Positions 1 through 64,000 of a stretch of DNA of 64,000 bases are shown here, in pieces. The DNA lies in NCBI RefSeq assembly GCF_031583025.1, contig NZ_CP134062.1, forward strand, positions 2,232,001-2,296,000, written 5' to 3'. This DNA is from Mycobacterium sp. Z3061. Lineage in GTDB: Bacteria > Actinomycetota > Actinomycetes > Mycobacteriales > Mycobacteriaceae. Under the pieces are notes generated by a model, which saw only the letters and a program-made list of their open reading frames with translations, ran no database searches and had not been told where the DNA came from. Positions within the stretch are counted from its first letter, which is position 1. Every line of letters begins with the position of its first letter. Both the position numbers and the translations under genes were made by a program.

Positions 1-2130
1 AACCGTCACGACCGTCAAGGCGAGCAGAATCGCGTCGTGCTCCAGCGCGCCCCGGGCCGCCGCCGCCATCGCCGCCCCACCGGCCACGGCGACCTCGCTG
101 TCGAGAAGGCTGCCGTACTTGGTCGCGTTGCCGACCGCGCTTTCGATCTGGTTCACGCGGGACGCCGCGGACAGGTCCAGACCGGTCTGGTCGGAATACA
201 CCAGCAGCCGGGCGGCGGTGCCGTCGGCGGAGAACATGGTCTGACGTACGTGCTGGTAGGACGGATCGGCCAGCGCCTTGCGCGGCAGGTAGAACCCGCC
301 CGCACCGGTGTCGGCGAAGTCGATGCTGAGGTTCTTCAGGAACGCCGACAACTGAACGACCTGGGGGATGGTGGTTTCGATGGTCGTCTGCAGTGTCGGA
401 ACGAACGAGCGCAGCTGAGTGAGCGCCGACCGCATCTCGGCCACCGCGCGTGGCGTCCCGGCCAGGGCGTTGGTCGTGCGCGCCGACCCCGCCGCCAATC
501 GGGTAGCGCCGTCGGAAAGCACCGTGACGTCGGCGATCACCCGATCGAACGGGTCGATCGCCTTCCGGGCGGCCGAGCACAGCATGTCGGCGGCGCAATC
601 CTGAACCCCGCCCATCCAGCCGCGCACCGGGTCGAGGTAGCCGGAGACCTCGGCGGCGGTGTCCTTGATGTTCCGGGTGCCGGACACCACCGAGTTGATG
701 GCCTGCTGCAACTGGGCGAGCCCGCCCACGCCTGCGCTCACGCTCGCTTCGAGCTCATTGACCGAACCCGAGACCTGGTCAAGCACCGAACCCAGGGTCT
801 TGACCGCGGTGACCTGCGGCACGAACGAGGCGGCCTGACGATCCAGCTGATCGCTGAGCCTGCCCGCTGCCGAACTCAGCGAGGCGTCCGTCCACGGAAC
901 GCCGGCCGGCCAGGCCGCCGACTGCACCTTGCGGACACCGGGAATCTCCATCAGCCGGCGGCTGACGGCGTCGATGGCGATGAGCCCGGCCGGGTCGCGC
1001 AGGTCGTGGCTGGATCTGACCACGACGACATCGGGCAGGCGGTTGTCCGCCGTGAACTGCTTGCCGGCCCGGGCCGGGACATCGCCTACGCCCCAATGCA
1101 TTCCGAGGACGGGCAAGGCGCAGACGGCCGATACCAGCGCGACGGCGACGACCGGATTGCGAACCGCGCGGCGCACCGGCGCCGGCAGCGCCCACGAACG
1201 GGCCGGCGGCGCTGGGGACTTCGTCAACAATGCCGGCAGCAACGTCAACGAAGCAGCAAGTGCGACAACGACACCCAGCGCGGACAGGCCAACGGCGTGC
1301 ACCCCCGGGGTCTGTGCGAGCAGCAGTGGTGCGGTGAGCAGCGTGACGCCCGCCGCCGGCGCCGCCAATACGAGCAGCATCGCGCGGTAGCTGTCCCGCT
1401 CGACAGCGGTGAGCAGCAGCGCGGCCGCGGCTATCGCCCCGGTCATCAGCACCGCGGCCACCGTCCAGCAGAACAGCCCGAACAACGCCGCCAACGGCCA
1501 TGCGACCGCGACAGACAGCGCGGCGGTCAGTGTCACGATCGCAACCGACGAAAGCCCTGACCGCAGCAGGAGCAGCGCGGCGACCAGCAGGGCAGCAGCC
1601 ACGATCAGCACCGCCTGCCACGGCGCCAACCGCAGCCCGGTGCCGTGCGCGGCGGCGGGCACGGTGATGCGGACGCGTAGTCCCGCGTTCGGCGGCAACT
1701 TGCGCACCAACGAGCGAGCCGCATCGAGAGAATCGGCGGCCTTGGCGGTACCGGCCTGGCCCCGCAACCAGATCACCGCGGACCCCGACCGCCCGTCGGG
1801 ACTGGTTCCCAACGGAGCCATCAACGGGTCCGACCACCACTCCAGGACCGATCCCACATGGGCGGTGTCGGCGCGCAGGGCGCGCACGGCGTCGTCGTAG
1901 TACTGCCGGTCGGCGTCTCCCAGCGGATCACGGCCGTCCAGCACCAGGTAGGCGATCGCGTCGGTGCCGGTACCTGGAAACGCTTGCGCGATACGGCTGT
2001 CGGCGGTGGCAATCGGGCCGTCGGAGGGCGGCGACGAAGGGCCGGCCATGGCGAGCGTGATGACGTTCGCGGCCACCGCCACCGCAACCCAGGCCAGGAC
2101 AACGACAAGCTTGGTGAGCCGCCTCGACAC
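1..2130 (-). CDS. mmpL7: MmpL7, RND-family PDIM exporter (partial, C-terminus outside window)
   Basis: This is the inner-membrane RND transporter that exports PDIM. The minus frame from a GTG at 2130 is open to base 1, giving 710 codons; the family member I remember is about 920 residues, so the C-terminal third of the transmembrane region is missing. The first helix reads LTKLVVVLAWVAVAVAANV. It is followed by a periplasmic loop with FPGTGTDAIAYLVLDGRD and LEWWSDPLMAPLGTSPDGRS, then hydrophobic segments around 1680-1180, a second long soluble loop, and the start of the next helix (HDAILLALTVV) at the window edge. The GTG lies 7 bases after the fadD28 stop, so the two are surely co-transcribed. 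Known biology: in M. tuberculosis the second loop contacts PpsE. The long open frames on the plus strand here are shadows. Start choice is moderately certain. Confidence 0.93.
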   Translation of the reverse strand, partial: MSRRLTKLVVVLAWVAVAVAANVITLAMAGPSSPPSDGPIATADSRIAQAFPGTGTDAIAYLVLDGRDPLGDADRQYYDDAVRALRADTAHVGSVLEWWSDPLMAPLGTSPDGRSGSAVIWLRGQAGTAKAADSLDAARSLVRKLPPNAGLRVRITVPAAAHGTGLRLAPWQAVLIVAAALLVAALLLLRSGLSSVAIVTLTAALSVAVAWPLAALFGLFCWTVAAVLMTGAIAAAALLLTAVERDSYRAMLLVLAAPAAGVTLLTAPLLLAQTPGVHAVGLSALGVVVALAASLTLLPALLTKSPAPPARSWALPAPVRRAVRNPVVAVALVSAVCALPVLGMHWGVGDVPARAGKQFTADNRLPDVVVVRSSHDLRDPAGLIAIDAVSRRLMEIPGVRKVQSAAWPAGVPWTDASLSSAAGRLSDQLDRQAASFVPQVTAVKTLGSVLDQVSGSVNELEASVSAGVGGLAQLQQAINSVVSGTRNIKDTAAEVSGYLDPVRGWMGGVQDCAADMLCSAARKAIDPFDRVIADVTVLSDGATRLAAGSARTTNALAGTPRAVAEMRSALTQLRSFVPTLQTTIETTIPQVVQLSAFLKNLSIDFADTGAGGFYLPRKALADPSYQHVRQTMFSADGTAARLLVYSDQTGLDLSAASRVNQIESAVGNATKYGSLLDSEVAVAGGAAMAAAARGALEHDAILLALTVVTV

Positions 2131-2137
2131 GATGATG

Positions 2138-3880
2138 CTAAACGTCCAAGCGGGCGAACTTGTCCTGCCGATACTGCTCGACACAGGCCGCCCGTCTGAC
2201 CTTGCCGCTGGTGGTGATCGGGATTGAGCCCGGTGATACCAGAACCAGATCCGCGGCGCTCAGACCATGCGAACTCGACAGCGCCGAGTTGACTTCCCGC
2301 TTGATCTCGCCCAGCCGGTCCATCACCTCCCGGTCGGTTTCACCGCGCTTGCGTAGTTCGATGATGGCGACCAGTTTCTCGGTGCTGCGCTCGCCTGGCA
2401 CCGCGATGGCCGCGCACCGGCCGCGGGTGATCTCCTGGATGGTCGCCTCGATGTCGTCGGGAGAGTGGTTGCGCCCGTAGACGATCAACAGGTCCTTGAT
2501 CCTTGCGATGATGAACATCTTGCCTTCGGAGAAGAATCCCGAGTCTCCCGTCCGCAGCCACGGACCTTCGGGCGTGCCGTCAGCGGGATTGAAAATCTTT
2601 GCGCCGAAGGTACTCTCGCTCTCCTGCGGCCGGTCCCAATAGCCGGAGGCGACGTTGGGGCCGTGAACCCAGATCTCGCCGACCGTCCCCTCGGGACACT
2701 CGGTGCAGGTCTCGGGATCGACGATCCGCACCTCGGGCGCATCCGGTATGAGGTAACTCACCAGCGGTGTGCCGCTACCGGCGGGACACCGGACCGCTTG
2801 CCCCGCAGCCAGTTTCCCGGAGTCGAAGTTGACCAGCTCCGGCGGCTCACTGGGACTGCCCGTCGCCACGAAGACCGTCGCCTCCGCGAGCCCGTACGAA
2901 GGCCGGACCACCTTGTGTTGGAGATTGAAGCGCGCGAAGCGATCGGTGAATCGTTTCAGGGCCGCCGGCTGCACCCGCTCACTTCCGCTGAGGATGGTGT
3001 GCACGTCTCCGAGGTCGCGCCCCGTCATGTCCTCGTCCGAGGTCTTGCGGGCAGCCACTTCATAGGCGAAATTCGGCGCCGCCGAGAAGGCCCGGGAATT
3101 GTCGGCCAGCATGTGCATCCAGCGCGCCGGCCGCTGCAGAAATGCCACCGGGCTGGTGACCACCGCGGAGAATCCCGCCAGGATCGGCGTACAGATAGCG
3201 CCGACCAGACCCATGTCGTGATAGAAGGGCAACCACGACACGATGGTGACCCCGGGCGGTGGCACGCCCCCGTCGTCCGCGGCGAAGTAGCCGGCCATCA
3301 GTTGTTCGAAGTTGATTCGCAGGTTGTCGTGGGTGATGACGACGCCGGCCGGCTCACGGGTCGATCCCGAGGTGTACTGCAGGTACGCCGTGGCCGGATG
3401 GTCTTCGGCGCCAGATCGGTTGGGAGAGTCCAGGTCCAGCCGATCGATCTCGATGATCGACGGGGCCGGAGAGGCGCTGTCCTGGGCCGCGACGCGCCGG
3501 GCGACATCGTCGATGACAGGGGATGTGGTGAGGACGGCGACCGGAGAGGCGTCGCGCAGCACCGAATCGACGCGTTCGTCGCTGGCACCGCCCTGCGGCA
3601 CCGACAGCGGAACGGCGATGCGACCGGCCTGCATCGCGCCGAGAAACGCCACGATGTAGTCCAGGCCCTGCGGGGCCAGGATCACCGCGCGGTCACCCGT
3701 CGAACCGACGCGGTTCAACTCCTTCGCGACGTTGAGGGTGCGCCGATACAGCTGTCCCCACGTCAGGGTAGTCGGTACGCCGTCCCAGTCCCGGTCGTAA
3801 TCGATGTAGGTGAAAGCCGGGTCATTCGGTTGGATCCGGGCCCAGGTGCGCAGCACAGCTGGGAGGGAACGCGCATTCAT
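2138..3880 (-). CDS. fadD28: FadD28, long-chain fatty acyl-AMP ligase for mycocerosic acid synthesis
   Basis: Fatty acyl-AMP ligase (FAAL) of 580 residues, the length I remember for M. tuberculosis FadD28. It adenylates the starter or mycocerosic acyl chain for Mas. The ANL-fold signatures are visible: [14 protein letters not shown] (phosphate-binding loop), [12 protein letters not shown], the FAAL-type hinge [19 protein letters not shown], and the C-terminal [17 protein letters not shown] with the conserved lysine region. The ATG at 3880 ([10 protein letters not shown]) was preferred over the in-frame TTG at 3886. It is divergent from mas across a 311-base gap and is followed by mmpL7 after 7 bases. 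FadD26 at the other end of the cluster is its paralogue; position next to mas decides the name. Confidence 0.95.
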
Positions 3881-4191
3881 AGGCAAGACGGTACCGGCGC
3901 GCCGCTGGTGCAGGCGCCGAATCGGATCGATGGGGCGGTCCGCCCGACGATCCCCGCCGAACCGGCTTCAATCGGTGCTGGTCAGAGCCCTGGGTAGCGC
4001 TGTCACCTGGGAATTAGCTGAGTTTGGGCACTCACGGCCCCTGTGGCGTCTAAGCTCGGCGCCAAGACGGTGTCGAGGTCCCGTCAGCCCGGGGGTCTGC
4101 CAGACCGGTGCTGCACTATTCCGCTGCCCGTACCCCTATCCGGTGCTGCGTCGGGTCCGCGCCGGTTGAGCTGAGACGAGGTTGTAGAGCG
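3881..4191. promoter_or_regulatory. Divergent intergenic region between fadD28 and mas
   Basis: A 311-base gap separates the two divergent start codons and must contain the promoters for fadD28-mmpL7 (leftward) and mas (rightward). I see no convincing gene, no strong -10/-35 pair and no clear dyad. Assignment rests on position only. Confidence 0.5.
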
Positions 4192-7100
4192 ATGGAAACA
4201 CGCTTCACCCCCATTGCGGTGATCGGTATGGGCTGTCGGTTGCCGGGCGGGATCGACTCGCCCGAGAAGCTGTGGGAATCGGTGTTGCGCGGCGAAGACC
4301 TCGTCACCGAGATTCCCGCCGACCGCTGGGACGCCGACGCCTACTACGACCCGGAGCCCGGGGTTCCCGGCCGCACGGTCTCGCGGTGGGGCGGTTTCAT
4401 CGACGATGTGGCCGGCTTCGACGCCGATTTCTTCGGGATCAGTGAGCGGGAGGCGACCTCGATCGACCCGCAACACCGGCTCCTGCTCGAGACCGCGTGG
4501 GAGACGATCGAGCACGCCGGCCTTGATCCGGCGTCGCTGGCCGGGTCCGCGACGGCGGTGTTCACCGGCCTGACGCACGAGGACTACCTGCTCCTCACCA
4601 AGGGTTCCGGCGCTCTGGCCAGCCCGTACGCGGTGACCGGCCTGAACAACAGCGTGGCCTCCGGGCGCATCTCTCACGCGCTGGGCCTGCACGGTCCCGC
4701 GATGACCTTCGACACCGCCTGCTCCTCGGGTCTGATGGCCGTACACCTGGCCTGTCGCAGCCTGCACGAGGGCGAAAGCGATCTCGCCCTGGCCGGCGGT
4801 TGCGCGGTCCTGCTGGAGCCGGACGGCAGCGTGGCGACGTCGGCGCAGGGCATGCTCTCGGCAACCGGCCGCTGTCATTCCTTCGACGTGGACGCGGACG
4901 GATTCGTGCGGTCCGAAGGCTGCGCCATGGTGCTGCTCAAGCGACTGCCCGATGCGTTGCGCGACGGCGACCGCGTCCTGGCCGTGGTGCGCGGGACGGC
5001 GACCAACCAGGACGGCCGGTCCGAGACACTGACCATGCCGTCGGAGGACGCGCAGGTCGCGGTGTACCACAAAGCCCTGGCGGCGGCGGGCGTCGCAGCT
5101 GAATCGATCGGTGCGGTGGAGGCGCACGGTACCGGCACCCCGGTCGGTGACCCGATCGAATACCGCGGACTCACCCGGGTTTACGGCACCGACGGCAGTC
5201 GCTGCGCGCTGGGGTCGGTCAAGAGCAACATGGGCCACAGCGAGTCGGCGGCCGGCGCGGTCGGACTGATCAAGGCGATCCTGTCGCTGCGGCACGGCGT
5301 GCTGCCGCCGCTGCTGCACTTCAACCGGCTGCCCGATGACCTTGCCGCAATCGAAACGGGAATCTTTGTGCCGCAGGCGATCACGCCGTGGCCGGAAGGT
5401 GACGGGCCCCGACGCGTCGCGGTGTCGTCGTTCGGCATGTCGGGCACCAATGTGCACGCCATCGTCGAACAGGCCCCGGAACCGGAGCTGCCAGACGCCG
5501 TCGCGGCCCAGGGACCGCTGGTGTACGCGGTTTCGTCCTCGTCGGCTGACGGTCTGCGTGCGAGCGCGCTGCGCCTGGCCGAATGGGTCGAGGCTCATGC
5601 GGATTCGGTGACTCCGGCCGACCTCGCCTACACGTTGGCGCGGCGGCGGGCGCACCGGCCGGTGCGCACCCTGGTGGTGGCCGACGGATTGACCGAACTC
5701 ACCCAGAGGTTGCGTGAGGCGGCCGGGGGAGATGGCCTGTATCCCGCCCTGAATCCCGCGGTAGTGGCGCACGACGACCGCGGGCCGGTATGGGTGTTCT
5801 CCGGTCAGGGATCGCAGTGGGCGGCGATGGGCGCCGCTCTGCTCGCCGGTGAACCCGTGTTCGCGGCCACCGTGTCGGAACTGGAGCCGCTCATCCAGAG
5901 CGAGTCCGGATTCTCGGTAACCGAGGCGATGACGGCGCCGCAGACGGTGACCGGCATCGACAAGGTGCAGCCGACGATCTTCGCCATCCAGGTAGCGTTG
6001 GCCGCCACCATGGAGCGGGCGTACGGCGTGCGTCCGGGCGCGGTCGTCGGGCACTCGATGGGTGAGACCGCCGCGGCCGTCGTCGCCGGCGCCCTGTCGT
6101 TGCAGGACGGCGCCCGCGTGATCTGCCGCCGCTCGAGGCTGATGGCCGGCATCGCCGGCTCGGGTGCCATGGCATCGGTGGAATTGCCTGCCAAGCAAGT
6201 GAATTCGGTGCTGATGGCCCGCGGCATCGACGATGTCGCGGTTGCCGTGATGGCGTCGCCGCAATCCACGGTGATCGGGGGAGCCGCCGAGCAGGTGCGC
6301 GACCTCGTCGCCCGCTGGGAACAACGGGACGTGATGGCGCGCGAGGTCGCCGTGGACGTGGCATCGCACTCGCCGCAGGTCGACCCCATCCTCGACGAAT
6401 TAGCCGCCGCGCTGGCCGATCTGGAGCCGAAAGAGCCGACGATTCCGTACTACTCGGCCACCCAGTTCGACCCGCGCGAACGGCCCGTGTGCGACGCCGA
6501 CTACTGGGTGGACAACCTGCGCAACACCGTGCAGTTCGCCGCGGCCATCCAGGCCGCGCTGGACGACGGCTTCCGGGTTTTCGCCGAGCTGTCGCCGCAC
6601 CCGCTGCTGACCCATGCGGTGGATCAAAATGCCCGCAGTCTCGACATGACGGTGGCGGCGCTGGCCGCCGTTCGACGGGAACAGCCGCTGCCGCAAGGGC
6701 TTCGGGGCTTCCTGACCGATCTGCACAGCGCCGGTGCCGCGATCGACTTTTCCGTCCTGTTCCCCGCCGGGCAGCTGGTGGACGCGCCACTGCCGGCGTG
6801 GAGCCATCGGCATCTGTTCATCGACGCTGACGGCGGCGACGGCAGGACGCAGGGCGGCTGCACGATCACCGTGCATCCGCTGCTTGGTTCCCACGTCCGG
6901 CTGGCCGAGGAGCCGGAACGGCACGTGTGGCAGACCGACATCGGCACCGCGACCCTGGGCTGGCTCGAGGATCACCAGGTGCGCAATGTGGCGGCTCTGC
7001 CCGGCGCCGCGTACTGCGAGATGGCGCTGGCCGCCGCCGCGGAGGTCTTCGGCGACACGGCCGGAACCTCTCCGGAGGCGCGCGACATCGTCTTCGAGCA

Positions 7101-10100
7101 GATGCTGCTGCTCGACGAGGAGACTCCGATCGACGCGGTTGCCACGGTGCAGGCACCCGGGGTCGTCGGCTTCGTGGTGGAGTCCGCGCAGGACGGGGAA
7201 ACCATCCGGCACGCCACCGCATCGCTGTGCGCCGCCCAGGACGACTCGGTACCGCCCGGCTACGACATCGCCGCCCTGCTGGCTGCGCACCAGCACAGCG
7301 TGAAGGGCTCCGAACTGCGGGAGTCATTCGTGGAGCGGGGCGTCCTGCATGGTCCGGCGTTCAGCGGACTATCCACCGCGCACACCACGGAATCCGGCGG
7401 CAACACCGTGCTGGCCGAGGTCGCGCTGCCGGCCTCGATCCGTTTCCAGCACGCCGCCTACCACGTGCATCCGGCGTTGCTGGACGCCTGCTTCCAGTCG
7501 GTGGCCGCGGGCGTCGGCGGCACCGCCGGTGACGGTCTGTTGCTGCCGCTGGGTGTGCAGCGGCTGCGCGTCTACGGGCCGCTGCGCGATGCCCGTTACT
7601 GCTACACCCGGGTGACCAGGGCGGACGCGACCGGCGGAGAGGCCGACCTCGACGTGCTCGACGAGCACGGCACGGTGCTGCTGGGGGTGCGCGGGTTGCG
7701 GATGGGCACCGGCACCACCGCGAGCGGCGAACGCGACCGGGTACTGGGCGAGCGGCTGCTGACGTGCGAGTGGCAGCAACGGACGCTGCCGGAGGTCGAC
7801 GCCGAAGAAGCAGGCTCGTGGCTGCTGATCGACACCGCGCAGGCCGCCGAGATCTTGGTCGGCTCGTTGAACGATGCGCTGAAAACCCAAGGCGCGGAAT
7901 GTTTCAGCCTGCAGCTGCCGGTCGGGGCCGAGCTGGAACCGCTGCGCGCCCAATTGCGCGCGCGATCCTTCACCGGGGTGGTGGTCCTGTGCGGTCCGGT
8001 CGGAAGCGCACCCGATGACGGTGGTCTGGAGCGGGGGCGGGAACAGGTGCGCCACCTGGTGCGCCTGGCCCGGGAACTACCCGAGCTGGAAGGGGAACTG
8101 CCCCGACTCTTCGTGGTGACCAGGCAGGCCCAGTGGGTGTGTTCGGGCGACGACCTCAATCTCGAGCAGGCCGGACTGCGAGGGCTGCTGCGGGTGATCG
8201 GCAGCGAGCATCAGCTGTTGCGCACCACGCAGATCGACGTCGACGAACACACCCAGGGTGAGCAGGTGGCCGCGCAACTGCTGAGTGGATCGCCGGAGGA
8301 CGAGACCGCCTGGCGTGGCGCTGAGTGGTACACCGCTCGGCTGTGCCCGGCACCGTTGGTTCACGACGACCGCCGCACCAGGGTGATCGACCACGAGACG
8401 GACGGCATGCGTCTGCAGGTCCGCACCCCGGGCGATCTGCAATCGATGGAACTGGCCGCATGCGAACGTGTGTCGCCCGGTCCGGGTCAGATCGAGGTGG
8501 CGGTCGCGATGTCGACCATCAACTTCGCCGATGTGCTGATCGCGTTCGGCAAGTTCCCCGTCGTCGACGACCGGGAGCCGCAGCCGGGCATGGACTTCGT
8601 GGGCGTGGTGACCGCCGTGGGAAAGGGTGTGGAGGGCCACCGCGTCGGCGACCGCGTCGCCGGCTTCTCCGAGGGCGGCTGCTGGCGCACCTACCTGACG
8701 TGCGACGCGAATTTGGCGATCACATTGCCCGCGGCGCTCAGCGACGAGCAGGCGATCGCGTCGGCCACCGCGAACGCCACCGCCTGGTACGGACTGAACG
8801 ACTTGGCCGGCATCAAGGCCGGCGACAAGGTGCTGATCCACTCCGCGACCGGTGGCGTGGGCCAGGCGGCGCTGGCGATCGCGCGGCACGCCGGGGCCGA
8901 GATCTTCGCCACCGCCGGCAACGACGCCAAACGACAGATGTTGCGCGACATGGGTATTGAGCATGTCTACGACTCGCGCAGCGTCGAGTTCGCCGAGCAG
9001 ATCCGGCGCGACACCGGTGGCTACGGTGTCGACATCGTGCTCAATTCGTTGACCGGTGCGGCGCAGCGGGCCGGGCTGGAGCTGCTGGCCTTCGGTGGGC
9101 GGTTCGTCGAGATCGGCAAGGCCGATGTGTACGGCAACACCCGGCTGGGGTTGTACCCGTTCCGGCGTGGCCTGACGTTCTACTACCTGGACCTGGCGCT
9201 GATGTCGGTGCTGCAACCGGAGCGGGTCCGGGAGCTGCTAGAGACGGTGTTCAAGCTGACGGCCGAGGGCGTGCTGGCGGCGCCACAGACCACGCACTAC
9301 CCGCTGGCGGAGGCGGCGAACGCGGTGCGGGCGATGAGCAACGCGGAACACACCGGCAAGCTGCTGCTGGACATGCCCCACACCGGGCGGGCCAGTGTGG
9401 TGGTGCCGCCGGATCAGGTCCCGGTGTTCCGCCGCGACGGCGCCTACATCATCACCGGCGGCGTGGGCGGCCTTGGCTTGTTCTTCGCTTCCAAGCTCGC
9501 TGCCGCCGGGTGTGGCCGGCTGGTGCTGACGGCACGCTCGCAGCCGAATCCCAAGGCGCGTCAGATGATCGAGCGACTGCGCAAGGCCGGGACCGACGTC
9601 GTGGTGGAGCTGGGGAACGTCGCCGAAGCAGACACTGCGGTGCGGCTGGTGGAGGCGGCGACCGCCACCGGTCTGCCGTTGCGCGGTGTGGTGCACTCGG
9701 CGGCGGTGGTGGAGGACGCCACGCTGACCAACATCACTGACGAGATCATCGACCGGGACTGGGCGCCAAAGGTTTTCGGCACGTGGAGCCTGCACAAAGC
9801 GACTCTCGGGCAGCCGCTGGACTGGTTCTGCCTGTTCTCCTCGGGCGCGTCGTTGCTGGGGTCGCCCGGTCAGGGCGCCTACGCCGCGGCCAACAGCTGG
9901 CTTGACGCGTTCTCGTATTGGCGCCACGCCCAAGGTCTTCCGGTCACGACCATCGCGTGGGGCGCATGGGCCGAGGTCGGTCGCGCCACCTTCCTGGCCG
10001 AAGGTGGCCAGCTGATGATCGCTCCCGACGAAGGCGCGTACGCGTTCGAGACGCTGCTGCGTTATGACCGCGCCTACACCGGTTACATCCCGATCATCGG

Positions 10101-10467
10101 CGCGCCCTGGCTGGACGACGTCGTCCGGCGTAGCCCGTTCGGAGAGATGTTCAAGTCCAGCGGGCAGAGTACGCGTGGTCCGAGCAAGTTCCGCGCCGAG
10201 CTGATGACGGTGCCACGGGAGGAGTGGGCCGGGCGGCTGCGCCGCCTGATCACCGAGCAGGTCGGGGTGATCCTGCGGCGCACCGTGGACGCCGACCGGC
10301 CCTTCGTCGAGTACGGCATGGACTCACTGGGCATGCTCGAGATGCGCACTCATATCGAGACCGAGACCGGAATCCGGTTGAGCCCGAAGGTCATTGCCAC
10401 GCACAACACCGCGCGGGCGCTGGCTGACCACTTGGCGGACACCCTGGCCGAGGAGCCTGCCGCCTAA
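4192..10467 (+). CDS. mas: Mycocerosic acid synthase, iterative type I PKS
   Basis: Iterative multifunctional enzyme (2091 residues) that elongates fatty acyl starters with methylmalonyl-CoA to mycocerosic acids. Domain order is KS-AT-DH-ER-KR-ACP, complete. KS cysteine is C177 ([12 protein letters not shown]). AT nucleophile is S622 (GHSMGE), with VASHSP at 723-728, the serine-containing motif expected for a methylmalonyl AT. DH histidine is H928 ([12 protein letters not shown]). The ER has an intact [10 protein letters not shown] near 1553 and GVDIVLNSL. The KR has [13 protein letters not shown] near 1753. The ACP serine is S2045 ([10 protein letters not shown]). ATG 4192 ([15 protein letters not shown]) was chosen over the earlier frame start at 4108 because it aligns with the known N-terminus. 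Its complete ER is a useful in-window reference for the degenerate ER of PpsC. It is convergent with the inserted redox cassette. Confidence 0.97.
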
Positions 10468-10470
10468 CTG

Positions 10471-10520
10471 GCGCGAGGTCGCGCGAGGTGGCGCGAGGTG
10501 GCGCGAGGTGGCGCGAGGTG
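10471..10520. repeat. Five tandem 10-bp units GCGCGAGGTG
   Basis: Directly after the mas stop the unit GCGCGAGGTG (first copy ends in C) is repeated five times. The sixth unit diverges into the hairpin that begins at 10521. The second hairpin copy at 12641 has only about two such units before it, so the number varies between copies. Confidence 0.9.
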
Positions 10521-10602
10521 GCGCGAGCAGACGCAAAATCGCACAATTTCGTACCGAAATGTGCGATTTTGCGTCTGCTCGCGCCGTGTGGGCGCGTTAC
10601 TC
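10521..10602. repeat. Palindromic element, copy A (hairpin plus shared tail), likely bidirectional terminator
   Basis: The left arm 10521-10544 (starts GCGCGAGCAGACGC) is perfectly complementary to 10561-10584. One bulged A at 10545 is followed by a further 6-bp stem ATTTCG/CGAAAT closing on a 3-base loop (TAC). The tail CGTGTGGGCGCGTTACTC (10585-10602) is identical to that of copy B and includes the GAG-TAA end of the flanking minus-strand gene. It lies between the convergent ends of mas and the nitroreductase gene, so termination in both directions is plausible. A repeat role is certain by identity; a terminator role is inferred. Confidence 0.85.
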
Positions 10603-11076
10603 AGCCGGCTCGAACACGAACACCTGACGTGATCCGCTGCGGGCGAGGTAGGTGTCGTGAGCGGGCCACATCTCGACGAGCTTCGGCATATTACGAGCGC
10701 TCTCGGACTGGGTGGCTGGCCGCCCGACGTAGGTAGCGACGCGGCCGGCTATATCTACCCGCGCCCTAGGCTCGGCCAACAGGTTCTTCGGCCAACTGGA
10801 TTGCGTCTGCAGTCCGAAGTTCTCACACGCTGCGACCAGGTTCCTGCCATCGCGCACATAATGAAGCGGGACCGTTCTATCCTTACCGCTCTTGCGGCCA
10901 CGCGTGGTGAGCAACATGGTCGGCAGCTGGGGGCCACTGATCGATATCCGCCCGCGGCTCGCTCGGATCAACGCTCGGTCTACCGGAGTGCCAACGTGTT
11001 TCATGACCACCGCGAACCAGCGATAGTGACCGATCCGCCGGGTTGCACCTAGATACAGCTGGTAAATGCCATTCAT
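10597..11076 (-). CDS. Deazaflavin (F420)-dependent nitroreductase family protein, Ddn-like
   Basis: Small split-barrel protein of 159 residues in the DUF385/Ddn family, which uses reduced F420 to reduce nitro compounds, quinones or enones. Family features are visible: MLLTTRGRKSGKDRTVPLHYV, then VAACENFG, then PKNLLAEPRARVDI. Its length fits Ddn of M. tuberculosis (about 151). It starts at ATG 11076, 16 bases after the stop of the DinB-like gene, so the two form one operon. Its last two codons (GAG TAA) lie inside the duplicated element that is also found at the end of papA5. It is absent from the mas-papA5 junction that I remember in M. tuberculosis. The substrate is unknown. Confidence 0.88.
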   Translation of the reverse strand: MNGIYQLYLGATRRIGHYRWFAVVMKHVGTPVDRALIRASRGRISISGPQLPTMLLTTRGRKSGKDRTVPLHYVRDGRNLVAACENFGLQTQSSWPKNLLAEPRARVDIAGRVATYVGRPATQSESARNMPKLVEMWPAHDTYLARSGSRQVFVFEPAE

Positions 11077-11092
11077 CGTCGGAAATTCCCTT

Positions 11093-11914
11093 TCATGCTG
11101 GTAAGAAGTAGGACTGCAACTTAAGGGCCAGCCAGGGCCGACGGCCGCCCACGATGCGCAGTCCGCGACGTGTCGCGGTGAACGGCCCGATGCGTTGGTA
11201 GAGCAGCTGGGTCAGCGTCGAAGCGGGTGTGCGCAGCACCGCATCCGGACGATCGGCAGATCGGCGTTCGCGCACCTGCACGGTGTCCGCTTTGATGTGC
11301 ATCAGGTAAGGGCGTGCCCCACTGACCTCGAGTGCGGCGCACACGTCGGTGCTCGGAGGCGTTTCGGACCTCAGAAAGATGGGAGCAATCTGCATCAGCC
11401 CGCGCGCGATGAGCAGCATGTCACGCTCATTGAGATCCCAGGGCACCTTGACCGCTCGCGCGACGTCTTCCCCGTGCAGGAGAAGCTCACCTAACCAGTT
11501 CGTCTGCGCCGTAAAGCCGCCGACGAACCCGCCACCGTGAAACGGAATGTTAAGGGCGTCACTGTTCAACGTGTCGAAGTAATCGTCGACGTCCGTGGCA
11601 AGCGCCTGGAGTTGATCGGCCAGGTCGGGCACCGGACCCAGTGCCGCTTCAAGCTCGGCCTGGTTGAGTGCGGCTACCCCGTCGGGGGTTTCTGCGAGAC
11701 AGTGCATCCGTCCCAGCGCGACTTCGTGGTAGCGCTTCGCGATGGTCAGCACGTGAGCCGCGACCTGTTGCACGGTCCAGCGCGAGCCGGGTGGTTGCGC
11801 CAGCGGATCGGAGTTCCGGATGAGCTGATCAAAACGATTGAGTGCCAGTGCAATTCTCTCGCGGAGCTCCTCGCGGGTGGTGTCGGTCAGTGCGACATAA
11901 CCGGGGCAATTCAT
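11093..11914 (-). CDS. Maleylpyruvate isomerase-like (DinB-fold) mycothiol-dependent family protein
   Basis: Protein of 273 residues. The N-terminal half looks like the metal-binding MDMPI/DinB four-helix domain: WTVQQVAAHVLTIAKRYHE near the start and GELLLHGEDVARAV further on, the His-Gly-x-Asp motif typical of the family. The C-terminal half (AALEVSGARPYLMHIKAD to RRGLRIVGGRRPW) looks like the SCP2-type domain usually fused to it. Members use mycothiol for isomerisation or detoxification; the substrate here is unknown. ATG 11914 was chosen over ATG 11920 because the AGGTG at 11925-11921 is 6 bases from the former and abuts the latter. The gene is divergent from padR, with the operators in between, and leads the nitroreductase gene. 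Confidence 0.82.
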   Translation of the reverse strand: MNCPGYVALTDTTREELRERIALALNRFDQLIRNSDPLAQPPGSRWTVQQVAAHVLTIAKRYHEVALGRMHCLAETPDGVAALNQAELEAALGPVPDLADQLQALATDVDDYFDTLNSDALNIPFHGGGFVGGFTAQTNWLGELLLHGEDVARAVKVPWDLNERDMLLIARGLMQIAPIFLRSETPPSTDVCAALEVSGARPYLMHIKADTVQVRERRSADRPDAVLRTPASTLTQLLYQRIGPFTATRRGLRIVGGRRPWLALKLQSYFLPA

Positions 11915-11929
11915 AGTCATCACCTGCTT

Positions 11930-11967
11930 ACTCCAGTGTGGAGTGAAGATTACTCCACAGTGGAGTA
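11930..11967. promoter_or_regulatory. Twin inverted-repeat operators for the PadR-type regulator
   Basis: Two copies of ACTCCA-N3-TGGAGT lie between the divergent genes: 11930-11944 (spacer GTG) and 11951-11967 (TACTCCA-CAG-TGGAGTA, a perfect 7-bp arm). Centres are 22 bp apart, about two helical turns, so dimers would sit on the same face. The second site ends 10 bases before the padR ATG and the first begins 15 bases before the divergent ATG, so binding would block both promoters. PadR regulators commonly autoregulate through such dyads. Site is seen; regulator assignment is inferred from position. Confidence 0.78.
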
Positions 11968-11977
11968 TTGTCAAGGA

Positions 11978-12607
11978 ATGACTTCGCGACCTACGGCTAC
12001 GTCTTTTGCGCTGCTGGGTCTCCTCGGTTTGCAGCCGTGGACCGCCTACGAACTGGTCGCGCAGGCTCGACGCAGCCTGCACCACTTCTGGCCCCGGTCG
12101 GAGGCCCATCTGTACGCGGAAATCAAGCGCCTCGTCGAACGTGGGCACGCCAGAGCGGAATTGGTGGAGGGCAAACGCCGGCAACGGACGCTCTACACGA
12201 TCACCCCGGCAGGACGGGTCGCGTTGGAAGAATGGCTCAGCACAGAGCCGGCCCCGCCGGCCATCGAAGTCGAAGCCCTGCTGCGCATGTTGTTGGCCGA
12301 TCAGGGCAGCTTGCAGGATCTGCGCGCCGCGCTCGCGGCCACGACGCGTCAGGCGGGTGAGTTACGCAGCAATGCGATAGATCTGGGTGAGGAGTTACTC
12401 GCCTCCGGTGGCCCGTTCCCGCTGCGGCTGCATCTCACCGAGCGGGTGGTGGCCCTCTACGGCGAATTTCTGCTGCTTCTCATTCGGTGGTGTGACGAGA
12501 CGACAGAAGAGATCTCGACATGGTCAGACACTCGCGACATCGGTCTGACGTCGCGTGGCCGCGACCGACTCGAGCACCTCATCGATCGGGCCAAAGGAAA
12601 TGCCTGA
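11978..12607 (+). CDS. PadR-family transcriptional regulator
   Basis: Regulator of 209 residues. The N-terminus, TSFALLGLLGLQPWTAYELV, followed by HLYAEIKRLVERG and LYTITPAGRVALEEWL, is the classic PadR winged helix. The C-terminal part (residues about 100-200) is helical, as in the PadR effector and dimer domain. ATG 11978 was chosen because it follows AAGGA and begins the recognised domain; the longer open frame back to 11537 is antisense to the neighbouring gene. The protein probably represses itself and the divergent two-gene operon through the dyads at 11930-11967. It is convergent with papA5, with palindromic copy B between them. Confidence 0.9.
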   Translation: MTSRPTATSFALLGLLGLQPWTAYELVAQARRSLHHFWPRSEAHLYAEIKRLVERGHARAELVEGKRRQRTLYTITPAGRVALEEWLSTEPAPPAIEVEALLRMLLADQGSLQDLRAALAATTRQAGELRSNAIDLGEELLASGGPFPLRLHLTERVVALYGEFLLLLIRWCDETTEEISTWSDTRDIGLTSRGRDRLEHLIDRAKGNA

Positions 12608-12640
12608 GCGGCGCCCGCCTTCGTGGCTAGCGCAAACCGG

Positions 12641-12744
12641 TGGCGCGAGGTGGCGCGAGGCGGCGCGAGCAGACGCAAAATCGCACACTTCGGCACGAAA
12701 TAGTGCGATTTTGCGTCTGCTCGCGCCGTGTGGGCGCGTTACTC
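12641..12744. repeat. Palindromic element, copy B, in direct orientation to copy A
   Basis: It has about two GCGCGAGG units, then 24-bp perfect arms at 12663-12686 and 12703-12726 identical to the arms of copy A. The 16-base loop differs from that of copy A. The tail CGTGTGGGCGCGTTACTC runs to 12744 and contains the papA5 stop. The two copies lie 2142 bp apart and bracket exactly the three inserted genes. It sits between convergent padR and papA5, so it may also terminate both. Confidence 0.88.
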
Positions 12745-13986
12745 GACGGCCCAGCCGTAATCCGACGGCGCGGTGCACAACATCTCGCGGATGGCATCGA
12801 GTGAGTCCTTGCGCTGCGGCGAGTGGCCGTGGTTCTCGATCACCAGGTGATCGCCGGACATGCCGCACCCATAGAAGTCCAGCGGCACGGTGATCGAGCA
12901 GTAGAACTGTCCGCGAAAGCCTTCCAGCTCGATGCCGGCCGGCATCCGCACGTCCGGCAGCGCGCTGACATCGGTGCAGAAGACCAGCGGCGGCAGACCG
13001 GCCGGTGTTCCCTCGAATGCCACGCCGAAATTCAGCCCGGACTGCTGCACGACGCCGTCGGCGATGTCGGACCGGAAGGTGGCGCCGATATCGGTGGCCA
13101 GATCCACGATGTCGGTGTCCGGCCCGATCTCGGCGAGGTAGGTGGCCACCCCCACCAGGTTGGTGGCCTCGGTCGGAGCGACCGGCGGGCTGAGGAAATA
13201 CCGCAGGTCGACGGGGTACACGTAGGGGATCGGCACGTGCGGCGTTTCCCGCAGTCGCCACTCGGTCATCAGGATCGCCGCCGCCACGACGGTGTTGACG
13301 CTCACCCGGTTCTCGTGTGCGAACTCCACCAGGTCGGCCGTCTCCTGCTCGGAAAGCCGGACCCGGGTGACCGGAACCGGTTGCGGGAGGCCAGGAGTCG
13401 CGACCAGGGTCGGCTTCACCGAGGGCGGCAGGTCGTAGGCGAACATCACCGGCAGGAAGCGTTCGACGCCGGTCATGCCGAGCTTCTTGACGCCCCGTTG
13501 TTCCAGCACGACCTCCAGTGGCTGCGGCGCGGGCTGCGGGTTGACCGGGCCCGGGTCGCCGGTGGTCACCACATCGGTGTAGCGGGAGAACAGCTCGTCG
13601 AAAAGGCCGGCGCCGTGGTGGCCGTCGGCAATGCTGTGGTGCAGGAAGATGGTCAGCTCAGAAGCGTTGTGGTGCAGCGTCAAGCGCAGATTCAACAAGG
13701 TCTGGGTTTGGTCCAGCGTGATGTCGCGGACATCATCGGCGCTCTCCTGCACCACGATTCCGCTGTGCAGCATGTCGTCGGCGACCAGATTCCAGCCGCC
13801 GTCCGGACTCTGCTCGAGGTGGCTGGCCAGGATCGGGTGGGCATCGACGAGGGCGTCGAAAGCCTCCGACAGCGCATCGGCGTCGACCCGGCCGCGCAGC
13901 TCGACCGTCACGGCAGTGAAAACCTCGTACTGCGCGAACACTTCCTCGCTGCGGGACAACTTTCGGATCACCGATCCGGAAAACAC
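12739..13986 (-). CDS. papA5: PapA5, phthiocerol dimycocerosyl transferase
   Basis: Acyltransferase of 415 residues that moves mycocerosic acids from Mas onto the two hydroxyls of phthiocerol, the last step of PDIM assembly. The condensation-fold active-site motif HHxxxDG is present as HHSIADG (H117, D121). FPHIPYVYPVDLR-type core sequence is seen as TPHVPIPYVYPVDLR, followed by PPVAPTEATNLVG. The start is a GTG at 13986 (MFSGSVIRKLSRSEE), matching the N-terminus I remember for M. tuberculosis PapA5. The gene follows drrC after 21 bases and ends the fadD26 operon. The stop lies within palindromic copy B. Confidence 0.96.
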   Translation of the reverse strand: MFSGSVIRKLSRSEEVFAQYEVFTAVTVELRGRVDADALSEAFDALVDAHPILASHLEQSPDGGWNLVADDMLHSGIVVQESADDVRDITLDQTQTLLNLRLTLHHNASELTIFLHHSIADGHHGAGLFDELFSRYTDVVTTGDPGPVNPQPAPQPLEVVLEQRGVKKLGMTGVERFLPVMFAYDLPPSVKPTLVATPGLPQPVPVTRVRLSEQETADLVEFAHENRVSVNTVVAAAILMTEWRLRETPHVPIPYVYPVDLRYFLSPPVAPTEATNLVGVATYLAEIGPDTDIVDLATDIGATFRSDIADGVVQQSGLNFGVAFEGTPAGLPPLVFCTDVSALPDVRMPAGIELEGFRGQFYCSITVPLDFYGCGMSGDHLVIENHGHSPQRKDSLDAIREMLCTAPSDYGWAVE

Positions 13987-14007
13987 TTGGAAATCCAGCC
14001 TTTCGTG

Positions 14008-14811
14008 TCAGTGCGTGCTGGCTCGTCGGTAGCCGATGGCCATGGGGACGGCGCAGACGCCGGCGATTCCGGCGCTCCACAGCAGCGTCGCGATCATCGG
14101 CGCCAGCACCGGGCCGCCGGCCGACAGCCCGCGCATCGCCGTGATCGCGTAGCTCACCGGCTGGTGCGCGACGACGGGCCGGATCCACTCCGGGTACTGA
14201 TTCACCGGTAGCAGGCCGGTGGAGAAGAAGATCAACAGCAGCTGCCACAGCTCGACCGCCTCGACCACCAGGGTTTTGGACGTGAACAGCGCGATGGTGG
14301 TGGTGAGTGCGGCGAAGGCCATGCCGAGAATCACCGGGACGCCCAGCCACATCAGGGTGGCCAGCGCGCCGCCGCGGAAGCGGAAGCCCAGGGCCACGCC
14401 CGCGCCCAGCATCACGCCGGTGGTGACCAGAATCCGGATCGCCTCGGCGATGATCCGGGCCAACGGGCCAGAGGCCCGGTGCACCGGCATCACCCACAGC
14501 CGGGTCAGCAGGCCGCTCTGCTGCTCGCGCATCAGGTCGATCGCGACGAACGCCGAACCGCTCACCGCCCCACCCAGCGCCAGCAGCGGCACGATGCTGT
14601 ACAGCGCGCTGTCGTGGGTCATGGCGTAGATCAGATTGCCCAGCACGATGTAGAGCACCAGCATGAAAGCGACCGGCAGCACCAGCGCCTCCATCACGGT
14701 GACCAGGTCGCGTCCCCACCGGGTGAGGATGCGCTGGGTCTGCACCAGCGTCTGCGTCAGCAGCAGCCGTGCCGAGCCGTCCGGCGCCCGCAGCGCGGTG
14801 GTCGCGGTCAT
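14008..14811 (-). CDS. drrC: DrrC, ABC-2 type PDIM transport permease
   Basis: Integral membrane permease of 267 residues with about six helices (for example VMEALVLPVAFMLVLYIVLG and VPVILGMAFAALTTTIALF). With DrrA and DrrB it forms the ABC transporter needed for PDIM translocation. It ends CAVPMAIGYRRASTH, the C-terminus I remember for DrrC. ATG 14811 overlaps the drrB stop in an ATGA (14808-14811), which favours this start over the upstream frame extension to 14901. Confidence 0.94.
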   Translation of the reverse strand: MTATTALRAPDGSARLLLTQTLVQTQRILTRWGRDLVTVMEALVLPVAFMLVLYIVLGNLIYAMTHDSALYSIVPLLALGGAVSGSAFVAIDLMREQQSGLLTRLWVMPVHRASGPLARIIAEAIRILVTTGVMLGAGVALGFRFRGGALATLMWLGVPVILGMAFAALTTTIALFTSKTLVVEAVELWQLLLIFFSTGLLPVNQYPEWIRPVVAHQPVSYAITAMRGLSAGGPVLAPMIATLLWSAGIAGVCAVPMAIGYRRASTH

Positions 14812-15628
14812 GGGCGCCGGGACAGCACGAAGACCGACATGGGCACCAGGAACAACGCGAAACCGGCCAGCCACAACAGCGGCGGCGTCATCACCGACCA
14901 CGTCACCGGCACGGGGGATTTCACGGTGTCGCCGGCCAGCGCGCGCAGCGCGATCACCAACTGGGAGATCGGCTGGTTGCGCACGATGGGCTGAATCCAG
15001 TGCGGAAACATCTTGAGCGGTTGCAGGCCCACTGACAGCAGCCCGAAGATCAGGATCGGCATGGTCAGCAGGGGCAGCATCGCGTCGGGATTACGGCTGG
15101 CGGTGCCGATCAGGTCGGCGCCGAACGACAACAACACCCCGATCACGATCGCCAACGCGCAGAAGCCCGCGATGTACGGCGCGCCGTGATGGAACCGGAA
15201 CCCGATCACGTGCGCGGCGATCAGCGACACGACCAGGCCCACACAGCACCGGTACACGCTGGCCGACACGCGCGCCAGCACCGGCGTCAACGGCGCGATC
15301 GGCATGGACCGGAACCGCCGGTTGACCCCGTGCAGGGAATCGGTGGCGGCCCGGAACGCCGACGAGATGGCCGCAAAGGCGATGGCCTGCAACGTGACCA
15401 GCGGCGTGATGTACTGCCCCAGGTTGCTGGCGATGCCGCTGCCGGGTCCGCCCACGTAGTGATTCCACGGGATGGAGAACGGGACATAGAAGCCCACCGC
15501 GAAGGACAGCGAGGCACCGATCGCGGTGATCAGTTCGCCGTTGCGCAGGGTCGGTGCGATGAAGCGGGTGGTCAGTACCCACCACTGCTGCAGCATCGAC
15601 GGCTGCGACCCGCTCACCACGGCCGTGC

Positions 15629-15632
<4 letters not shown>
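14808..15632 (-). CDS. drrB: DrrB, ABC-2 type PDIM transport permease
   Basis: Permease of 274 residues. Helices are obvious (AIGASLSFAVGFYVPFSIPW, CALAIVIGVLLSFGADLIG, LLTMPILIFGLLSVGL), with the conserved stretches ASNLGQYITPLVTLQAIAF and FRAATDSLHGVNRRFRSMP typical of DrrB. It pairs with DrrC and the DrrA ATPase. The GTG start at 15632 overlaps the drrA stop as GTGA and the stop overlaps drrC as ATGA, so all three are translationally coupled. Confidence 0.94.
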
Positions 15633-16633
<1,001 letters not shown>

Positions 16634-16643
16634 TCCAGCCTCC

Positions 16644-19600
16644 TCAGTCAAGGCTCGACAGGTCCACCAGGGCGCCCGCCTCGGCCACGCCGGTCATCTC
16701 GCTGTCCAGCTGCTCGGCGGCGATACCCTCCTGGATCAGCTCGCTCAGTGCCTGCGGGAAGGTCCGCGCCAGCGCCTCCACCGTCTCCGCCGCGATCCGC
16801 CGGGAGTCGTACCACCAATCGAGATGTGTTGAGCCGGCGAACCGGTACACGCGCACCTCGAGAGCGTGGCCGAGCCCCGGGATGGTCTCGCGCACCGGCA
16901 TGGTCACGTCGGGCTCGAACTGCACCGGCGCGTCGACGGGCGGGAGCTCGGGAATCGTACCGGCGTAGCGGAAGTGGATGTCCGGCGTGCGCTGAGCGCC
17001 GAAGGTGCGTCCGGTCGGCGCGTAGAGGTAACGCAGCAGCCCGTACCCGATGCCGTAGTGCGGCACGGCTTTCAGCGTGTTGTGCACGGCGTCGAGTTGC
17101 TCGACCACCGCCGAGCCTTCGCCGCCGGCGCAGGCCAGCGGCACCGGGTAATAGGTCGTGCACCAACCGGCGGTGCGGCGCAGGTCGACGTCCGGGCGCA
17201 GCACCGAGCGACCTTCGCCCTCGAGTTCGACGGCGACCACCCCGTCGCCGACCGTCCGGGCGATGGTGCGGCCCAGCGCGGCGAGCAGAATCTCCTGAAT
17301 CGAGCGGCGGAACCGGCGCCGGGCGTCGTCGAGTTCGGAGGTCTGCCCGACGTCGAGGGTGCCCGACAGCTTGACCAGGTCGGCGCCGGTCGGCGGCGTC
17401 GCCGCCGGCTCCGCCAGCCAGCGGGTCACCTTGGCGGCGTTGTCGATCCAGAAGTGCCGGGTGTCCAGCGCCGCCGGATGCGTGGCGAGCGCTGCCATCC
17501 GCTGCGACCATTCCCGCCAGCCGGTGGCCGGCGGTTCCAGCGTGATCTCACCACCCGCCAGATGCTTCCCGAAGGCGATGACGATATCGCTGCCCAGGAT
17601 CTGATGTGAGGCGGTGTCGGCGACCATGGCGTGCACGCCCAGTCCCAGGTAGTTCGGACCGCCGGAGGGGTCGGTGATGTGCACCGCGATCAGCGGTACG
17701 GTCGAATCGCTCTGCTCGGCAATCACTTCGGCCAGCGTTGCGCAGGGCTCGCTGCCGTCGGTCACCGACCGGGTCACCAGGGCCGTGAAGTCCACGGGCG
17801 GGCCGATGTGCTGTTCCCATACGCCGTCGTTGTCGACCAACTGCAGCCGCAGTGCGTCGTGGTGGTTGGACACCGCGGTCAGCACCGTCCGGATGTCGTC
17901 GGGGCTGACCTTCGGGTCCAGTCGCAGCATCAGCGGCACCCGCCAGCGCCCACCGTCATGCAGTCCGTGTTCGAGGAAGTACGTGGTGTTCGGCAGTATC
18001 GCTGGGTTCGATTGCGGCTCAGGCGGTTTAGCCAGGCCGCTGGCGGCGAACGCGGCATCCACGGCGGCGGTGAGCGACGCCAGCGTGGGGTGCTCGTAGA
18101 GATCCTGCGGGGTGATGCTCAAGCCTTCGTTCGAGGCGGTCATCGCGATGCTGATCGCCATCAGCGAATCACCGCCGAGGTCGAAGAAATTGGCGTTCGG
18201 GTCGATCGAGGGCACCCCGAGGCACTGCTGCCACACACGTTGCAGGGTGATTGCGGTCTGCGTCGGGCCGCCCGCCTCGACGGGCGCTTCGGTGTGGGGG
18301 CCGACCGCAGCACCGTTGACGGGTGCCGGCTCCCAGGCGGTGCGCTGCGGCTCGATCCAATGCCGTTGACGCGCAAACGGATAGCCGGGCAGCGAGACCA
18401 GCCGCGGCGGCACCGGGTGCCTGGGGGACCAGTCGACGTCCACGCCGGCCGACCACAGTTCGCCGAGTGCGCGCAGGAAGGTGTCGCGGTCGTCGGCCTG
18501 CTGGATGGGGTGCCGCATCAGCCGGACGGAGCGGTTGCCGCCCGACCACCTCGGGTGCCGGATCGCCGAACCCGTGAGGCTGCCGCCGGGGCCGACTTCG
18601 ACCAGAATCCGGTTCGGGACGGACAGCACCGTGTCCAGCTCGTCGGCGAACCGGATGGTGGAACTGATCTGGCGGGTCCAGGTGTCCGGGTCGGTGGCCT
18701 GCTCGTCGGTCAGCCAGGTCCCGGTGAGGTTGCTCAGCAGCCGGGTGTCGGGGGTTTTCAGCTGCCGCTGGGACAGGAATTCACGGAATTCAGCGAGCAT
18801 GCCGTCCATTTGGCTGGTGTGGAAGGCGTGGGTGGCGCGCACCCGTCGCACCGGAACACCGTGTTCGCCCAGTCGCGCGGTGAAGGCGCGGATCGCGTCC
18901 TTGGGCCCGGCGACCACACAGTTGCCCGGGTCGTTGACCGCGGACACCTCGGCCCCCGGTACCAGGTGCTGGGCGACATCGGCCGGGCTGAGCGCGACCG
19001 CGACCATGGCGCCGGGGGGAGATTCGTGCATCAGCCGGGCGCGCAGTGACACCGTCTTGACCGCGGTTTGCAGATCGAAGACGCCGGCCAGCGTGGCCGC
19101 GATGTATTCGCCGGTGCTGTATCCGATATAGGAGCCGGCCCGCACGCCGTAGCTTTCGACCAGCTTGGCCAGCGCGTATTCGACGGTGAACAGTGCGGGC
19201 TGGGATCGGTCGATGCGCTCCAGATCGGCTGCGGTGCCGGCAAATATCGTCTCGCGCAGATCCAGGCCCAGTTCCGCCTGGAAGGCCGTGGCGCAGGCGT
19301 CGAAGTGTTCGGCGAAGACGGGTTCGGTGTCGTACAGCCCCTTGGCCATGCCGGGGTGCTGGGCGCCCTGGCCGGGGAACAGGAAGACGACCTGGTCGGT
19401 GGTTGCGCTGTCGGCGGGGGACTCGCCGACGAAGACGTTGTCGTGCTCGGCGGCGCGCAGCAGGGTGACCGCCTGGGCCCGGTCGGCCGCGACGGCGGCC
19501 ATGGTGACGTGGTGTCTGCGGCGGCCGGCCAGCGTGTGGGCGACATTCGCCATCCCCGGGGCCAGGGCCGGGGCGTTCGGGCGCTCCAGCGCGGTGGCCA

Positions 19601-21010
19601 GGGCCGTCCGCGCCTCGCCGAGGGCTTCGGCGGTGCGCGCCGAGAGCAGCAACACCTGCGGCCCTTCGGGCGCGGCCTGCACCGCGACCTCCGGCGCCTC
19701 CTCGACCACCAGGTGGGCGTTGGTGCCGCCGATGCCGAACGAGCTCACCCCGGCCCGGCGGATACCGTCGGATTCCCAAGCGCCGTAGCGGCTTTGCACG
19801 GTGAACGGGGTCTCGTCGAGGTGCAGTTCCGGGTTGGGGCTGGTGTAGTGCAGGGTCGCCGGGATCGCTTTGTTCTTCAGGCACAGGATGGTCTTGATCA
19901 GCGCCGCGATTCCGGCGGCGACTTCGAGGTGGCCGATGTTGGACTTGACCGAGCCGATCACACACGGTGCCGACCGCGGTTCCTCGGACGCCTCGAATGC
20001 GGTCCGCAATCCCTGGATTTCAATGGGGTCGCCCAACGGCGTTCCGGTGCCATGGGTTTCGACGTAGCTGATGGTCGAGGCGTCGACATCGGAGACGGCG
20101 TGGGCCTCGGCGATGCAGTCGGCCTGAGCCGACGCGCTGGGTGCCGCGAAGCCCATTTTCGCCGAGCCGTCGTTGTTGATCGCCGATCCGCGGATGACGG
20201 CGTGGATCCGGTCGCCGGCGTCGAGGGCGGCCTGCAGGGGCCTGAGCACCACCAGGCCTACACCGCTGCCGAAGACGGTGCCGTCGGCGCGCACGTCGAA
20301 GGGCCGGCAGTGCCCGACCGCGGAGAGCATCTGGCCCGGCGAATGCCAGTACCCGACATGGTGTGGGACGCAGAGGGATACGCCACCGGCCAGCGCCATG
20401 TCGCATTCACCGGACAGCAGGCTCATGCAGGCCAGGTGCACCGCCACCAGCGACGACGAGCACGCCGTCTGCACCGCGAGGCTGGGCCCGCGCAGGTTGA
20501 ACTGGTGCGAGATCCGGGTGGCCAGAAAGTCCTTGTCGTTCTGCAGGAACATGCTGAGCTGGTCCCAGTTCAGGCCCTCGGCCAGCACGGCGTTCGGGTC
20601 CTGGTGCGACAGCAGGTTGTGCAGCAGATAGCCACTGGGAGAGCTGGTCCCGTACACGCCGATCGACCCGTCATAGCGGGCCGGATCGACGCCGGCGTCT
20701 TCGAGTGCGTGCCAGGCGCACTGCAGGAACAACCGGTGCTGCGGGTCCAGGGACCGGGCGACCAGTGGCGGGAAGCCGAAGAAGTCGGCGTCGAACTCGT
20801 CGACGCCGTCGACGATCGGCGCGCGCCGGACGTAAGACGGGTTCGCCAATGCCTTGTCGCTGATGCCGGCGTCGCGCAGTTGCTGCTCGGAGAGGGTGAC
20901 GATGGATTCCTTGCCGCGCCGCAGGTTGTCCCAGAACGCCGACACGTTATTGGCGCCCGGGAACCGGCCGGCCATGCCGACCACCGCGATCGCGTTGTCG
21001 GGACTGCTCA

Positions 21011-21011
<1 letters not shown>
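16644..21011 (-). CDS. ppsE: PpsE, last PKS module of phthiocerol synthesis
   Basis: Modular PKS of 1455 residues that adds the final unit of the phthiocerol chain. Domain order is KS (C184, [12 protein letters not shown]), AT (S632 in GYSTGEYIAATLAG; THAFHTSQMD downstream), ACP (S949 in LGGDSLMAISIA) and a C-terminal condensation-like domain (HHDALRLQLV near residue 1045, then ELEGEGRSVLRPDVDLRR). No DH, ER or KR is present, so the beta-keto group is kept; in M. tuberculosis separate enzymes then reduce and methylate it. PpsE interacts with TesA for release and with MmpL7 for export (known). The start is GTG 21011 (SSPDNAIAVVGMAGRFPG), which shares its G with the ppsD stop (TAGTG). The frame extension to 21788 is spurious. 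Confidence 0.95.
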
Positions 21012-26378
<5,367 letters not shown>

Positions 26379-26379
<1 letters not shown>

Positions 26380-29300
26380 TACTCCGCGCCTTCCGTCGCT
26401 GCTTCCAGCTCACTGGCCGCAACCAGGTCAGACAGCAAATCCAGTTCCTCGTCCGATAATTCGGGCTCTTCCTCGGCGCTCCCGGCGTCGGTGGCTTCCG
26501 GCTCGTAACCCAGCCGCTCGCACAGGGCGCCGGCCAGGTCGGTGATGGTCGGGTAGGCCCAGACCAGGGCCACCGGCAGGGTGGTGCCCAGGCTCGCCTC
26601 CAGCCGGTTGCGCAGTTCCAGGGCCATCAGGGAGTCCAGGCCCAGCGACTCCATCGGCCGGTCGTGGTCGATCGGGTCGGTCGAGCGCAGCACCGCCCGG
26701 ATCTCGTCGGCGATCGCCGTCGCGAGCCGGGCCGGGCGCTCGGCGGGATCGGTCGCGTCCAGTTCGGCGCGGACGCGGCCACCGCCGGTGCGCTGCTCGA
26801 GGGTGATCGACTCCTGCAGGGTGGCGAACAGTGAGGATCCCGCTGCGGCGGGGAAAGATTGGAACCACTGCCGCGCGTCGAGCGCGAACACACCGGTGCG
26901 GGCCCGGTCCGCCGACACTACCAGCTCCATCGCGGCCAGCCCCTGCGCCGGGGTGATCATCGAGACGCCCAGGTCGGCGAAGAACTGAGCCCGGCCCACT
27001 TCGGCCCAAGGGCCCCAGTTGATTCCGGTCGCGGGCAGCCCCAACGACCGGCGGTAGGCGACCAGTCCGTCGATCCAGGAGTTGGCTGAGGCGTAGGAGC
27101 CCTGACCGGGCGCGCCGACCAGTGCGGAGACCGACGAGAACGACACCCACCAGTCCAGGTCGGCATGCTTGGTCGCTTCGTGCAGCCACCAGCCGCCGGC
27201 CACCTTGGGGGCGAACACCCGCGCCGACGCCGAGTCGGAGATGTTGAGCACGATCTCGTCGGCCAGCACCATCGCGCTGTGCACCACGCCGGCCAGCCGG
27301 AAGCCCGCGTCGCCGACCGCGGCCACCAGGCGCCGCGAGGTTTCGGGGTCGGCGAGGTCGCCGGTCACCACCTCGACGCGGGCGCCCGCGCCGTTGAGGT
27401 CGTCGATCGCGGCCTGCACGTCGGCGCCGGGTGCCGAACGACCGTTCAGCACAACGAGTCCCGCACCCTGTTCGGCGAGCCAGCGGGCGGTGACGAAGCC
27501 GAGACCGCCCAAGCCGCCGACGACCACATACCCGCCCTCCGGCCGGACCAGGGGCTGGGCCGGCCGTGGCGCGAGGGCCGGGATGCTGCCGGTCTGGGGT
27601 ATCGAGATGGCGACCCGGCCGGCGTGGTCGCCCGACCTCAGCAGTCGCAGTGCCTGGTCCGCGTGATCGAGGGCAAACTGGGTGACCGGTAGCGGCGCCA
27701 ATCGGCCTGTGACGGCATGCCGCAGGATCTCTTCGAGGTAGGCGCGGTAGCGCGCGGGCTGCGGGCGCACGACCGCGAAGGAGGCGTCGCGGGCCAGCCC
27801 GCTCAGATCGATCGCGGTGTCGGTCCGGCCCAGCTGGACGAACCGACCACCCGGGGCGAGCAGCCGCATGCCCGCCCGAATCGACTCTCCGGGAAGCGAA
27901 TTGAGAACGATGTCCACAGATTCCTCGGGCGCGGCGGTGAACACCTGGGCGCCCATCATCGTGGCGATGGCGGCGGCCGCCAGGTCCACACCGTCACCGC
28001 TGCGGTGAATCAGCACCTTCTCGCCGGCCGCAACCTGCCCGACCGTGCACAGCGCATGCCACGCCGTGAGATAGGGCAGTCCGAAGCCGGCCGCCTGCGC
28101 ATCCGACAGAACCTCGGGCACGGGTACGACGAGGTCGGCGCCGGTGGTCAGGTAGGAGCCGGTGGCGGCGGATCCGAAAGCGATGACGCGCCGGCCGGTC
28201 TCCGGCCCGCGAACCACCACCCCGAGGCATTCGGCGACGTCGCCGCCGTCGTTCAGCAGAGCGGTGAGAACGCGGACCTCGACCTGGCCGTCGGCCGGTT
28301 CGGTGCGCCCGGCCGCGTGCGCCTGCAGGTCGCCGTCGAGCGTGAACGCGCCGCCGGTATCGAGGTCGACTGTGGTGAAACGACTTTCCGGGATCAGCTC
28401 ACCGGATAGCAGTGGCGTGGGCACCAGGCGGCTCACATACCGTTGCCCGGCGCGCAGCGCGACCTCGTCCTGATCGGAGCCCGCCAGCAGTTCGTCGACC
28501 AGACCCGCGAGCGGTTGCATGCCGTCCGGGCCGACGTCGACCAACGTGGTCTTCAGCTCGGGGTGCTCGAAATTCAGCACGCGGGCGATGCCGCGAAGTT
28601 GCGTCTGTGCCAGGGTGACCGACTCGGTGGGGTCCAGTTGTTGCGCCCCGCGCGTCACGATCCACAACCGGGGGCTGTTGCGGGCGCCCACGCGCGATAC
28701 CGTCCGGACGATGTCTGCGACGCGCAGGGTGCGGGTGCGTGCCAGGTCGAGCTGGGTCTGGATGGGCTCGGCTTCGTCGGACGCGCGGGGCGGGCAGACC
28801 AGTACGATGCCGTCCCACGTGGTGTCGCGCTGACCGATCGCGGCCCGCATGGCTTCGTCATCGAAAACCACGTCGCACCGGCCGATTCGCGCGGCGAGTT
28901 CGGCGCGCAGCCCGGCGGTCAGGTCGTCGGAGCCGACCAGCAACAGCGCCGCGGGCGCATCGGAGTGATCTTCCAGCGCCGCGGGCCGCCATTCCACCGA
29001 GAACAGGCGATTGCCGAGTTCCCTTGCACCGCTGGGTGATCGCAGCACCGCCATCTCGACGCGGTCGATCTCCAGGACCGGGCGTCCGTCTTCGTCGAGC
29101 AACAGGACCCGGCCGGCCAACCGGTCCGGCGTGTCGGTCGGGGCGAGGGATGCGACCGCGGTCGCGCCGTTCACCACGTCGCCGTGCACCCGGACCCCGG
29201 CGAAACCCACCGGAAGCACGATGGCCTGCTGCGCACCGGTGGTCAGCTCGGTGGCGGGCGCGGTGGCGCCGAGCGCTTGCATCGCGATGTCCATCATCAC

Positions 29301-32300
29301 CGGATGCAGCAGAAACTTTCGGGCGCCGGCCTTCGCCCCCGCCGGCAATTGCACCCGCGCGTGAGCGGCGCCGGACGGCGATACCGACAATCCGACGATG
29401 CCCTGGAACGCGGGACCGTGCTGTTGCCCGGCGGCACGCAGCCGTTGATACAGCTCCCCGGGATCGAGCGCGGTCGCGCCTTCGGCGGATTCCGGCGCCT
29501 CCGGCTGTGCCGGCTCTGCGGGTGCCAACGTGGCGGAGGCGTGTTTGATCCATCCGGAACTGGCGCTGCGAGTGCGGATTTCGACCCGGCATGACTGGTC
29601 GTCGCCGGTGAGCGTGGTGGCGATCACCGTGCTGTCGGTGACGTGCATCAGCTGATCGAGGGTGAGTTCGCGGATCATCCAGGACGCGCCGGCGAAGGTG
29701 TCGGTCGCCGCGGCCAGCGCGATGTCCGCATACGCGGCCCCGGGAAGCACGCACACGTCGTCCACGCGGTGGTCGCCCAGCCAGAGCAGATCGGGGCTGA
29801 TCGCGCACTCCCACACGCGGGTGCCGTTGGTGGGGTCGTGCACGCCGACGCCAAGTAGGGGATGGCCGTGGGTACCGGTGGTCGAGCCGGCGTCGATCCA
29901 GTGCCGGGTGTGCTGCCAGGGCGTGCCCGGCAGCAGCGGGTGCGGTTCGGGCGGATGCGGTGTGTCGGGCGGGCGGGTGCCGTGCGTGGCGTTGAGGTTG
30001 CTGTGGAAAGTGACGGTGTCGTCGGTGTCGCGCTGCAGGGTGCCCAACACGCGCGCGCCCGCTTCGCCCAGGGTGTCGGTGATGGCGTAGGTGAGCAGCG
30101 GGTGCGGGCTGACTTCGACGAAGGTGTGCTGGTGCTGCGCGGCCAGGCTGATGGCCTGGTGAAACCGAACCGGGTTGCGCAGGTTGGCGGCCCAGTAGTC
30201 GGCGTCCAGCAGCGCCGGCGTCGGTCCCTGGACGGCGGTCGTCAGCATCGGGATCACCGGCGCTTTGGGTGCCAGACCGGCCAGCGCGCAACGTAATTCG
30301 GGCAGTATCGGGTCGATGATGGGGTGGTGGGAGGCGACGTCGACGTCGATGCGCCGCGCCAGCAGGTCCTTGGCCGCGACCGCGGCGATCACCGCATCGA
30401 CCTGATCCGGGGGTCCGGCGATCACCGACTGGCGCGGTGAGGCGTGCACCGCCAGCGTCAGCGCCGGATGGTCGGCGATCGCGGCCGCGGTGTCGGACGC
30501 GTCGAGTTCCAGCAGCGCCATCGCGCCCTGTCCGGCCAGTGCCGCCATCAGCCGCGAGCGGGTCGCGATCACCTTCAGCCCATCGGTGGGGGAGAGCGCG
30601 CCGGCCACCACGGCCGCCGACACCTCGCCCATCGAGTGCCCGATCACCGCGTCGGGTTTCACCCCGTAGTGCCGCCACAGCGCGGTGAGCGCGAGCTGAA
30701 TGCCGACCAGCACCGGCTGGATGTTCTCGATGCCCACCACTTCGCGGCTGCCGGCCAGGGTCTGCTCCAGCGAAAAACCAACCTGAGCAAGGAAATCCGG
30801 CTCCAGGTCGGCGACGGCGGCGGCGAATGCGGGCTCGTCGGCCAGCAGTTGGCGGCCCATGCCGATCCACTGCGAACCCTGACCCGAGTAGACGAACACG
30901 GTGCCCGGCCCGACGGACCCGTCATTGCAGACCGGGTCGGCCGCCAGTGCGCGCAATCCCGCGATGGCCTGCGCCCGGCCCCGGGCCACCACGGTGCCGA
31001 ATCTGACCTGCCGCGCGCGGTGGTGGTTGAGGGTGTGCGCGACGTCGGCCGGCGTCAAGTCAGCGCCCGGCCCTTCCCACCAGTCCGCCAGGGCCGCCGC
31101 AGTGGCCGCGACCCGCTGCGGGGTCTTGCCCGAGACCACCAGGGTGGAGACGGTCGGCTGCGGAGCAGGTTGCGGCGCAACCGAATCGGGAGCCTGCTCG
31201 AGCACCACATGCGCGTTGGTGCCACTGACACCGAACGAGGACACCCCGGCGCGGCGCGGGCGCTCGGTCCCCGGCCAGTCCATGCCCTCGGCGGCGATGG
31301 CGAGCCGGGACACCCCGTCGCTGACGTGCGGTGTCAGCTGCCGGAAGTTCAGGTGCCGCGGGATGTGCCGGTGGCCCAGTGCCAGCACGGTTTTGATGAA
31401 TCCGGCGATGCCGGCCGCCGCCTCGAGGTGGCCCAGGTTGGTTTTCACCGAGCCCAACACGAGCGGTTGCCTGCCGTCGCGGTCGCTGAAAACCTTGCTC
31501 AGCGAGTCGAGTTCGATCGGATCGCCCAGCGGCGTCCCGGTGCCGTGCGCCTCGACGTAGTCGATGTCGGCGGGCGCCAGCTTGGCCGAGGTCAGCGCTT
31601 TGCGCAGCAGCGCCTGCTGCGCGGGGCCGTTGGGCACCGTCACGCCGCTGCTGGCGCCGTCCTGGTTGACCGCCGAACCGCGGACCACGGCCAGGATCCG
31701 GTTGCCGTCACGCTGCGCGTCGGCCAGCCGTTTGAGCACCACCATCCCGGCGCCCTCGCTGCGCACGTATCCGTCGGCGGCGGCGTCGAAGGTCTTGCAC
31801 TGGCCCTCCGGGGACAACATGCCCCACCGTGAGCAGGCGATGCTCGGTCCCGGGCTCAGCAGCAGGTTGGTGCCGCCGACCAGCGCCATGTCGCTCTCCC
31901 GGGACCGCAGACTCTGCGACGCCAGGTGAATCGCCACCAGCGAGGACGAACAAGCGGTGTCGATGACCACCGCGGGACCCTGCGCGCCAAGGAAATACGC
32001 CAGCCGGCCGGCGGTGAAGTTCAGCGCGTTGCCGGTCGGGATGTAGGCGTCGAGGTCCTCGGGCCGCAACTGGCCGGCCAGGGTGACCATGTAGTCGTAC
32101 GAGGTGACGCCGACGAAGACGGACGTCTGGGTGCCCCGAATGGTGTGCGGCGCAACGCCGGAGTTCTCCAGCGACTCCCACGCCACTTCGAGGAGCAACC
32201 GCTGCTGCGGGTCCATCGCCGCGGCTTCGCGCGGGGAGATGGCGAAGAACTCGGCGTCGAACTCCTCCGGTTGCCAGCCGGTGAGGAAGCCGCCCTCGCG

Positions 32301-32588
32301 ACTGCAGATGGTGCCGGGCACGGTGTGGTCGTCGGTGTAGAACGCGTCGGCGTCCCAGCGCTCACCGGGCACCCGGATGATGCCACTGCGCCCGTCGCGC
32401 AACAGGTCCCAGAACTCGTCCGGGTTGCTCACACCGCCGGGGAAGCGGCAGCCGATGCCGATGACGGCGATCGGCTCACTGTTGGCCGCTTCGGCGATCT
32501 CGAGGCGTGCGGTGAGATCGTCGATCTTGCGCAGCGCCTCGGTGATGATCGCCCGGCGGTCCGGTGTGGGGGCACTCTGACTAGTCAC
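26379..32588 (-). CDS. ppsC: PpsC, PKS module with degenerate enoylreductase domain
   Basis: Modular PKS of 2069 residues, about 120 shorter than the roughly 2188 I remember for M. tuberculosis. Domains: N-terminal docking helix, KS (C213, [12 protein letters not shown]), AT (S652, [18 protein letters not shown] at 751-756), DH (H940, [15 protein letters not shown]), ER-like (about 1400-1667), KR ([16 protein letters not shown] near 1686) and ACP (S1986, [12 protein letters not shown]). In the ER-like domain the nucleotide-binding glycine motif is replaced by SGDGVD (1530-1535), and about 33 residues are missing between FTAAP and VDIVLNSL. The N-terminal half is also shortened. Normally PpsC performs full beta-carbon reduction. 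GTG 32588 is 5 bases after the ppsB stop. Frame is intact throughout. Confidence 0.95.
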
Positions 32589-32593
32589 AGCGG

Positions 32594-35500
32594 TCAGGTC
32601 AGCCTCTCCGAAAGTTGCCGCAGCAACTCGTCTTCGCTCAAGTCCTCGTAGTCGTCGGGTGGTTCCTCGGCCGCTTCCTCGGCCGCCAGGGCCAACTCGG
32701 CGAACTCCGGCAGTACGGTGGCCAGGTAATCGGTCAACCCGTACACCGTCGGATAGTCGAAAACCACCGAGGCGGGCAGGTATTCGCCGAGGGTGTCCGA
32801 CAGCGCCCGCTGCAGCGTCACGCTCATCAGCGAGTCCATGCCCAGCTGGAAGAATCCGGTGGACGGATCGAGGATCTCGGTGGCCGGCATACCCATCACC
32901 GTCGCGGCCAGCAGCCCGACCTGGTCGAGCAGCATGTCGTGGCGACGGTGCGCCTCGGCGGCCCGCAGGGCTTTGCGGAACTCGCTTTCCGGCAGCGCGA
33001 CGCCCGTCTGGGCCGGCAGCAGGTCATCGACGATGCGCAGCGATCCACGGGTGCGGAAGGCCGCCGCCAGCAACGGCCAGTCGGCGGCGACGATCGCGGT
33101 GCGCACCGCGGCCCCCGGGGCCAGCACGGAAGACAGTGCACCGATGGCGGTTTCGTCGTCCATCGGCGTCAGCCCGGATTCGGCGCTGACCTGGCTGGCG
33201 TCCCGCTGCGCGTCGGCCAGGGACTTCCACAGTCCCCAGTCGACGACGGTCGCCGGCAGGCCCATGGTGCGCCGCGCATAGGCGAAGGTGTCCAGGAAGG
33301 TGCTGGTCGCGGTGTAGTGGGCGAGCCACCGGGAACCGAGCAGGCCGGAGACGGAGGAGAACAGGACGAAGTGGCGCACCGGGCGGTCGGTCAGATGGCG
33401 CAGCGACAGCCGGTGCAGCAGCGCCGCGGCGTCGAGTTTGGGCCGGAACATGGCGGTGACGTCGTCCCCCGACATCTCACTGAGCAGTACCGGCCCACCG
33501 GCGAAGGCCGCGAGATAGATCCCTTCCAGCGGAGGTAGGTCGGCGCCGAACCGGTCGAACAACGCGCCCATCGCCGCGGGGTCGGTGGCGTCGGCGGCCA
33601 CCTCGACGAGATCTGTTCCGACGGTCCGTAATTCGTCGGCCAGCTGCTGCAGCGCGCCGGGTTTGCGGGCCACCGCGACGACGGTGGTGGCACCCATCCG
33701 GGCGAGCTGGCGGATCAGGTGCGGCCCGATGTTGCCGGTGGCGCCGACGACCAGCTGACTGGTGTCGCCGCCGAGCTGTGCCGCCGGGGTGCCCGCGTCC
33801 TGCGGTCGCCAGTGCAACCGGGGGACGTGGCGAACCCCTGACCGGTACACCACCTGGTCCTCACCGTCGGCGAGTTCGGCGGCAGCCAGCACGTGCTGTG
33901 CGGCGAGCTCCGCGGGCATCGTGTCGTCGACGTCGATCAGTCCGCCCCAGATGTCGGGATGCTCCAGCGCCAGCGAGCGTCCCAGGCCCCACAGCACCGC
34001 GTGAACGGGATTGGCCCGTTCGCCTTCGGCGACCGGCTGTGCGTTGCGGGTCATGACGAACAGTTTCTGCGGCGAACCGCCGGCGACCATGGCGGCGGCC
34101 AGCGCGCGGGCGGTGCCGAAAATTTGGTAGGCCGCGGCGATGTCGAACAACTCATCGGCCACCGGCGGTGCGTAGAGCACCTTGTCCACGCCGTCCAGCG
34201 GAATGTCAACGGCGCCTTCGGTAATCACCCGGGCGTCCGCGGCCTCGACCATGGCGTCGGCCAGTGCGGGTTCGGCCAGCACCAGCCAGGAGGCGCCGCC
34301 GGTGATCTCGGCGGCGGGCGCGGGGCTCACGGGCCAGTCCAGCTGGTGGATCCAGGCTTCGACGGTGCCGCCGGGAGGCGGAATCCGGTTGCGAATAGGA
34401 CGTTCCGGGCTTACCACGTCCATGTCGATCCAGTGGTGGGTGTGCTGCCACGGCGTGGTGGGTATGGCCGGGTGCGGCTCGGGCGGGTGCGGGGGATCCG
34501 CCGGGCGCACCGTGTAGAGGTTGGCGCGGAAGGTGACGGTGTCGTCGCTGTCGCGCTGCAGAGTGCCGACGGTGCGGTAGCCGGGTCCGGTCAGCGTCTC
34601 GGTGATGGCCTGGGTGAGCAGCGGGTGCGCGCTGATCTCGATAAAAGTGTGGTGCTGTTCGGCCGCTGCGGTGATGGCCTGCTGGAAGCGCACCGGGTTG
34701 CGCATGTTCACGGCCCAGTGCTCGGCATCGAATGCCGGCGCGCCGTGCAGGCTTTCGTAGGTGGTGGAGATGATGGTGATGTTCGGGCGGCGCGGCGCCA
34801 GGTCCGCCAGCTCCGCACGCATCGCCGGCTGCAGCGCGTCCATCGCCGGATTGTGCGGAGCCACTTCGATATTCACCCGGCCGGCGAAGCGGTTCCGGGC
34901 ACGCGCCGTGACGATCAGTTCGTCGATCTGTTCGGTGGGACCGGAGATCACCGTCTGGCTGGGTGAGTTGTAGATGCCCAGTGTCACCTGCGGGTAGTCG
35001 GCGATCAGCAACTCGGTGGCCTCGGCGTCGAGCCCCAGCATGGCCATCCCGCCCTGCCCGGACAGCGGCGCCATCAGCCGGGACCGGGTGGCGGTGACCC
35101 GCAGGCCCTCCGCGGGCGTGAGCGCGCCGGCCACCACCGCGGCCGCCACCTCACCCATCGAGTGCCCGATCACCAGGTCGGGCCGCACGCCGTGCGAGCG
35201 CCACAGTTCGGTCAACGCGAGTTGCATGCCGATCAGGCCCAGCTGGATCTGCTCGATGCCGACCAGTTCCCGGCCGTCGGCCAGCACGTCGCGCAGGGAG
35301 AAGCCGGCCTGCTGTACGAAGACCGGTTCCAACTCGGCCACCGCGTCCGCGAAAGCCGTTTCCTCAGCGAGCAATCGGCGACCCATGCCGGCCCACTGCG
35401 AGCCGCGCCCGGAGTACACGAACACCACGCCCGGTCCGGGCGAATCCTGGCAGGGCACAACGCCCTGGGCATGCTGTCCTGCCGCCAGGGCGCGCAAGCC

Positions 35501-37102
35501 GTGGACCGCCTGCTTACGGTCGCGGGCCACCACGGTCGCGACCTTGCCCTGCCGGGTGCGGTGGTGGTTGAGCGTATGGGCGACGTCGGCGACGGCAACC
35601 TCGGCGACCTCCAGCCAGTCGGCCAGCGCCCCGGCCGTGGCGGCCACCCGCTGCGGCGACTTGCCCGACACCAACAGCGTGGACACCCCGGCGTCCGACC
35701 CGGTCACCGGCGAGAGGTCGGGGCCCTGCTCGATGACGACGTGCGCGTTGGTGCCACCCAACCCGAACGAGGACACCGCCGCCCGGCGCGGACCCGCGGC
35801 GCCGGGCCAGAAGGTGTTCTCGGTCGGCACGAAAAATCGGGTCGCCGCGGCGTCGATCGCCGGATTCCACTGCGAGAAGTGCAGATTCGGTGGGATCTGG
35901 CCGTGCTGTACGGCGAGCACAGCCTTGATGAAACCGGCGATCCCGGCCGCGGCTTCGAGGTGACCGAGATTGGTCTTGACGGCGCCCAGCGCGCACGCGC
36001 CCTGGCTCTGATCCTTGACCTGGCCGTAAGTCGCTGCCAGCGCCTCGAATTCGATCGGGTCGCCGAGCACCGTTCCGGTGCCGTGCGCCTCGACGTAGTT
36101 GACGCTCTCGGGCGCCACATCGCTGGACCGCAGCGCATCCGCGATCACATCGCACTGCGCGGCCGTGTTGGGTGCGGTGACACCGTTCGAGCGGCCATCC
36201 TGGTTGACAGCGGAGCCGCGGACCACCGCGAGTACCCGGTCGCCGTCGCGCACCGCGTCGGTCAGCCGCTTGAGCACCACCACGCCGGCGCCTTCGCCGC
36301 GCACGAAACCGTCGGCGGCCGCATCGAAGCTGGCACAGCGGCCCTGAGGGGACAGCAATCCCCATGCCGAGATCGCGATCTGGGTTTCCGGGCGCAGCGT
36401 GACGCTCACACCGCCGGCCAGCGCCACATCGGTCTCCCGCAGTCGCAGGCTCTGGCAGGCCAGATGCACCGCCACCAGCGAGGACGAGCACGCCGTGTCC
36501 ACCGCCACCGCGGGGCCGCGCAGCCCCAGCAGGTACGAGATGCGGCCCACGGTGATGCTGTGCGCATTCCCGGTTCCGGTGTAGGCGTCCACCGTGTCGG
36601 GGTTGGCGGCCAGCATGGACTGGTACTCGTTGAAGTACACGCCCATCATGACCCCGGCGCGGGTGCCGGACAGCGAATCCGTCGGTATCCCGGCGTGTTC
36701 GAGAGCTTCCCAGGCCACTTCCAGCAGCATCCGCTGCTGGGGATCCATCGCCGCGGCCTCGCGTGGCGTGATGCCGAAGAACTCCGCGTCGAAGCCGGCG
36801 ATGTCGGGTACGAAGCCGCCCCACTTGGTGGTCATGTGCCCCGGCGTCAACGGGTCGGGGTCGTAGAACGCGTCGGCGTCCCAGCGGTCGGCGGGCACCG
36901 GCGAGATCGCGTTGCGCCCCTGCACCAACAGGTCCCAGAAGCTGTCCGGCCCCACGACGTCACCGGGGAACCGGCAGCCGATGCCGACCACCGCGATCGG
37001 CTCGGCCACCGCGATCCGGGAGATCTTCTCGAACTCGTTCGACAGGGCGGCGCGCTGCTGCGCGCTCATACCGGAGATCCGGCTGAAAGCCGTTCGCATC
37101 AC
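32594..37102 (-). CDS. ppsB: PpsB, second PKS module of phthiocerol synthesis
   Basis: Modular PKS of 1502 residues that adds a malonyl unit and reduces it to the second hydroxyl of the phthiocerol diol. Domains: short N-terminal docking segment, KS (C205, [12 protein letters not shown]), AT (S648, [12 protein letters not shown], with VAPHNPAMD), KR ([38 protein letters not shown] with the catalytic Tyr) and ACP (S1424, [12 protein letters not shown]). There is no DH or ER. The C-terminus is acidic ([19 protein letters not shown]), typical of docking segments that hand over to the next module. The ATG at 37102 overlaps the ppsA stop as ATGA. Confidence 0.96.
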
Positions 37103-40100
37103 GAAGGCCTTTCGGCCTCGGACGACGTAGACTCGATGCGGTCGAAAAGGCTGTCCAACACACTGCCGGCCGACGCGGAAAGCGCCGCCATCTCGTCCTC
37201 GCCCGAATCCTGCTCGGGAGCAACCCGATTGGCCAGGTAGTTCGCCAGCGCCGCCACGGTCGGATGGTTGAACAGCATGGTCGCAGACAGTTCGATGCCC
37301 ACCAACTGCTCGGCCTCGCGCCGAATCGCCATCGCCATCAGCGAATTGAGCCCGAGTTCGGCGAACGGACGGTCGCTGTCCAGGTCGGATTCGGGCAACC
37401 GGAGCTCGCGGGCGATGATGCCGCGCAGCCCGCTCTCGAACTCGTGGCGTATCTCCGGGGCCGAGAGCCCCGACCAGTCGCGGGCCGGGATCAGGTAGCT
37501 GTCCTCGATGGCCGACCCGTCCGCGGTCGAGGGCACCGGCAGCACGACCGCCTGCGCGACGTCATAGCCGTCGATGTGCTCCCACGCGGTGAACGCCTCC
37601 TCCGGCGTGATGTCGCGGGACCCCAGGCGGGCCAGTTCGTCGCTGACGATCCGCGCGTCCGCGGCGAACCCGAGCCCGCGCCAGGCCACCCAGTCCAGAC
37701 TCACCGTGTGGCAACCCTGTTGGTGCCGTGACCGTGCCAATGCGTCCAGGTAGGCGTTCGCCGCGGCGTAGGAGCCTTGCCCGGGGATTCCGAATATCGT
37801 TGCGGCCGATGAGGTCAGGAAGAAAAAGTCGACGCTGCCGGGCGGGAAGGCGTGGTGCAGCACCTGGCTGCCACCGATCTTGGACCACGCCACCTCGCGC
37901 AGGGCGTCACCGGTCATGGTGGTCACCAGTTGGTCGTTGGTGACACCCGCCGCGTGGATGATCCCGCGGATCGGTGCGGCGCCGTCGGTGTCCCGCCGTT
38001 GCAGCAGGGCACGCAACTGGTCACCGCAGCCGATGTCCAGGGTGACGGCTTCGATTGCGACGCCGCGCATTTCCAGGGCGCGGATCGCGTCGATCTTGTG
38101 CCGCAGTCCCGCGTCCAGGGTGTCCAGTTCCCAGTCCCGTCTCGGCGGCAACGGGGTACGGCCGGTCAACACCAGCCGCCGGGCGCCGCGGTCGGCCAGC
38201 CAGCCCGCCATCAGCAGGCCGAGCGCGCCCATCCCTCCGGTGATCAGGTACGCCGCATCGGGCCTGCACCGCACCGGCTTGCGCACCGGTTCGCCGCGCA
38301 ACGCCGCCAGTGCGGGCGCCAGGACGGTGTTGTCCCGCAGCACCAGGACGGATTTGCTCGGACGCTGGATCAGGTCAGCGAGCGCAGAGTCGTCGGGCAC
38401 CACCGCCTCGGCCAGATCGACCAGTCCACCCCACAACTCGGGGTGCTCGGCCGCGATCACCCCGGCGAGGCCCCACAGGAAACTCTGACGCAACGCCGAC
38501 GGGCTCGCCGACTCGTACACCCCGCGCGTGACGATCCACAGCGTGACGGGGTCGGTGCGCTGCGCCAGCGTGCGGACCGCGGCGCTGACTTCCGCGCACA
38601 CCCGGACCGCGAAGTCGACGTCGGTCTCGGCGGCGTCGGTCTGGGATTCCGCGACATACAGCACGTACCGCGCGTCGGCGACGCCGCCCGGCCCGAAACC
38701 GTACTGCGCCAAGCCGTCCCGAAGAGCGCCCGCGTCGCCGAGGACCGCGAGGGTTCCGGGACCCAGCGCCTCGGTCGGATCAACGCGCGGCTGCCAGTCC
38801 AGCGTGTGCGCGAACGTCCGTGCGTCGGCATTCTCGGTGGCCGGCGTGGCGGCGAAGTCCAGCGCCCGATAACGCAGCGACTGCACTGACAGGAAAGGCG
38901 TTTCGCCGTGCAACCCGGCGGTGATGTCGACCGTGATTCCCTCGGCGTCGCGGCCGGTGTGGGTGAGCAGCACTGCGGCGCGAGTCTCGGAGTCGTTGCC
39001 GCGCAGCCAAACTCGTTCGATACTCGCCGGAACGTACAGGCGGGCGTCGTCGACCTCGGACAGCGCGCCGACGATCACGGTGGCGTCCAACAGCGGCCCG
39101 GTGGAACCGTCCGGCAGAGCGTCCGGTAGTTGGATCGCGGCCCGCACGCCGTTCGCGGTGTTCTCCCAGGCGTCGAGGGTCCACTTGAACGGCAGCCCGT
39201 CCACACCGCGCAGCGCGAGTTGTTCGGTGATGTCGGGCAGGTCGTCATCGAGGAGGCGTTGGGGCCGCGGCGCGACAACCTGTGCCGGCTCCGGCACCGC
39301 AGCCGACAGCCGTGCCGTCACATGACGTGTCCAGCGGTCGGTGTCGGCGGGGCGCGAGGCCAGGCTGATCGACCGGTCGTCGGCCACCACCTGGATAAGC
39401 CGCGGCTGATCGGCGAAGACGGGCTGGTCGAATTGCACCGCGGACAGCGCCGGGTACCCCAGTTCGTCTGCCGCGCAGAGCAGTGTGCGCAGGACGATCG
39501 AGGCCGGAACCACCTCGACACCGTGGAACCGGTGCCGGCCGCGGTACGGCTTGGCCTCGGGGGCCAGGCGGGCTTGCCACAGGTGCGACGGCGGGCCACC
39601 GGACACGGCCGTGACCGTGCTGTGCCGGCCGAGCAGCGTTCCGGGCGACGGCGCCGTGATCACCGAGCCGGCGGCACGTCTGGGGTCGATCCAGTGCCGG
39701 GAATGCTGCCACGGCGTGCTGGGCAGCGGCGGGTGCGGTTCTGCCGGGTGCGGAGTGTGCGGTGGGTGGGCGGTGTGCGCCGTGTTGACGTTGGTGCGGA
39801 AGGTGATGGTGTCGTCGGTGTCGCGCTGCAGCGTGCCGATGCTGGTGTACCGGGTGCCGTGCTGAGCGCTGTGCAGGGTGTCGATGACCGCATGGGTGAG
39901 CAGCGGGTGGGCGCTGACCTCGATGAAGGTGTGATGCTGCTCGCCGGCGCGCGTGATGCCCTGCTGGAAATGCACCGGGTTGCGCATGTTGAGGGCCCAG
40001 TGCTCGGCGTCGAAAAGGGCGGTGGTGTCGGTGCTTTCGTAGGTGGTGGAGATGATCGGGATGCTCGGGGTGCGCGGTTGCAGGTCGGCCAGTTCGGCGC

Positions 40101-42597
40101 GCATCGCCGGCTGCAACGCGTCCATGGCCGGATTGTGCGGGGCCACTTCGATATTGACCCGGCTGGCGAAGCGGTCCCGGGCGCGCGCCTTCTCGATCAA
40201 CTCGTCGATCTGTTCGGTGGGCCCGGAGATCACGGTCTGGCGCGGTGAGTTGTAGATGCCCAGCGTCACCTGCGGATAGTCGGCGATCAGCGCCTCGGTG
40301 GCCGCGGCGTCGAGTTCCAGCAGCGCCATGGCGCCCTGCCCGGACAACGGCGCCATCAACCGGGCGCGGGTCGCCGTCACCCGCAATCCCTCGGCGGGGG
40401 TGAGGGCTCCGGCGACCACCGCGGCGGCCACCTCGCCCATGGAATGCCCGATCACCAGGTCGGGCTCCACCCCGTAGGAACGCCACAACGCGGTGAGCGC
40501 CAACTGGATGCCGATCAGACCGAGTTGGATCTGCTCGATGCCCACCAGTTCCCGGCCCTCGGCGAGCACGTCCTGCAGCGAGAACCCGGCCTGCTCAACG
40601 AAGACGGGCTCCAGTTCGGCCACGGCCGCGGCGAAACCCGGCTCGTCGGCAAGCAATTGGCGGCCCATGCCGGCCCACTGCGACCCCCGTCCGGAGTAGA
40701 CGAACACCGTGCCGGGACCCGATGCGCCGTTCTGGGGGCCGACCACGCCGGGTAGGTGCTGCCCGGTGGCCAGTGCGCGCAAGCCCGAGATTGCCTGCGC
40801 ACGGCCCCGGGCCACCACGGTGCCGAATTTGGCCTGCCGCGACCGGTGGTGATTGATGGTGTGGGCGACGTCGGCCAGGGACACGCCGGCTCCGGCGCCT
40901 TCCATCCAATCCGCCAGCACCGCGGCGGTCGCGGCCACGCGTTGCGGGGTCTTGCCGGCCACGATCAGCGTCGAGACGGCGGGTTCCGGTTCTTGCTCAG
41001 GAGGTGCGGCGACCTCCTGCCCCTGCTCGATCACTACGTGTGCGTTGGTACCGCCGAAGCCGAACGACGACACGCCGGCTCGGCGCGGATGTCCCGTTTC
41101 CGGCCAATCAGTCTGACTATCAACCACTTTCATCCGCAGATCGGCGAACGGGATGTGCGGGTTGGGGCTTTCGAAGCGCTGGTTCGGTGGGATCTGGCCG
41201 CGCTGCACCGCGAGGACGGCCTTGATGAAGCCGGCGATCCCGGCCGCGGCCTCGGTGTGGCCGAGGTTGGTCTTGACTGCGCCCAGCAGCAGGGGAGCCT
41301 CGGCGGGTCGCCCGCGACCCAGCACGGTGCCCAGGGCCCGGGCCTCGATCGGGTCGCCGAGCAGGGTGCCGGTGCCGTGCGCCTCGACGTAGTCCACCTC
41401 GGTCGGCCGCATGCCGGCATTCGCGTACGCGGCGCGCAACACGGCCATCTGCGCGGCCGGGTTGGGCGCCATCAATCCGTTGGACCGGCCGTCCTGGTTG
41501 ACCGCCGAGCCACAGATGACCGCGAGCACGCGGTCGCCGTCGCGCTGGGCATCCGTCAACCGCTTGAGCACCACCACCCCGGCGCCCTCGCCCCGGACGA
41601 ACCCGTCGGCGGCGGCGTCGAAGGCGCGGCAGTGACCGGTCGGCGACAACGCGCCAACCTGATCGAAACCGCGAAAAACGGCCGGGGACAACAACAGATT
41701 GACGCCCGCCGCGATCGCCAGCTGTGAGTCCTGGGTGCGCAGGCTCTGACAGGCCAGGTGAATGGCCACCAAGGACGAAGAGCACGCGGTGTCCACCGCC
41801 ACCGACGGCCCGCGCAGGTCAAGGAAATACGACAGGCGGTTGGCGATGATGCTCATGGCACCGCCGGTGTTGCTCCACCCGTCGATCTGCTGAAGGTCGG
41901 TGGCGGCGATGGCCCCGTATTCGCTCAAGCACGATCCGGCGAACACGCCCGTCTGCGAGCGGCGCAGGGAGTTGGGCGGAATCCCGGCGTGCTCCAACGC
42001 TTCCCAGGCCACTTCCAGCAGCAGCCGCTGCTGCGGGTCCATCTTGTCGGCTTCGCTGGGTGAGATCTCGAAGAACTCCGCGTCGAACGCGTCGATGTCG
42101 GGCAGAAAAGAACCCCACCGGGTGGTGCGGGCCAACACGGCTCTGACTTCCGCGGAACCGTCGTCGAAGAGTTCCCACCGCTCGTCAGGGACCTTGCCGA
42201 TGGAGGAACGCCGCTCACACAGGAAGTCCCACAACGCATCCGGCCCGGAAATCCCGCCGGGGAAGCGGCACCCCATGCCGATCACCGCGATCGGTTCTTC
42301 CAGTGAATTGCGGCCCGGACGGTTGAGCGCGGCCGCTTCGGGCTCCGGTTCGGGGGCGGTGAGGTGGGCGGCCAGGTCGTTGATCGTCGGATGCTCCCAG
42401 AAGTCGATGGGTGAAACCGTCCTGTTGAGCAATTCGGTCAGTTCGCCCGACAGCACGACGGCATCGCGCGAGCTCACGCCGAGGTCGGCCAGCGACAGGT
42501 CGGGGTCGACCTCGTCGGGTCTGCATCCGATGTTGGTGACCAGATAGTCGACGAGCCAGTGGCGGAGGTCGGCCTCCCCGCTGATGCTCGCCGTCAT
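37099..42597 (-). CDS. ppsA: PpsA, first PKS module of phthiocerol synthesis
   Basis: Modular PKS of 1832 residues. An N-terminal ACP (S43, [11 protein letters not shown]) accepts the acyl-AMP from FadD26. It is followed by KS (C272, [12 protein letters not shown]), AT (S719, [12 protein letters not shown], with VAPHNPAMD), a DH-like region (about 1010-1240), KR ([17 protein letters not shown] near 1450; [17 protein letters not shown]) and a second ACP (S1752, [12 protein letters not shown]). The DH-like region keeps [10 protein letters not shown] and a later PLLDATVI, although the known product retains the hydroxyl. The AT segment shares an almost identical DNA tract with ppsD. ATG 42597 overlaps the fadD26 stop as ATGA, so loading enzyme and first module are translationally coupled. 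Confidence 0.96.
39901..40707. repeat. AT-domain tract in ppsA nearly identical to the tract in ppsD
   Basis: Partner of 23897-24703 (offset 16004). It covers the AT from about [10 protein letters not shown] through the active-site GHSMGE and VAPHNP motif to the ISAHPLL-type end. See the finding on gene conversion. Confidence 0.9.
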
Positions 42598-44345
42598 ACG
42601 CTCACGTCCAGCCGCTTGAAGCCGTCGCTCCGATAGCGCTCGACGCAGGCGGAACGCCGGATCTTGCCGCTGGTGGTGATGGGAATGGAGCCCGGAGACA
42701 CCAGGACCAGGTCTGCGACCCGCAGGCTGTGTGACCGCGAGATCGCCGAGGTGACTTCACGCTTGACCGAGCGGAGCTTGAGCATGGCGTCCTCGGCCGA
42801 CGCGCCGCGGCGTTTCAGCTCGATGATGGCCACCAACTGCTCGGTGATGTCATCCGGAACCGAAATCGCGGCAACCCGGCCGCCGGTGATCTCCTGGATC
42901 GTCGCCTCGATGTCGTCGGGGTAGTGGTTGCGGCCGTCGACGATGAGCAGGTCCTTGATGCGGCCCATGATGAACAGCTCACCCTCGGACAGGACGCCGA
43001 GATCGCCGGTGCGCAGCCACGGTCCTTCCGGCGTACCCGGGGCTGGGTCGACGATGTGGGCGTTGAAGATGCGGTTGGTCTGCTCGGGCTTTTGCCAGTA
43101 GCCCAGTGCCACATGGTCGCCGTGCACCCAGATCTCGCCGACGTCGCCGGACATGTTCTCGACCATGGTCTCCGGGTCGACGATGCGCACCGCGGACGGG
43201 TCGGGGCACCCGTAGCTGATGAGTTCGGTGCCGACGGTGCCTTCCGGGCCACAGCGCTTGGCCTGACCGGCGGTCAGGTGCTCGTAGTCGAACCGCACCG
43301 TCGTGGGCGCCGTTCCAGGTTCGGGTGCGGCTACGTAAAGCGTGGCTTCGGCGAGTCCGTAGGACGGCCGGACCGCGGTGGGGCTCAGGTTGTATTTGGC
43401 AAACCGCTCCGTGAAGCGCTTGACGGTCGCCACGTGGATCCGTTCGCTCCCGCTGACGATGCCGACGACGTCGCCCAGGTCGAGACCGGCCATGTCGTCG
43501 TCCGACGTTCGGCGCACGGCCAATTCGAAGGCGAAATTCGGTGCGGCGGAAAAGGGTGACGGATTCGTGGCCAGCAGTTGCATCCAGCAGGCCGGGCGGC
43601 GCAGAAAGGCCATTGGGCTCAGCAACACCGCACTGCGTTCGGCGACCATCGGTGCACAGATTCCGAGGATCAGGCCCATATCGTGAAATAGCGGCAACCA
43701 CGATACGACGGTTCCGTTGGGAATCTTGGCCAGGTCGCCAAAATAGCCGTAGAGGCTCTGTGTCACATTCGCGATCACATTTTTGTGCGACACGATGACG
43801 CCGGCCGGTGTGCGAGTGGATCCGGATGTGTATTGCAGATAGGCCGCCCCGCTGGCTGGCCGGGGGACCGTTGATGGTTCCCGCGGCGAGTCCAAATCCA
43901 GCAGATCGACTTCGATGATGAAGGGCGCGGCCTGTCCGTTTTGCGCGGTTGCATATTTCGACACGTCACTCACCACGGACGAGGTGGTGAGAATGGCGAC
44001 CGGCCGGGAGTCCCGCAAGACCGCGGAGACGCGGTCGTCGTGGATGCCGTACTGCGGTGTCGACAGCGGAACGGCGATGAATCCGGCCTGCAGCGCACCG
44101 AGGAATGCGATCACGTATTCCAGGCCCTGCGGGGCCAGAATCGCCACCCGGTCACCGGGCGCACCGCACAGCGTGAGTTCGTCGGCGATCACGCAGGCCC
44201 GGCCGTAGACCTGCGACCAGGTCAGCGTCTCAGCAAAGCCGTTGGGATCCAATCCGTAATCGACAAACGTGTACGCCGCGGTATCGGCCTGTTGATGGGC
44301 CCGCTGTTTCAGCAAAGCGGGTAGGGACCCGTCAGTCACCGGCAT
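42594..44345 (-). CDS. fadD26: FadD26, fatty acyl-AMP ligase loading PpsA
   Basis: FAAL of 583 residues that converts a long-chain fatty acid to the acyl-adenylate and passes it to the N-terminal ACP of PpsA. Signatures: [54 protein letters not shown] (FAAL-specific hinge) and [22 protein letters not shown] 44345 ([12 protein letters not shown]) agrees with the N-terminus I remember; the 19-residue extension to 44402 is unlikely. It is the first gene of the PDIM operon. Confidence 0.96.
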
Positions 44346-45013
44346 CGCTTTACACTCCCGTTCGAACATTTGCCCTTGTGCACTATTGCGGCCTCGCTGC
44401 AATCCAAGCGAGGCCGCATAGCGGTGCGACCAGTGCCGTTGAGCGGCACGTACGAGTTGCGTAGCCCGAGCTGACGATTATTTGCTTCCCCACCGAAGCA
44501 CCACTGTGTGCCGCCGGATGATCGCCCCTGGACTAATTCCGCTCCCCTTACAACTAGTCGCGTGTGCAACGGTAATCATCTCTCGGTACGGGTGGGGGCA
44601 TTATCGGAAAATCCACACGCTACCCACAGGTCTCACAGAGGTCGCAGCTTGATAGCGCAGGTGGCTGATCTGCGCTGAATCTTATTCACTCCTGCCTGGC
44701 GCTGTGGTTGATGTGACATGTGATACGCGGGTGGCGGATGTTGGCGTCGCGAGACCTGAGCCTGAAGTTCCCGAGGCCACGCCCGCCCGTTTCTGGGACC
44801 AGCGTCCCGTTGTGACGAGAGTAACACCACTGGCGCAGGTGCCCGGCGACGTTTTTCCGATCCTTGCGCGCGGACGGTGGGTCCACCCGGTCGCCCATCC
44901 AGTACGCCGGGCCGATTCAATGATTGCTGCCACACCGTGCGGACTTTGCCGCCGGCGGACCGGCCGTGCCGGGACCAGCGTCAGCGCCGGTCGACGCCGG
45001 CAACCGGCGAAAC
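44346..45013. promoter_or_regulatory. 668-bp intergenic region upstream of the PDIM operon
   Basis: This gap separates the fadD26 start from the tesA stop and must contain the promoter of the whole fadD26-papA5 operon. Bases 44346-44700 are visibly less GC-rich than the genes around it. M. tuberculosis has a small annotated gene (Rv2929) at this place; short frames here (for example 44336-44569 minus) show no recognisable domain and I do not call them. No clear dyad or sigma motif was identified. Confidence 0.55.
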
Positions 45014-47399
<2,386 letters not shown>

Positions 47400-47403
<4 letters not shown>

Positions 47404-48125
47404 GCCTGTCGCGACAGACACTGCTTGATGCGCTCGGTGTCGACCTGCCCGAGGACCTGCTTTCGCTGGCACTGACGCACCGCAGCTACGCCTACGAGAA
47501 CGGCGGGCTGCCCACCAACGAGCGGCTGGAGTTCCTCGGCGACGCGGTGCTGGGGCTGACCGTCACCGACGAGCTGTACCACCGGCATCCGGACCGTTCC
47601 GAGGGCGACCTGGCCAAACTGCGGGCCAGCGTCGTGAACACGCATGCGCTCGCCGACGTCGCGCGCAGCCTCACCGACGAGGGACTGGGCGCACACGTGC
47701 TGCTGGGCCGCGGTGAGGCGAACACCGGTGGCGCCGACAAGTCCAGCATTTTGGCCGACGGCATGGAATCGCTGCTGGGTGCGATTTACCTGGAGCACGG
47801 CATCGAGGTGGCGCGCGAGACCATCCTGCGGTTGTTCGGCCCGCTGTTGGACGCCGCTCCGACGCTGGGCGCCGGCCTGGACTGGAAGACCAGCTTGCAG
47901 GAGCTGACCGCGGCGCGTGCGCTGGGCCCGCCGTCGTACGTGGTGACCTCCACCGGCCCGGACCACGACAAGGAGTTCACCGCCGTCGTGGTGGTGATGG
48001 AGACCGAGTACGGGTCCGGGGTGGGGCGCTCCAAGAAAGAAGCCGAGCAGAAGGCGGCCTCGGCGGCGTACAAGGCGCTGGAGGCTTTGGAGGCACTGGA
48101 CTCTGCGGGGAAGTCGTCCGCGTGA
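47400..48125 (+). CDS. rnc: Ribonuclease III
   Basis: Endoribonuclease of 241 residues that processes rRNA precursors and double-stranded RNA. The signature [13 protein letters not shown] (about 40-52) includes the catalytic acidic residues; a second acidic patch is in [16 protein letters not shown]. The dsRBD occupies roughly 160-235 ([18 protein letters not shown] to [19 protein letters not shown]). The GTG start overlaps the upstream gene's TGA; mutM follows after 6 bases. Confidence 0.97.
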
Positions 48126-48131
48126 GGTGCG

Positions 48132-49004
48132 ATGCCCGAACTACCTGAAGTCGAGGTGGTGCGGCGCGGCCTGCAGACCCATGTGGTGGGCAAGACGATC
48201 ACGGGCGTCCGGGTTCACCACCCCCGCGCCGTCCGCCGGCACGAAGCCGGGCCCGCGGACCTCACCGGGCGCCTGCTCGAGGCCCGTATCACCGGAACCG
48301 ACCGGCGCGGCAAGTACCTGTGGCTGACGCTGAGCACCCCGGACACGGACGAGGCCGAGCCGGACACCGCGCTGGTCGTTCACCTGGGCATGAGTGGCCA
48401 GATGTTGCTGGGTGCAGTGCCACGGGCCGAGCACGTCCGGATCTCTGCGTTGCTCGACGACGGCACGGTGCTGAGCTTCGCCGATCAGCGGACGTTCGGC
48501 GGATGGATGCTGGCCGACCTGGTGACCGTGGACGGCAGCGTGGTTCCCGAACCCGTCGCGCACCTGGCCCGTGATCCGCTCGATCCGCGATTCGACGCCC
48601 AAGCGGTGGTCGGGGTGTTGCGGCGCAAGTATTCCGAGATCAAACGACAGTTGCTGGACCAGCAGGTGGTGTCGGGAATCGGCAACATCTACGCCGATGA
48701 GGCGCTGTGGCGGGCCAAGGTCAACGGCGCGCGGATCGCCGCCACACTGTCCCGCCCCAAGCTGACGTCCGTGCTCGATGCCGCCGCCGAGGTGATGCGC
48801 GAGGCGCTGGCAAAGGGCGGTACGTCGTTCGATTCGCTGTACGTCAATGTCAACGGCGAATCGGGCTACTTCGACCGTTCGCTGGACGCTTACGGCCGCG
48901 AGGGCGAGAACTGCCGGCGGTGCGGAGCGGTGATGCGCCGGGAGAAGTTCATGAACCGTTCGTCGTTCTACTGCCCGCGGTGCCAGCCGAGGCCGCGGCG
49001 TTAG
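48132..49004 (+). CDS. mutM: Formamidopyrimidine-DNA glycosylase (MutM/Fpg)
   Basis: Bifunctional base-excision repair enzyme of 290 residues that removes 8-oxoguanine and formamidopyrimidines. The N-terminal [13 protein letters not shown] supplies the catalytic proline and Glu. RRGKYLWL carries the beta-lyase lysine and [15 protein letters not shown] is the helix-two-turn-helix. The C-terminus is a zinc finger (CRRCGAVM...YCPRC). It sits 6 bases after rnc. Confidence 0.97.
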
Positions 49005-49140
49005 GGCCACATCCAGCGCGGCGAGCGCCCGCGTGTTGCCGGCGGCACGCCGCTGCGGCCGGCATTTTGCGGACGCTCTCGACCGGCGCGGCCCTAGCCG
49101 CCGCACGGCACACGGCATACCACCCAGTAAAAAGGGAGCC

Positions 49141-49548
49141 ATGACGGAACTGTGGGTGGAGCGCACGGGCACACGCCGGTACACCGGGCACAGCTCGCGA
49201 GGAGCACAGGTACTGGTCGGCAGCGAGGACGTCGACGGCGTGTTCACTCCCGGGGAGCTGATGAAGATCGCTTTGGCCGCCTGCAGCGGCATGTCCAGCG
49301 ATCAGCCGCTGGCCCGCCGTCTCGGCGACGACTACCGGGCGGTGGTCAAAGTGTCCGGTGCCGCTGACCGGGACAACGAGATCTACCCACTGCTCGAGGA
49401 GAAGCTCGAACTGGACCTCTCGGGTCTCACCGAGCAGGAGAAGGAGCGCCTGGTCACCGTCGTCAACCGGGCCATCGACGCGGTCTGCACCGTCGGGCGC
49501 ACGCTGAAATCGGGCACCACCGTGACATTCGAGGTGGTCGATGCCTGA
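49141..49548 (+). CDS. OsmC/Ohr-family peroxiredoxin-like protein
   Basis: Protein of 135 residues of the OsmC/Ohr family (Rv2923c position), which reduces organic hydroperoxides with two cysteines. C48 (ALAACSGM) and C116 (AVCTVGRTL) are at the expected places. ATG 49141 follows AAAGGGAGCC; the longer frame from 49033 lacks family similarity. The 136 bases between the mutM stop and this start hold nothing else obvious. It overlaps acyP by 8 bases. Confidence 0.9.
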
Positions 49549-49816
49549 GGTGCGGTTGACCGCCTGGGTGCACGGCCATGTCCAGGGCGTGGGATTTCGC
49601 TGGTGGACCCGCTGCCGGGCGCTGGAGCAGGGCCTGACCGGATACGCGGCCAACCAGGCCGACGGCCGCGTGCTGGTGGTGGCCAACGGCCCGCGCGAGG
49701 GCGGCGAGCGGCTCCTTGATCTGCTACGCGGGGACAGCACGCCGGGCCGGGTCGACAAGGTGGTCGCCGACTGGTCCGAGCCGACGGAGCAGTTCAGCGG
49801 TTTCGTCGAGCGATAG
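49541..49816 (+). CDS. acyP: Acylphosphatase
   Basis: Small enzyme of 91 residues that hydrolyses acyl phosphates. The two catalytic residues are visible: R20 in [11 protein letters not shown] and N38 in [11 protein letters not shown]. Full family length. It starts inside the end of the OsmC-like gene (8-base overlap), so the two are coupled. Confidence 0.95.
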
Positions 49817-49833
49817 GCGGGCTGGTGCCCATG

Positions 49834-49894
49834 GTGTCAGAGCGACTCGATTGGCCAGCGGTGTGAAAGAGGCTTGATCACCCACCTCTGACAC
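49834..49894. terminator. Inverted repeat between acyP and smc (possible terminator)
   Basis: GTGTCAGAG at 49834-49842 is perfectly complementary to CTCTGACAC at 49886-49894 with a 43-base loop. It lies in the 126-base gap before smc. There is no U-tract, so a terminator role is weakly supported; it could instead be a protein-binding dyad or part of a dispersed repeat. Confidence 0.35.
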
Positions 49895-49942
49895 GCCCCG
49901 AGCGAGTAGGGCCGCGGGCCCGCAACGGTAATCTGGCCCCTC

Positions 49943-52900
49943 GTGTACCTCAAGAGTCTGACGCTGAAGGGCTTCAAGTCCTTCGCCGCGCCAACGACTC
50001 TGCGTTTCGAGCCGGGCATCACCGCCGTGGTCGGGCCCAACGGATCGGGCAAGTCCAACGTGGTCGACGCGCTGGCCTGGGTGATGGGGGAGCAGGGGGC
50101 CAAGACGCTGCGCGGCGGGAAGATGGAAGACGTCATCTTCGCCGGGACCTCCTCGCGCGCGCCGCTGGGCCGCGCCGAGGTCACCGTCACCATCGACAAC
50201 TCCGACAACGCGCTGCCGATCGACTACAACGAAGTCTCGATCACCCGCCGAATGTTCCGCGACGGCGCCAGCGAGTACGAAATCAACGGCAGCAGTTGCC
50301 GATTGATGGATGTGCAGGAGCTGTTGAGCGACTCCGGCATCGGCCGGGAGATGCACGTGATCGTCGGCCAGGGCAAGCTGGACGAAATCCTGCAGTCGCG
50401 CCCCGAGGACCGTCGGGCCTTCATCGAAGAGGCCGCGGGCGTGCTCAAGCATCGCAAACGCAAGGAAAAGGCGTTGCGGAAACTCGACGCGATGGCCGCG
50501 AACCTGGCGCGCCTGTCCGATCTCACCACCGAGTTGCGGCGCCAGCTCAAACCGCTCGGCCGCCAGGCCGAGGTGGCTCGCCGGGCCCAGACCATCCAGG
50601 CCGATCTGCGCGACGCCCGCCTGCGGCTGGCCGCCGACGACCTGGTCAACCGGCGCTCCGAGCGGCAGGCGATCTTCGACACCGAGACCACGATGCGTCG
50701 CGAGCACGACGAGGCCGCCGCCCGGCTCTCGGTGGCGTCCGAGGAGCTGGCCGCGCACGAGGCGTCGCTGGCCGAGCTGTCCCAACGCGCCGAAGCCGTC
50801 CAGCAGACCTGGTTCCGGCTGTCGGCCCTGGCCGAACGGGTCGGCGCGACGGTGCGCATCGCCAGCGAACGCGCCCACCATCTCGACATCGAGCCGTCAC
50901 GCACCAGCGACACCGACCCCGATGCGCTGGAAGCCGAGGCCGAGCAGGTGGCGCTCTTCGAGGAGCAGCTGCTGGCCGAGCTGGCCGAAGCCCGCACCCG
51001 GTTGGATGCCGCCCGTGCCGAGCTGGCCGAGCGGGAGCGCCGTGCGGTGGAGGCCGACAAGGCGCACCTGGCGGCGGTTCGCGCGGAAGCCGACCGGCGG
51101 GAGGGTTTGGCGCGGCTGGCCGGTCAGGTCGAGACGATGCGGGCGCGGGTCGAGTCGATCGACGACAGCGTGGCGCGGTTGTCCGAGCGGATCGAACACG
51201 CCGCCGCCCGGGTGGAGCACACCCGCGCCGAGTTCGAGGGCGTGCAGAGCCGGGTCGGGGAACTGGACCAGGGTGAGGTCGGCCTCGACGAGCACCACGA
51301 GCGGACGGTGGCCGCGCTGCGGCTGACCGACGAACGGGTCACCGAACTGCAGGCCGCCGAACGTGCCGCCGAACGCCAGGTCGCATCGCTGCGGGCTCGC
51401 ATCGACGCGCTGTCGGTGAGCCTGGAACGCAAGGACGGCACCGCGTGGCTGGCCCGGAACCACAGCGCCGCAGGGCTTTTCGGTTCGGTTGCGGAACTGG
51501 TCAAGGTGCGGCCGGGTTACGAGGCGGCGCTGGCGACGGTGCTGGGGTCGGCGGCCGACGGGCTGGCGGTTGAGAGTCTGGGCGCCGCACGCACGGCGGT
51601 CGCCGCGCTCAAACAGGCCGACGGCGGCCGCGCGGCGCTGGTGCTGGGTGACTGGCCGGCGCCGCCGCACCCGGCGATAGGTCTGCCGGGTAGCGCGGTG
51701 TGGGCGCTGGACCTGATCGAGACGCCGCCGCGGTTGCGCGGGGCGATGGTGGCCATGCTCTCCGGCGTTGCGGTCGTCGACGAACTGGGCGCGGCACTGG
51801 AGCTGGTGGCCAACCATCCTCAGCTGCGGGCGGTGACACTCGACGGCGACCTGGTGGGTGCGGGCTGGGTGAGCGGGGGCTCCGACCGCAAGGTGTCGAC
51901 GCTGGAGATCGCCTCGGAGATCGAGAAGGCGCGCGACGAGTTGGCGGCCGCGGAGTCGCAGGTAGCGCAGCTCAGTGCTGCGCTGTCCGGTGCGTTGACC
52001 GAGCAGTCCGCCCGCCAGGATGCCGCCGAGCACGCACTGGCCGCTCTCAACGAGTCCGACACGGCGATCTCGGCGATGTACGACCAGCTCGGCCGGCTGG
52101 GGCAAGAGGCCAGAACTGCCGAGGAGGAGTGGAACAGGCTGCTGGCTCAGCGCGAGGAGCTGGAAGCCGGCCGGACCCGAACACTCGAGGAGGTCGTCGA
52201 ACTCGAGACCCGCCTACGCAACGCGCAGGAGACCGAGCACTTCGAGCAGGCCGAGCCGGTGGACCGGCAGGAGATCGCGGCTGCCGCGGACGCGGCACGC
52301 AGCTTCGAGGTCGAGGCCCGGCTGACCGTGCGCACCGCCGAGGAGCGCGCCAACGCGGTGCGGGGACGAGCCGATTCGCTGCGCCGCGCGGCGGCGGCCG
52401 AGCGCGAGGCGCGGATCAGAGCCGATCACGGTGGCCAACGAATTCACCGACGGTGGCGGCGGCGGTGGCCGAGTCCGGCCGGCTGCTGGCCCGGCGGCTC
52501 AGCCGCGTCGTCGATGCGGCTTCGCTGATGCGCGACGGGCTGGCTGCCGAGCGGCAGCAGCGGTCCACGGCCCTGACCGCGGTACGGGAAGAGACGAACC
52601 TGCTGAGTGCGCGGGTGGCCGCACTCACCGATTCACTGCACCGCGACGAGGTGGCCAACGCGCAGGCGGCGCTGCGGATCGAGCAGCTCGAGCAGATGGT
52701 GCTCGAGCAGTTCGGGATGGCACCGGCCGACCTGATCGCCGAATACGGCCCGGACGTCCCGCTGCCGCCGACCGACCTGGAGATGGCCGAGTTCGAGCAG
52801 GCCAGGGAGCGGGGGGAGCAGGTGGTGGCCCCCGCTCCGATGCCGTTCGACCGCACATCCCAGGAGCGCCGGGCCAAACGGGCCGAGCGTGAGCTCAACG

Positions 52901-53532
52901 AGCTCGGCAGGGTCAACCCGCTCGCCCTTGAGGAGTTTGCCGCGCTGGAGGAGCGGTACAACTTCCTGTCCACTCAGCTCGAGGACGTGAAGGCGGCCCG
53001 CAAGGACCTGCTGGACGTGGTCGCCGACGTCGACGCCCGGATCCTGCAGGTGTTCAGCGAGGCATTCGTCGACGTCGAGCGGGAATTCCAGATTGTGTTC
53101 ACCGCCCTGTTCCCCGGCGGCGAGGGCCGGCTGCGGCTGACCCAGCCCGACGACATGCTCACCACCGGGATCGAGGTCGAGGCCCGCCCGCCCGGCAAGA
53201 AGGTCACCCGGTTGTCTTTGCTGTCCGGCGGCGAGAAGGCGCTGACCGCCGTGGCGATGCTGGTCGCCATCTTCCGGGCCCGCCCGTCGCCGTTCTACAT
53301 CATGGACGAGGTTGAGGCCGCGCTCGACGACACCAACCTGCGCCGGCTGATCAGCCTGTTCGAGATGCTGCGGGACCGGTCGCAGCTGATCATCATCACC
53401 CACCAGAAGCCGACCATGGAGGTGGCCGACGCGCTGTACGGCGTGACGATGCAGGGCGACGGGATCACCGCCGTCATCTCGCAGCGCATCCGCGGTCAGC
53501 AGGTGGACCGCCTGGTGGCCAACTCTTCGTAG
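49943..53532 (+). pseudogene. smc: Smc chromosome-partition ATPase, interrupted by a one-base frameshift
   Basis: With one base restored this is a 1196-residue SMC protein, close to the roughly 1205 I remember. N-terminal Walker A is [11 protein letters not shown] (from residue 32). It is followed by a long coiled coil, a hinge (about 500-660, starting near [15 protein letters not shown]), a second coiled coil, and the C-terminal ATPase half with [10 protein letters not shown] and [13 protein letters not shown]. The frame from GTG 49943 loses homology near 52440 and stops at 52528; the correct continuation is read in the frame [13 protein letters not shown] from 52450 to 53532. As written the product lacks signature and Walker B and would be inactive. 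Because all downstream sequence is well conserved, a base-call error is the likeliest explanation. Confidence 0.88.
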
Positions 53533-53592
53533 GTTGCCCGTAGCGTGGGGCTGACAGTCGCCAGCCCGTAGTCCTGGGAAGGATTCATCAGC

Positions 53593-54900
53593 GTGTCGCA
53601 AGGTCTTTGGATCGCCATCGCGGTCATCGCCGCCCTGGTCATCATCGCCGCGCTGGTCTTCGGCCTGGTGCGCTACCGCAAGCGCCAGATCAAGTTGGCG
53701 CCGAAAGCCACGCCCGACGCGATCGACCGCTCCGGGGGCTACACCGCGTCCTCCGGCATCAGCTTCAGCCAGACCCCGACGCTGCAACCAGAGCGGATCG
53801 ACACCACCGGACTGCCCGCCGTCGGTGACGACGCCACCATTCCGCGCGACGCGCCCAAGCGTCCCATCGCCGAGGTCCACCTTCCCGAACCGACGGTCGA
53901 AGAGGTCGCACCCGAGCCGACACCCGAGCCCGAACCGACACCGGCGCCCGAACCCGAAGCGCCGCAGATCGAAGCCATCGAACCGGCCGAAGGCCGGCTG
54001 GAAAGGTTGCGCGGCCGGCTGGCCCGGTCGCAGAATGCGCTGGGCCGCAGCATGCTGGGCCTCATCGGTGGCGGCGACCTGGACGAGGACTCCTGGCAGG
54101 ACGTCGAGGACACGCTGCTGGTCGCGGATCTGGGCCCGGTGGTGACCGAAGCGGTCGTGTCGCAACTGCGAACCCGGCTGGCCAGCAGCAACGTCCGCAC
54201 CGAAGCCGACGCCCGCGCGGTGCTGCGGGACGTGCTGATCAAGGAACTGCACCCGGAGATGGACCGTTCCATCCGGGCGCTGCCGCATGCCGACCATCCG
54301 TCGGTGCTGCTCGTCGTCGGCGTCAACGGCACCGGAAAGACCACCACGGTCGGCAAACTGGCGCGCGTGCTGGTGGCCGACGGACGCCGCGTGGTGCTCG
54401 GTGCGGCCGACACGTTCCGGGCGGCCGCGGCCGACCAGCTGCAAACCTGGGCTTCACGGGTCGGTGCGGAAGTGGTGCGCGGCGCCGAGGGCGCGGACCC
54501 GGCCTCGGTGGCGTTCGACGCCGTCGACAAGGGCATCCAGGCCGGTGCCGACGTCGTCCTCATCGACACCGCGGGCCGGCTGCACACCAAGGTCGGCCTG
54601 ATGGACGAACTCGGCAAGGTCAAACGCGTGGTTACCCGCCGAGCCGCCGTGGACGAGGTGCTGCTCGTTCTCGATGCCACCATCGGGCAGAACGGGCTGG
54701 CTCAGGCCAAGGTGTTCGCCGAGGTCGTCGACATCACCGGCGCGGTACTGACCAAGCTGGACGGAACGGCCAAGGGCGGCATCGTGTTCCGCGTCCAGCA
54801 GGAACTGGGCGTGCCGGTAAAGCTGGTCGGGCTGGGCGAGGGCGCCGACGACCTGGCGCCGTTCGAACCGGCGGCATTCGTCGACGCGCTGCTGGGCTGA
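53593..54900 (+). CDS. ftsY: FtsY, signal recognition particle receptor GTPase
   Basis: SRP receptor of 435 residues. The N-terminal helix LWIAIAVIAALVIIAALVFG anchors it, then comes an acidic and proline-rich linker (about 105-135, PEPTPEPEPTPAPEPEAP). The NG domain follows: GVNGTGKTTTVGKLA (P-loop near 245), DTFRAAAADQL, DTAGRLHTKVGLMDEL and TKLDGTAKGG. It acts with Ffh, whose gene begins at the end of this window. GTG 53593 is 60 bases after the smc stop. Confidence 0.96.
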   Translation: MSQGLWIAIAVIAALVIIAALVFGLVRYRKRQIKLAPKATPDAIDRSGGYTASSGISFSQTPTLQPERIDTTGLPAVGDDATIPRDAPKRPIAEVHLPEPTVEEVAPEPTPEPEPTPAPEPEAPQIEAIEPAEGRLERLRGRLARSQNALGRSMLGLIGGGDLDEDSWQDVEDTLLVADLGPVVTEAVVSQLRTRLASSNVRTEADARAVLRDVLIKELHPEMDRSIRALPHADHPSVLLVVGVNGTGKTTTVGKLARVLVADGRRVVLGAADTFRAAAADQLQTWASRVGAEVVRGAEGADPASVAFDAVDKGIQAGADVVLIDTAGRLHTKVGLMDELGKVKRVVTRRAAVDEVLLVLDATIGQNGLAQAKVFAEVVDITGAVLTKLDGTAKGGIVFRVQQELGVPVKLVGLGEGADDLAPFEPAAFVDALLG

Positions 54901-54912
54901 AAGCTCTTACAC

Positions 54913-54941
54913 AGCAACTTTTACGTTAATCCTGACGAAAC
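54913..54941. promoter_or_regulatory. Possible GlnR-type site upstream of amt
   Basis: Within the 140-base gap before amt the sequence GCAAC-N6-GTTAA-N7-GAAAC partly matches the spaced AC/GAAAC pattern of actinobacterial GlnR boxes. In mycobacteria GlnR is known to control the amt-glnB-glnD operon. The match is imperfect and was judged by eye. Confidence 0.35.
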
Positions 54942-55040
54942 ACGGCGGCTCCATTGCCGCAACAACTTATGCGCAAGGTTCTCGTCAGGTCACCAGTCAT
55001 CTTCTGGGGCCCTCCCAACGCTGACTGGAGGTGATAGCGA

Positions 55041-56803
<1,763 letters not shown>

Positions 56804-56847
56804 GGTAGACCGACCTTGCTGAAGTCAGGCAGACGGGCCGGCCGGGT

Positions 56848-59316
56848 GTGACACCGAACCGGCCGGACCCCTCACCGTCGGAATCAGAAGAAACGCAAGC
56901 AGGAAGCGCCGTTGCGGCAGTCGATCTGGCTGCCGCACGGCGCCAACTGTTGTCTGACGGACTGCGCGGAATGAAGCCTGCCGAGATGCGGCAGGCGGTG
57001 CTTGACCTCCACGAAACCTGGCTTACCGCAAAGGCTTCCGAGATCGGCATCACCGACGACAGCGGCTTCGCGATCGTGGCGGTCGGTGGTCTGGGCCGGC
57101 GTGAGCTGCTGCCGTACTCGGACCTCGACCTGGTCCTCGTGCACGACGGCAAGCCGCCCGAAGTGCTGGGGCCGATCGCGGACAAGCTGTGGTATCCGCT
57201 GTGGGACGCCAACATTCGGCTGGATCACAGCGTGCGCACGGTGAGCGAGGCGTTGGCCACCGCCAACGCCGATCTGACCGCCGCGCTGGGCATGCTGGAA
57301 GCGCGGCACATCGCCGGCGCCGAGGCCCTGTCGACCGAACTGATCGACGGGATCAAACGTCAGTGGCGCAGCGGAATCCGTTCCCGTATGGACGAACTCG
57401 TCGAGATGACGCATGCCCGGTGGTTGCGGCTGGGCCGCATCGCCCACCGTGCCGAGCCGGACTTGAAGTCGGGTCGCGGCGGACTGCGCGACGTGCAGCT
57501 GCTCAACGCACTGGCCCTGGCGCAACTCATCGACCGCCACGGCATGTCTAGGGCGGACACCGCGGTCGGTTCGCTGGACGATGCCTACCTGACGTTGCTC
57601 GACGTCCGCACCGAACTGCACGTGGTGTCCCGCCGGGGCCGCGACCAGCTGCTGGCGCAATTCGCCGACGAGATCAGCGAGGCGCTGGGGGTCGGTGACC
57701 GGTTCGACCTGGCGCGCATGCTGTCCAGTGCCGGGCGAACCATCAGCTTCCATGCGGTCACCGGCCTGCGCACCGCCGTCAACGCGTTGCCCAAGCGCGG
57801 CCTCACCGCCCTGATGCGACGGCCCAAGCGGCGACCGCTGGACGAAGGCGTCGTCGAGTACGCCGGGGAGATCGTGCTCGCCCGCGACGCCCGCCCCGAG
57901 AGCGACCCGGGACTGGTGTTGCGGGTTGCCGCCGCCGCGGCGGATACCGGCGTCCCGATCGGCGCCGCCACCCTGAGCCGGCTGGACAGCGCGCCGCCGC
58001 TGCCGACGCCGTGGCCGCGCGAGGCGCTGGACGACCTGCTGGTGGTGCTGTTGGCCGGTCCCACCGCGGTGGCCACCATCGAGGCACTGGACCGCACCGG
58101 GTTGTGGGGCCAGTTGCTGCCCGAGTGGGACGCGATCCGTGACCTGCCGCCGCGCGACGTCTCGCACAAGTGGACCGTCGACCGTCACGTCGTGGAGTGC
58201 GCGGTGCACGCGGCGCCGCTGACCACCAATGTGGCGCGACCGGATCTGCTTGCCCTGGGCGCGCTGCTGCACGACATCGGAAAAGGCCGCGGGATGGACC
58301 ACAGCGTGCTGGGGGCCGACCTGGTGATTCCGATCGGCCAGCGGCTCGGGTTGTCGCCCGCCGACGTCGACACGATCTCCAAGATGGTGCGTCACCATCT
58401 GCTGCTGCCCATCACGGCCACCCGAAGCGACCTCAACGACCCCAAGACCATCGAGGCGGTCTCCGAGGCGCTCGGCGGTGACCCGCAACTGCTCGAACTC
58501 ATGCACGCGCTGTCGGAGGCCGACTCCAAGGCCACCGGCCCCGGAGTGTGGAGTGACTGGAAGGCGTCACTGGTCGAGGATCTGGTGCGCCGTTGCCGCA
58601 TGGCGATGGCCGGGGAGGTGCTGCCGCAGGCGGAACCGACTGCGCCACATTACCTTTCGCTGGCCGAGCGGCAGGGCGTACACGTGGAGCTGCAACCGGG
58701 CGACGGCGAACGCCGGTGCGCGGTGATGGTGGCGCCCGACCAGCGCGGGCTGGTGTCCAAGGCCGCCGCCGTACTGGCGCTGAACTCGCTGCGGGTGCAT
58801 TCCGCGTCGGTGAACATTCACGAGGGAGTGGTGATCACCGAATTCGTGGTGTCCCCGCTGTTCGGGTCCCCGCCCGCCGCGGACCTGTTGCGTCAACAGT
58901 TCGTCGGCGCCCTGCACGGCGACATCGACGTCTGCGCCATGCTCGAGAAGCGGGACAGCGAGGCCGCCCTGTCGGCCACCGCCCGCGCCGGGGAGGTGCA
59001 GGTGGGAGTGCCGGTTACCCGTTCCACCGCACCGCCGCGCATCCTCTGGCTGGACACCGACACCCCCGGTCAGCTGATTTTGGAAGTCCGCGCCATGGAC
59101 CGGGTGGGTCTGCTGGCCCTGCTGGCCCGGGCGCTGGAGCGCGCCGAGACCGACATCCTGTGGGCCAAGGTCAACACGTTCGGGTCGACGGCAGCCGACG
59201 TGTTCTGCGTGGCGGTGCCGCCCGAACTCAATGCGCGGGCCGCGGTGGAGAAGCACCTGCTGGCCGTGCTGGGCGCCCCGGCGGTCGTTCTGGAGGACGA
59301 ACCGGTCGGGGACTAG
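56848..59316 (+). CDS. glnD: GlnD, PII nucleotidyltransferase
   Basis: Bifunctional PII-modifying enzyme of 822 residues (about 808 remembered for M. tuberculosis). The nucleotidyltransferase motif is [19 protein letters not shown]. The HD domain has [18 protein letters not shown]. Two C-terminal ACT domains start at [18 protein letters not shown] and [17 protein letters not shown] and sense glutamine. The GTG start is less certain because the first 30 residues are poorly conserved. Its TAG overlaps the stop of the convergent helicase gene in a CTAG palindrome. Confidence 0.95.
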
Positions 59317-61025
59317 CTCTGCTCGGCGTTGAATTGGCGCACGGCGTCGATGCGTGCCTTGAGCTGATCGCGGGTCGCTGCGGCGATCGGCGGCCCGCCG
59401 CAGCGGCGGCGCAGCTCGTTATGGATCCAGCCGTGCGGCTTGCCGGTGCGGTGGTGAGCGACCGAAACCAGGGCGTTGAGTTCGCGGCGCAGCTCCCGCA
59501 GTTGCCCGTGGGTGGTCATCGTCGGTGCCGGGGTACCGGTCTGTGCGCGTCGCTGCAATTGCTCGTCCTGGCGCCGATGCAGCAGCGCGCGCATCTGTTC
59601 GGCGTCGAGCAGGCCGGGAATGCCCAGGTAATCGGCCTCCTCGTCGCTGCCGGCGGGGGTGGCGGTGCCGAATGAGGAGCCGTCGAAGATGACCTGATCC
59701 AGCTCGGCGTCGGCGCCCAGCGAGGTGAAGCCCTTCTCTTCGCCGGGTTCGTTCTGGGTCTTGGTGGCCGGGTCCTCGTCGAGCGGGTCGCCCTCGGATT
59801 CGCGGTGCGGTTTGCCCAGGACGTGGTTGCGCTGTGCCTCCAGCTCGCTGGCCAGTTGCAGCAGGTTGGGCACCGACGGCAGGAAGATGCTCGCCGTCTC
59901 ACCCGCTCGACGGGATCGCACGAACCGCCCGATCGCCTGGGCGAAGAACAGCGGCGTCGAGGCGCTGGTGGCGTAGATCCCGACCGACAGCCGCGGCACG
60001 TCGACCCCTTCGGAGACCATCCGCACGGCGACCAGCCACCGGCTGCTGCTGGCCGAGAACTCCGAGATGCGGGCCGACGACCCGGGGTCGTCGGACAGGA
60101 CGACGGTGGGCGCCTCGCCGGTCAACTTGGTGAGCAGGGTCGCATATGCGCGGGCCGCGGTCCGGTCCGAGGCGATGATCATCCCGCCCGCGTCGGGCAC
60201 ATGCTCACGCTTCTGGCGCAGCCGCTGGTCGGCCGCCGCGATCACCGCCGGCATCCATTCGCCGGCCGGGTCCAGGGCGGTGCGCCAGGCCCGCGCGGTC
60301 TGCTCGGCCGACAACGGTTCGCCCAGCCGAGCCTCATGCTCCTCGCCGGCGCTGTCCCGCCAGCGGGCCTGCCCCGAGTACGCCATGAACACCACCGGGC
60401 GCACCACGCCGTCGGCCAGGGCCTCGGCGTAGCCGTAGGTGTGGTCGGCCTTGGATCGCATCAGACCGTCGGCGTCGGGTTCGTAGTTCACGAACGGGAT
60501 CGGACTGTCGTCGCTACGGAACGGGGTCCCGGTCAGGGCGAGCCGGCGGGTGGCGTCGCCGAAGGCTTCCCGGATCGCGTCACCCCAGGTCTTCGCGTCG
60601 CCGCCGTGGTGGATCTCGTCGAAGATCACCAGCGTCTTGCGCTGTTCGGTGCGAACCCGGTGCAGGGTCGGGTGGGCAGCCACCTGGGCGTAGGTGACCA
60701 CCACGCCGTGGTACTCCGGCGATGTCTGCGGGTTGGAGTTGGAGAACTTCGGGTCCAGGGAGAGCCCCTGGCGTCCGGCGGCCTGCGCCCACTGGATCTT
60801 GAGGTGCTCGGTGGGCACGACGACGGTGAGCTGCTCGACGGCCCGGTGCGCGATCAGCTCGCCGGCGATCCGCAGGGCGAAGGCCGTCTTGCCGGCACCG
60901 GGAGTGGCCACGGCCAGGAAGTCCCGCGGCTCGGTTCCCAGGTACTTCACCAGGGCGCGACGCTGCCAGCCACGCAACGAGCGAGTGGTGTCGGCAGGGA
61001 AGTGGCTGACCGGCTGCAGCGACAC
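59313..61025 (-). CDS. DEAD/DEAH-box-type superfamily 2 helicase
   Basis: SF2 helicase-like protein of 570 residues at the Rv2917 position. Motif I is [13 protein letters not shown], Ia/Ib [16 protein letters not shown], motif II DEIHHGG, motif [15 protein letters not shown], motif V region [19 protein letters not shown], motif [14 protein letters not shown]. The C-terminal 150 residues form an extra charged region with no domain that I recognise. GTG 61025 ([20 protein letters not shown]) precedes the first conserved block; the frame to 61922 is antisense overlap with the next gene. DNA or RNA substrate unknown. It is convergent with glnD, sharing CTAG at their stops. Confidence 0.88.
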
Positions 61026-61135
61026 ATTCCCCCCATCGAACTCCGGCCCGGCGGCTCGGCCGCGCGCAACGGCGCAGTGGCTGTGAAATCTAGCACGGCA
61101 ACGCTTTTCGGCGCTGCAACGACGTGGCCCCGGGC

Positions 61136-61912
61136 TCAGATTGGCTGGTCGCGGGTCTGTAGCCAGTCGTGTATCCGGGAGGCGACCTCGGGCCAGCCGG
61201 GTTCGAGCATCATGTTGTGGCCCATCGCGAAGAACTCCGGTTCGGTCCGGTAAGCGGCTGCCGTCGCCCGCACTTCCGCGGTGCTGACGAAGCCGTCGTG
61301 CTCGGCGCCCAGGACGAGCATCGGGGTGGTGACCAGTGCCGTCCGGACCCGCCGGATCATCGGGTCGAGCGCGGCCGCACGCAGGCTTTCGGGCCCGGCC
61401 TGCGATCTGCAGGCTTCGACGACGTCGTCTGGCGTCTGCGCGCAGAACAGGTAGTCGCGCGCCATTGCCGGCGTGTCGACGAATTCGAGCAACGTGCCGC
61501 CGGCGAACGCCCGCAGGGCGATCAGCGGGTGCCGGCGCCACACGCGCATCGCCAGCTTGAGAAAGCCCCTCGGGGGTACGGAGCCGACCAGCACGGCGGC
61601 GGGCGCGCGACGGGTTTCCAGATACCGCTGCACGGCGAAGCCGCCCAGTGAATGGCCGATCAACACGGGTTGGCCGCCCAGCGAATCGGCCACGGCGCGG
61701 ACGTCGTCGACGTAGTCGGCCATGGAGCATCGGCGCAGCGCCTTCGGAGCGGGACTGGCGCCGTGGCCGCGCAGGCTCAGCGCCGCCGCGCGATAGCCGG
61801 CGTCGGCGAAGTAGTCCAGGAAGTTCTCCCAGCACCACGCCCCGTGCCAGCCGCCGTGGACGAACAGCAGCGGTTGCGCGGCGCGCGACCCCTTCTCGAT
61901 GACTTCCAGCAC
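61136..61912 (-). CDS. Alpha/beta hydrolase
   Basis: Hydrolase of 258 residues: oxyanion-hole HGGWHGAWCWENFLDYF, nucleophile elbow LIGHSLGGFAVQR, acid in VLGAEHDGFVSTAE, and terminal catalytic His in FFAMGHNMMLEPGW. The substrate cannot be predicted. GTG 61912 shares its G with the stop of the upstream membrane-protein gene (TAGTG), so the pair is translationally coupled. I do not remember this gene at this place in M. tuberculosis. Confidence 0.88.
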   Translation of the reverse strand: MLEVIEKGSRAAQPLLFVHGGWHGAWCWENFLDYFADAGYRAAALSLRGHGASPAPKALRRCSMADYVDDVRAVADSLGGQPVLIGHSLGGFAVQRYLETRRAPAAVLVGSVPPRGFLKLAMRVWRRHPLIALRAFAGGTLLEFVDTPAMARDYLFCAQTPDDVVEACRSQAGPESLRAAALDPMIRRVRTALVTTPMLVLGAEHDGFVSTAEVRATAAAYRTEPEFFAMGHNMMLEPGWPEVASRIHDWLQTRDQPI

Positions 61913-62898
61913 TACCGCGCACCCACCGGGACGGCGTCGCTCCGACTCGTTGCCGTCGCCGCCCCCAGCCCGAGCAGCATGGCCAGTACCACCGGGAACT
62001 CCAGGTAGGCGTGATAGCTGGCGAACGCGGAGTACACGGCCTTGCCGGAGGCGTAGTCGGTGACGAACACCACGGCCAGGGCCACTCCGACGGCGATGCC
62101 CAGCGTCCACGCCCGCGCGCCGGTCAGCCACGGAGCGCGCACCTCGAACGCCCGGGCGGCGTCGGGCGCGTAGCGGGGAAAGAAACCCACCCAGACGAAG
62201 TAGTGCATCGTCTGCAGGAAGGCGAACACGACGAGCAGCCGCAAACCGGCCTCGGTCAGCACGGCTGCGGGCGGGGCGCTGGCCGACACGATAGTCCGCG
62301 GATTTCCGGCGAACCCCGCCAGCGAGGAACCCGTCCCGCCCAGGTGGTGGTCGAGCACACCGGACAGCAGTACCGCGGGCACGACCACAACCCACCCGAT
62401 CTGCACCGACCGGAACCACCGGCGTACCGCCGGGGTGGGCAACCGGGCCGCCCACTCCCAGAGGAAGAACAGCGGCACCACGTTGTGCAGATGAGACAGC
62501 ACGACGAAGTGGTACGCGGGCCAGCTCAGCGAGGCGGCCGTGGCGAGCGCCAGCACCACCGCCGCCGCGATCAGCGACGGGCCCCGCAGCCCCGCCACAC
62601 AGGCCGCGCCGAGCACCGCGTAACCGACGACGATCTCCGCCAGCCGGGCCGGTTCGCCGACGACCATGCCCGCCAACCGGCACAACACGATCACGGTGAT
62701 CAGACCCAGTAGCCACCAGAGCAGCCGGCCGGACAGCACTGCCGCGAAACGTCCAGTGACGTAGCGCAATTCCAGCACATTGTGCAAGACCCCGAACGCC
62801 ATCAGCCCCAGCACGGTAGTGGCCAGCGGCGCTTGCATCGCGACGGCCAGAGCCACCGCCGCGGCCGCGGCGAACAGCCAGATCACCCGTAAAGTCAT
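61912..62898 (-). CDS. Polytopic membrane protein with conserved-looking histidines
   Basis: Membrane protein of 328 residues with roughly nine or ten hydrophobic helices. I do not recognise the family. Histidines recur in or beside the helices: FGVLHNVLELRYV, HFVVLSHLHNVV, VLDHHLGG, QTMHYFVWVGFFPRY and SYHAYLEF. This pattern recalls membrane metalloenzymes such as desaturase or carotenoid-oxygenase-type proteins, but no canonical motif is met. ATG 62898 is only 3 bases from the divergent GTG at 62902. It is coupled to the downstream alpha/beta hydrolase, which suggests lipid or terpenoid modification; that is inference. Confidence 0.8.
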   Translation of the reverse strand: MTLRVIWLFAAAAAVALAVAMQAPLATTVLGLMAFGVLHNVLELRYVTGRFAAVLSGRLLWWLLGLITVIVLCRLAGMVVGEPARLAEIVVGYAVLGAACVAGLRGPSLIAAAVVLALATAASLSWPAYHFVVLSHLHNVVPLFFLWEWAARLPTPAVRRWFRSVQIGWVVVVPAVLLSGVLDHHLGGTGSSLAGFAGNPRTIVSASAPPAAVLTEAGLRLLVVFAFLQTMHYFVWVGFFPRYAPDAARAFEVRAPWLTGARAWTLGIAVGVALAVVFVTDYASGKAVYSAFASYHAYLEFPVVLAMLLGLGAATATSRSDAVPVGAR

Positions 62899-62901
62899 CG
62901 C

Positions 62902-63225
62902 GTGTCCCAACTGACCGCTTTCGTTGTCACGGTCGCGGTGGAATCGCTGTGGTACGTCGGCGGACTGGTGGGCATCGTCGGGCTGCGGTGGTGGTGGGCG
63001 CTGTTGCTGGCGATCGGTGTCAACGCCGTCACCCATCCGGTGGCGTGGTGGGTATTGGCGCCGGACCCCACCCTGCCGGCGCTGGCGCTGACGGAGGTCG
63101 CGGTCACGCTCGCCGAGGCGGTTGTGCTGGCGGTCGCCGTCCGGCGTGAGCTGGGCACGCTGGCGCTGCTGAGCGTGGGCGCCAACGCCTCGTCGCTGCT
63201 CACCGGGCTGCTCCTCAACCGGTAG
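62902..63225 (+). CDS. Small membrane protein, three helices
   Basis: Protein of 107 residues, mostly hydrophobic: LTAFVVTVAVESLWYVGGLV, WWWALLLAIGVNAVTHPVAW, and ALALTEVAVTLAEAVVLAVA with acidic residues inside the helix. No family recognised. The intramembrane Glu and His residues hint at a functional partner rather than a spacer ORF. It starts 3 bases from the divergent membrane-protein gene and overlaps the convergent Pro-rich gene by 11 bases. Confidence 0.65.
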   Translation: MSQLTAFVVTVAVESLWYVGGLVGIVGLRWWWALLLAIGVNAVTHPVAWWVLAPDPTLPALALTEVAVTLAEAVVLAVAVRRELGTLALLSVGANASSLLTGLLLNR

Positions 63226-63466
63226 GCGGACCCGGCGGAGGCGGCGGCGGCTGTTGCGGCGGCTGTTGCGGCGGCCACCCGGGCGGGGGACCCATCGGGG
63301 GCGGGCCCCACTGCGGCGGAGGCGGCTTCGGTCGCCGGGAGCGGCGCACCAGGATCGCGACAACCACGATGGCCGCTAACAGCACGAGCAGCAGCAACAC
63401 GACCACCAGCAGCACCGGAGACGAAGACGATTTAGCAGGCGCCAGGTCTGCGAGCACAGTGACCAC
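63215..63466 (-). CDS. Small single-pass membrane protein with proline-rich tail
   Basis: Protein of 83 residues: short N-terminus, one strong helix (VLLVVVLLLLVLLAAIVVVA), basic stop-transfer RRSRRPKPPPP, and a Pro/Gln/Gly tail (PPQQPPQQPPPPPPGPP). Such tails are common in mycobacterial membrane proteins of unknown role. The GTG start is uncertain. It is divergent from ffh across a 160-base gap in which I see no further gene. Confidence 0.65.
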   Translation of the reverse strand: MVTVLADLAPAKSSSSPVLLVVVLLLLVLLAAIVVVAILVRRSRRPKPPPPQWGPPPMGPPPGWPPQQPPQQPPPPPPGPPTG

Positions 63467-63626
63467 GCGGCAAAACTAACGCCTGCCAAGTTCAAATGAA
63501 AGGGTCAACGGGCTGCGCCGAGACTGAAACCAGGTAGGGCCGCGCCGGCGTGTCGGCTGTGTCGTTGCAGTGTCGCGGGAGCACGGGGATGCGCCGGTCC
63601 GCGCCCCGACCATTAGGCTGGCGGTC

Positions 63627-64000
63627 GTGTTTGAATCGCTCTCCGATCGGTTGACCGGTGCCCTGGCGGGGCTGCGCGGCAAAGGCCGCCTGACCGACGC
63701 CGATATCGAGGCCACCACCCGCGAAATCCGGCTCGCGCTACTGGAAGCCGACGTCTCGCTGCCCGTCGTCCGGGCATTCGTCCACCGGATCAAGGAGCGC
63801 GCCCGCGGCCACGAGGTCTCCGGCGCCCTCAACCCGGCGCAGCAGGTCGTCAAGATCGTCAACGAGGAACTGATCGGCATCCTCGGTGGTGAGACGCGTG
63901 AGATCGCCTACGCCAAGAACCCCCCGACGGTGATCATGCTCGCCGGTCTGCAGGGTTCCGGTAAGACGACGCTGGCGGGCAAACTGGCCTTCCGGCTCAA
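63627..64000 (+). CDS. ffh: Ffh, signal recognition particle protein (partial, C-terminus outside window)
   Basis: First 124 codons of the SRP GTPase. The N domain is clear (FESLSDRLTGALAGLRGKG, TREIRLALLEADVSLPVVR), then PPTVIMLAGLQGSGKTTLAG is the P-loop that opens the G domain. It starts at GTG 63627. The rest of the G domain and the M domain lie beyond the window. It works with FtsY, encoded 9 kb upstream. Confidence 0.96.
   Translation, partial: MFESLSDRLTGALAGLRGKGRLTDADIEATTREIRLALLEADVSLPVVRAFVHRIKERARGHEVSGALNPAQQVVKIVNEELIGILGGETREIAYAKNPPTVIMLAGLQGSGKTTLAGKLAFRL

What the first reader, a model, noticed from the sequence alone, without database searches (positions are those of the whole stretch)
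27590..28380. PpsC enoylreductase domain is deleted in part and has lost its cofactor motif
The ER-like segment of PpsC is about 263 residues against about 345 for the complete ER of Mas in the same window. The glycine motif (GGVG in Mas) is SGDGVD here. About 33 residues between FTAAP and VDIVLNSL, which carry the NADPH-phosphate-binding KR region in Mas, are missing, as are about 18 near the N-terminus and about 9 further on. All losses are in frame, and KR and ACP downstream are intact. As known from M. tuberculosis, PpsC carries out full reduction; here the module could leave an alkene unless a trans-acting ER (as Rv2953 does for PpsD) serves it. This predicts an unsaturated or trans-rescued phthiocerol variant.
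Basis: partly seen in the sequence, partly recalled or inferred. Interest (0 to 1): 0.8.

Follow-up and report, generated by a model that had tools for sequence, protein, structure and literature searches.

The report
Rewired wax-lipid synthase in Mycobacterium gordonae
In Mycobacterium gordonae and close relatives, one module of the assembly line for a waxy cell-wall lipid appears to have lost a working reductase and exchanged its building-block selector with the next module, which predicts an unsaturated lipid with a shifted methyl branch; in this strain a neighbouring gene looks broken, so the strain itself may not make it.

Summary
The ER region of ppsC (27546-28400, -) has 285 residues against 355-365 in 12 of 17 aligned relatives, has DGVD for GGVG, and lacks 33 residues of the NADPH subdomain, all in frame. 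It is no sequencing fault: 10 of 396 genus genomes carry this ER lineage, six in the short form, two of those labelled M. gordonae. Erosion is stepwise, and the remnant is 2-3 times less constrained than the rest of PpsC. In the same ten genomes the PpsC AT has the PpsD (methylmalonyl) signature; in the nine whose ppsD could be read, the PpsD AT has the malonyl signature. In the window it is an 833-bp near copy of the ppsA AT. The Rv2953-type trans ER is absent in ten of ten. Best reading: modules 3 and 4 were reprogrammed, so members with an intact locus should make a 6-methyl-4,6-dien-3-one analogue of phthiodiolone, not a trans-rescued phthiocerol. In this genome ppsD is split by a frame break, and the contig of a conspecific lacks about 17 kb of the locus, so this strain may make nothing. 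No chemistry was tested.

The parts
26379..32588 (-). ppsC, module 3 of the phthiocerol PKS (KS-AT-DH-ER remnant-KR-ACP), 2069 aa
27546..28400 (-). eroded ER domain, 285 aa, as compared with orthologues
   Evidence: AlphaFold2 model with residues 158-213 under pLDDT 50
27984..28001 (-). SGDGVD, in place of the glycine-rich NADPH motif (TGGVG in orthologues)
27915..27920 (-). junction where 33 residues of the cofactor subdomain are missing relative to orthologues (after FTAAPEES, before VDIVLNSL)
30069..30851 (-). segment of PpsC (residues about 580-840, AT) that is PpsD-like, not PpsC-like
   Evidence: mosaic profile; domain identities; trees
30309..30341 (-). DVASHHPIIDP, methylmalonyl-type AT signature in PpsC
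29019..29870 (-). PpsC DH domain, catalytic His and Asp motifs as in orthologues
27000..27536 (-). PpsC KR domain, Ser/Tyr/Asn motifs present
26523..26714 (-). PpsC ACP with LGLDSL
24511..26379 (-). ppsD, first frame (KS and linker), 622 aa; frame broken here
21011..24742 (-). ppsD, second frame (AT-DH-KR-ACP), 1243 aa; its AT is malonyl type (NIEVAPHNPAMD)
23871..24703 (-). 833-bp stretch of ppsD (AT) 98.2% identical to ppsA, read as a gene-conversion tract; the ppsD frame break lies near its upstream edge
39875..40707 (-). matching 833-bp stretch of ppsA (AT)
37099..42597 (-). ppsA
32594..37102 (-). ppsB
16644..21011 (-). ppsE (start codon at 21011 chosen as the one next to the ppsD stop; the open frame runs on upstream to 21788)
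42594..44402 (-). fatty-acid--AMP ligase, fadD26 by position
15629..16651 (-). drrA
14808..15632 (-). drrB
14008..14901 (-). drrC
12739..13986 (-). papA5, phthiocerol/phthiodiolone dimycocerosyl transferase (above the NCBIfam cut-off)
4108..10467 (+). mas, with a complete ER: internal comparison
2138..3886 (-). fadD28-like (1075.8 bits, just under the 1100 cut-off of the FadD28 model)
1..2184 (-). MmpL-family transporter, mmpL7 by position, cut by the window edge

Best explanation
On the stem of an M. gordonae-centred lineage, phthiocerol modules 3 (PpsC) and 4 (PpsD) were reprogrammed by recombination within the pps genes. PpsC received a PpsD-type (methylmalonyl) AT and PpsD received a PpsA/B-type (malonyl) AT. 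The PpsC ER was inactivated on the same stem, by loss of glycines of the cofactor motif and an N-terminal deletion, and then eroded by further in-frame deletions while the rest of the protein stayed under purifying selection. The Rv2953-type trans ER is gone, and the Rv2951c/Rv2952-type tailoring genes were not found in the four gordonae-type genomes searched. Predicted action in members with an intact locus (inferred): PpsA and PpsB set the 11- and 9-hydroxyls as usual; PpsC adds methylmalonyl and stops at the enoyl stage (methyl on C6, C6=C7); PpsD adds malonyl and also stops at the enoyl stage (no C4 methyl, C4=C5); PpsE leaves a C3 ketone. The diol is then a 6-methyl-4,6-dien-3-one-9,11-diol, esterified by PapA5. 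Shown here: ER erosion, AT exchange, gene absence, relaxed constraint. Inferred: loss of catalysis, AT specificity, product. The carbon numbering and module chemistry of phthiocerol are recalled.
For: ER: GGVG is DGVD (DGAD in G023) and the N-terminal loop is missing in 10 of 10 genomes of the lineage; 32-33 further residues are lost in 6 of 10, and 6 more in 3 of 10. dN/dS of the remnant against KS-AT-DH-KR-ACP: ratio 2.37, 3.04 and 2.04 in three lineage pairs (95% bootstrap limits 1.40-4.36 over the three), against 0.72, 0.96 and 0.85 in three pairs with a full ER (limits include 1). AT: the PpsC AT of the window is 71/77/70% identical to PpsD ATs of G029/G001/G026 and 60/62/64% to their PpsC ATs, while the other domains are closest to PpsC; the PpsD AT of G006 shows the reverse (76/76% to PpsC of G029/G001, 62/65% to their PpsD). 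The PpsD-like stretch of PpsC lies inside the AT. AU tests on 22 of the 48 AT rows reject all PpsC ATs as one clade (p 6.6e-66) and all PpsD ATs as one clade (p 2e-71), although the non-AT, non-ER parts of PpsC (14 rows) and of PpsD (12 rows) each form one group at 100/100. Signature: DVASHHPIIDP in 10 of 10 lineage PpsC, NIEVAPHNPAMD in 9 of 9 lineage PpsD read; tree placement was done for 6 of these PpsC and 5 of these PpsD. ppsA/ppsD tract of 833 bp at 98.2%. No Rv2953-type gene in 10 of 10; a tree parts 9 Rv2953-type from 16 other copies at 100/99, with the six lineage copies in it among the 16. DH and KR motifs intact in PpsC and in the PpsD of G006. Whole-gene dN/dS 0.11-0.19 in six lineage comparisons of ppsC, ppsD, mas and papA5.
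Against: No lipid of this lineage has been seen by me in print. One GC-MS study (PMC3798606, passages and part 1 of section 12) shows a M. gordonae pattern clearly unlike M. tuberculosis and does not name it among species with mycocerosates (M. marinum, which does have them, is also called clearly different there, so this is weak). In the window ppsD is frame-broken, and the CTRI contig lacks about 17 kb from ppsE to fadD28. AT specificity rests on sequence type; [quoted passage not shown] An unlinked reductase could still rescue. Absence of Rv2951c- and Rv2952-type genes is not peculiar to the lineage: G026, G001 and G036 also lack close matches. In the closest pair (window-CTRI) DH (0.56) exceeded ER (0.42) in dN/dS, on few changes. 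G095 and a second pps-like copy in G057 do not fit the two-type AT rule.
Confidence: 0.6

Rival explanations
1. The PpsC ER is dead, but an unlinked or cross-acting reductase saturates one or both bonds, so the product is saturated. Candidates: the Rv2449c-type paralogue, a stand-alone MDR about 52 kb from the ER, or an F420-type reductase.
For: Rv2953 is a trans ER in M. tuberculosis (title of Simeone 2007 seen in reference lists; the paper is not held). Cross-module enoyl reduction is reported for azalomycin F (PMC9899208, passages). An MDR frame with a GGVG motif lies at L065:14453-15385.
Against: No candidate follows the lineage. The paralogue (Rv2449c-type, name recalled) is found whole in 20 of 21 genomes with and without the change, G075 having only pieces with stops. 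The MDR is in 8 of 10 lineage genomes but also in G001 and G036, which keep the usual ER motif. The DDN-like gene of the window locus is also in the G229 locus, while G006, G047 and DSM 44160 had no match above 40%.
Confidence: 0.22
2. The locus is simply decaying: no lipid is made, and the ER erosion is one of many lesions.
For: ppsD frame break in the window; about 17 kb missing on the CTRI contig; ppsC broken into two frames in G023.
Against: ppsC and ppsD are single open frames in DSM 44160, G229, G204, G064, G114 and G217. dN/dS of ppsC, ppsD, mas and papA5 is 0.11-0.19. The ER stands out as relaxed. Decay is likely for the window strain itself and for CTRI, less so for the lineage.
Confidence: 0.15
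3. The remnant is still a working ER with an unusual cofactor site.
Against: The glycine motif and the 33-residue block are gone; part of the cofactor subdomain (158-213) is under pLDDT 50; the Lys of LGK is replaced in 6 of 6 short forms. That the Lys/Asp positions are catalytic is recalled, from no call.
Confidence: 0.02
4. Assembly or sequencing error in ppsC.
For: None found; the ppsD break shows that indel errors could exist in this assembly.
Against: The same form occurs in five other genomes with 71-94% identical ER.
Confidence: 0.01

Closest known systems
PpsC of the phthiocerol dimycocerosate (DIM/PDIM) synthase; PDB 4oki (named PpsC) and 1pqw cover its ER
   Same: Gene order ppsA-E, domain order, phylogeny of KS, DH, KR and ACP
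   Different: ER eroded; AT of PpsD type
PpsD module plus trans ER Rv2953
   Same: PpsC here has become architecturally PpsD-like: methylmalonyl-type AT, DH, KR, no working ER by sequence
   Different: The Rv2953-type gene is absent, and PpsD itself now has a malonyl-type AT
ER of Mas / MAS-like PKS (PDB 9d30, 5bp4, 9d2y)
   Different: Cofactor motif and part of the cofactor subdomain lost
Natural recombination and AT change between PKS modules (azalomycin F / GRINS, PMC9899208, passages; polyene ATs, PMC12843615, title and abstract start in a listing)
   Same: Module-to-module recombination or reprogramming of AT type
   Different: Here two ATs of one line are exchanged in type and an ER is lost in the recipient module, in a cell-wall lipid line of mycobacteria

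Membership tests
Working PKS enoylreductase (MDR) | MDR scaffold | tested here: met
Working PKS enoylreductase (MDR) | Glycine-rich NADPH motif GGVG | tested here: not met
   DGVD, or DGAD in G023, in 10 of 10 genomes of the lineage
Working PKS enoylreductase (MDR) | Cofactor subdomain complete, with the SDAKREML-type segment | tested here: not met
   33 residues absent; residues 158-213 of the model under pLDDT 50
Working PKS enoylreductase (MDR) | Lys of LGK and Asp of DLDLN (catalytic role recalled, from no call) | tested here: not met
   LGR and a 6-residue gap in the window
Working PKS enoylreductase (MDR) | Enoyl reduction | not testable with these tools
   needs an enzyme assay
PpsC orthologue | Position between ppsB and ppsD in a DIM-type locus | tested here: met
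PpsC orthologue | Non-AT, non-ER parts group with PpsC | tested here: met
   PpsC group 100/100
PpsC orthologue | PpsC-type (malonyl) AT | tested here: not met
PpsC orthologue | Complete ER | tested here: not met
   see the ER rows above; by sequence only
Methylmalonyl-type AT | Groups with PpsD ATs and bears VASH | tested here: met
Methylmalonyl-type AT | Loads methylmalonyl-CoA | not testable with these tools
   needs an enzyme assay
Classical DIM locus | ppsA-E, fadD26, drrABC, papA5, mas, fadD28, mmpL7, lppX | tested here: met
   (fadD26 and mmpL7 named by position); ppsD is frame-broken in the window
Classical DIM locus | Rv2953-type trans ER | tested here: not met
   absent in 10 of 10 lineage genomes; present in 9 of 11 other genomes examined, not in G095 and G036
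Classical DIM locus | Rv2951c- and Rv2952-type genes | tested here: not met
   G000, G006, G047 and DSM 44160: no Rv2951c-type match at E 1e-60, and for Rv2952 only 58-59% matches against 82-97% for orthologues in five other genomes. G023 and G064: one 59-60% Rv2951c match each (with one in-frame TAG) and one 60-62% Rv2952 match each. G026, G001 and G036, outside the lineage, also lack close matches

The most novel reading that the evidence does not exclude
M. gordonae-lineage members with an intact locus make a UV-absorbing wax not found in my literature searches: dimycocerosates of a 6-methyl-4,6-dien-3-one-9,11-diol, 4 H lighter than phthiodiolone dimycocerosate of the same carbon number, with the methyl branch moved from C4 to C6. 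This arose by natural exchange of AT types between two neighbouring modules together with ER loss.
Probability: 0.4. Interest if true: 0.78.

Novelty: new variant of a known kind. Interest (0 to 1): 0.62.

Why it matters
DIM lipids are a hallmark of pathogenic slow growers. A largely environmental lineage that keeps the machinery but has swapped extender type between two modules and lost both known enoyl-reduction routes would be a natural reprogramming experiment on this lipid. It captures in steps how a PKS domain is lost while the line stays open, and it gives a precise, testable structure. It also warns that ppsC presence does not mean classical DIM.

Tried and rejected
Rejected: (1) Sequencing error in ppsC; refuted by independent genomes. 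(2) The DDN-like gene 10597-11076 as rescue ER: not lineage-wide (also present in the G229 locus, which corrects my note). (3) The MDR at L065:14453-15385 as dedicated rescue: its distribution does not follow the lineage. (4) A dead DH that would make the ER irrelevant: DH motifs are as in orthologues. (5) A gained ER in PpsD: none found by Pfam in the window's PpsD. (6) Searches of the held library for such a lipid in M. gordonae found nothing on it; Rv2953, PpsC/AT and PKS-evolution searches gave background only. Subscription papers are mostly not held. PMC7563442, PMC7261415, PMC3594219, PMC6373159, PMC10921412, PMC2661021, PMC5302061 and PMC3293907 were looked at by passages only and gave background or nothing.

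Not done or partial: the control AlphaFold job on a full-length ER (A2) and the plain Foldseek search could not be started. Rv2951c and Rv2952 were searched in 6 of 10 lineage genomes (not in G204, G229, G114, G217). The PpsD AT of AWTP1-6 is cut by the contig end and was not read. G229, G204, G114 and G217 were placed by AT signature, not by tree. The AU tests used 22 of 48 AT rows; left out were all rows of G057, G075, G091, G095, G031 and G023, the second G057 copy, Mas, and some further rows. The 'rest' in the dN/dS bootstrap leaves out the psi-KR/linker region (0.22-0.32 in lineage pairs, 0.29-0.55 in full-ER pairs). Pairs in that test share sequences and are not independent. In one search the ppsE and tesA queries were cut out of frame by me and are not used. 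pks15/1 was not tested for absence.

Full report
What was checked. ppsC lies at 26379-32588 (-), 2069 aa, in one open frame, inside a DIM-type locus: fadD26, ppsA-E, drrABC, papA5, mas, fadD28, mmpL7 in the window and lppX just left of it (fadD26 and mmpL7 are named by position). The genome is one 6.79-Mb contig. Its nearest held relative, G006, is flagged as the same species; the contig that carries its ppsC has the length of NZ_LKTM01000090.1, labelled M. gordonae CTRI 14-8773. The species name is therefore by that label.

The observation. In the alignment with 17 relatives the ER region is 285 aa in the window, 285-286 in three, 336 and 338 in the intermediates G064 and G023, and 355-365 in twelve. 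The gaps, read from the alignment against G029, are about 7, 17, 6, 33, 4 and 6 residues. The glycine motif is SGDGVD. Everything is in frame, and the signature residues of KS, AT, DH, KR and ACP are as in orthologues.

Spread and order of the losses. Of 396 genus genomes, 10 match the ER region at E 1e-38 or better: six in one piece over the whole query (G000, G006, G047, G121, G204, G229) and four in two pieces (G023, G064, G114, G217). G121 and the genome of L040 (DSM 44160, also reached as G098) are taken as the same, since their matches have the same coordinates. In the alignment all ten have DGVD (DGAD in G023) for GGVG and lack the N-terminal FSDVLKAMG...GG stretch. Six lack 32-33 residues of the cofactor subdomain and the Lys of LGK. 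Three (window, CTRI, DSM 44160) also lack six residues at DIDLNL. The likely order is motif loss and N-terminal deletion first, larger deletions later, in a gene that stays open in nine of ten (G023 is broken into two frames).

Constraint. Codon-based dN/dS of the ER remnant is 0.34, 0.42 and 0.32 in three lineage pairs against 0.14-0.15 for KS-AT-DH-KR-ACP (ratios 2.37, 3.04, 2.04; bootstrap limits 1.40-4.36 over the three). In three pairs with a full ER it is 0.11-0.16 (ratios 0.72-0.96, limits include 1). The psi-KR/linker region was left out and is also loose in both sets. In the closest pair, window-CTRI, DH was looser than ER, on few changes. ppsC, ppsD, mas and papA5 as wholes show 0.11-0.19 in six comparisons.

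The AT exchange. The AT of the window's PpsC is closer to PpsD ATs (71, 77, 70% to G029, G001, G026) than to PpsC ATs (60, 62, 64%), while the other domains are closest to PpsC. The PpsD AT of G006 shows the reverse. Sliding identity puts the PpsD-like part of PpsC at residues about 580-840; in PpsD the change of type begins less sharply, from about residue 460, and ends near 860. Trees of the ATs and of the other domains contradict each other strongly; AU tests on 22 rows reject one clade for PpsC ATs (p 6.6e-66) and for PpsD ATs (p 2e-71). The signature DVASHHPIIDP or a near variant, found in 9 of 9 PpsD of the classical genomes, is in 10 of 10 lineage PpsC. NIEVAPHNPAMD or a near variant, found in 8 of 8 classical PpsC, is in 9 of 9 lineage PpsD read. 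G095 (PpsB, C and D all VASH-type) and a second pps-like copy in G057 lie outside this rule. That the line uses three malonyl and two methylmalonyl units is stated in PMC3089613 (passages); their assignment to PpsA-C and PpsD-E is recalled. In the window an 833-bp piece of ppsD (23871-24703) is 98.2% identical to ppsA (39875-40707), against 51-79% in the flanking 150-column windows. CTRI shows 369 identical bp between the same genes, cut by the locus edge. This is what recent gene conversion between pps ATs would leave.

Missing reductases. A second, Rv2953-type gene is in 9 of 11 other genomes examined and in none of 10 lineage genomes. A tree of the 25 copies parts 9 Rv2953-type from 16 others at 100/99; the six lineage copies in it, and the single copies of G095 and G036, fall among the 16. 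The four lineage copies found only were judged by identity (64-65%). In G074 and G029 fadD22-, Rv2951c-, Rv2952- and Rv2953-type genes stand near lppX, and among the held flanks of G000 and G064 no match to them was found (these names are recalled from the M. tuberculosis order). Genome-wide, Rv2951c-type is not found at E 1e-60 in G000, G006, G047 and DSM 44160, and only 58-59% Rv2952 matches are. G026, G001 and G036 also lack close matches, so this last loss is not peculiar to the lineage.

Mechanism. By the usual colinear rule, PpsC would now add methylmalonyl, reduce and dehydrate, and hand on an alpha-methyl enoyl chain. PpsD would add malonyl and also stop at the enoyl stage. PpsE leaves the C3 ketone, which stays if no Rv2951c-type enzyme acts. 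The result is a 6-methyl-4,6-dien-3-one. It is an inference from sequence.

Limits. In this genome ppsD is in two frames (KS part and AT-to-ACP part), matching residues 11-568 and 557-1799 of the open CTRI protein. The break falls near the upstream edge of the conversion tract. ppsD is open in the eight other lineage genomes whose ppsD was read whole. CTRI's contig joins ppsE directly to fadD28, without drrABC, papA5 and mas on it. So these two conspecifics may be recent non-producers, or their assemblies may be at fault. A GC-MS study shows a M. gordonae pattern clearly unlike M. tuberculosis (PMC3798606, part 1 of section 12). PMC5366915 (section 11) says the majority of the non-tuberculous species it sequenced lacked most DIM genes.

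Verdict. A real, shared, stepwise loss of the PpsC ER, part of a wider reprogramming of two modules. New variant of a known kind.

Noticed in passing
window 24511-26379 and 21011-24742: ppsD is split into two overlapping frames in this genome; open in the eight lineage relatives read whole. The break sits near the edge of the ppsA-like tract.
   Followed up: partly
L146 1-3633 (M. gordonae CTRI 14-8773): The contig joins ppsE (window-equivalent 19225) to fadD28 (window-equivalent 2489): about 17 kb with drrABC, papA5 and mas absent there, a real deletion or an assembly fault.
   Followed up: partly
L051 (G026), ppsB and ppsC: ppsB and ppsC share 2500 bp at 99.9% identity, apparently with an ER: PpsB may have become fully reducing, or the assembly is at fault.
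   Followed up: no
L058 (G057 contig 114): A second pps-like locus whose PpsC-like protein has a VASH-type AT and an altered ER motif (AAGDVG).
   Followed up: no
L055 (G095): PpsB, PpsC and PpsD ATs are all of VASH type, in one group with the G057 second copy; no Rv2953-type gene, though the ER motif is intact.
   Followed up: no
L045 (G023) and L054 (G031): ppsC is broken into separate frames in both, and ppsD too in G031.
   Followed up: no
window 10597-12184: A DDN-like (TIGR00026) gene and a gene weakly like mycothiol-dependent isomerases stand between papA5 and mas in this genome and in G229, not in G204 or G064.
   Followed up: partly
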